Part shown: one piece after another, positions 1 to 34,490 of the stretch
Position numbering within the stretch: the stretch's first letter is position 1
Layout: each line of letters starts with the position of its first letter
Translations under genes and position numbers: made by a program
The notes under the pieces: model-generated
The model's database searches: none
Told to the model about the DNA's origin: nothing
Seen by the model: only the letters and a program-made list of their open reading frames with translations
Source: a virus
DNA: 34,490 nucleotides
Direction: 5' to 3' (one strand)
IMG/VR virus record: IMGVR_UViG_3300022074_000175
Span: 1 to 34,490 of that record

Positions 1-111
1 GGTAAGGGCGTGATAAAAGATTATGGCGTGAACAATCATTTCAAACAAGCTTTGAAACAGACGTGGCATGAGATAATTAAATGCCCTTACTGCAAGTGGT
101 TCAAGAAGTAA
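1..111 (+). CDS. 3' end of an unknown gene (truncated by window edge)
   Basis: Frame 1 is open from the first base to a TAA at 109-111, giving 36 residues that end in a CPYCKWFKK tail. The Cys-Pro-Tyr-Cys pair close to the C-terminus looks like half of a zinc knuckle, but the remainder is outside the window, so no function can be given. It lies on the same strand as the integrase, 69 bases upstream, and could share transcription with it. The codons look ordinary for the region. This may also be chance open frame, but the lack of a gap and the sensible residue composition favour a real gene end. Confidence 0.45.
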   Translation, partial: GKGVIKDYGVNNHFKQALKQTWHEIIKCPYCKWFKK

Positions 112-121
112 CCAAACTTAT

Positions 122-173
122 TCCCTTGTATAATCTGTTATACTATTATATAGTGTGAGGGTTATACAAGGGA
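122..173. repeat. 12-bp perfect inverted repeat framing the integrase promoter
   Basis: The left arm TCCCTTGTATAA (122-133) and right arm TTATACAAGGGA (162-173) are exact reverse complements, 28 bases apart. The right arm includes the AAGGGA ribosome-binding site of the integrase. If a transcript enters from upstream, pairing of the arms would hide that site; if transcription starts inside, the arms are better read as paired operator half-sites. An extra GTATAA/TTATAC pair with a 4-base spacer lies at 128-143. Confidence 0.7.
126..154 (+). promoter_or_regulatory. Candidate sigma70 promoter of the integrase
   Basis: TTGTAT at 126-131 and TATAGT at 149-154 are separated by exactly 17 bases. 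Transcription would begin near 161, about 20 bases before the integrase ATG. The element lies between the arms of the 12-base inverted repeat and contains TTATAC and GTATAA half-sites, so a repressor bound there would block it. Called by eye only. Confidence 0.45.
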
Positions 174-180
174 GTACAAC

Positions 181-1167
181 ATGACTTTAAACTTAACTTT
201 ACGTAATGATGTATGGCAAATCACTGGCACTGTCATACAAGACGGAAGACCAATCCGAGTTCGGAAATCCACTGGTCTTCACAAGAGCCAGAAATCACAA
301 GCCAAAGACGAACTAACAAAAACTTTCGCTGCCGTCGCAGCGGGAAGGGTCAAGACGAAATCAAGACGTCTTGCTGCTGACGCAGCGAGCGAGTTCCTGG
401 GACGACCAAGTTCACCTGGGACTACCGACCAAACAATCATGCGACTTTTTACGTCTGCACTTGGGCATGTTCCATTGCATGCGTTGACGTTGGAGCAGAT
501 TATGAGCCACGTAACAAGTCGAGGGAACAAGCCGAACACTGTGGCGAGAGAGTTGAACAGTATCAAAGCCATGCTATCGCATGCAGAAAGTATGGGGTGG
601 GATGTGCCAAGCATAAACATTGTACGTCCGAGCGTTGATGATAGTCGCTTGCGTTGGTTGACTGAGACCGAACGAGACCATCTGATTGACTGTTGCGATA
701 GCACAATCAAAGACGTCGTGACTTTTTTATTCTATACGGGGGCGAGGATTGGCGAGGCTTTCGCACTTTGTCCACAGGATATTCACAGGGGCTCGGCATT
801 ATTCACCAGCAGAAAAGGCAAGACGAAACGAAAAAAGGTTCGAGCTGTTCCGCTGGGGGCCAGAGTTCTTTCGATTCTGGCAGTCGACGACGACGACGAT
901 TTTGTTTTCACTCAGCCAGATGGAAGCCAGTGGTTGAGGGCGAAGTTCTACGACAGTTTTTACAATGCTTGTTCAGTTGCTGGCATAAAAGATTTTACAC
1001 CACATGATTGTAGGCACACGTTTGCCAGTCACTTGGTGCAAAAGGGGGCGTCGCTTCGAGCAGTCGCAGACTTGCTTGGACATTCGTCTCTAGCGATGGT
1101 GATGAGATACTCGCATCTTGCACCGACACACTTAGAAACAACAATAAACTTACTTGAAGGAGAGTAG
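181..1167 (+). CDS. int: Tyrosine recombinase, phage integrase
   Basis: 328 residues, a normal size for a phage integrase. All catalytic positions of the tyrosine recombinase family are visible: Arg189 in YTGARIGEA, a Lys in the RKGKTKRKK beta-hairpin (about 212-219), His275 and Arg278 in PHDCRHTF, His301 in LGHSS, and the nucleophile Tyr310 in MRYSHL. The N-terminal 60 residues are a short arm-type DNA-binding region and about 65-150 a core-binding domain. It would integrate and excise the phage by recombining attP with a host attB; neither site can be recognised from this window. The ATG has an AAGGGAG site 7 bases upstream. A run of five aspartates (236-240) lies on a GACGAC repeat. It is followed after one base by the next gene. 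The protein marks the phage as temperate or recently so. Confidence 0.97.
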   Translation: MTLNLTLRNDVWQITGTVIQDGRPIRVRKSTGLHKSQKSQAKDELTKTFAAVAAGRVKTKSRRLAADAASEFLGRPSSPGTTDQTIMRLFTSALGHVPLHALTLEQIMSHVTSRGNKPNTVARELNSIKAMLSHAESMGWDVPSINIVRPSVDDSRLRWLTETERDHLIDCCDSTIKDVVTFLFYTGARIGEAFALCPQDIHRGSALFTSRKGKTKRKKVRAVPLGARVLSILAVDDDDDFVFTQPDGSQWLRAKFYDSFYNACSVAGIKDFTPHDCRHTFASHLVQKGASLRAVADLLGHSSLAMVMRYSHLAPTHLETTINLLEGE

Positions 1168-1168
1168 A

Positions 1169-1477
1169 ATGGCAGAAGAACAGAAACAACCAGAGTTTGT
1201 GAAGGTCGCAGACGTTTGGATGGTAAAGAACGACGACACGTTCGTTGGTTTGGAGATGACGTTTACACAAAATGTCTTTAATAAAGATGGGGCAATGACA
1301 GTAATAGACTACATGAAAAATTCTATACTTAATACAAGATGGATGTTTGCAACAATCAATAGAGTAGAGGACAAAGATGCACCGACTAACGTACAAGCAG
1401 AAAGTGATGGCAGTGAAAATCCTAAAGCACCTCCGCCAATCAACGACACCAGTGAAGAGACAAAAGGAGATAGCTGA
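1169..1477 (+). CDS. Small acidic protein of unknown function
   Basis: 102 residues starting at an ATG one base after the integrase stop, with AAGGAGAG just upstream inside the end of int, so it is translationally linked to the integrase. Residues 1-65 look folded (mixed hydrophobic pattern, FVGLEMTF, TRWMFATINRV); the last 35 are Ser/Glu/Pro-rich and probably disordered. I do not recognise the family. Its position beside int might suggest an excisionase-like accessory factor, but it shows no clear helix-turn-helix and is acidic, so that is only a guess. The final 101 bases also encode the start of the winged-helix gene in another frame. Confidence 0.75.
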   Translation: MAEEQKQPEFVKVADVWMVKNDDTFVGLEMTFTQNVFNKDGAMTVIDYMKNSILNTRWMFATINRVEDKDAPTNVQAESDGSENPKAPPPINDTSEETKGDS

Positions 1478-1631
1478 CGCCATTGGCGTAGAACAAAACT
1501 CTGTTTCAAGACATCTGAAAACACTAACTTATATTGGATTCATTGACAGAGACGAGAATAGTTATATTGAGGGGCATAAAGCCCCTCAATATCTGGAGCA
1601 TTGGGCTGTAATTTTATTAGATTCTGCCTAG
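1377..1631 (+). CDS. Winged helix-turn-helix DNA-binding regulator
   Basis: 84 residues. The stretch RQKEIADAIGVEQNSVSRHL (about 28-47) is a textbook helix-turn-helix followed by a wing ending in FIDRD, as in MarR/ArsR/Lrp-like small regulators. It would bind DNA, probably as a dimer, and is a good candidate for control of the integrase region. The start at 1377 has GAGG six to ten bases upstream; a later ATG at 1407 is possible but has a weaker site. Starting at 1377 the gene overlaps the preceding gene by 101 bases in another frame. Its last codons overlap the convergent gene at 1617-2069 by 15 bases, and a strong hairpin (1564-1592) lies within its 3' end. Function as a regulator is inferred from fold only. 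Confidence 0.8.
   Translation: MHRLTYKQKVMAVKILKHLRQSTTPVKRQKEIADAIGVEQNSVSRHLKTLTYIGFIDRDENSYIEGHKAPQYLEHWAVILLDSA
1564..1592. terminator. 12-bp perfect hairpin inside the 3' end of the winged-helix gene
   Basis: ATATTGAGGGGC (1564-1575) and GCCCCTCAATAT (1581-1592) pair perfectly around the 5-base loop ATAAA. No T-run follows on either strand, so it is not a canonical intrinsic terminator. It sits 25 bases beyond the stop of the convergent minus-strand gene (1617) and 39 bases before the winged-helix stop, a place where a convergent transcript should end; it could block RNA polymerase or protect a 3' end. Confidence 0.5.
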
Positions 1632-2069
1632 ATACTTAGCCAATCCTAATATTAGGATACCACCAACGACGACGACTGCGAGTATAACTAAGAACCATGT
1701 GCCAATTAGTTCTGTTATCTCTCTTCGTCGTCGAATCTTTCTTTCTTTTTCTTCCTGTCTTTCTCTTCTGATGTCAGCTCGTAGACGTATTAATTCTTGC
1801 CATGCTGACGGCCCTCTTGTTGCGTAAACGATAGCACGTAAATTATCTTCAAGGTCTTCTGCTTGTTTCTTACTAATGAAAGACTCCATAGCCTCTTCGT
1901 TTACAGACTGGAATGGTCTGTTCTTAGCTTTGTTATGGTCATTTTTTACTGCGTCGATAGCATCGAACATTCGTCCAATGTCTTTAGCCAAAGACGTCAT
2001 CTCTTTTCCAGCGGAGACGCCAGCTTTTATTGCACCGAACGCTGCGATTGCGACACTTATAGGTTCCAA
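1617..2069 (-). CDS. Membrane-anchored phage protein of unknown function
   Basis: 150 residues. The N-terminus (MEPISVAIAAFGAIKAGVSAG) is small-residue-rich and amphipathic, the middle (about 60-118) is charged and helical with a very basic RRERQEEKERKIRRRR stretch, and residues about 121-145 form one C-terminal transmembrane helix. Proteins beginning MEPIS with this layout recur in marine phages as hypothetical proteins, from memory. A positive segment next to a C-terminal helix suggests a bulk of the protein inside the cell. The start is TTG at 2069, chosen because AAGGAGG lies six bases upstream and no ATG fits. Possible roles such as superinfection exclusion or lysis timing are speculation. 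It is the last gene of the small-protein cluster and converges with the winged-helix gene. Confidence 0.8.
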   Translation of the reverse strand: MEPISVAIAAFGAIKAGVSAGKEMTSLAKDIGRMFDAIDAVKNDHNKAKNRPFQSVNEEAMESFISKKQAEDLEDNLRAIVYATRGPSAWQELIRLRADIRRERQEEKERKIRRRREITELIGTWFLVILAVVVVGGILILGLAKYLGRI

Positions 2070-2119
2070 TTTCTACCTCCTTAACACCCTATACTAAGAT
2101 ACAAAAGGGAGTAGGAAGT

Positions 2120-2128
2120 GTCGTCCTA
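2120..2128 (-). repeat. TAGGACGAC motif, copy 1
   Basis: Minus-strand TAGGACGAC beginning with the stop codon of the zinc-ribbon gene. It is one of three exact copies (with 4257-4265 and 22117-22125) plus a variant at 32141-32147, all at gene ends on the same strand. Confidence 0.4.
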
Positions 2129-2446
2129 TAGTTCGTCTTCGTCGAACCTGACTAGGCCAGACATTACCTGTTTCTCAAGGTCGTCGTCTGAAAGACTGTC
2201 CAAGTCGTACATGTATGATGTGTTATTGAGTTTCTCCTGGGACGGCTGCGGAGTTTTTTTTCTTTTCGTCTGCGAAACGTTCTTCCCTGTAACGCAACTG
2301 TTCTCTGTGGTGGAGGATGTCTCTAATACTTCCAATGTCCAGAAGCTCGACGTACATTTTTTGCAAGTCCTCTTCCGTCTCGTCGTTCCGTCCTTTGAAC
2401 GACTGTCTAATACTTGTGTAGAGCCTCCGCAAGTAACGCAAATCAA
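2126..2446 (-). CDS. NrdR-like zinc-ribbon protein
   Basis: 106 residues. Cys3, Cys6, Cys28 and Cys31 with an intervening VLDSRSKDGTTRRKRTC closely follow the zinc ribbon at the N-terminus of NrdR (pattern CxxC, V-x-DSR, RRxRxC, then aromatic-T-x-E). NrdR's ATP-cone domain is missing; instead there is a polar linker and an acidic tail ending in RFDEDEL. It probably binds DNA or RNA, perhaps copying or countering host NrdR control of ribonucleotide reductase, but that is inference. The start is TTG at 2446, whose TTGA overlaps the TGA stop of the upstream gene, implying coupled translation; no ATG lies before the first zinc cysteines. Another frame over 2223-2441 is also open (see findings). 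Confidence 0.75.
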   Translation of the reverse strand: MICVTCGGSTQVLDSRSKDGTTRRKRTCKKCTSSFWTLEVLETSSTTENSCVTGKNVSQTKRKKTPQPSQEKLNNTSYMYDLDSLSDDDLEKQVMSGLVRFDEDEL

Positions 2447-2598
2447 GCCATTCTCGTACGCTTCTTCTGCTTTATCTTCTTGAAGTCTGCGCCTGTGATT
2501 TGGTCAAACGGTGGAGCCATGCCAGCAATCACCTTTTGCTTTGCTGTTAAGCCTGACTTCTTCATTTTCTTCTTCATGTTTTTGTTGCGACCCATCAT
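2443..2598 (-). CDS. Tiny basic phage protein, 51 residues
   Basis: Begins MMGRNKNMKKKMKKSG and continues GLTAKQKVIAGMAPPFDQ, ending KKIKQKKRTRMA. The GLTAKQK and PPFDQITGADF pieces match a style of very small basic protein common in marine phages, from memory, with no known function. About a third of the residues are Lys or Arg. The ATG at 2598 overlaps the upstream stop as ATGA, and the stop overlaps the next gene's TTG as TTGA, so it is wedged into a chain of coupled genes, which strongly argues that it is real. Binding to nucleic acid is plausible but unproven. Confidence 0.75.
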   Translation of the reverse strand: MMGRNKNMKKKMKKSGLTAKQKVIAGMAPPFDQITGADFKKIKQKKRTRMA

Positions 2599-2813
2599 TT
2601 CTTTTTACCTTTCTTCCAACTGATACGTGCTGGCCCTTTCTTTTTTCTACTGGCAGACGAGCATTGAGCCTTCGTCGGTCTGCAAGCTGGGTAAGGTCTC
2701 TTGGATTTACCCTTCGCCGACTTACGACCACAAGGCTTTCCAGTCTTGCAGTCTACCCAGCCCTTGCCTTTGTTTCGGCTGAACCATTTATGTAGACTTT
2801 CGCTTCGAGCCAC
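2595..2813 (-). CDS. Small Cys/Lys-rich phage protein (GWVDCKTGKPCGR family)
   Basis: 72 residues from a GTG at 2813; the frame is open further up to a GTG at 2843, but starting at MARSESLHKWFSRN gives the expected N-terminus and a GGGG site about nine bases upstream. The core GKGWVDCKTGKPCGRK and PACRPTKAQC carries four cysteines in CxxxxxxC and CxxxxxC spacing, possibly a metal site or disulphides, followed by a basic KKK tail. I recall this family as frequent in marine phages with no assigned function. The stop overlaps the next start as ATGA. It overlaps the end of the upstream gene by 26 bases. Confidence 0.75.
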   Translation of the reverse strand: MARSESLHKWFSRNKGKGWVDCKTGKPCGRKSAKGKSKRPYPACRPTKAQCSSASRKKKGPARISWKKGKKK

Positions 2814-2973
2814 TCTTATTACCCCAGTTTTTTGCGCCAACACGTCTGCATTTTACCAAAGCGCCCGATGCGTAAGCACTAGGCCATTTGGTGTAGCGAG
2901 ACTTAACTTTATGATAGCAAGCGTCTTTCTTTGAAGACGTCTTACGCTTTTTTGATGTTGACTTTCTTGCCAT
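2788..2973 (-). CDS. Small basic phage protein (KDACYHKVKSRY family)
   Basis: 61 residues with a Lys/Ser-rich N-terminus (MARKSTSKKRKTSSKK) then a conserved-looking core KDACYHKVKSRY, WPSAYASGALVKCR and a basic end. This core is one I recognise from many marine phages; the function is unknown. Two cysteines (C19, C42) might bind a metal or form a bridge. The ATG at 2973 has AAGAGG about six bases upstream, better than the start further up (3009). It overlaps a 43-residue frame upstream and the GTG-start gene downstream. Confidence 0.8.
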   Translation of the reverse strand: MARKSTSKKRKTSSKKDACYHKVKSRYTKWPSAYASGALVKCRRVGAKNWGNKSGSKRKST

Positions 2974-3073
2974 TGTTACCTCTTGCCAACACGCAAGGAC
3001 AATTTGCATGTTTCATTTTACCTGTCTGCGTTTTGTTAGCGACAGCTTTTACCTTTCTCGCAATGCTAGCCAC
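2942..3073 (-). CDS. Possible 43-residue basic protein
   Basis: A GTG-start frame reading MASIARKVKAVANKTQTGKM and ending VNIKKA, with a CPC cysteine pair at 25-27. It fills the otherwise empty space between two small genes on the same strand, has a modest TAGG site upstream, and is basic like its neighbours. It overlaps the next gene by 32 bases. I know no relatives, and the frame is short enough to be chance. Confidence 0.45.
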   Translation of the reverse strand: MASIARKVKAVANKTQTGKMKHANCPCVLARGNNGKKVNIKKA

Positions 3074-3078
3074 AGTAT

Positions 3079-3270
3079 TTACCTACGTCTGAGTGAACGA
3101 CCACGACCACCGAAGATAGGCTTTACTCCTGTGGTTGTTCTACCAAACTGACTTGGCATCATAGACATAGCACGATACGGGTTGATGTTTCTGCCACCAA
3201 CCTTCATCGTCTGCATCCCTGGGGTTTTTCCACGAGACCCAAAGATTACACCTCTATTTTTCTTAATCAT
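3079..3270 (-). CDS. Small Gly/Arg-rich phage protein, 63 residues
   Basis: Reads MIKKNRGVIFGSRGKTPGMQ with several Met and Gly residues, ending FGGRGRSLRRR. It is strongly basic, lacks hydrophobic core segments and is probably mostly unfolded until bound. AGGAGAG lies seven bases before the ATG at 3270, inside the end of the 35-residue gene whose TAA directly abuts this start. Nucleic-acid binding is possible from the RGG-like tail; no function is known to me. Confidence 0.75.
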   Translation of the reverse strand: MIKKNRGVIFGSRGKTPGMQTMKVGGRNINPYRAMSMMPSQFGRTTTGVKPIFGGRGRSLRRR

Positions 3271-3378
3271 TTAAGCTCTCCTAATGGGCTTTTTCTTTTT
3301 CATTGAGGAGCCTTTTTTTGATGCCATAGCTTTCTTCTTCGGCATAGGCTTTTTCATTGACTTTTTCATTCCACGCAT
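3271..3378 (-). CDS. Nested 35-residue Lys-rich protein
   Basis: MRGMKKSMKKPMPKKK followed by AMASKKGSSMKKKKPIRRA: half of the residues are Lys or Arg and six are Met. The ATG at 3378 has a perfect AAGGAGG six bases upstream, and its TAA is directly followed by the ATG of the next gene, so translation signals on both sides fit a real gene. Yet 98 of its 108 bases also code for the C-terminus of the 205-residue protein in another frame. Met/Lys-rich peptides of this type are common in marine phages; nucleic-acid binding or a packaged peptide are guesses. Confidence 0.7.
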   Translation of the reverse strand: MRGMKKSMKKPMPKKKAMASKKGSSMKKKKPIRRA

Positions 3379-3898
3379 TGTAAACCTCCTTGCGGTTGTT
3401 AATGTATTTAATATCTTCTATCTTAAACTTTTGATAGTAACTTGTCTTCCTCAACTTGTCAGAAGCTTGAACAAGTTTACCTAAAGATTGCACTAAAATT
3501 AGTGCGTAGTCGTCCTCAACAAGACCATCGAACTCAGGAATGTTGGGATTGTGTTCGGCGTCTGGGTGAAACCCCATCAGCCAAATACCGAAATGATTTT
3601 TGTTTTGGTCGTCTATCCAAAGCTCGAACTCTTGTTGAGTCAAGTCTTCCCAACCTGTCCACGCTACGACATGCACTGTGTCGTCTGTTGGTAACAGCTC
3701 TTGGCTTTTAATATCTATGACTGGTGCGAGATGGTCGGTGACATGGACGACGACATTGTTTTCGAGCCATGCCTTTCTTGCGAATGGACATGGTGGCATG
3801 TCTGCAAATAATGGTGTTGGTTTTTCTAATACTTCGCTAGACCAAGCTTGTATTTCCGCTGCAATTAATTCTGAATATTCTTCCCAGTCGTCTGCCAT
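3281..3898 (-). CDS. Conserved-type phage protein of unknown function, 205 residues
   Basis: Starts MADDWEEYSELIAAEIQAW from the ATG at 3898, which overlaps the stop of the upstream gene as TAATG; an in-frame GTG four codons earlier is less likely. The protein is acidic and mixed alpha/beta, with a PPCPFARKAW segment near residue 36, an HVVAWTGW strand, and FGIWLMGFHPDAEHNP about residue 105. Similar proteins with a CPFARKAW element occur in marine phages as hypotheticals, from memory. No catalytic motif is clear, although the aromatic-rich HPDAE stretch looks conserved. The C-terminal 33 residues share DNA with the nested 35-residue gene. Confidence 0.8.
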   Translation of the reverse strand: MADDWEEYSELIAAEIQAWSSEVLEKPTPLFADMPPCPFARKAWLENNVVVHVTDHLAPVIDIKSQELLPTDDTVHVVAWTGWEDLTQQEFELWIDDQNKNHFGIWLMGFHPDAEHNPNIPEFDGLVEDDYALILVQSLGKLVQASDKLRKTSYYQKFKIEDIKYINNRKEVYNAWNEKVNEKAYAEEESYGIKKRLLNEKEKAH

Positions 3899-4161
3899 TA
3901 ACACTTCCACCTACGTCTGGCTGCGCAGATTCTTTTCTTCGGAGTCTTCTTACAGCTGATGTTGTGCATTTTCATTTGTCCAGCAGACCTTGCACAGTAT
4001 GATTTCTTGCGCTTTCCACCTTTTGGTTGAGGTGCTTTCAGGTTAGAGCCAGTAGCTTTGTTGTATTTACGTCTGCCTTTTGCGGTGAGGCCCGCCCCTT
4101 TGGAGGCGGGTCTCTTCTCGCCTCTTCCTACTGATAAGCTTACGTTCTTTTTTCGTGCCAT
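3898..4161 (-). CDS. Small basic Cys-containing phage protein (AGLTAKGRRKYN family)
   Basis: 87 residues from the ATG at 4161. The core KGAGLTAKGRRKYNKATGSN, then APQPKGGKRKKSYCARSAGQM, then ISCKKTPKKRICAARRRWKC carries four cysteines and is very basic. I recognise this as a family recurring in marine phages (I think Pfam DUF6321, not certain). It probably binds nucleic acid or structural RNA/DNA, but no experiment is known to me. The start has only a weak upstream site; the frame is open to 4197 by a TTG, which gives an unlikely N-terminus. Its stop overlaps the next start as TAATG. Confidence 0.8.
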   Translation of the reverse strand: MARKKNVSLSVGRGEKRPASKGAGLTAKGRRKYNKATGSNLKAPQPKGGKRKKSYCARSAGQMKMHNISCKKTPKKRICAARRRWKC

Positions 4162-4249
4162 ACCCAAAAACCACTCGATATAATATGTATAGGACAAGAC
4201 AAGCTACGAACTCAACCTCCTGTCCTTCTACAAGATTACCGATTTTCAC
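4067..4249 (-). CDS. Doubtful 60-residue frame with one hydrophobic helix
   Basis: A GTG-start frame filling the 101-base gap between two genes. Residues about 11-30 (EVEFVACLVLYILYRVVFGY) form a membrane-like helix, followed by a basic tail. There is no good ribosome-binding site, and the last 95 bases are shared with the next gene in another frame, where the residues look random. A small membrane protein is possible; chance is about as likely. Confidence 0.25.
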   Translation of the reverse strand: MKIGNLVEGQEVEFVACLVLYILYRVVFGYGTKKERKLISRKRREETRLQRGGPHRKRQT

Positions 4250-4256
4250 AACACAA

Positions 4257-4265
4257 GTCGTCCTA
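4257..4265 (-). repeat. TAGGACGAC motif, copy 2
   Basis: Minus-strand TAGGACGAC starting with the stop codon of the resolvase-like gene, exactly as in copy 1 at 2120-2128. Confidence 0.4.
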
Positions 4266-4646
4266 TCTGTTGTTAAATTTAACAGACCCTGTTTCTCGTA
4301 AGTAACTAGAATAGAATCTTAGGAAGTCGTCAAGCCTAATTAGACAAAGGCTGTCGCCAGTCTTCATTCTATTTTTTCTGTTAATTACAATAGGAACTTC
4401 TGGTGAATTGGTTTTCTCTATGTTACGTTCGGCTTGTCTCAGGGCGTCATGGAAGTTCAGACGTTCAACACGTTTTGCTTCTATGAATATCCCTGGGACA
4501 CCAAGAACGTCTGCACCTCCGTACATATCTACGTTGCCTCCTCCAGAAAGAGGGGCTCGATGTGCAGTTCTTAAACCAGTTTCTTTGTTTATGTATTTGG
4601 CTAACTCTCTTTCGTAGTCGTCGCCTTTTTTCTTTTGCTTACTCAA
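4263..4646 (-). CDS. PD-(D/E)xK nuclease, Holliday-junction-resolvase-like
   Basis: 127 residues. Glu12 in the YERELA helix, Asp46 in GGADVLGV and Glu56-x-Lys58 in IFIEAKRV give the active-site order of small PD-(D/E)xK endonucleases of the archaeal Hjc / VRR-NUC kind, and GGADV...G-FIEAK is the usual local context. It would cut branched DNA after replication and recombination, or nick host DNA. The start is TTG at 4646, overlapping the upstream TGA as TTGA, because no ATG occurs before the catalytic N-terminal helix; GGGG and GAAGA stand just upstream. Sure of the fold, less sure of the substrate. Confidence 0.8.
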   Translation of the reverse strand: MSKQKKKGDDYERELAKYINKETGLRTAHRAPLSGGGNVDMYGGADVLGVPGIFIEAKRVERLNFHDALRQAERNIEKTNSPEVPIVINRKNRMKTGDSLCLIRLDDFLRFYSSYLRETGSVKFNNR

Positions 4647-4936
4647 TCTTCATACCCCAACTCTTTTCTGCAAGACTTACAGAAGAACCACATTCTTGGT
4701 CGCTCTGTTTTATCGCCACATTTCATGCACGGCCTAGCCCACGTTTTTCCTTGGAAGTCACGGCGAACCTGATACTTGGCCCCATCGAACTCTTGTAAGC
4801 CTTCTCTTACAAGTATTCTTTTCAAGGTATCGACGCAACAGTTTAACTTTTGCGCCATGTCAGAGTAAGTTTTAATTCTATGGTTTTGACGAAGCCAAGA
4901 TAAGTCCGAGTCCGAGACTCGAATGTTTCTTGGCAT
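4643..4936 (-). CDS. HTH plus zinc-ribbon DNA-binding protein
   Basis: 97 residues from the ATG at 4936 with AAGGAG ten bases upstream; the frame is open seven codons further to a TTG that would swallow this site. Residues about 23-48 (YSDMAQKLNCCVDTLKRILV) form a helix-turn-helix like those in homing-endonuclease and resolvase-type proteins; Cys70, Cys73, Cys86 and Cys89 form a four-cysteine zinc ribbon. It probably binds a specific phage sequence, perhaps the palindromes in the adjacent gap. It is first in the leftward operon, right behind a candidate promoter, which fits an early regulator. Confidence 0.8.
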   Translation of the reverse strand: MPRNIRVSDSDLSWLRQNHRIKTYSDMAQKLNCCVDTLKRILVREGLQEFDGAKYQVRRDFQGKTWARPCMKCGDKTERPRMWFFCKSCRKELGYED

Positions 4937-4960
4937 ATATCTCTGCTCCTTTTCCAATAA

Positions 4961-5011
4961 TAGTATAACATTTAATACTAAATATAAAATAATTCAAATT
5001 ATTTTTTCAAA
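4961..5011 (-). promoter_or_regulatory. Candidate leftward promoter with two palindromic operators
   Basis: On the minus strand TTGAAA (5011-5006) and TTATAT (4988-4983) are 17 bases apart, giving a start near 4976. The spacer is itself a palindrome, AAATAATT-CA-AATTATTT (4988-5005). A second one, TAGTAT-8-ATACTA (4961-4980), covers the start point. This pairing of promoter and symmetric sites suggests repressor control of the small-protein operon. Called by eye. Confidence 0.5.
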
Positions 5012-5037
5012 AACTATTGATTTATCCAGTCAAAACT

Positions 5038-5130
5038 GATACAACGACTAAACGTTTAGTCTTAAAAGTCGGGGTTGTAAACCCCGCCTTTTGACTTAAT
5101 GCGTTATTAGCTAAGTTTGGTCGTTGTATC
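5038..5130. repeat. Palindrome cluster; candidate operator or replication origin
   Basis: GATACAACGACTAAAC (5038-5053) and GTTTGGTCGTTGTATC (5115-5130) form a 16-base inverted repeat with one mismatch. Inside lie the perfect 16-base palindrome GACTAAACGTTTAGTC (5046-5061) and the hairpin at 5064-5092. The flank 4970-5035 is very AT-rich. Three nested symmetric elements in a 205-base gap beside the primase-helicase gene could be an origin, an operator array or a recombination site; the sequence alone does not decide. Confidence 0.6.
5064..5092. terminator. Bidirectional terminator-like hairpin
   Basis: CGGGGTT (5070-5076) pairs with AACCCCG (5080-5086) around GTA; beyond a single T/C mismatch the stem continues as AAAAG with CTTTT. 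The A-run before and T-run after make it usable in both directions, including as the end of leftward primase-helicase transcripts that cross the small gene at 5142-5321. Confidence 0.6.
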
Positions 5131-5141
5131 ACATTCTATAC

Positions 5142-5321
5142 ATGAAAAAATTAACCAGAAAACAAAAAGACATAGAAGATAAATACAATTCTTGGAAGCG
5201 TAGTCGTGAAGAGAATAGGAAGAAGCACCCCGAAGTTGCTAAGATAGTTGACGAGGTGCGTAAGCACTTCCCTGATGCTAAAGTTACTTCGATAACTCCA
5301 ACCAAAGACGGACAAGATTAA
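5142..5321 (+). CDS. Small charged helical protein, 59 residues
   Basis: MKKLTRKQKDIEDKYNSWKR and onward is highly charged and helical (EENRKKHPEVAKIVDEVRKHF), ending SITPTKDGQD. The ATG at 5142 is preferred over one at 5124. No ribosome-binding site is visible and the upstream bases are AT-rich, so translation would be weak or leaderless. The 3' end overlaps the convergent primase-helicase gene by 38 bases. It is the only plus-strand frame in this stretch; composition looks like a real protein, but I know no family. Confidence 0.55.
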   Translation: MKKLTRKQKDIEDKYNSWKRSREENRKKHPEVAKIVDEVRKHFPDAKVTSITPTKDGQD

Positions 5322-7185
5322 GAGGCTTGCCTAGCTTTTCAGCTATGTGACCAGCATCCAATCCATTCAACGCCATCTCTTTTGCTTTTTGTTTCGTAGA
5401 CTTACTAGCAACAATTCTTTTCTCGCCAGTAATATCATTAGCAGAAAACCCTAGCCATTGAACTCTGTCGTGTAGGTCTGTCCACTCACGGACTTTCCCG
5501 TAACGAATCTCCATAACCATGTACAGACGAAAGTTCTCAGGCAAAGTTCCTTGCAGCAAGGGCCAAACAGGTTGGTCATAATTGCCGTCGTACAGAGCAG
5601 CATTTTGTTTTGCTGTCTCTTCGTCTTGGAATACTTGAGCTACACGTATCTGAGTTTCCAAAGTCGTGAGCTGATTCGTTGAGCCAGCTTCTCTTCCGAT
5701 ACCACTGTCACTAGGTTTGTTACTATGATGGATAAGTATTACAGACAAGCCAGAGTTTCTTAGCTTGACTGCCAGCTGGTTTACCTTAGACCATTCGTCT
5801 GAACTGTTTTCTTGTAGCCCTGGGTAAGCTGTTCTTAGTGTATCTATAACGACAACGTCTGGGTCAGAGAACTGTATCCATCCTTGTAGTTCTTGAAGAC
5901 CATCTCTGTTGTGCAGATTGATTTCTTTCTTATCAATAAACGGAGTCCAGATATTTAGCCTGTCAGCTGTATCCGAATGAATAGATTTCAAATCAATCAA
6001 TCGTCTTGCGATTGTTGCCATACCCATTTCAAAATCCATGTACAAGACACGTGCTGGTTTACCTATCTCGAAGGGGCCAAAGTATTTATTCCCAGCAGAC
6101 AAAGCGCCCATTGCATGTTGCACAAACAACGACTTGCCGTGACCACTGTATCCAAATACTTGGACAATCGTGTTACTTGGTAGCCAAGGTTCTATTAGAT
6201 ATGTCTTGGCGTCAGCTTCTTGAAGTAGCTGGTCTGCATCTTTCATTTGTATAAGTCTGCGTGACCTAGCTTCGACTGGTTGGTTCGCATTTATGTAGGG
6301 CTTATATATATAGTCTCCCTTTTCATCGAATCTGTCTGGATGATTACGCCTTTCTGATTGCTCCATCGAAAGCACTGTTGCTTCAAACTCACGCTCGGTT
6401 AATGGGTCTTCAAAAAACTCATTCATAAAAGCAAAGCCACGAAGACGCAAGTCGTGTCCCCAGAAACCTTCTAGTATTGATTCGGAAATGTAACGCATCA
6501 CTCGTTCGTTGCGTCCGTTGCCAAGACCAGATGGAATCTTCAATGAGTTAGGGAATGATTCACGGACATACTTAGCTGTCCTGTCCCACTCAGAAATAAA
6601 CTCGTCTGGTTCTAATGGCATGACAGAAGACAAGTCTAGTTCTGAAAACTCAAACTCTTTTCCGTCCATGCACGACAAGACAGGCTTCCAATCCTTCCAC
6701 ATCGGAAGGTCGTCCCAGTCCATGCCCATGCCTATCTGCCAGCTATAGTTTTTACTTGGAGGTAATAAAGCATAAGAGCCATCACCTCTGAAATCTAACC
6801 CATTAATACGAGGCCAGTCGGAGCCCGTGCTGTTTACTCCAGCACGAGGCCCACGACGAACGCCGTCTTTGGGATGCTCGAAATATAAATGCACTCCTCT
6901 TTTCGTCTTGACTGTAAAAGCCGAGCGCATGCCTGTATTGATTGCCTGATTGTAAGCTTCTTCGTTATCACAATCGACGACAACAACTCCACTCACTTCG
7001 CCTGTTATGATTGCAATGTCATACTCAGGCCACTGAGTCCACCATTGCTCCACTTCTTTTTCTGTTGGCGGTGTTTCTTGATATTGTCTCCACTTTATAG
7101 CGGGTCTCTTAGCGTCTGGTTTGATTGGTATTACAGACCAACCTCTCTCAAGATAATCCAGAGCTGCGTCCAGTTTTTCGTTCAT
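5284..7185 (-). CDS. Primase-polymerase / helicase replication protein
   Basis: 633 residues from the ATG at 7185, which has GAGG nine bases upstream; ATGs two and three codons earlier are too close to that site. Residues about 5-180 are a bifunctional primase-polymerase domain: GWSVIPI, the metal-binding VVDCD, RGVHLYFEHP and LDFRGDGSYALLPPS are diagnostic. About 230-300 (GLGNGRNERVMRY to PLTEREFE) resemble the PriCT domain. From about 335 comes a RecA-type ATPase: Walker A GYSGHGKS (345-352), LYMDFEMG, Walker B VVVIDTLR and an ILIHHSNK sensor strand, as in RepA/DnaB-like phage helicases. A C-terminal helix-turn-helix (KEMALNGLDAGHIAEKLG) may bind origin DNA. It would unwind and prime phage DNA for host polymerase, since no phage polymerase is seen. 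The start lies inside the end of the Cro-like gene. Confidence 0.92.
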   Translation of the reverse strand: MNEKLDAALDYLERGWSVIPIKPDAKRPAIKWRQYQETPPTEKEVEQWWTQWPEYDIAIITGEVSGVVVVDCDNEEAYNQAINTGMRSAFTVKTKRGVHLYFEHPKDGVRRGPRAGVNSTGSDWPRINGLDFRGDGSYALLPPSKNYSWQIGMGMDWDDLPMWKDWKPVLSCMDGKEFEFSELDLSSVMPLEPDEFISEWDRTAKYVRESFPNSLKIPSGLGNGRNERVMRYISESILEGFWGHDLRLRGFAFMNEFFEDPLTEREFEATVLSMEQSERRNHPDRFDEKGDYIYKPYINANQPVEARSRRLIQMKDADQLLQEADAKTYLIEPWLPSNTIVQVFGYSGHGKSLFVQHAMGALSAGNKYFGPFEIGKPARVLYMDFEMGMATIARRLIDLKSIHSDTADRLNIWTPFIDKKEINLHNRDGLQELQGWIQFSDPDVVVIDTLRTAYPGLQENSSDEWSKVNQLAVKLRNSGLSVILIHHSNKPSDSGIGREAGSTNQLTTLETQIRVAQVFQDEETAKQNAALYDGNYDQPVWPLLQGTLPENFRLYMVMEIRYGKVREWTDLHDRVQWLGFSANDITGEKRIVASKSTKQKAKEMALNGLDAGHIAEKLGKPLNLVRLWLELSK

Positions 7186-7375
7186 GTTCATCATCCTCAA
7201 AGTAATCGTTAAAGTCAATTTCTGGAGCATGCTCCTTTATTTTCTCAAGAACTTGGCTACTTAAATAGCATCGTTTAATCCAACCATATGGGGCAGTCCT
7301 AACGACGCCAGTTATCTTAGCCACCGAAGACGCTCCACCTAAATCGGTGACGAGCCTTTCGATGTTAAGTCGCAT
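7148..7375 (-). CDS. Cro/YdaS-like helix-turn-helix regulator
   Basis: 75 residues. LVTDLGGASSVAKITGV followed by TAPYGWIKRCYLSS is the pattern of small Cro/YdaS-type repressors (helix 2 SSVAKITG, recognition helix around APYGWIKR). AAGGAG stands seven bases before the ATG. The C-terminal 25 residues are acidic then basic and overlap the start of the primase-helicase gene by 38 bases. It reads away from the plus-strand operon across a shared control region, the classic layout of a lysis-lysogeny switch. Its likely targets are the GTATAA/TTATAC sites between the genes. Confidence 0.85.
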   Translation of the reverse strand: MRLNIERLVTDLGGASSVAKITGVVRTAPYGWIKRCYLSSQVLEKIKEHAPEIDFNDYFEDDEHERKTGRSSGLS

Positions 7376-7387
7376 TTTGTTCTCCTT

Positions 7388-7416
7388 TTGACTTGCATTA
7401 ATGTATAATTTATACT
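7388..7416 (+). promoter_or_regulatory. Sigma70 promoter of the rightward replication operon
   Basis: TTGACT (7388-7393), a 17-base spacer, then TATACT (7411-7416): five and five of six consensus bases at ideal spacing, the best promoter in the window. The start would be near 7423, about 64 bases before the first gene. GTATAA-T-TTATAC (7403-7415), a symmetric site, overlaps the -10, so a repressor there would shut the operon. Confidence 0.75.
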
Positions 7417-7436
7417 ACACATATATTATTAATCAA
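7409..7436 (-). promoter_or_regulatory. Leftward promoter of the Cro-like gene
   Basis: On the minus strand TTGATT (7436-7431) and TATAAA (7414-7409) are 16 bases apart. Its -10 overlaps the -10 of the rightward promoter and the same GTATAA-T-TTATAC site, so the two promoters should interfere and share one operator. Confidence 0.5.
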
Positions 7437-7486
7437 GTCATCATTCATAAAAATTTGCTGATGACACATTAAAATAAGGAGGTCGT

Positions 7487-7921
7487 ATGACTGATAGTTG
7501 GGACGTGTTCGACGCAACACGCAAAGATGATGTCGCATCTAAAACGACACAGCGATTGGAAGAAATGTCTTCCAAGCTGTATAAACTAAGCCAAGAACGG
7601 CAGACCCTCGATGAGCAAATATCTGTGCTAGAGGGAGACATCTCAAGATTATTTCCAGAAGAGTCAGGCTCACAATCCAAAGACTTAGGATTGTATGAGG
7701 TTACTGTTTCTCGTACTGAAAGATGGTCTTGGGATAAGGATGCGCTTGAAAAACATTTTGAAGAGAAACCTCTTCCAAATTATGTAAGGCGTAATCTTAG
7801 CATAGATAAAAGGCAGTATACAAAGATGCCTTTGGAAACTCAAAATGAAATCAAGTATTGCTTAACACGCAATTTAGACAAAGCGAAAGTGAGGGTAGTT
7901 AAAAATGTTCAAGACGTTTAG
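7487..7921 (+). CDS. Coiled-coil protein at the head of the recombination operon
   Basis: 144 residues; AAGGAGG lies just upstream of the ATG. Residues about 18-55 (TTQRLEEMSSKLYKLSQERQ) are a heptad-rich coiled coil; from about 68 (LGLYEVTVSRTERWSWD) there is a small beta-rich domain ending KVRVVKNVQDV. I recall phage proteins of this layout next to Sak4-type ATPases, catalogued only as a domain of unknown function. A loader or partner for the ATPase or SSB that follow is a fair inference. Its last 17 bases overlap the next gene. Confidence 0.8.
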   Translation: MTDSWDVFDATRKDDVASKTTQRLEEMSSKLYKLSQERQTLDEQISVLEGDISRLFPEESGSQSKDLGLYEVTVSRTERWSWDKDALEKHFEEKPLPNYVRRNLSIDKRQYTKMPLETQNEIKYCLTRNLDKAKVRVVKNVQDV

Positions 7922-8660
7922 CACAAAAGACATAATGCAAGATGGGCCTACAAAGGTTCTGCTTTATGCACATCATGGGTTTGGTAAAACATTTCAGTGT
8001 AGATATTACCAAGCTAGATACGGTAAGGGTCTCATTCTTTCTGGTGAGGCTGGGTTGAAATCAATCGAAGACGTGGAGATAGACTACGTTCCATTTACTT
8101 CTTGGGCTGGTAAGCACGAGCCTGAGAGTGGAACATATAGTTTCCGTGGGATTATGCAGATGATTAAGACGGAAGAATTTGCCAAGCAAGGCTACAAGTG
8201 GATAGCCATTGATAGTTTGACAGAGATGTCAGATAGATTGATGGAGCATCTTGAGCAAGAAAATCAGGGAGAGAGCAACAACTTTAAAATATGGGGCGAC
8301 AATGCACGTATTATGGTTGGTGCTTTGAAGTGGATACGTGACTTGCCTATGCACGTTTACGTTACCTGTTTGGCGAAGGAGGAGAAGGACGCTAATGATG
8401 TAACTCATTATTGGCCAATGGTAAAAGGAGCTTCTGTTGCAAAACAAGTTCCAGCTTTGTTTGACCACGTCTTATGTGGTGTGAGACGAACAGAGACAAA
8501 CGATAAAGGCTTGCCAAAGGTTAAGAGATATATCGTTACCGACGAAGTAAGTGGGTGGCATGGTAAAACCAGAGACCCAAAAGGTGTACTGAAACCATTT
8601 GAAAAAGTGGATGATGTCACTGAATTATTAACACGAATGGCTACTGCCGAGGAGAAATAA
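7905..8660 (+). CDS. Sak4-like RecA-fold ATPase (single-strand annealing/recombination)
   Basis: 251 residues, normal for the family. Walker A is AHHGFGKT (22-29), followed by a conserved LILSGEAGLKSIEDVEID; Walker B is WIAIDSLTEM (about 102-111), and an HVYVTCLAKEE strand fits sensor position. These are the features of Sak4-type phage recombinases, which share the RecA core but lack its flanking domains and act with an SSB in annealing-type recombination. The neighbours, an SSB-like protein and a nuclease, support this. GAGGG is placed nine bases before the ATG inside the previous gene. Confidence 0.88.
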   Translation: MFKTFSTKDIMQDGPTKVLLYAHHGFGKTFQCRYYQARYGKGLILSGEAGLKSIEDVEIDYVPFTSWAGKHEPESGTYSFRGIMQMIKTEEFAKQGYKWIAIDSLTEMSDRLMEHLEQENQGESNNFKIWGDNARIMVGALKWIRDLPMHVYVTCLAKEEKDANDVTHYWPMVKGASVAKQVPALFDHVLCGVRRTETNDKGLPKVKRYIVTDEVSGWHGKTRDPKGVLKPFEKVDDVTELLTRMATAEEK

Positions 8661-8662
8661 AT

Positions 8663-9148
8663 ATGAGTGATTGGAACTTTACTAATCTTGACTTGTCTTC
8701 AGTTGAAGAAGGGTCAGGAAGCACACGTCTTCAACAAGGCGTTTATACAGTGGAATGTAAGAGTGCATCCATTGAACCAGTTGGTGCGACCAACAATAGA
8801 AAATTGGTTCTTGACTTCGACGATGTCGATGGTCAAGGTGATATAAGGGTGAACCTTAACATCAAACACACCAGTAGTCAGGCACAAGAGATTGCGCTCA
8901 GACAGTTAAAATCTTTTCTCGTCTGTGCTGGACACTCGACACCTGACAAACCTGGGGATGTTGCTACTCTGAAAGGACTCAAGTGTAAAATCAGAGTTGG
9001 TTTAGGTAAGCCTTGGACTGGTGATGACGGAGCGCAAAGACAGACCTCAGAAGTCAAGTCGTACATGCCGATTAAAGGTGATGACAAGTCTGGAGGTTCT
9101 GACTCTCCCACAGACACGAAAGACTTGGACGACGAAATTCCGTTTTAG
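8663..9148 (+). CDS. Single-stranded DNA-binding-like protein (DUF669-like)
   Basis: 161 residues with an OB-fold-like centre (GVYTVECKSASIEP, KLVLDFDDVDG, DIRVNLNIKH, CKIRVGLGKPW) and a Gly/Ser-rich linker leading to the acidic tip DLDDEIPF. That tip closely resembles the C-terminal peptide of bacterial SSB, which recruits host repair and replication proteins. It matches the DUF669 group found next to Sak4 ATPases. It would coat phage single-stranded DNA. The start two bases after the previous stop has GAGGAG upstream. A strong terminator follows. Confidence 0.85.
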   Translation: MSDWNFTNLDLSSVEEGSGSTRLQQGVYTVECKSASIEPVGATNNRKLVLDFDDVDGQGDIRVNLNIKHTSSQAQEIALRQLKSFLVCAGHSTPDKPGDVATLKGLKCKIRVGLGKPWTGDDGAQRQTSEVKSYMPIKGDDKSGGSDSPTDTKDLDDEIPF

Positions 9149-9157
9149 TCACTAGCA

Positions 9158-9194
9158 AAGAAGGAGTGGACTCCTCCCCACTCCTTCTTTTTTT
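9158..9194 (+). terminator. Strong intrinsic terminator between SSB and nuclease genes
   Basis: AAGAAGGAGTGG (9158-9169) pairs perfectly with CCACTCCTTCTT (9178-9189) around an 8-base loop, followed by T to 9194: a 12-bp stem and a seven-T run. It starts nine bases after the SSB stop and ends seven bases before the nuclease start, so downstream genes depend on read-through, antitermination or a promoter I cannot see. Confidence 0.9.
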
Positions 9195-9200
9195 ATAGGT

Positions 9201-10028
9201 ATGATTATGGTTGAAGCACATAAAATAGTAGAAGCAATAGACGAAGGATACGAGAGACAGCCAAAAGAAAAAGCTCGTGATTACATAGGTGCGTCTATGA
9301 TTGGCACGGCTTGTGATGCAGAGATAGCTTTTAGTTTGCGTGGGTTCCCAAACAATCCACCTACACCAAGATTGAAAAGAATATTTAGACTTGGTCATAT
9401 ATTAGAAGACGAAGTTGTAAAAGATTTAAAAGAAAAAGCTGATGTTCGAGTGTGGGAAACAGATGGTCTCACTGGGAAACAGCATACGTATGAAGAGCTT
9501 GGCGGTCACATTGTATGTCATATGGATGGACACATACAATTAGATGATAGCAAAGAGGACTTACATGTTCTTGAAATAAAAAGCATGAACGATGCTTCAT
9601 GGAAAAAGTTTTATAAAGATGGTGTGAAGAAATCACATCCAAGATATTACTCACAGTTACAGATGATGATGGGGATGTCTAAAATGGAGACATCTTTTTT
9701 TATAGCCGTTAATAAAAACACTAGCGAGTATCACTCAGAGGTTGTCGATTATGATGACCTTGAGTTTATGTTTATTAAAGAACGGATTGAGAGGGTATTA
9801 CTTAACAAAGCGAGGAAGATAAGCAATGACGAAACAGATTGGAGATGCCGAGGGTGTTTTAAAAGGGGTGCGTGTTGGGGAAAAACTGACGTTCCTACAA
9901 CATGCCAAACATGTAAGTTTGCAATCGCCAAAGCAGATGGAGATTGGTATTGCCAGAAACACGAACGAGATGCCAGAGAACCTTGTAACGTTTACGAGCT
10001 TTATGAGCCGTTCCCAAAGGGAAGTTAA
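9201..10028 (+). CDS. PD-(D/E)xK exonuclease with a Cas4-type cysteine signature
   Basis: 275 residues (ATG at 9207 also possible; the upstream site is weak). The nuclease core reads GHILEDE (Glu69), CHMDGH (Asp109), VLEIKS (Glu125-x-Lys127) and YYSQLQMMM (Gln152), the RecB-type order. Four cysteines match Cas4/AddB spacing: Cys38 in GTACDAEIAF, then Cys216-x2-Cys219-x5-Cys225, the arrangement that holds a 4Fe-4S cluster in those enzymes. A second cysteine group (235, 238, 251, 262, with His254) may bind zinc. It would resect DNA ends for the Sak4/SSB pair. No cas genes or repeat arrays are present, so this is a phage recombination nuclease and not a CRISPR part. Confidence 0.85.
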   Translation: MIMVEAHKIVEAIDEGYERQPKEKARDYIGASMIGTACDAEIAFSLRGFPNNPPTPRLKRIFRLGHILEDEVVKDLKEKADVRVWETDGLTGKQHTYEELGGHIVCHMDGHIQLDDSKEDLHVLEIKSMNDASWKKFYKDGVKKSHPRYYSQLQMMMGMSKMETSFFIAVNKNTSEYHSEVVDYDDLEFMFIKERIERVLLNKARKISNDETDWRCRGCFKRGACWGKTDVPTTCQTCKFAIAKADGDWYCQKHERDAREPCNVYELYEPFPKGS

Positions 10029-10029
10029 A

Positions 10030-10290
10030 GTGAATTACGAAGAGTTGGAAAAAGAATTTGTGACTGTTCATACTAAACGTTCTGAAGTTATGAAACAAAT
10101 TGAGCATAACGAAAACGAAATCAATTCTATATTGGAACGCATATCCAGAACGAACATGGATAAGAATGACTTTGCAAAAGCCAATGATAAAAGAAAACAT
10201 CTTCGTAAGGAAACCGTTGAGCTTAATCATAAGAAGAGAGAGCTTGAGGTAAAGATTCAACTAATAAAGATGAGGATGAAAAATGAATAG
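10030..10290 (+). CDS. Small coiled-coil protein
   Basis: 86 residues from a GTG at 10030, one base after the nuclease stop, with AAGG and GAAG just upstream; an open frame extends back into the nuclease gene but its N-terminal residues are noise. Almost the whole chain is a charged coiled coil (YEELEKEFVTVHTKRSEVMK, then KRKHLRKETVELNHKKRELE). Function unknown; a partner for the nuclease is possible from the coupling. Its end overlaps the next gene by 8 bases. Confidence 0.8.
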   Translation: MNYEELEKEFVTVHTKRSEVMKQIEHNENEINSILERISRTNMDKNDFAKANDKRKHLRKETVELNHKKRELEVKIQLIKMRMKNE

Positions 10291-10600
10291 AAGTGAGATT
10301 TTAAAGACGGCAGACCAACTTATTAATTCTGACAGAGCCAAAGTATATGGCCCAGCAAAGAAGAACCACGAAGACATCGCAAAGATTTGGTCTGTGATTC
10401 TTGGGATTGAGGTAACAGACTGGCAAGTAGTGTTGTGTATGGCTGGTGTAAAAATTTCTAGGATAATAAAAACGCCGAAGCATACAGATTCTTGGGTAGA
10501 CCTGACTGCTTATGGTGCGATAGGAGGTGATATAACAGATGAAAGTAATAATAGAGAGTCCGTTCAAGGGAAGAAACGAGGCAGACCGAGAAGTAAATAG
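10283..10600 (+). CDS. DUF6378-like phage protein with AT-hook-like tail
   Basis: 105 residues. AKVYGPAKKNHEDIAKIWSV, GIEVTDWQVVLCMAGVKISRI and SWVDLTAYGAI fit a small helical family often found in phage genomes (DUF6378, from memory), whose DRxxxYG and DxxxYxA positions resemble MazG-like nucleotide pyrophosphohydrolases. A role in nucleotide pools is therefore plausible but not shown. The last ten residues KKRGRPRSK contain an AT-hook-like GRP core that could bind AT-rich DNA. GAGG stands seven bases before the ATG. Confidence 0.8.
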   Translation: MNRSEILKTADQLINSDRAKVYGPAKKNHEDIAKIWSVILGIEVTDWQVVLCMAGVKISRIIKTPKHTDSWVDLTAYGAIGGDITDESNNRESVQGKKRGRPRSK

Positions 10601-10862
10601 AGAGTTCGCACGTAAGTGTATGCTTGATTCACTAAAAAAGGGCGAGAGCCCTTTTTTATCACACCTATTATATACTCAAGTTCTTAACGAAGACGTCGAA
10701 GCAGAGAGAAGAATAGGCTTAGATGCTGCATTTAAATGGTACGAGGTCGCAGACTTTGTTGTCGTCTATACAGATAGAGGAATAACAAAGGGTATGAAAG
10801 AAGGAATAAAAGTAGCGAGAGATTTAAAGAAGGTTGTTGAGTATCGTTCTTTTAAAACTTAG
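10539..10862 (+). CDS. Deoxyribosyltransferase-like phage protein (DUF7768-like)
   Basis: 107 residues: MKVIIESPFKGR, KKGESPFLSHLLYTQVL, ERRIGLDAAFKWYEVADFVVVY and DRGITKGMKEGIKVA match a widespread phage family whose ESPF...N, GESP-SHLLY and D-G-SxGM motifs resemble nucleoside 2-deoxyribosyltransferases (DUF4406/DUF7768 type). Nucleotide salvage or modification is inferred. The ribosome-binding site is a full AGGAGGTGAT, placed 11 bases from the ATG inside the previous gene, which it overlaps by 62 bases. A perfect terminator-like hairpin lies in its coding region (10634-10657). It ends overlapping the endolysin gene by 4 bases, tail to tail. Confidence 0.85.
   Translation: MKVIIESPFKGRNEADREVNREFARKCMLDSLKKGESPFLSHLLYTQVLNEDVEAERRIGLDAAFKWYEVADFVVVYTDRGITKGMKEGIKVARDLKKVVEYRSFKT
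10634..10657. terminator. Perfect bidirectional terminator inside a coding region
   Basis: AAAAAAGGGC (10634-10643), GAGA tetraloop, GCCCTTTTTT (10648-10657): a 10-bp perfect stem with six A before and six T after. It codes for SLKKGESPFL in the plus-strand gene. On the minus strand it stands about 200 bases beyond the endolysin stop, the natural end of the late operon. Confidence 0.75.
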
Positions 10863-11317
10863 TCTACACTCAACTCAAAGTGCGGAGCGTCAATGAATGG
10901 TCGTCTACCTTGTGACCTACGCAAATCTATATAAGCACTCATAGCTTCTTCCATTGTTCCATCCCAATCTCTGATGTCAGGTATCTGCCACGCAGCGCCC
11001 CATCGAAGTCCAACTCCTTCGTCTTGCGCTGCCTTTTTCATTGCGTCTGCAACATCATCATACAGGTTTAATTCCCAGGAACCTCTTGAGCCAATGTAAC
11101 ACATCAAGTCTACGGCATCACCAGTAAGGTGGCGGGACTTCATCGTCTGTGAAGCACCCTTGTCTACCAGCTCTCGTTGTTCAGCTTCAGTTCTCATTCC
11201 ACAAATAACACCGAAGTCAATCTTTGTAAGAAGTATTGCTCTGTTCACAACTAATTGTAATTCGTCTTTGACGCCCTCAAGTTTGCCGAGACTTCTTTCT
11301 GATAACTTAAATGCCAT
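10859..11317 (-). CDS. Endolysin, M15-type peptidase
   Basis: 152 residues. SRHLTGDAVDL (His63, Asp70) and APHFEL (His146, Glu148) are the zinc and catalytic motifs of M15 / VanY-like peptidases used as phage endolysins, and RWGAAW lies where the family has WGGDW. It would cut peptidoglycan cross-peptides at lysis. There is no signal peptide or membrane segment, so it needs the adjacent holin. AGGAAA precedes the ATG. It is the last gene of the late operon. Confidence 0.9.
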   Translation of the reverse strand: MAFKLSERSLGKLEGVKDELQLVVNRAILLTKIDFGVICGMRTEAEQRELVDKGASQTMKSRHLTGDAVDLMCYIGSRGSWELNLYDDVADAMKKAAQDEGVGLRWGAAWQIPDIRDWDGTMEEAMSAYIDLRRSQGRRPFIDAPHFELSVD

Positions 11318-11373
11318 ACTGTTTCCTTTTTTTGTTGATGTGTGTATTCGTAAATGTCTGAATAAATCTTGCG

Positions 11374-11766
11374 TTATTTTTTTGTGTCCGTCTTTTTCAT
11401 CTTGTCATAGCTCCTCATTCCACCAATTCCGAGCATGCCAAACATCAACGGCATCATCACAGACATGTCTGCTTGTGGTATCATAATGCCAAAGCCAGCA
11501 CAAATCGGTGCGACCATGTAATTGATTCCAAGGGATAAGCCAGAAATCCAGCCAATCAAGGGTCGCCAAGACGACTGAAACCAGTTGCCCTGTGCGTCTG
11601 CTTTCAAGACTTCTATCTGAGCGAGCGCAAGCTGCTGGGCATGTTTCTCAGACATCGTCGCCAACTCGTGGGCGATTTCTGCTTTCTTGTCTGCGTCAGG
11701 TATAAATTTATCTAGTAGCCCTGTTACTGGGCCAATCAGTGCTTGTATCATTTTCTTGCCATCCAT
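11374..11766 (-). CDS. Holin, 3TM/GTA type
   Basis: 130 residues. After an amphipathic start (ALIGPVTGLLDKFIPDADKK) and a helical region come WRPLIGWISGLSLGINYMVA and about 96-116 as membrane segments, then a basic C-terminal tail. This is the pattern of the three-transmembrane holins of gene transfer agents and alphaproteobacterial phages. It would open the inner membrane for the endolysin. A start at 11751 (MIQALIGPV) is also possible. It overlaps the EF-hand gene by 19 bases. Confidence 0.85.
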   Translation of the reverse strand: MDGKKMIQALIGPVTGLLDKFIPDADKKAEIAHELATMSEKHAQQLALAQIEVLKADAQGNWFQSSWRPLIGWISGLSLGINYMVAPICAGFGIMIPQADMSVMMPLMFGMLGIGGMRSYDKMKKTDTKK

Positions 11767-12062
11767 GCTGTTGTTCCCATATATGCGCCGACTATTCCAG
11801 CGCCTGATATATAGAATAGGTTACTAATATCTGCTAGAGCTTGTACTCGCTCTATCGGTACGAAAAACATTGCAGCAGTAAATGCACCCATAGCAATCAG
11901 TGTGAACCTAGCCATGCGTAACTGCGCTAAATTTTTTCGTAAACTTGTTTCGGTTTCTTTTATAGCTTTTACGTGAGCCAGTTCTTCATCACTCACAATG
12001 CCGTCACCGTCTTCATCATATTCTGCATACTTAGATTGTTCTTGAAATTTCTTTTGGGTCAT
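11748..12062 (-). CDS. EF-hand membrane protein in the lysis cluster
   Basis: 104 residues. Asp16-Glu-Asp18-Gly-Asp20-Gly-Ile-Val-Ser-Asp25-Glu-Glu27 is a complete canonical EF-hand loop with all five side-chain ligands and the bidentate glutamate. Two membrane helices follow (about 52-68 and 80-100). The start overlaps the previous stop as ATGA. With holin and endolysin as neighbours, a calcium-sensing accessory to lysis is an attractive idea, but it is inference; a structural role is also possible. Confidence 0.8.
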   Translation of the reverse strand: MTQKKFQEQSKYAEYDEDGDGIVSDEELAHVKAIKETETSLRKNLAQLRMARFTLIAMGAFTAAMFFVPIERVQALADISNLFYISGAGIVGAYMGTTAWMARK

Positions 12063-12442
12063 CTCTTTGCTCTGAGTTCTGCTAAGTCCTTTTCTTTTTT
12101 GCCTCCGTCATAATCCCAGGCATATCCACGATAAACCATTTCTTCATTTAAGTTCGTCTGTCCTATGTAAATCCACCCTAACATTCTACCATACTTACCA
12201 TCTTTCTCTGTCTTCACTTTGAGACCTGAAGGTTCTCCGTCAGCAAGACGTCTTGTAAGAAAAGCTTTTGCTTCAAGGCCCATTTGTTTTTCTTCAAGGT
12301 CACGTGTTCTACTTTCTGGTGCGTCGATGCCAGCAAGACGCACACGTTCTTTTTTTGTAAGGCTGAATCCCAGGTCAATTATCATATCGACAGTATCACC
12401 ATCAACTACCTTTGTTATTTCTTTTATGGCGTATTCATACAT
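12059..12442 (-). CDS. Staphylococcal-nuclease-like (SNase) endonuclease
   Basis: 127 residues. VVDGDTVD, RLAGIDAPESR with Arg35, Asp40 and Glu43, and GKYGRML with Arg86 preserve the calcium-binding and catalytic positions of the thermonuclease fold, in almost the same numbering as the staphylococcal enzyme. NEEMVYRGYAW is also typical. It would degrade DNA with calcium. There is no signal peptide, so it acts in the cytoplasm or is released at lysis. The start overlaps the giant gene's stop by one base (TAATG). Adjacency to an EF-hand protein hints at shared calcium dependence. Confidence 0.9.
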   Translation of the reverse strand: MYEYAIKEITKVVDGDTVDMIIDLGFSLTKKERVRLAGIDAPESRTRDLEEKQMGLEAKAFLTRRLADGEPSGLKVKTEKDGKYGRMLGWIYIGQTNLNEEMVYRGYAWDYDGGKKEKDLAELRAKR

Positions 12443-15400
12443 TAGTAATAAAACCTACCTCTTCCTTTTGTATTTTCTCCAGCTATCGCATCTACGATTC
12501 CCTCTCTTGCTGCTCTGTTACCTCCAACAATCGGAATACGTGTAGCAAACTCACGTGCAGCTGCTCTTTCTTTTGCATTGCTGTTACCTTTGTCGTCAAA
12601 AATACCAGCAGCAGTTGTCATTGCTGAAGGCACAAGACCAACAGTTGGGCCAAGAAGTGTGGATACCATTCTGTTCGCACCATATGCACCATTGTCTATT
12701 TGTGTTGCGAATGAATGTATGATGTCACCAAGAAGACCAAACCCTCCCATGATAGCCATACCTTCAAAATACCAGCCTAAGAAATCATTGTAATCTCCAT
12801 GTGTTTTTTCGTCGTGACCAAGTATTTTAGCTAGGTTTCTTTTCCTAACTTCAGGGCTTTTGTTTTCTTCACCACCCCTAGACTGCAAGACGTCTTTGAC
12901 AGACAACGTTCCCGCACCAAACGCTGGGCCAAGTAAGAAGAATCCCATAGCTGGTTTGAAGTTTCCTTTATCCATCTCTCTCATTACATGTCCACCCATT
13001 CTTGCCATCATTAGAGGAAATGATTTGAGCTGGAATACGAGCGCACCGAAAGGTGTCTGCGCCCACATAGGTACATCATTTGGATTTGGTTGGAATATGC
13101 TGTCATCTGCAAATTTAAGAATAGCCAGCTTCACGTCTGGGTCTTCCAACATTTTTGTGTTGCCAAGTGCAACTCTTTCTTTTCTTTGGTTCGGCAAAAA
13201 CTTTTCAAGGCCATATTGTTTTAATGCACGATGTGCTTCTTTATAGCTTCTAGTTTGTTCTCCGTACCCCTTGCTTGGTTTAAAATTGTTGTAAGCCTTT
13301 TCTTGCATAGACTGAAACCAGTTAAAGGCTGTGGCTCCAGCTATCTTTCTTTGCATGTCAGTCCAGTCTGTAAGCAACGTAGCATTAAAGAAAGCGTGTG
13401 ATGCTTTACCATCAGGTGCGCCATACAGATGTATCATTCTTTCGTGGACAATGTTTTCCATAGCCACACCCGTATTTATAATGCCCCTTCTAATTGCTGG
13501 GTCACCAGTTAGGCTGTTCATCTGAGCCAATGCTTTTATGTATGACTTCATACTTCCAGAACGTATGATTGGCAGAACAACGTCACCAAGTGATGTCAGT
13601 GTTGTATAAGAAAGAAGTGTAACGTTGTTAAAGAAACGCATCTTTCTGGAGAAGTTCATAACACTTTGGTTGCCTTGACCATCCATAGGTTTCTTCATGG
13701 CAACTTGCATTGAAGCTTCTATAAACTTGTGGTCGTCTGGTTGTAGTGCGCCTTGTTTCCCGCCAAAGTCTTCCAGGGCGTGAACAATAGCTTCAGCTCT
13801 ACGTCTGTACGTTGGATTAATTTTTCCTGTAGTTCCATCAACAGGCGCAACACTATAAAGAAGTTGTCTAACAGCTGGCGCACCGCCAACTCTATTTGCC
13901 TCATCCAACTTCTCGACAAAAGGACGAACATTGTGTCTGCCACCACCACTAAAAGGCATGGCTACAAGTTCTTGCAAAGTATATATCTCTTGTTTTCCGT
14001 CTGCGTTCATAGATGTTCTGTCCATACGGAACACTTTGTCAGTTGTAAGAAGGTCAGCTATTCCAGATAGACCTTCGTCTGCAACCTTCAGATAATCGTA
14101 TACAGCGTGACTGTTTACACCTAGCTCATCAATGTGAGTCATTCTTCGAGAGCTGCCCTCAAAGTATTTCACCAACATTGCATCTAAGTCATCTTCAAGA
14201 AATGGCTCCAGCTCTTTTAAATTGTCACGTAGTCTTGGGTCATCAAGATTAATAATCCTTGAGTAGTCTACGTTTTCAAACGTTGGGTTTCTTGTTGTGC
14301 CTCTTATCGCATGATACACACCATCAGAACCTTCTTCAGTAAGTGTAGCTATAATTCCTTTTGCAAAAGCATCTGATTCTACTTCTGGTGAAGGAGGTAA
14401 ACCATTAAGAGTTCTTTCTGCTTGGTGATAATTTTTAAGAGCAACTCTAAATTCATTTACATTCTTTGTAATCTTATCAGCGCTCCACACCTGTGGGAAA
14501 TAGTTACGTCTGTAGCCAACGTCTATACCAGCTTCAACCATTGCTTTACGTTCTGCATCAAAAGCTGCACGAACCTGTTTGTAGACAAGTCTTTCTGGCT
14601 CAGTTAAAAGTTTCTCTTGTCTTGTTCCGTCACCGTAACGTAAAGCTTTTACAATTTTTTTGTATGATTGTGGTTGTTCTGCAAGTCTGTCCGTACCAGC
14701 GTAACGTCCTATTTTTCCACCAACGTTTACAGATTTTTTAAACCACCTTTTTAAACTGCCGTCAGAATCAGGAAGCTTTCTAAGTGACTCTTGTATTGGA
14801 AAGTATATGCCAGCAAAACGTGAGTTTAATTTAGGGAAGTGGTCTTTATACCAACCAGCAAGCCAGTTTGCTCCCATCTTTTTCATTCTGTTTGATTGAG
14901 TATCAAGGAATCGAGATGCACCCTGTCGCCTAATTGCTTGTTCTTCTTTGGGTGTAATGGTTCTTTTTCTCATAAGAGACATGAGAGCGCCAACGTAAGA
15001 TGGGTCACCACCAGCTGTTTCTAGTAGTTCACCGAACTCGCCAACAGGGATGTCGTCCACTTTAGATATAGACTCGGAAGACAAAGCTTCGACAATGCCA
15101 CCAGTTGCACCTTTTGGTATTGGTGTAATCTTTGGCTCACTCTTAAAGAGACCTTCTTGAATTTGGTCAAAGTCGTCAGCGTCAATATGTTTGACCTGAT
15201 TAGGCTTAAACAGAACAGCTGTTGTGTGTTCTCTGCTTGTGGCTCCGTATGTTCTATTGGTTTCCATAAGTTCTGGGCCATCGTTCAAACTGTTTCTATG
15301 TGTAGTTAACAGCCCATCATAACCCATCTCTTGAAGCATGCCGTTTAACTCTGATTGAGCGCCAGACCTACTTCTGCCACCGAAGTTTATCATTGAATCA

Positions 15401-18400
15401 ATAATGCTTTTGTAAATATCCTCACCAGTTCGTGGGCCTAGCTGTGAGTTGTTTCGTCCAAGACCAGATAGACTGCTGAATACTTGAGACGGCAAGCCTT
15501 CTTCAAGAAACTTAGCAGCAAGTGCTTCAATGAAAGGATGCTCTTCGTCTGAGTAAACAGTATTTGCACGGAAATCAGCTGGGCTTTTGAGATTAATTAC
15601 AGTAGGTAACACGTCTCCTTCTAACTCCAAGCCTTTGTTCTTGAAGTTATCTACAATAGCTCTTTCAGCTTGTATTAATTCGTCAAGCTGTTCTTTAATT
15701 AACGTTCTTTCAGCTGTAAGTTCTTTAGCCAGATACACGTCTGACTCAGGGTCAAACTCAGCAAACTGTCTACGTAACTTTCCAATGTCACGCCTAATTA
15801 TAACCAACTCATAAGCGTCAAAATGTAAGTCTTCTTTTATATTGTCTGGTAAATCAACGCCATCTATTGCGTCAACCATAGCTTGAAACGTCGGTGTCCT
15901 TGCGTACATCTGCGATGCAACATAAGGGTTCTCTGTTACGTAAATCCCTGGGCCATAAACACCAACCTCAGAAGGTCTCATGTGTATGTTTGGGTTTGTT
16001 TCTTTTTTAAAAACGTTCTTTCTAGGTGTGCCATGATAAAAGAAAATTGGCATTTGTGTGCTTTGGTCTTCTCCAAAGCCTTTGTTTGTAAAGTTAAGAA
16101 CCCTAGCTTGCTTGTCTTTTGGCATGCTCATAAATGTGTCGTAAGCATAATCTGCTGCATAACTTGGGTGTGTAAGATATTTGCCTTGCAAAGTGCCAGC
16201 CATTGGTCTTGATACAGCTGTGTCTTCAAACATATCTCCGTAAAAAGTTACACGTCTGAAAGCATCTTTAACGTCTTGTCTTCCAATTTGTCCGTTAATT
16301 ATGTAAGACGCATATTCAGCAGTTCTGTTGATTGCATCATCCATAAGAGAAATGTTTTGAACAGCATACATGTCGTCACCTAAAGCATCAGCCAAGATGT
16401 CGTCTCTTGTTATGTCTTCTTTCATGTACTTTGTAATCGAATCGCCAAACCATTCGTAAGCCAACATGTCTTCTTTTGTTGAGCTATAAAAGTCATTGTA
16501 CTTTGAGCCGTATTTGTTTTCTATCTCAGCTCTAACCTTTGGGCTCGTATTTTTATAAGCAGTTTGTATAACACCCATCTCGTCTGACTCAAGAGCCCCA
16601 GAACGAATAACCATTTTGTTAAGCTCTGTGAATACTTCGTCTGGATTACCTGTTTCTTTGGTAAGGCTAGTTCCCAAACGTCTTACAAGGTTTCTAAAGT
16701 TTTTGAAGTCAGGATGCTGGTAATTGCCAAATGCACCCCCGCCAGAAACAGAGTAATCTCCACCAGCAAGACGTGCCATATCATCCATTGTAACTTTGTT
16801 TACGTCTTCCATAGTGCCAACAGAAGCCTTGTTTAGAATATTAAACATTCTGTAAGCTATAGTTCTGCTAGTTGTTTCTATCTCAGGGCTTCTATGTGTT
16901 ATGAAAGAAAGCATCTCACGAACGCTAGCCCTTGCAGACGGAGGTATGCCATCACTAGCCATAACACCTCTGCTGTGATTTATCTCTATCTGTAGAGCGT
17001 CTTTTGTTTTCTTAAATCTTGGTGACAGTATCTTGCCAGTACCACTTTTAGCACGTTTGTTGTTTTGCCTACGCTGTATTTCAAACAACAACTCACTAAG
17101 CCTGTCTTTGTCACCTGTGTGCAAGGCGTCAAGAAATGAAACCTCTAAGTCTTGACCGCTCATTTTAAATGTTTCACGTGAAACTTTTACAGGTTTGCCT
17201 TTGATTGTGGACGATTTAATTTTGTTTACAATCTCCAAGCCAATCTGGTCACCATAGTCTGAGCCTTTATGCTTTACATAAAGGGCTCGTAAGTCAGCGA
17301 TGCTTTTACCTTTGACGCTGTTAGTTCTTCCAGCATCAATAGCTTCTTTGCCATCTCTTGCTCTGTCGTTACGTTTTTTCTTAGAGTTATTTACAGCTTC
17401 TTCTGTAGTCAGATTGTCCTGTCTGTCCTTTTTCTTTTTAGCATTACGTATTGTAGTTGTGCCTTTGACTTCACCGTTAGCTCGTTTAGGCGCTGCACCT
17501 CTATCAAGCGAACTTGGCTTTGAATCTGGAACAAGGTCTACAGTTTCTTCTACACGCTGATAGGCATTGTTTAACTGCTTGTCCAACATGCCAAGTAAGT
17601 TTTCTGTAGACGAGGCTTGTAAGTTTTTAATTCGACCAGGGACGCCCTCTGCTGGTACAAACGTTCCAGCATAGCCATTATGGTAAAAGTCTTTCAACTG
17701 GTCTGCTACTTTCTCCATGTCTGACTCTGTAGAAAAGTCGCCATAGTTACGTGCATCAAACCCATCGTCTGTGCCGTATTGTTTGCCGTCAATTATCTCA
17801 TCATAGTTGTTGATTCGGTCACGAATAAGCTTGACCATGCCACGTCTGCCAACACCTTTTCTTAGAGGTGAGAAAATAGCTTGCTCAACACCATCACGTG
17901 CTACCAGTTTAGAGTTTGGAACCATCTCAAGCAGCAGTTTTTGCAGTTCTCTATGAGCATTAACAATGGCACTAGGACTGTCAGAAGCTATAGCTGACTC
18001 TATGTCTTCTCTAGCCAATGTTACTTGTATAAACCGCTTGTGTATATGTTTACCCAAAGGTGTGTCTGGTCTAGCGCCAACACCCAAAGTAAATGTTTTT
18101 TCTTCTCCAATGTCTGGGATAATCTTTGCAAACAATGGCTCAAGATTAGGGTCAATCTTTGCACCACGATAGTATCTATCAAAGATAGCCTTTACATAAC
18201 CACCGATTCTTTCCCAAAACTTTTCTGTGTTTAGGTCTGGAGACTGCCTGTTTCTTGTAGCCCACATTTCAAACTGTTCAGCAAAGAACTCTGCTGGTTT
18301 GGTAGCTACATTTATTTTAAAAAGTTGACCTTCTCTTGTTGCGTTTGCTTCTCCTTGAGGTAAAGCCCTGAAATCATCGTTTACAGTCCTGTCAAAACGA

Positions 18401-21400
18401 CCCCCTTTATATTGAGATTTAGCAATGTTCCAAAACTCTGACCTGTCTTTCGGTGAAAGAATATTGTGATAAGCCCAGTGAGCTACCTCATGGTACAAAA
18501 CATTAAGTCTTGGCTGGACTATAATGTCTTTTGGCCCTTGTTTTGTCTGAATCTGTATATCGTTTTGTATTGAGCTGTAAAGACCTTGGCTTCCTCCCAA
18601 CCTTTCTTTACCTATAAGAAGAGGGGCTTTGTCAGGGTCTCCACCAAGACTATCAATAAATCTTTTTGCTTCAGCTATTTCGTCTGCTGGGTGTCCAGCG
18701 AATATCTTGTCAATCTGTAGCTTTGCTTCACGCCTTGTAGCTGTAGGCATGCTGTATCCGTTAGGAGAAAGCTTTGCCTCCAAACCTTTTACAAACGCCA
18801 TGTGTTCGATATGTCTGTCTATCTCTTGTTCTTTAAGAGGCCAACGTCTGCTCTCCATATTGTTGACCATAGCACGTACGTCACGACCAAAAACTTTTCT
18901 GCCATTGATTTCAGCATTACGAAAAAAAGCTGTAGGAGTGTATGCGCTTATCTCCTTGAGGGTAGCCATGTCCATGTCATCGAGTTCAAGCTCTAGCTTG
19001 TCAAAGTCATCAATTTCCATAGGGTCGCCACGACCAGTGGCTCCACCAGTTTCTAGTCTTGCAGCATCTGGATTTACGTCTTCTGCTTCAGGAGGAAGGC
19101 TGTCAAATAGTTTACGTCTTGCAGCAGATGTCGGTGCTTTTGCTTCCATTGGAGCGTAACGCACTTCCCAGTTTGCTGGGTCAGACTTTGCCCCACCTTT
19201 TTGCCCTATAATGGCTTCGATACCTTTGTTTTCACGTATCTGTTTTTCGCTAATCATACGTACGTCTTCAGAGTCTAGCTTAGAACGAACGATTAATTTT
19301 TTACTTCCGCTTGTTGTGTTTATTTCTGTAACAGGAGCAAGCTTCGGCTTCTCTCCATTACCAAGAGCCGTTATGGTTTTTACAAATTTTTCTACGTCAC
19401 CATCTTCGTTAAAAGCATCAAGGGCTTTTCTTGTTGATTCTTCTGTCAGACCCTCCTCTGGCTCTGGCGCTTCCTTAACAACTGACTTAATGTCTTTTTT
19501 CTTGATGTCTTGACCAAGCATACGCATTAAGAATGTGTAATCTGTGTATGACCTTTTAGTTGTTGCATCAGCAAAAAGAGTTGTACCCTTTTTGACTCGT
19601 ACCTTTGCACCATTAGGGCCAATAGCTTGTTCACCACCAGAAACATACGTAACAATCCCTGGGCCTTTACCTGACCTTGCTTGCAAGTCAGCTTTAAGTA
19701 TGGCTTCTTCTTTTGGAATCTCATTCGTCTTTACACGATACTGACCAGTAACTGTATACCCGTCACCTACAGACGTACCTTTTTTAAGTATGCCTTGAAT
19801 CTTACCTTCTAAATCTCTGCCAGCATTTTCAAAAATACTTCTTGCTTCAATAGAGTCTGAAGACGAACGCACACCACTTTCTTTTTGAGTCGGCATACCT
19901 CGACGTTTATTTATTTCTCCTAAAGCTAATACTCTTGCAGTCTGCTCGGAATACTCAGGATTATCAGCCATGAGTTCTTTCATTCTGCGTTTGATAGCTT
20001 TTTCTTCTGTCATTGTTAGTGGCTTGCCAGAGCTATCGCTTGGGTTTTCTTCAATTTTGTTTACTGTTTTTCTTACAATCGCCATTATGTCTTGAGGGTC
20101 AGATGTAATCCCTATGTCTTTTCGTTTTGACATAACCTCGGCAGCTTCTAAAAAAGTTTTTGCTGTCATACTTGAAGAAGGTGGAAGTTTACTTATAACT
20201 AACTCAGCTTCTTCCATAGCCTTAACTGCCACAGCGTGTGGCTCATCAGACTTATTGGCATTAATAGCTGCATCAACACGTCTTTTAGTTACTCTTCCGT
20301 TCTTTGATTTTGGAGCTGGAGTAATATCTGCTGGGTTTAACCCAGCCATAAGTGCATTACCTCTTGAATCTGCATCTATAAGTATTTTTGGCGTATCAAT
20401 TTTTTCTACAGAACCATCAGCTTCTGGCGGAGCAACTTTAGCCTCTGGTGCTGGGGCTTCTGTTTTAGTGCTAGCATCTTTTGCTTTAGCTACAATTTGA
20501 TTTATCGCAGACTGCTTAAATTTATTTTGACCGTCAACAATCCCTGGAACTGAGTAAATTCCTTTTGCATAATCAGCTTCAAAATCAGCTTGAGTATAGC
20601 CGTCGTTTAAGACCCCTCTAACTTCCTCTTTTTGTTTGTCGTTAAGAAATGGCCCATCATCTCCAAAAATATCTATTTTAGGTGGGGCTTTATCGACAGG
20701 TTCTGTCGGCACTGTTTCGTCTACGGGTGTTGTTTCGTCTGTAGCTTTAGCTGTTGTTGTGTCAGCAGCTGCTGGAGCTTCCCCTTCTGGAAGCACGTCA
20801 TCAACGTTTTTCTCTTTGTACTGTGCAAGTATTGCTCTAGCATCAGCAGATTCCATAGGATTGTCAGCGTCACTTATACGCTCAAAGACGTCTAGGTCAT
20901 CTTCAAACCTAGTTCTCATCTTTGCTGCTTTATTTAAATTTGGTAGTTCGTTTGTTCCTTCAAGCCTTTTTATTTCGGCTTGTTCTCTTTTTAAGCGTTC
21001 GCCAAAACTTTGCAAAGCAGCAAACACATCTCTTGAGTTTTTAATTTCTTGGATTGTTTCGTCGTCTGCACCAGTAGCAACTGCATCTCTGTATGCTTTT
21101 CTTTCACCCTCTAAGATACTTGATACTTTTTCAATCTTTGCATCCATTGGGTCTACAGGAACTTCACCAGCTACACTGTCTGCACCCGTAGCAATACCTT
21201 CTGGCTCTGCGAAAAATGTGTCTGGGCCTTCCGTGCTTTTTGCCAAAGCCTTTATTGCGTCTTCACCACCTTCGGTAATAACTTGTTCTATTTGTTGTGT
21301 TGTAAATCCTCTTGAGACAAGGTCGTCAACAACTCTGACTGCACCTCTTGCACCAAAGTATCCGCCCAATGCACCAAAAGCACCACCACCAAGAGCGCCA

Positions 21401-22065
21401 CCAGCAGCTCCCAAGGCTGTCATACCAGCTAGTCTGCCAACACTAAATTCATCACGAAGTCCAAGAGACTTATCTCTTGCTTGGGTAGCACCTTCTATTC
21501 CAAGTTCTGCTACTGCTGAATATTTAGCAGCGTCGATACCGCCAGCTAATGCGCCTTGCCCAACACCTGTAAGCTTAGAACGCCCAGCTGTTTTACCACC
21601 AAGGTAAGCAGCCCTTGCAGCTTGACCACCTTTTACTAAACCGCTTACACCTCCCAAAAGATTTATTGGGTCTAGTAAAACAGCGGAGCCAATGTCAGTT
21701 ATTGCTCCAAGCGTGTCCCTTCCGCCATCTTGCCAAAAAGCTGGTAGAGAACGCCACACTTGTTCGATACGTTTTGCACGACCACGTGTTTGTGCATTTG
21801 AAGACATGGCTTCAAGCGCACCCTTACCAGCACTAACTGTGTTAAGGTCTCGCCAAGTGGAATCGCTGTAAAAAGCATCTATGTATTCATCATTAGATGC
21901 GTAATACTCGCCTTTACTTCCGTAATATTCTTTAAGGTCGTTTAAAAAACGTGGGTCTTTAAGTATTTGTGATGGGTCGATATTGTCAGCGTAAGCTAAA
22001 TCATCGCCTAGTGGCTCGGCTACATTTGCTTCAATATCTTCGTATTCAAATCCTGTTCTGTTCAT
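12442..22065 (-). CDS. Giant polyvalent internal virion protein (3207 residues)
   Basis: Almost 9.6 kb in one frame. Residues about 115-260 are Gly/Ala-rich and hydrophobic with GxxxG steps, suggesting membrane insertion. Then long linkers rich in Ala/Pro/Glu. At 1192-1196 HEVAH, with Glu about 1262 in FFAEQFEMW, is a zinc metallopeptidase signature. At about 2005-2290 an ADP-ribosyltransferase-like domain reads FFYHGTPRKNVF, VYGPGIYVTENPYVASQMYA, YDGLLTTH and LFKPNQVKHI. Residues about 2700-3190 are again hydrophobic. Such fusions of effector domains are the polyvalent proteins of phages and mobile elements, probably carried in the virion and injected with DNA. GGAG lies seven bases before the ATG. 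No RNA polymerase motifs were found. Domain calls are strong, delivery is inferred. Confidence 0.9.
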   Translation of the reverse strand: MNRTGFEYEDIEANVAEPLGDDLAYADNIDPSQILKDPRFLNDLKEYYGSKGEYYASNDEYIDAFYSDSTWRDLNTVSAGKGALEAMSSNAQTRGRAKRIEQVWRSLPAFWQDGGRDTLGAITDIGSAVLLDPINLLGGVSGLVKGGQAARAAYLGGKTAGRSKLTGVGQGALAGGIDAAKYSAVAELGIEGATQARDKSLGLRDEFSVGRLAGMTALGAAGGALGGGAFGALGGYFGARGAVRVVDDLVSRGFTTQQIEQVITEGGEDAIKALAKSTEGPDTFFAEPEGIATGADSVAGEVPVDPMDAKIEKVSSILEGERKAYRDAVATGADDETIQEIKNSRDVFAALQSFGERLKREQAEIKRLEGTNELPNLNKAAKMRTRFEDDLDVFERISDADNPMESADARAILAQYKEKNVDDVLPEGEAPAAADTTTAKATDETTPVDETVPTEPVDKAPPKIDIFGDDGPFLNDKQKEEVRGVLNDGYTQADFEADYAKGIYSVPGIVDGQNKFKQSAINQIVAKAKDASTKTEAPAPEAKVAPPEADGSVEKIDTPKILIDADSRGNALMAGLNPADITPAPKSKNGRVTKRRVDAAINANKSDEPHAVAVKAMEEAELVISKLPPSSSMTAKTFLEAAEVMSKRKDIGITSDPQDIMAIVRKTVNKIEENPSDSSGKPLTMTEEKAIKRRMKELMADNPEYSEQTARVLALGEINKRRGMPTQKESGVRSSSDSIEARSIFENAGRDLEGKIQGILKKGTSVGDGYTVTGQYRVKTNEIPKEEAILKADLQARSGKGPGIVTYVSGGEQAIGPNGAKVRVKKGTTLFADATTKRSYTDYTFLMRMLGQDIKKKDIKSVVKEAPEPEEGLTEESTRKALDAFNEDGDVEKFVKTITALGNGEKPKLAPVTEINTTSGSKKLIVRSKLDSEDVRMISEKQIRENKGIEAIIGQKGGAKSDPANWEVRYAPMEAKAPTSAARRKLFDSLPPEAEDVNPDAARLETGGATGRGDPMEIDDFDKLELELDDMDMATLKEISAYTPTAFFRNAEINGRKVFGRDVRAMVNNMESRRWPLKEQEIDRHIEHMAFVKGLEAKLSPNGYSMPTATRREAKLQIDKIFAGHPADEIAEAKRFIDSLGGDPDKAPLLIGKERLGGSQGLYSSIQNDIQIQTKQGPKDIIVQPRLNVLYHEVAHWAYHNILSPKDRSEFWNIAKSQYKGGRFDRTVNDDFRALPQGEANATREGQLFKINVATKPAEFFAEQFEMWATRNRQSPDLNTEKFWERIGGYVKAIFDRYYRGAKIDPNLEPLFAKIIPDIGEEKTFTLGVGARPDTPLGKHIHKRFIQVTLAREDIESAIASDSPSAIVNAHRELQKLLLEMVPNSKLVARDGVEQAIFSPLRKGVGRRGMVKLIRDRINNYDEIIDGKQYGTDDGFDARNYGDFSTESDMEKVADQLKDFYHNGYAGTFVPAEGVPGRIKNLQASSTENLLGMLDKQLNNAYQRVEETVDLVPDSKPSSLDRGAAPKRANGEVKGTTTIRNAKKKKDRQDNLTTEEAVNNSKKKRNDRARDGKEAIDAGRTNSVKGKSIADLRALYVKHKGSDYGDQIGLEIVNKIKSSTIKGKPVKVSRETFKMSGQDLEVSFLDALHTGDKDRLSELLFEIQRRQNNKRAKSGTGKILSPRFKKTKDALQIEINHSRGVMASDGIPPSARASVREMLSFITHRSPEIETTSRTIAYRMFNILNKASVGTMEDVNKVTMDDMARLAGGDYSVSGGGAFGNYQHPDFKNFRNLVRRLGTSLTKETGNPDEVFTELNKMVIRSGALESDEMGVIQTAYKNTSPKVRAEIENKYGSKYNDFYSSTKEDMLAYEWFGDSITKYMKEDITRDDILADALGDDMYAVQNISLMDDAINRTAEYASYIINGQIGRQDVKDAFRRVTFYGDMFEDTAVSRPMAGTLQGKYLTHPSYAADYAYDTFMSMPKDKQARVLNFTNKGFGEDQSTQMPIFFYHGTPRKNVFKKETNPNIHMRPSEVGVYGPGIYVTENPYVASQMYARTPTFQAMVDAIDGVDLPDNIKEDLHFDAYELVIIRRDIGKLRRQFAEFDPESDVYLAKELTAERTLIKEQLDELIQAERAIVDNFKNKGLELEGDVLPTVINLKSPADFRANTVYSDEEHPFIEALAAKFLEEGLPSQVFSSLSGLGRNNSQLGPRTGEDIYKSIIDSMINFGGRSRSGAQSELNGMLQEMGYDGLLTTHRNSLNDGPELMETNRTYGATSREHTTAVLFKPNQVKHIDADDFDQIQEGLFKSEPKITPIPKGATGGIVEALSSESISKVDDIPVGEFGELLETAGGDPSYVGALMSLMRKRTITPKEEQAIRRQGASRFLDTQSNRMKKMGANWLAGWYKDHFPKLNSRFAGIYFPIQESLRKLPDSDGSLKRWFKKSVNVGGKIGRYAGTDRLAEQPQSYKKIVKALRYGDGTRQEKLLTEPERLVYKQVRAAFDAERKAMVEAGIDVGYRRNYFPQVWSADKITKNVNEFRVALKNYHQAERTLNGLPPSPEVESDAFAKGIIATLTEEGSDGVYHAIRGTTRNPTFENVDYSRIINLDDPRLRDNLKELEPFLEDDLDAMLVKYFEGSSRRMTHIDELGVNSHAVYDYLKVADEGLSGIADLLTTDKVFRMDRTSMNADGKQEIYTLQELVAMPFSGGGRHNVRPFVEKLDEANRVGGAPAVRQLLYSVAPVDGTTGKINPTYRRRAEAIVHALEDFGGKQGALQPDDHKFIEASMQVAMKKPMDGQGNQSVMNFSRKMRFFNNVTLLSYTTLTSLGDVVLPIIRSGSMKSYIKALAQMNSLTGDPAIRRGIINTGVAMENIVHERMIHLYGAPDGKASHAFFNATLLTDWTDMQRKIAGATAFNWFQSMQEKAYNNFKPSKGYGEQTRSYKEAHRALKQYGLEKFLPNQRKERVALGNTKMLEDPDVKLAILKFADDSIFQPNPNDVPMWAQTPFGALVFQLKSFPLMMARMGGHVMREMDKGNFKPAMGFFLLGPAFGAGTLSVKDVLQSRGGEENKSPEVRKRNLAKILGHDEKTHGDYNDFLGWYFEGMAIMGGFGLLGDIIHSFATQIDNGAYGANRMVSTLLGPTVGLVPSAMTTAAGIFDDKGNSNAKERAAAREFATRIPIVGGNRAAREGIVDAIAGENTKGRGRFYY

Positions 22066-22116
22066 TCGGTACTCCAGTTATCCGATGATTATAATTTATA
22101 GGAAACTTTATATTTG

Positions 22117-22125
22117 GTCGTCCTA
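22117..22125 (-). repeat. TAGGACGAC motif, copy 3
   Basis: Minus-strand TAGGACGAC three bases after the stop of the 718-residue gene, in the 62-base gap before the giant gene. Identical to copies 1 and 2. Confidence 0.4.
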
Positions 22126-22127
22126 CA

Positions 22128-24284
22128 TCATTGAGCTGCCTCTGGGTTGTTACGTATGTAATTGTCAAACCAAGTTGTGTTGTAACGCCTCATAAAGTTG
22201 TATGGGTCTGAATAGAAGAAGTTTAAGTCGTCTGTGCTTACAGTTTTTCCATCTGTTCCAGCCAAGATGTCAACCATATCTTGCCCATCTGCTATGCCAC
22301 CACCAATATCTAAAAATTCTTCTATCATCTTAGCTAGGTTGTTGTTTACTACGCCAGTTGCGCTGTTTGTTGTAAGTTGTTCTGGGTTACTTTTAATGCT
22401 TTGCAATCTGTCTTTTCTTAGAGATACCTCATTGTCTGCAAACATAGTCTCTCTTGGTATTTCTGCGGTGCTTGTTGCAATATTGTTTTCAATCTCTTCT
22501 ATTTCTTTTTGTATTTCTTCAGCAAGCTTTGCTTTATTTTCCATAAAACTTTTTTGATATGTTTCTACTTTTTCGTCATCATACTCTGGAGTTCCAGCTG
22601 TTAGAAACTTGGCTTCGCCATAAGAATTTCTTTTTGCATTTGCTATACGCAAGTTAAATCTTTCGGCGTATTTATTTAACTTTTGTAAAGCTCCTTTTAA
22701 ACCTAGTAGCTTTTCTCTCGGTTGAGCAGTAGAACGCATAGTTTGGTCAAACTCATCACCAAAGGCTGTAAGAGCAGATTTGGATTTATTTTCCATATCT
22801 GTGTAAAATTTTTCAAAGGTAATTGTTTTACCACTTTTATCGTAGCTTCCTTCGCTCATAATATTGTCTTTTAAAGTCGTCTCTGCTTCATCAATAGTAG
22901 GAGCGTTCATCATTTCAAGAACAGCCTGACCTTCTTTTTCAAAATCTACAGACGTTGCATTTGGATTTGTTCTTTGTAAGTTTGCAAAAGCTGAAGCCAA
23001 TGTTATAGCTGTTGCTTGTGAAAGATAATACCTTTGCCCAAGGTTCATAGCTGCTAACTTCAAAGGTTTGTTTTTATCTGATTTGCTACTAAAAACAAGA
23101 TTGATTACATTTTGAGTGTTATCAAGTATTTGTTTTCTTGCGCCAGTTGCTTTCTCTTCTAAGGCGTCTAGCTTCTTTTCAATCTTTAATTCCTGAGATA
23201 CTTGAGCATTGCCTACTATCTGGTCAATTAACTGTGGTATTTTTTTCTCAAGAGCAGCTTGTAATGCTGGGTCTATGTCTTGAAACATTTGTTTATAAAT
23301 GTTTCGCATCAAGTTAACAGCTTTAAGCTGTTGACCACCACCCTCGACAGACTCCATGATACCGCCATAGATTATGTTTCTTAAATCAGGGCTAGCTAAA
23401 ACAGCTGTAGTAAAATCGGTAGAAGCTTTGTTCAATCTTGCTGTATCCGCAATGTCCTGTTCTTTTTGTCTTTGTTCTACAATTCTCATAGCTTCGCTTT
23501 TAATTGTATTTGTATATTCTGGAGTAACCGTAAAACCATTTGCAGCACCCAACTGTTTCATAGTGTTTGCTACATTTTCTACAGCTTCTGGGCCAATCTT
23601 CATTGCGTCAGCCATTTGGTTTATAAATTCTTTTTTGTTTGTAAGCTCAAAGTTTGTTTTAATTCTGTTTTGTTCTGTTGTTACTTGAGTCTTAAACCCT
23701 TGAATTAAATTTTTAGGAACCTTTAACTGGCTAGTAACTGCGTCTAAATCTATGTTGCCACCAGAATTTTTTATAATTCTCATAGCGTCATCAACGTATT
23801 TTGTTGTAAGTCCTCTGTAGACTTCCTCAAAAGAACCAGGGGTTATTTGAGAAGACAGGTTTTCTGGCAGTCCAAAACCACTAACAAAATCTTTAAAAGC
23901 ATCCGAAGCAACCACTTCTCCATCTAGTTCTTGCGTAAGGTCGCCATCAAAAGCTTTTGCAAGACTTGGTATTAATGAGTTGACTTGACCCATTTGACTT
24001 AGCCTAGAAGTAAGAGCAGCAGACGCTTCTTTTTCTTGCTTTGCTTTTAGTGCAGCAGCATTTCGCTCGCCGATAAGATTTAAAACATTACCACTTGGCA
24101 TGCCACCAGCGAGATAGTTTCTGCCAGCAGCAGCTTGGTCTATAAAAGACTGCATCTCCATAGGACTAGCATAAGGATTTGCTTGCTTAAATGCAGAAAA
24201 AGCATTTGCAAGCTCAAGACGTCTACGCTCGTCTGAGTCTTGTTGCTTATTAAATCCTGAACTAAATCCTACAAAATCTACCAT
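22128..24284 (-). CDS. Helical internal virion protein (718 residues)
   Basis: Long and almost entirely alpha-helical with many Lys/Asp/Gln and Ala/Leu repeats (for example EKKLDALEEKATGARKQIL). It has no signal peptide, transmembrane segment or enzyme motif I can see. Placed between the 508-residue protein and the giant protein in the late operon, it corresponds in position to the inner-core or ejection proteins of podoviruses (T7 gp15-like position). The assignment is from context and character, not from a family I recognise. Confidence 0.75.
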   Translation of the reverse strand: MVDFVGFSSGFNKQQDSDERRRLELANAFSAFKQANPYASPMEMQSFIDQAAAGRNYLAGGMPSGNVLNLIGERNAAALKAKQEKEASAALTSRLSQMGQVNSLIPSLAKAFDGDLTQELDGEVVASDAFKDFVSGFGLPENLSSQITPGSFEEVYRGLTTKYVDDAMRIIKNSGGNIDLDAVTSQLKVPKNLIQGFKTQVTTEQNRIKTNFELTNKKEFINQMADAMKIGPEAVENVANTMKQLGAANGFTVTPEYTNTIKSEAMRIVEQRQKEQDIADTARLNKASTDFTTAVLASPDLRNIIYGGIMESVEGGGQQLKAVNLMRNIYKQMFQDIDPALQAALEKKIPQLIDQIVGNAQVSQELKIEKKLDALEEKATGARKQILDNTQNVINLVFSSKSDKNKPLKLAAMNLGQRYYLSQATAITLASAFANLQRTNPNATSVDFEKEGQAVLEMMNAPTIDEAETTLKDNIMSEGSYDKSGKTITFEKFYTDMENKSKSALTAFGDEFDQTMRSTAQPREKLLGLKGALQKLNKYAERFNLRIANAKRNSYGEAKFLTAGTPEYDDEKVETYQKSFMENKAKLAEEIQKEIEEIENNIATSTAEIPRETMFADNEVSLRKDRLQSIKSNPEQLTTNSATGVVNNNLAKMIEEFLDIGGGIADGQDMVDILAGTDGKTVSTDDLNFFYSDPYNFMRRYNTTWFDNYIRNNPEAAQ

Positions 24285-24297
24285 ATCTTACCTCAAT

Positions 24298-25824
24298 CTA
24301 TATACCAAAAAAATCATTAAACTTTTGGTTTAAATCATAAAACATACCTTTACCTATTTCTGTACCTTTTCCGAGTGGCTTTCCTTGAGCATCGTAGTCG
24401 TACACTGTTCGAGCTGGCATTGACTGGTCATTTAAAAACTTGCTAAATGCTGTACCAAAATTTTGTCCAGCAGCTGTTGACCTGTTCTGCATGTTCTGAG
24501 CATACGTTCCAAGCTGACTCATCATCTGGTTACCTATACTTCCAGCATTGCCCATGTAGTTTCCGCTATCTAAAGCCAAGGACTGAGGGCCAAATATCCC
24601 AGACTTAACGTTGAACCCTTGGTTTGTAGCCAAGCTTGTTGGTCTTGAGTAGTTTGCTAGATTCGATGTCATTAATGATGGATTGTTATATATGGCACTA
24701 CCGATAGCAACTGGAGCCCTAAAGTCATTAGCGCTGCCTATGCTTCTGTTTATAATTGATGACGGTATCATTCGTGCGTAGTTAAATCCATCAAGTGCAG
24801 ACGGTGCGTTTGGAAGATTGGCTAGTTGTGATAACCCTGTTCCAGCTACGCCAGCAGTTTCTGCAAGCATGTTCTTTCTTTGGTTAAATATGTTTCCTAC
24901 GTTTGAGCCAAAGGCTTGTTCTCTTCCTGATATGTATTTTAATGCGTCGTCGTACGCAGAGCTTCTGGCTTTAGAATATTCTCCAGCTAGACGTTCTGCT
25001 ATTTTGCCTCGAACATCATCACCCTTTGTGCTTGAATCCATACCCTGACGTATAAGACCAGCCTCGCCTACAGAAGCTACCGCTTCTGCGCCTCGGTCTA
25101 CATCTGAAATATTTTGTGCTGTTCGTCTTTCTATCTCTGAATCTACTTCTTGCTGCGTTAAAGGTTTTTGCATTGGAACGTAGCCAAGCTGAGAAGCAGT
25201 GTTTGTTACAGCTCCTTGTAAACCAAGTATCTGATTAAGTATCTGGTCACGTACAGCCATACCTTCGGCACGTTCAAGACGTGCTGTATCTTGTGCATCA
25301 AGAGCCATGTTTACAAGAAAGTCACGCTCTATCTGTGCTGTAGCTCTGTCTTGTAAGAAACGTCTTAGTTCTTCATCACGCTCACCAGATGCAGTTGCCC
25401 TAGCTACGTCTAGCTGTTGTATGGCAAAAGCTCTTTCTTGTTCACTTATGTCCTGACCTTTAAGAAGTTGCTCAAGCCTAAATGTTGAAAGTCGTGCAGC
25501 TTCTTTGTCTTGGGCAATCTGACGCTCAATGTCTCCTTGTCTTTCTTTTAAAAGAGCGTCCTTAAAGCTTTGCAGTTCGGACATTTGGAACTCACGTTCC
25601 TGTCCAGCAAGCCTTCTATTGAGAGCTTCTATCTGTTGTAAGTATTGATTCTGTTCTCTACGCTCTTTATTAGCATCAGCTTGCATCATCAAGTTTGCAT
25701 TTTGCAGTTGAAACTGCTGTTGCATTTGCTGTTGCTGTAAAGCTCTAGCTTTTGCTGCGTCACTAGATGCTTTGCTTGCTCCGTATAAGCTACCAGCTAA
25801 TCCTAATACTGCTGTGAAAGACAT
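24298..25824 (-). CDS. Internal virion protein, gp14-like (508 residues)
   Basis: The N-terminal MSFTAVLGLAGSLYGASKAS followed by a Gln-rich and then heptad-rich helical region to about residue 215 is typical of the small ejection protein (T7 gp14 position): a membrane-seeking start and a long coil. The last third is low-complexity, Asn/Ser/Gly-rich. It probably forms part of the channel that carries DNA across the periplasm. Inferred from architecture and neighbours. Confidence 0.75.
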   Translation of the reverse strand: MSFTAVLGLAGSLYGASKASSDAAKARALQQQQMQQQFQLQNANLMMQADANKERREQNQYLQQIEALNRRLAGQEREFQMSELQSFKDALLKERQGDIERQIAQDKEAARLSTFRLEQLLKGQDISEQERAFAIQQLDVARATASGERDEELRRFLQDRATAQIERDFLVNMALDAQDTARLERAEGMAVRDQILNQILGLQGAVTNTASQLGYVPMQKPLTQQEVDSEIERRTAQNISDVDRGAEAVASVGEAGLIRQGMDSSTKGDDVRGKIAERLAGEYSKARSSAYDDALKYISGREQAFGSNVGNIFNQRKNMLAETAGVAGTGLSQLANLPNAPSALDGFNYARMIPSSIINRSIGSANDFRAPVAIGSAIYNNPSLMTSNLANYSRPTSLATNQGFNVKSGIFGPQSLALDSGNYMGNAGSIGNQMMSQLGTYAQNMQNRSTAAGQNFGTAFSKFLNDQSMPARTVYDYDAQGKPLGKGTEIGKGMFYDLNQKFNDFFGI

Positions 25825-25836
25825 TTTCTATCGCCC

Positions 25837-27708
25837 CTATGCACTAATAACCCCTAAGTTCTGACTAAACGCTGAAGGCAAGTTTGCTAATGCTCCTAGC
25901 TCTTCTTCGTCACCACCTTGGGCCAATAGATTTAAATATTGTTCTAGGGTTATCGGGTCTATTTGAGCAAAGTCTTGAAACTCAGGAACACCTGATGCCC
26001 CTATTGTTGATAACAACTGTTCTTGTGCTTGATTCTGTCTAGCAGCAACAGCCTCTGCATCTGTTTCTAGTCTCTGTCTTTCAGATTGTAGCCTTTGTTC
26101 TGCTTGTGCAATTTCATCCAGTGCCTGTTGTGCATTGAATAAATCAACTTGTGCTTTTTGTTGGTCAAAAGCGTCTTGAGAACCAGTCAAGTCATCGAGG
26201 CCATAGAAGGATGCGTTGTTAATTTGCTCAACAAGCTCTTGTGCTGCTGTCTCAATCTCAGAACGTTTGGTTGCTAGGTCTGCAAGACGAGCATCTACTT
26301 GGTCGAGGCCCGCAGTTATCTCACCACCTATGTTACCAACTCTGCCACCAGAGAACTTAGCAAGCTCTTGCTGAAGTTTCTGTAAGTCTGACTGTCTGCC
26401 AGTTATGGCGTCTTCGTCTGATAGAGCAATGTCGCCGATACCTGTTCCAGCTGTTTGTACTTGTGAAAGTATATCGTCTAGTGCGGATTTTCTTTGCTCA
26501 GTAAGACCAGCCAACGCAGTTTCAGCGTCTGAAATAGCGCCTGTAGCGCCTGAAAAATCAAAGTCCAGTTCTGATGAGAAGCCAGATATTTCATTTTTAA
26601 GGTCACGAATCTTGTCATCAATGTTGTCTAAGATAGAAGCACTGAACATATTACCGCCTTCGGCAGCTTGTTCTACATTACCAGCTTGAGATAAGAAGTT
26701 TGCTTTTGCGTTTTCTAAACGTGCAAGCTCTGCAACTCTTTCGCTTTGTAGGTCTTTAACATCTCCAAGAACATCTTGAAACTCTCCAAGCTGGTTTCCA
26801 AAGTTAAAACCAAGTTCGGATGAGAACCTACCCGCTTCCCTTTGCCTGTCTTCAATGTCATCAATAAGAGATGCAATACCAGATTCGTCTGCGATTCCAA
26901 GATTACCAAGACGGTCAAAGTAAGAATCAACGTCGCCGTAAAGAGTATCGCCAAAAGTTGATATTCTATCTAGCTCTGTTTGTCTTTTGCCTTTGAGGTC
27001 TGTTAAGCCAGCAGTTAGATTGTCATACTGGTTTTGAAAATTAGAAAATCCCCCAGGCATAAACTGACCCATAATGTCAGACGAGAACCCTTGCTTTTGC
27101 AAGTTAAGGTCTGACAACTGCTTCTCTAATTGGTTCATAGAAGCGAGGTCTGTAATACCCATTTGACCTAAAGACACGCCCATACCACCTAAACCTTGGT
27201 TAAGTGATTGACCGAAATCTGTAATACGCTTTTCTTCTGCTGCTCTGTCAGATTGTAGCTTGTTCAGAGTGTTAGCAAGGCTACTAATGTTTGATGAGAG
27301 AGAATCGTAATTAGTAGTAGAAAACTTATTTAGGTCTGGAATGTTTGTTATTCCAATAGGCCCATACTCAGATTGAACAGTAGAATCAAAAATAGGTTTA
27401 TCAATATCTGTATCAAGACCGCCAAAAGCCGTAGAGAGGTCACTTAGCTGTGGAGAATATAAATCAAATAGATTCTCATTGGCCTCCGTCGTGGGGTCAT
27501 CATAAAGATTAGATATGTTAGCTCCAGAAAGAGCGTTTGAAAGAGTGTCATACTGGCCTTGGAACCCACCCAACGCTGTGTTGAATGTGTCTACGGCGGT
27601 GTTGTAGGCATCTGCCTGTTCACCATATTTCTTCTCTGTTTCTTTTCTGATTTCACCTTTTTGAGCAGTGTAATCAGGTGCTGGTGGCGGACTATTATTT
27701 TTACCCAT
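25837..27708 (-). CDS. Repetitive coiled-coil virion protein (623 residues)
   Basis: Starts MGKNNSPPPAPDYTAQKGEI, an N-terminus with the PPPAPDY element seen in podovirus internal or tail proteins. From about residue 140 to 480 a 75-90 residue unit recurs four to five times, with LxDLxxKRxxEL, then a turn, then FSSELxFDF. Each copy is probably a helical hairpin, and the end is coiled coil. An extended virion component, such as a ruler, core or tail shaft, is likely; the exact role is unknown. The SD-like GGGAGA lies about 11 bases upstream of the ATG. Confidence 0.75.
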   Translation of the reverse strand: MGKNNSPPPAPDYTAQKGEIRKETEKKYGEQADAYNTAVDTFNTALGGFQGQYDTLSNALSGANISNLYDDPTTEANENLFDLYSPQLSDLSTAFGGLDTDIDKPIFDSTVQSEYGPIGITNIPDLNKFSTTNYDSLSSNISSLANTLNKLQSDRAAEEKRITDFGQSLNQGLGGMGVSLGQMGITDLASMNQLEKQLSDLNLQKQGFSSDIMGQFMPGGFSNFQNQYDNLTAGLTDLKGKRQTELDRISTFGDTLYGDVDSYFDRLGNLGIADESGIASLIDDIEDRQREAGRFSSELGFNFGNQLGEFQDVLGDVKDLQSERVAELARLENAKANFLSQAGNVEQAAEGGNMFSASILDNIDDKIRDLKNEISGFSSELDFDFSGATGAISDAETALAGLTEQRKSALDDILSQVQTAGTGIGDIALSDEDAITGRQSDLQKLQQELAKFSGGRVGNIGGEITAGLDQVDARLADLATKRSEIETAAQELVEQINNASFYGLDDLTGSQDAFDQQKAQVDLFNAQQALDEIAQAEQRLQSERQRLETDAEAVAARQNQAQEQLLSTIGASGVPEFQDFAQIDPITLEQYLNLLAQGGDEEELGALANLPSAFSQNLGVISA

Positions 27709-27713
27709 TTTTT

Positions 27714-28160
27714 CTAGGTCTCCCTCTTTTGCGTTTTATACCATCTTGGGGTGTCTTCGTCTTTGAGTAACCCGAAGAGGATGCCATCTTCGGAGGTTCC
27801 ATCTTCTTTGGGAAAATAACTCCTGACTCTACCTTCTTCTTTGAACCCCATCGTTCTATTAAGTTTTTGAGCTTTTTCATTAGATACTCTAGCAACGCTA
27901 GAAACCCTGACACAACCGCACGTACCCCACGTATAATCAAATAAAAGGGATAAGTAACGCCTTTGCCACCAGCTTTTATCTGTTGAAGCAACGTGGACAT
28001 GAATATCATTTTTTGACCAATCTGTGAAAATAATAGCCCCAACGAGTTCGCCATCTTTTTCAAAGCCAAAACACTGTGGGTTATGCCAACCAGCGTCTTC
28101 CATGTGCTTTTCTGCCCAACTCGCAACTCTTTTATTCTCATTCGTTATTACCTTTATCAT
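27714..28160 (-). CDS. GNAT-type acetyltransferase in the tail operon
   Basis: 148 residues. CFGFEKDGELVGAIIFTDW, DIHVHVASTDKSWW, the cofactor-loop region RRYLSLLFDYTWGTCGCVRV and the final VARVSNEKAQKLNRTMGF-EGRVRSYF match the GNAT fold. It would transfer an acetyl group from acetyl-CoA to an unknown target, perhaps a tail protein or a host protein. ATG at 28160 overlaps the fibre stop as TAATG. The start and length are firm, the substrate is not known. Confidence 0.8.
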   Translation of the reverse strand: MIKVITNENKRVASWAEKHMEDAGWHNPQCFGFEKDGELVGAIIFTDWSKNDIHVHVASTDKSWWQRRYLSLLFDYTWGTCGCVRVSSVARVSNEKAQKLNRTMGFKEEGRVRSYFPKEDGTSEDGILFGLLKDEDTPRWYKTQKRET

Positions 28161-29722
28161 TAACTTGCAATTACACTCACCGCCATGACTACTTCCAGAA
28201 CACTAGCTGAAGAGTTACTTGTAACTATAAACTGTATTTTCTTTGAAGCAGTAGAAGCATCTATTTCTATAGGTGTTCCTAGTGCTGTCTCAGAAGGTGT
28301 TGAGCTTGCACTCAAAGTGCTTCCCAAGCCAACGCCATCTACAGCTATCTGCACACTGCATGTTCCAGATGTTGTTCTTAATGCTATGCCATCTATTCTA
28401 ATCTTTTGCTTATAAATCCTCTTAACAGTATACGTTTGATTTGCAGCGGTTCCAACCTCTGTAAAGAAACTGTCTGTAGAAAGAACGGTAGGAAGTTGTG
28501 TGGAAGGCAACCTACCAGTTGAATCGAGTGACGCCACACCGTTTGCTGCACCCTTTTGAGTTACAGGAACAACGGAGGAAAGGTCAACTGTTCCGTACTC
28601 AAGCGCCGTTCCTGTACCATTTACCTTTACGAACTGACTTGCATTGGCAGACGTAAAAGTCGGGAGAGATGATTCAGGTGACGTTTTTAAAAATTGTGTA
28701 CCATCGTAAAACTTTAACTGGTTCGGTGTCTGAGATGTATCGAGAAACAAATCTCCAGTAGCTGGGCTTGATGGTGTAGAACTAGATACTGTCAGCTTTG
28801 CTTTGGCAGTGAGGGATGTTGATAAACCATTAACTTTAGCCTGGGCAATAGCATTGTCATCAATCTTAATCTTAGCTAGTTGTATGAGACCACTGTCCGT
28901 ATGGACAAAGTCTTGCTCAAACATGTGACCTGTTACAGCTTGAACAGATGTGTTCTCAACAGTAACAACAGTTACAGTGTTGCCTGATGCAATACCTGAA
29001 TTGAATGTAACTGTATTTGTTGTTGATGATGTGGTGTAGTCATTCGCACCACCCTCACGCATTAGAATACCGTTCTTGTAAACTTGTAGCCTTGATGTTG
29101 AGTCGTGAACAAAAGCAAACACAGACTGTGTGCCAGTTGTGACATAGTCTGTTCTTGTAAATCCTGTAATCGCTGTTGACCTAATCTTGTATATAGAAAC
29201 AACATCGGCGTTTGATAACGCACTGTTAAAAGTAACTGCTCCGTTACTGCCAGTACCAGCTGTTGGGCTACTTTGATAATCGTTAGAAGCACCTGACCTT
29301 TTTAAAATACCATTTACGTAAACTAGAAGCTCATCTGTAGCTGCGTGTGCATAGTCAATAACTGTTGTTGAAGTGCCAGATATTACTGTGTCTTGTCTTG
29401 AGTGAATGATTGGAGCCCCAATCTCACCAACAGTTGTACCCGCTGCACCTCTTAATTCTGCTGCCGAAACAAGTGTTATGTAACCTGTTGTTTCGTCTGC
29501 ATAGCTTCCTACCCTATACTGGATGTCTCCACTTGCATCTTTTCTAAATTCTATTGGCCCTTGCCATGTGCCTGTGGCTGTAAATATTGTTTGGAGCAAC
29601 TCGCCAAGAGTCTTATCGCCTAGTTCTGCTGCGTTTAAGTAGCGAAATAAGTTCTCAAATTCTGTATTTATGTTTCCAGAAGAGCCGTAGTTCTGCGGAA
29701 ACTGTTGTCTAATTCTTGCCAT
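28160..29722 (-). CDS. Tail fibre / receptor-binding protein
   Basis: 520 residues. The N-terminal 60 are helical (QQFPQNYGSSGNINTEF), probably the tail-attachment part. Two beta repeats follow, each with a YVNGIL or YKNGIL strand, an N-D-Y turn and a VTFNS strand (about 128-180 and 208-257). Then DLFLDTSQTPNQLKFYDG and the fibre linker QKGAANGVASLDSTGRLP. The C-terminal 110 residues form a beta-rich tip for host binding. Overlaps both neighbours by one base. Confidence 0.8.
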   Translation of the reverse strand: MARIRQQFPQNYGSSGNINTEFENLFRYLNAAELGDKTLGELLQTIFTATGTWQGPIEFRKDASGDIQYRVGSYADETTGYITLVSAAELRGAAGTTVGEIGAPIIHSRQDTVISGTSTTVIDYAHAATDELLVYVNGILKRSGASNDYQSSPTAGTGSNGAVTFNSALSNADVVSIYKIRSTAITGFTRTDYVTTGTQSVFAFVHDSTSRLQVYKNGILMREGGANDYTTSSTTNTVTFNSGIASGNTVTVVTVENTSVQAVTGHMFEQDFVHTDSGLIQLAKIKIDDNAIAQAKVNGLSTSLTAKAKLTVSSSTPSSPATGDLFLDTSQTPNQLKFYDGTQFLKTSPESSLPTFTSANASQFVKVNGTGTALEYGTVDLSSVVPVTQKGAANGVASLDSTGRLPSTQLPTVLSTDSFFTEVGTAANQTYTVKRIYKQKIRIDGIALRTTSGTCSVQIAVDGVGLGSTLSASSTPSETALGTPIEIDASTASKKIQFIVTSNSSASVLEVVMAVSVIAS

Positions 29723-31233
29723 TATGTCCTCACTACTATTGCGAAACCAATAAGTCTAAGCAATCCTTCACCCCCTTCAGTCTTAAACTTATACTGGGCT
29801 GCTCTGTACCTATGTTGCCATTTTCTTTCATATTGCTTCGATAATGGCACATCTTCAAAGTAGTTGTCGTCCGATGTGTCGTCAACTTCCATAAACATTG
29901 TGCCTAATAACCTTCCACTGTCGTCTTGCGCTTCTACAGATACCTTTCCTTTACCAGCCATCTGCAAAATTATGCTCGCTGTTTCTTTTGTATCCTCTAA
30001 ACTACCATGCCACAAAAGCGGTGTCGTCACTGTTAGTTCTGGAGTGACAGAATTATCTTTTGTTTCTTCTACTTTAAGAACCTCGAACACCCCACCAGTT
30101 GTGCCATATAAAAGCTTTCCGTTTAGAAAAGCACCACATCTAGCATTAAGAAATGTTCCAGTGCTAAATTTAGGTTGTGGTTGTCCACCTTCTGGGTTCA
30201 TGGATAATGTAAGTCTGGTACATAAGAAGCCACCAGCCTGTGGGAAAAATAAGTGGTATTGTGCTGTGTCTTGGTCGAATACAGCTGTAATTTGTTCTGG
30301 GTCTTCTACAGAAGCAAATAACTTTCTGTAAAGAATATCTATTTTGTCTGACAAACTATAAGAATAAACAAGAATACCATTGTCTTCAGAACGTTTTATA
30401 GAATGGACGCCAGACCTTGAGCAGAAAAGAAGGTCAGTTCCAGCATTTACAATGCTGTTATGAGACGCACAGCCAATGTTGATGTTTGCATTATCATCCA
30501 CTAGCCAGTTGTCTATGCTTGGGTCTATCTTAAATATGATGGCTCGGTCAGCTGTGAACACAACTAATCTGTTTTGCTCAAAAGAACCGAGGCCCGTAAT
30601 CTGGTCTGCTGTACCAAGTAAGTTTGCTACGTCTATGAACCCAGCTCTCAAGACGTTTGTTGATGTTGGGTCTTCGTCTTCAGGGAATATTTCGTCTTGG
30701 TCTACACGACTTAGGTGTATTTGTGTTTCTCTACCTGGGATTCCACCGATAACAAGACGTCTTTGTACAGACGTAAGATATGCTGGTTGTAGATTGTTTA
30801 TTGCTGGAGACTGGTTTCTTGTAAAGTTTACACCATCGTATCGGTACATTGGTCTTGAACGTGCAGCTAATTGTACTGATTGGTTAAAAACTGTAGACGA
30901 AACAATGGCTGCTGTTGGGTGAACATCAAGTATTTCATGGTCTCTATCTGTTTTAAAGTTAAGACCAGCACCTGTTTGCTCTACCCACAAAACTTCATTG
31001 CTACCAAAGAATCTAATGTGGTTTACTTTGAACTCGCCTTTTCTAAATACAGTTGATGGGTCACGAACTATTTGTCCACGCCAGTCTGCCGTGCCGTTTA
31101 TTACTTGGTTTAGATGCTGTTCTTTACCAGTATCTAAAGAAGTAATGTCACGAGAAGTATCAAGTCCCTGAAAGTTCTCGTACGCAAATACCTTGGTTTT
31201 TACCCCACTAGGGGACTTTATAGTGCTTGCCAT
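29722..31233 (-). CDS. Tail nozzle / tubular-protein-B-like beta-propeller
   Basis: 503 residues, mainly beta strands, beginning AYENFQGLDTSRDITSLDTG and running through LWVEQTGAGL, RLVVFTADRAIIFKID, LLFCSRSGVHSI and LLYGTTGGVFEV: the repeated hydrophobic blades of a nozzle or P22 gp10-like protein. It would close the tail tube and hold the fibres. Position after the head-tail adaptor and before the fibre agrees. Overlaps both neighbours by one base. Confidence 0.8.
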   Translation of the reverse strand: MASTIKSPSGVKTKVFAYENFQGLDTSRDITSLDTGKEQHLNQVINGTADWRGQIVRDPSTVFRKGEFKVNHIRFFGSNEVLWVEQTGAGLNFKTDRDHEILDVHPTAAIVSSTVFNQSVQLAARSRPMYRYDGVNFTRNQSPAINNLQPAYLTSVQRRLVIGGIPGRETQIHLSRVDQDEIFPEDEDPTSTNVLRAGFIDVANLLGTADQITGLGSFEQNRLVVFTADRAIIFKIDPSIDNWLVDDNANINIGCASHNSIVNAGTDLLFCSRSGVHSIKRSEDNGILVYSYSLSDKIDILYRKLFASVEDPEQITAVFDQDTAQYHLFFPQAGGFLCTRLTLSMNPEGGQPQPKFSTGTFLNARCGAFLNGKLLYGTTGGVFEVLKVEETKDNSVTPELTVTTPLLWHGSLEDTKETASIILQMAGKGKVSVEAQDDSGRLLGTMFMEVDDTSDDNYFEDVPLSKQYERKWQHRYRAAQYKFKTEGGEGLLRLIGFAIVVRT

Positions 31234-31772
31234 TAATAGCTAACCGTTCCGTTTACCGTATTTGTTTTCCCGTTATTAATGTTTCCTTTGTTTGTGCCGT
31301 CATCCACAACAGTCATTCTAATCTTTGTATTACCATTCTTCTGTCTCCACAACTGCCTGTTAAGAGTTGTGTTGTATGTTGGCAAATACACAGACACCTT
31401 TTCACTACCTTGTTGTAAAGCGTAATGATAGAGAAGTCCCTGGACTATAATGATGTCATCAATCTCACGCACGTCTTGCAAAGATTCATAGTAATCTAAA
31501 GCATTTATTGTAGTGGTTGTGGTTGATGTTGAACCAGATGTGGTGGTGGTAGTTGTACTAGGTGCGTATGGGTGCATCCTAATGTCATCAATTACCATGT
31601 TTGCAAACTCAAGAAACATCAAACCAACATCTCCATCTAATGTCCCAGGGTTAAAATCGCCGTAGCGTCTTAACGCCTGAAAGATTAGAGTCTCTAGGGG
31701 AGAATATGTCGCACGTATGTGCGGATTAGTATTGCTTGTTTCTGTGGAAGTAGTTGTTGTTGTTGTTGGCAT
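31233..31772 (-). CDS. Head-tail adaptor with polythreonine loops
   Basis: 179 residues. LETLIFQALRRYGDFN, FLEFANMVIDDIRMHPYA and YYESLQDVREIDDIIIVQGLLYHYALQQGSEK match the helical adaptor (tail tubular A / P22 gp4-like) proteins. The N-terminus MPTTTTTTSTET and a loop at about 72-90 (APSTTTTTTSGS... TTTTT) are Thr-rich and probably surface-exposed. Such tracts are rare in adaptors. Overlaps neighbours by one base. Confidence 0.8.
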   Translation of the reverse strand: MPTTTTTTSTETSNTNPHIRATYSPLETLIFQALRRYGDFNPGTLDGDVGLMFLEFANMVIDDIRMHPYAPSTTTTTTSGSTSTTTTTINALDYYESLQDVREIDDIIIVQGLLYHYALQQGSEKVSVYLPTYNTTLNRQLWRQKNGNTKIRMTVVDDGTNKGNINNGKTNTVNGTVSY

Positions 31773-32074
31773 TACTCTACAGCCTTCCTACGTACCCTTC
31801 CATTCATAATAAAGTGGTCTTTCTCAAACCTAGCAACGTCATCTGACATTACTTTCCATTCTAAATGATTGTCTGAGTATCGTCTAATTGAACGTAAACC
31901 AGCTACATCAAACATGCTGGCTTCTGGTTGTCTGCTTTCAAACCAAACTATTTTTGGTGCAGCAGCTTTCTTTGGTGTTTCTTGAACATATGCTTCATTT
32001 ACATCAGGTGTAGACGGGTCGTCAGCCACATAATGACCTTTTTTCGTTCTAGCTCTAGCTTTTTTTTCTGTCAT
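31772..32074 (-). CDS. Small capsid-region protein of unknown function, 100 residues
   Basis: MTEKKARARTKKGHYVADDP, then IVWFESRQPEASMFDVAGLRSIRRY and a basic end GRVRRKAVE. Starts at the ATG at 32074 with AAGAGG upstream; a longer frame up to 32218 runs through the capsid gene and lacks a signal. Located between the capsid and adaptor, where decoration or head-completion proteins usually lie. No family recognised. Confidence 0.75.
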   Translation of the reverse strand: MTEKKARARTKKGHYVADDPSTPDVNEAYVQETPKKAAAPKIVWFESRQPEASMFDVAGLRSIRRYSDNHLEWKVMSDDVARFEKDHFIMNGRVRRKAVE

Positions 32075-32091
32075 ATTAACCTCTTGATAAA

Positions 32092-32119
32092 AGTAAGGGG
32101 GCATTATTGCCCCCTTACT
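32092..32119 (-). terminator. Intrinsic terminator after the major capsid gene
   Basis: On the minus strand AGTAAGGGGGCA and TGCCCCCTTACT form a perfect 12-bp stem with a 4-base loop, followed by TTTT. It lies 32 bases after the capsid stop and before the next gene's start, and probably cuts transcription after the capsid so the rest of the late operon is read at lower level. Confidence 0.8.
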
Positions 32120-32140
32120 ATGCCTTAATACAACTAAAAG

Positions 32141-32147
32141 GTCGTCC
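32141..32147 (-). repeat. GGACGAC motif, variant copy 4
   Basis: Minus-strand GGGACGACC three bases after the capsid stop, in the same kind of place as the three TAGGACGAC copies; the leading TA is replaced by TG. Confidence 0.3.
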
Positions 32148-32150
32148 CAA

Positions 32151-33344
32151 TTAGTTCTTCCTTGCAGTCCAGCCTTTAACGTACGCATGTACTTTGTCTT
32201 GCAAGAGTTCCAAACCACATTCGGTTAGGTACTCGTGCTTGACGCTATCTGCATCAACGGCTTGCCTGTTTTCTAGCAACTGAGTATCACGTCCTTCTAG
32301 GTAACGATATACCAAGTACGGGAAGTCAATGATAACCATAGCAGTCTTCATGTGCGGAAGCTGACGGAACTGTGGGTGCAAGTGTACCATCAAGTCTCCA
32401 GCAAATGTAGCATACCTAGTTAGGTTAACTCCGTAAGCACCTTCAACAGCTGTCGGCTGCCATCTGTCCTTACCATACTGCTGCAAGTGGTTCGCTACTG
32501 TTTCACCAACAAAGGCAATCTTTTGCTTTGAACCAAACTTAAACACTGTGTTGATTAGAAGAGAGTCGAAACCATCTTCAGTCATTGTTCCAGCATTACT
32601 ACCACCATAAGTGGCGTTCTGTGTCGCAATGTCCACAACATTAGTTAAGCTGTTCAATAGACCACCAGTAAATCTTGTTGGTTGTGCAGTTGAACCGTTA
32701 GCTTCGTGCTTGTTACCAAAGAACATAGCTCGCTCGATGTCAGACATGTGGAGCTTGAGTGCCTTGGTCATAGCCTCGTCTAACTTATCACCAGTTCTTA
32801 GGTATGTGCTTTGCAAAGTATTTGATACTTGAAAAGCAGTCCTAAAAATTTGAGTGAAGTTTGAGACTACTGAAGCGTCAAAGCTGATTGCAGTCGGTGA
32901 AGTGTCACCTTCAGAAGCTGCAAAGCCAGCGATAAACAAGATTGCATTATCTGCAATTTGATGTGATGTACCGCCAATGTTTCTGGTCACTGTTAGTGTT
33001 GTGCCAGTAGTGTCAGCAGTAGCGTGCATCACTTCGCTTGTCTCACTGTTAACAACGATTGCGCCTTTTACAGCGAATTTGTTGTCGTCAGCTGCGTCGA
33101 TTGTGACTGATGTTGTTGATGTTGAAGCAACAGCACCGTTCACTTTCAGTGTACGCTCTGGTAGTTCGTCCCTAAAGTTTTTGTACTCAGGGTCGTCTGT
33201 TGGCTCTGAAGAACCCATTGCAAGCAATGCGTTCAGTGGAGCGTTACCGTTAGGTTCCAACAATGTGAAAAGCTCACGGTAGTTTTTTGGGCGGAAATCA
33301 GATGAAAACTCTCCTGTTCCCCGCAATCCTTGTATTGCTGCCAT
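32151..33344 (-). CDS. Major capsid protein, SU10-like
   Basis: 397 residues. FRPKNYRELFTLLEPNGNAPL at the N-terminus, a beta insert with STTSVTIDAADD and TLTVTRNIGGTSH, then YLRTGDKLDEAMTKALKLHMSDIERAMFFG and KFGSKQKIAFVGETVANHL match HK97-fold capsid proteins of the SU10 / DUF5309 type. It builds the head shell. AAGGAGG stands a few bases before the ATG, and a candidate promoter and a terminator frame the gene, in line with high expression. Confidence 0.88.
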   Translation of the reverse strand: MAAIQGLRGTGEFSSDFRPKNYRELFTLLEPNGNAPLNALLAMGSSEPTDDPEYKNFRDELPERTLKVNGAVASTSTTSVTIDAADDNKFAVKGAIVVNSETSEVMHATADTTGTTLTVTRNIGGTSHQIADNAILFIAGFAASEGDTSPTAISFDASVVSNFTQIFRTAFQVSNTLQSTYLRTGDKLDEAMTKALKLHMSDIERAMFFGNKHEANGSTAQPTRFTGGLLNSLTNVVDIATQNATYGGSNAGTMTEDGFDSLLINTVFKFGSKQKIAFVGETVANHLQQYGKDRWQPTAVEGAYGVNLTRYATFAGDLMVHLHPQFRQLPHMKTAMVIIDFPYLVYRYLEGRDTQLLENRQAVDADSVKHEYLTECGLELLQDKVHAYVKGWTARKN

Positions 33345-33462
33345 AATTTACCTCCTTATAGCATTTAGTTACGGTTATTTTACAGTCGAGTCGTTACGGA
33401 AAATTGACCATCGTATAAACTCTTAACACATTGAGCCGTAGCGCAATTTGCGTGTTATTAGT

Positions 33463-33492
33463 ATCATATGTTATAAACTATACCCTTGTCAT
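33463..33492 (-). promoter_or_regulatory. Candidate promoter of the capsid gene
   Basis: Minus-strand ATGACA (33492-33487) and TATGAT (33468-33463), 18 bases apart, in the 150-base gap 33345-33494. The predicted start near 33456 coincides with the arm TAACAC of a 6-bp inverted pair with GTGTTA (33424-33429 and 33452-33457), so the mRNA could begin in a hairpin. The rest of the gap holds a repeated GTTACGG and the capsid's AAGGAGG site. Confidence 0.4.
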
Positions 33493-33494
33493 CC

Positions 33495-33695
33495 CTATAA
33501 ATCATAATCTCCAATTTTAGGACATTTAAACCTTTTTGGCTTGTACATAGGGTATCCCCTCTGCACTTTTCGGGATATTGCATAGGCACGTCTTTTACAC
33601 ATCTCTAGTGTTTTGTACGGCCCATATTGGTCTTCCAGTACAATACAATAGTCAGGATTCATTAAATGGCATATTGTCACAAATGCCTTGAACAA
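33495..33695 (-). CDS. Small Cys-rich phage protein (GPYKTLEMC family), 66 residues
   Basis: MFKAFVTICHLMNPDYCIVLEDQYGPY, then TLEMCKRRAYAISRK and a basic C-terminus with RFKCPKI. The VLEDQ-GPY-T-C-RA pattern is familiar from marine phages as a hypothetical protein. The first 15 residues are hydrophobic and may be a short signal or membrane anchor, and four cysteines could pair outside the cell. The start is TTG at 33695, with AAGG upstream, because the later ATG lacks any site and would lose the hydrophobic start. Function unknown. Confidence 0.7.
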   Translation of the reverse strand: MFKAFVTICHLMNPDYCIVLEDQYGPYKTLEMCKRRAYAISRKVQRGYPMYKPKRFKCPKIGDYDL

Positions 33696-33698
33696 TTA

Positions 33699-34490
33699 TT
33701 AGCCTTGCATCCTCTTAGACATAGTCTTGTTAATTAGGTTGTCCAAAGTAGAAGCTCCTTCTGGCGGTGCATTAGTTGCAGTAGCTTGCGGTGTTGAACC
33801 TAACGAGCCCGTAAATGCTTGCCGTCTTTGAGCTATGTTTTTCATTCGCTCCATTTCTGGACTGTTCATATTGTTCTTAAAATCTTGCATGACTTTTATT
33901 GTTAGCTGTGGGTCAACAAAGTCTTCCATAGTATAGCCACGTTCTGCTGCGAATATCATAAAGTCATTAGCTGCCGTATCAGGTAACTGAAGAGCTTGCT
34001 GAACCTTGTCGATATTGTTGGCAATCTGTTGCTGTACAGCCATTACATTTTGTGTTTGAGAATTAGCAACTTGGTTCTTTGCTGCATCTGCCACACCTTG
34101 TGAGTTAGCTAGTACGCCACGTAGCAACTGTGACAGCTGGTTGATTTGTTGTTGCATCTGCTGCATGCCCTGATTTCCCTGGGCTCCAGACATCATCATC
34201 TCTTTATAGCCAGGGGGGAGTGACGCAGCGTTTTCGTCTTCCCACTTTTTAAGACTCGCTTCCATGTCTCCAGACTTGATTGCTGCGTCTTTTTCGTAAG
34301 TGCCAGACTTTTCGCCTTGTGTATTACCCATAGTAGGATTTGATTCACCGCTCTTTGCTAAATTGGCAAGAATCTGAGCGACTTCTTTTGTATTCGCCCC
34401 AGGGTTTTTTCGCATGTACTGCTCAATAACATCCATAACAGGCTTATACTTTGCGTTCTTATAGTTAAGAGCGCTGTACCTCTCAAACGT
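33699..34490 (-). CDS. Scaffold-like protein, 5' end cut by the window
   Basis: At least 245 residues, and the frame is open for 18 further codons to the window edge, so its true start is probably outside. The chain is helical and Gln-rich (GNQGMQQMQQQINQLSQLLR), then helical to ERMKNIAQRRQAFTG, with a Thr/Ala/Pro linker and a basic-polar C-terminal helix LDNLINKTMSKRMQG. This is the layout of capsid-assembly scaffolds, and the capsid gene follows two genes later. The C-terminal basic helix is the usual shell-binding end. Inferred from context and composition. Confidence 0.7.
   Translation of the reverse strand, partial: TFERYSALNYKNAKYKPVMDVIEQYMRKNPGANTKEVAQILANLAKSGESNPTMGNTQGEKSGTYEKDAAIKSGDMEASLKKWEDENAASLPPGYKEMMMSGAQGNQGMQQMQQQINQLSQLLRGVLANSQGVADAAKNQVANSQTQNVMAVQQQIANNIDKVQQALQLPDTAANDFMIFAAERGYTMEDFVDPQLTIKVMQDFKNNMNSPEMERMKNIAQRRQAFTGSLGSTPQATATNAPPEGASTLDNLINKTMSKRMQG

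Follow-up and report, generated by a model that had tools for sequence, protein, structure and literature searches.

Small basic proteins known from a tailed-phage head include the internal proteins IPI, IPII and IPIII of phage T4, each present in about 360 copies and contacting DNA through lysines (PMC9026906, PMC3012670). The T4 protease gp21 cuts after L/I-X-E (PMC9026906). Basic DNA-binding proteins in the virion of chlorovirus PBCV-1 have been proposed to neutralise packaged DNA; according to one published view, phage DNA is neutralised little by basic proteins (PMC3281028). In cyanomyoviruses, the gene family T4-GC 119 was listed as a mere hypothetical protein in a 2010 comparison (PMC3037559).

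Here we analyse a cluster of tiny basic genes in a linear, 34,490-bp virus record from IMG/VR, called the window below (the whole stretch of DNA under analysis). Since relatives with a 96-99 % identical capsid protein span 44.7-55.8 kb, the window is a fragment; a nucleotide search of its positions 1-20000 against phage records gave no match. The encoded proteins are small and basic like the T4 internal proteins, and may likewise reside in the head. However, we detected no sequence relation between the two sets, and three of the modules studied here, B61, B82 and B87, are Cys-paired, widespread in marine phages and organised differently: small phages encode each one as a leaderless gene of its own, T4-like phages as part of a multi-module chain. 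The window's proteins have no leader, their relatives yielded no T4-type protease, and no relation to the T4 sequences was found; these proteins are therefore not members of that group and would be alike in function only. T4-GC 119 (SSM1_115 of cyanophage S-SM1) joins B82-like, B61 and B87 modules in one chain, but is 495 aa long and carries extra modules. The likeness to PBCV-1 concerns the proposed role alone, the viruses and protein families being unlike.

Gene content and conservation of the cluster

Seven basic ORFs of 35-87 aa lie on the minus strand from 4161 to 2443, arranged around an acidic 205-aa gene. The features of the region, in the direction of transcription, are:

4981-5010, minus strand: promoter-like TTGAAA-18-TATATT upstream of the unit (a consensus match alone; such sites are not above chance in the region)
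4263-4646, minus strand: PD-(D/E)XK / RusA-like nuclease, which precedes the cluster in the unit as its right neighbour (PF24608, phrog_244)
3898-4161, minus strand: B87, basic, 87 aa, DUF6321 (PF19846; Pfam E=4e-16, above the gathering cut-off)
3281-3898, minus strand: acidic 205-aa protein within the cluster, a possible partner (pI 4.7, charge -18; phrog_28122)
3271-3378, minus strand: B35, basic, 35 aa, 46 % K/R (conserved in L006, L007 and L008)
3079-3270, minus strand: B63, basic, 63 aa, without Cys (dN/dS 0.02 against L006; 14 IMG/VR loci)
2942-3073, minus strand: B43, basic, 43 aa, with a CPC motif (conserved in L006-L008)
2788-2973, minus strand: B61, basic 61-aa KKDACYHKVKSRY...PSAYASGALVKCR module (phrog_727/38880/3477)
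2595-2843, minus strand: B82, basic 82-aa LHKWF...GWVDCKTGKPCGRK...YPACRPTKAQC module (GTG start as annotated)
2443-2598, minus strand: B51, basic, 51 aa (dN/dS 0.24 against L006; relatives in nine loci of the first survey)
2126-2446, minus strand: NrdR-like zinc-ribbon protein, which follows the cluster in the unit as its left neighbour (PF22811, E=4e-9)

The preliminary description of this DNA had reported seven Lys/Arg-rich frames of 35-87 residues, several with Cys pairs, and all are present: K+R amounts to 24-46 %, the pI to 10.9-12.0 and the net charge to +10.8 to +27.5 each (about +125 in sum), with four Cys in B87, four in B82, two in B61, two in B43 and none in B35, B63 and B51. Its claim of tight coupling between the nuclease gene and the zinc-ribbon gene holds for the spacing, neighbours from B87 to the NrdR-like gene being separated by 0-5 nt or overlapping by 1-98 nt, and both flanking genes were identified; however, the acidic ORF (3898-3281) interrupts the series, so that the cluster is not an unbroken run of basic genes. 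This acidic gene is conserved in L006-L008, and of 400 loci, 45 have a member of its family beside the modules. Its 3' end overlaps B35 by 98 nt in a different frame, with both products conserved. For B82, a shorter alternative start near MARSESLHKW is possible.

Two further observations concern the window at large. Positions 5037-5131, which lie between the cluster's unit and the helicase/primase gene, hold a 17-nt inverted repeat (TGATACAACGACTAAAC / GTTTGGTCGTTGTATCA) around a 7-bp GC hairpin, a candidate operator, origin or terminator. The largest gene (12442-22065) encodes a 3207-aa protein whose match to virion-structural proteins is weak and which is possibly an internal/ejection protein.

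Are the seven tiny ORFs genuine genes? The coding strand is 36 % A here, and such ORFs could in principle be chance products of an A-rich strand. However, a strict count gave six small basic ORFs. Among 1000 first-order Markov sequences with matching composition, the average was 1.6 and one sequence reached six, and 175 of 220 equal windows on both strands held zero such ORFs. Homologues number in the hundreds and, for all seven ORFs, substitutions relative to related phages fall mostly at third codon positions, with dN/dS of 0.02-0.26 against L006. This pattern, with every ratio below 0.3, refutes chance for all seven and leaves that explanation a negligible probability; sequence comparison confirms them as real genes under protein-level constraint.

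The preliminary description had made its proposal depend on conservation in related phages, and B61, B82 and B87 do have relatives in hundreds of viral contigs. The B61 module occurs in 366 phage records, mainly from cyanomyoviruses. For B82, viral contigs supplied at least 594 relatives, while about 85,000 cellular genomes gave four matches, each in a metagenome-assembled genome; the family is therefore viral. The other four proteins, B63, B43, B35 and B51, have a narrower spread and occur mainly in close relatives. That none of the proteins has a known function, as first described, is true, but B87 belongs to a named Pfam family, scoring 59.8 bits against DUF6321 (gathering cut-off 28.5) over model positions 4-72 of 72. 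B61 scored 16.5 bits against DUF5872 (PF19197), below the cut-off of 27.5, and is not assigned to it. NCBIfam and PADLOC searches placed the tiny proteins in no family, and our literature search found DUF5872 mentioned in one paper and DUF6321 named in none. In the closest relative, B87 (L006:5118-5363) is a diverged allele with 72 % amino acid identity between neighbours at 92-97 %, which suggests gene replacement.

Linkage, fusion and protease motifs

The three widespread modules travel together. Among 80 viral contigs found with B82, 76-78 carry B61 directly upstream of it, never on the opposite strand and in most cases with the two genes overlapping or abutting, and B87 copies near B82 share its strand in 48 of 48 cases. 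An independent search with B87 recovered 80 contigs, 69 of them with B61 and 66 with B82. Moreover, B61 and B82 are fused in 75 ORFs of other phages. Both module orders occur, the swapped one in 3 of 31 fused representatives (selected at an 85 % identity cut). That fused chains come in either order is an argument for the modules working together. The three-module chain of S-SM1 has a counterpart in cyanophage S-B43, annotated there as 'structural protein'. The link of B87 to B61, B82 and the head is described here; Pfam states no function for DUF6321.

Another Cys-paired basic module, FRARHNCD...ARYWSCKAW (annotated as HVA1 family; L002:9174-9431, for example), was seen at 149 loci. It recurs with B61 and B82, and three ORFs encode it in fusion with them.

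In T4-like phages, the fused B61/B82 relatives bear short leaders ending in [IL]xE, as does T4 IPI (MKTFKEF...ITE/A). The motif also stands within about six residues before B61 in 28 of the 31 fused representatives and before B82 in 26, where shuffled linkers predict 7-9, although this test overstates independence because the sequences are related. The control motifs [IL]xK, [ILVM]xD, [DEK]xE and AxE are not enriched in these representatives. In Flavobacterium phage immuto, scaffold-like, protease and capsid proteins also carry [IL]xE close to their N-termini. Of 31 records from the fused-form scan, 22 encode the T4-type protease (PF03420); it was found in none of 41 separate-gene records, the closest long relatives G002-G004 included. 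This contrast is confounded by lineage (T4-like or not). The window's proteins have neither leader nor protease motif, and among separate relatives the motif is present in 1 of 208 B61 and 4 of 225 B82 sequences.

Given these leaders and [IL]xE motifs, a prohead protease could trim or release the modules inside the head of T4-like phages. As the P1' residue at module-proximal motifs is mostly K, D or E, unlike the Ala of T4 IPI, cleavage of the fused chains is a prediction.

Genomic position and virion content

An annotated terminase, portal, scaffold, capsid or tail gene lies within 3 kb of the modules in 219 of 400 loci, a raw and uncontrolled count; in the fused-form scan, a head gene was recognised within 3 kb in 0 of 80 loci. 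In Prochlorococcus phage P-SCSP2, B61, B82 and B87 all lie between the scaffold and major capsid genes, and in S-SBP1 and P-SCSP1 B87 is close to the capsid gene. B82 lies upstream of the terminase gene in CRP-2, CRP-7 and CRP-207, close to terminase or portal in C72C1, and within the stretch preceding the capsid gene in HTVC027P and Roseobacter phage CRP-902. In the window's own lineage, the cluster of a 55.7-kb relative stands between helicase/primase and integrase, with the capsid gene about 30 kb away.

Two neighbourhoods contain other genes of potential interest. P-SCSP2 encodes, between its scaffold and capsid genes, a 41-aa basic protein with an EF-hand-like stretch, KIDANKDGKISREDF (L093:4764-4889). 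Relatives of the window carry next to the integrase, beyond the window's left edge, a large CobS-like ATPase (phrog_249) and an adjacent gene on the opposite strand (L275:14173-16005 and 12213-14201; L006:10761-14034).

The recurrence of three modules together in hundreds of mostly marine phages, usually near capsid-building genes and sometimes fused, makes packing inside the head with the DNA the most likely role. We infer, with roughly balanced confidence, that the cluster encodes internal head-associated proteins; their location, DNA binding and function in the window's phage are predictions alike. Such small basic proteins would enter the prohead and lie alongside the packaged DNA, which their Lys/Arg-rich surfaces could neutralise or tether. 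Small phages such as the window's would use overlapping genes to make each module as a tiny protein of its own, and T4-like phages would make fused chains with short leaders and [IL]xE motifs.

Published proteomes bear on this. Cyanophage S-CREM2 has a protein ending in a B87 module, gp137, which mass spectrometry detected in the purified virion with four unique peptides (4.1 % coverage), along with its basic neighbour gp136, seen with eight peptides (PMC10665884); the leader of gp136 reads MQTFSMFFSE. S-SZBM1_192, a DUF6321/B87 protein with the T4-like leader MKTFKQYITEA, is not among the 30 virion proteins of S-SZBM1 (PMC9146016). This last result would suit intracellular nucleic-acid-binding proteins, active in replication, recombination or regulation and never part of the virion. 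Such a role would also agree with the composition of the cluster's unit, which includes the nuclease and the NrdR-like zinc ribbon and adjoins helicase/primase, and with gp164 of Ma-LMM01, a B87 protein encoded among replication genes. However, most lineages place the modules by terminase, portal, scaffold or capsid genes, the fused forms carry [IL]xE motifs, and gp137 is present in a virion; we consider a purely intracellular role unlikely.

Alternatively, the proteins may be assembly or packaging cofactors that work with scaffold, portal or terminase and are lost from the mature head. Genes lying between scaffold and capsid or beside terminase would fit such cofactors, as would the 3.2 A capsid of P-SCSP1u, which consists of capsid protein alone with no extra shell protein (PMC10575957) and thus no ordered additional component. 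Yet mature particles did contain gp137 and gp136, and the level of charge would suit DNA better than a specific assembly role, so that we regard transient cofactors as rather unlikely too. The same capsid excludes an ordered decoration, a candidate we disfavour, and is still compatible with a disordered internal protein.

Head-packed proteins may exit together with the DNA. Do they then serve takeover or counter-defence in the newly infected cell? T4 internal proteins have the same small basic design plus a leader, and IPI inhibits a restriction enzyme (PMC3012670); the diverged B87 allele of L006, set between well conserved flanks, would also agree with an ejected effector. On the other hand, phages of Synechococcus, Roseobacter and Flavobacterium share well conserved B61 and B82 modules, which makes a host-specific arms race an unlikely fit, and nine proteins searched against the PADLOC models, which cover defence proteins and not inhibitors, gave no match at E<0.01. 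An ejected effector therefore seems improbable. The host-takeover set first proposed for these genes finds no specific support, related copies being mostly in late head/packaging regions and not among early genes, and a takeover role is weakly supported.

Paired cysteines and a possible role in DNA packing

In 237 B61, 278 B82 and 126 B87 unique sequences, the main Cys columns are strictly paired, with no singles, although shared ancestry lowers the number of independent changes behind these counts. B61 has both main Cys in 157 sequences, neither in 80 and a single one in 0 (22 have Cys in a neighbouring column). The inner pair of B82 is present in all sequences, its outer pair is complete in 144 and absent in 134, and a further pair is complete in 24 and otherwise absent. 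One pair is invariant in B87, and the other is complete in 52 and absent in 74. These counts suggest disulfide pairs and not four-ligand zinc sites. We disfavour a zinc finger, as a lone Cys pair remains in about half of B82 and B87 sequences and the pairs vary independently. Disulfides would probably stabilise such tiny domains in the extracellular particle.

Structure comparisons added little. Sequence searches of solved structures found no match for a B87-type protein or B61, and for B82 one zinc-finger match at chance level (E 0.25). An AlphaFold model of a fused B61+B82 chain was discarded (pLDDT 48.5). That of B87 (pLDDT 76, pTM 0.44) has three predicted helices; it matched no PDB fold and nothing in BFVD below E 0.001, where the top matches were DUF6321 proteins.

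The charge, the protease motif in relatives and the association with head genes all agree with the DNA-condensing set envisaged in the preliminary description, DNA binding itself being predicted. A more specific version, which we put forward tentatively and consider somewhat doubtful, is that disulfide-paired, protamine-like modules condense DNA in marine phage heads, encoded by separate genes in small phages and by a polyprotein processed by the prohead protease in T4-like phages.

B61, B82 and B87 are recurring, unexplained tiny genes of marine phages, with more than 500 contigs each for B82 and B87. Recognising the separate genes of small phages as parts of the fused chains of T4-like phages gives them a testable role, and that role bears on whether basic proteins aid DNA packing in tailed-phage heads. 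If true, DNA-condensing modules would contradict the view that basic proteins barely neutralise phage DNA.
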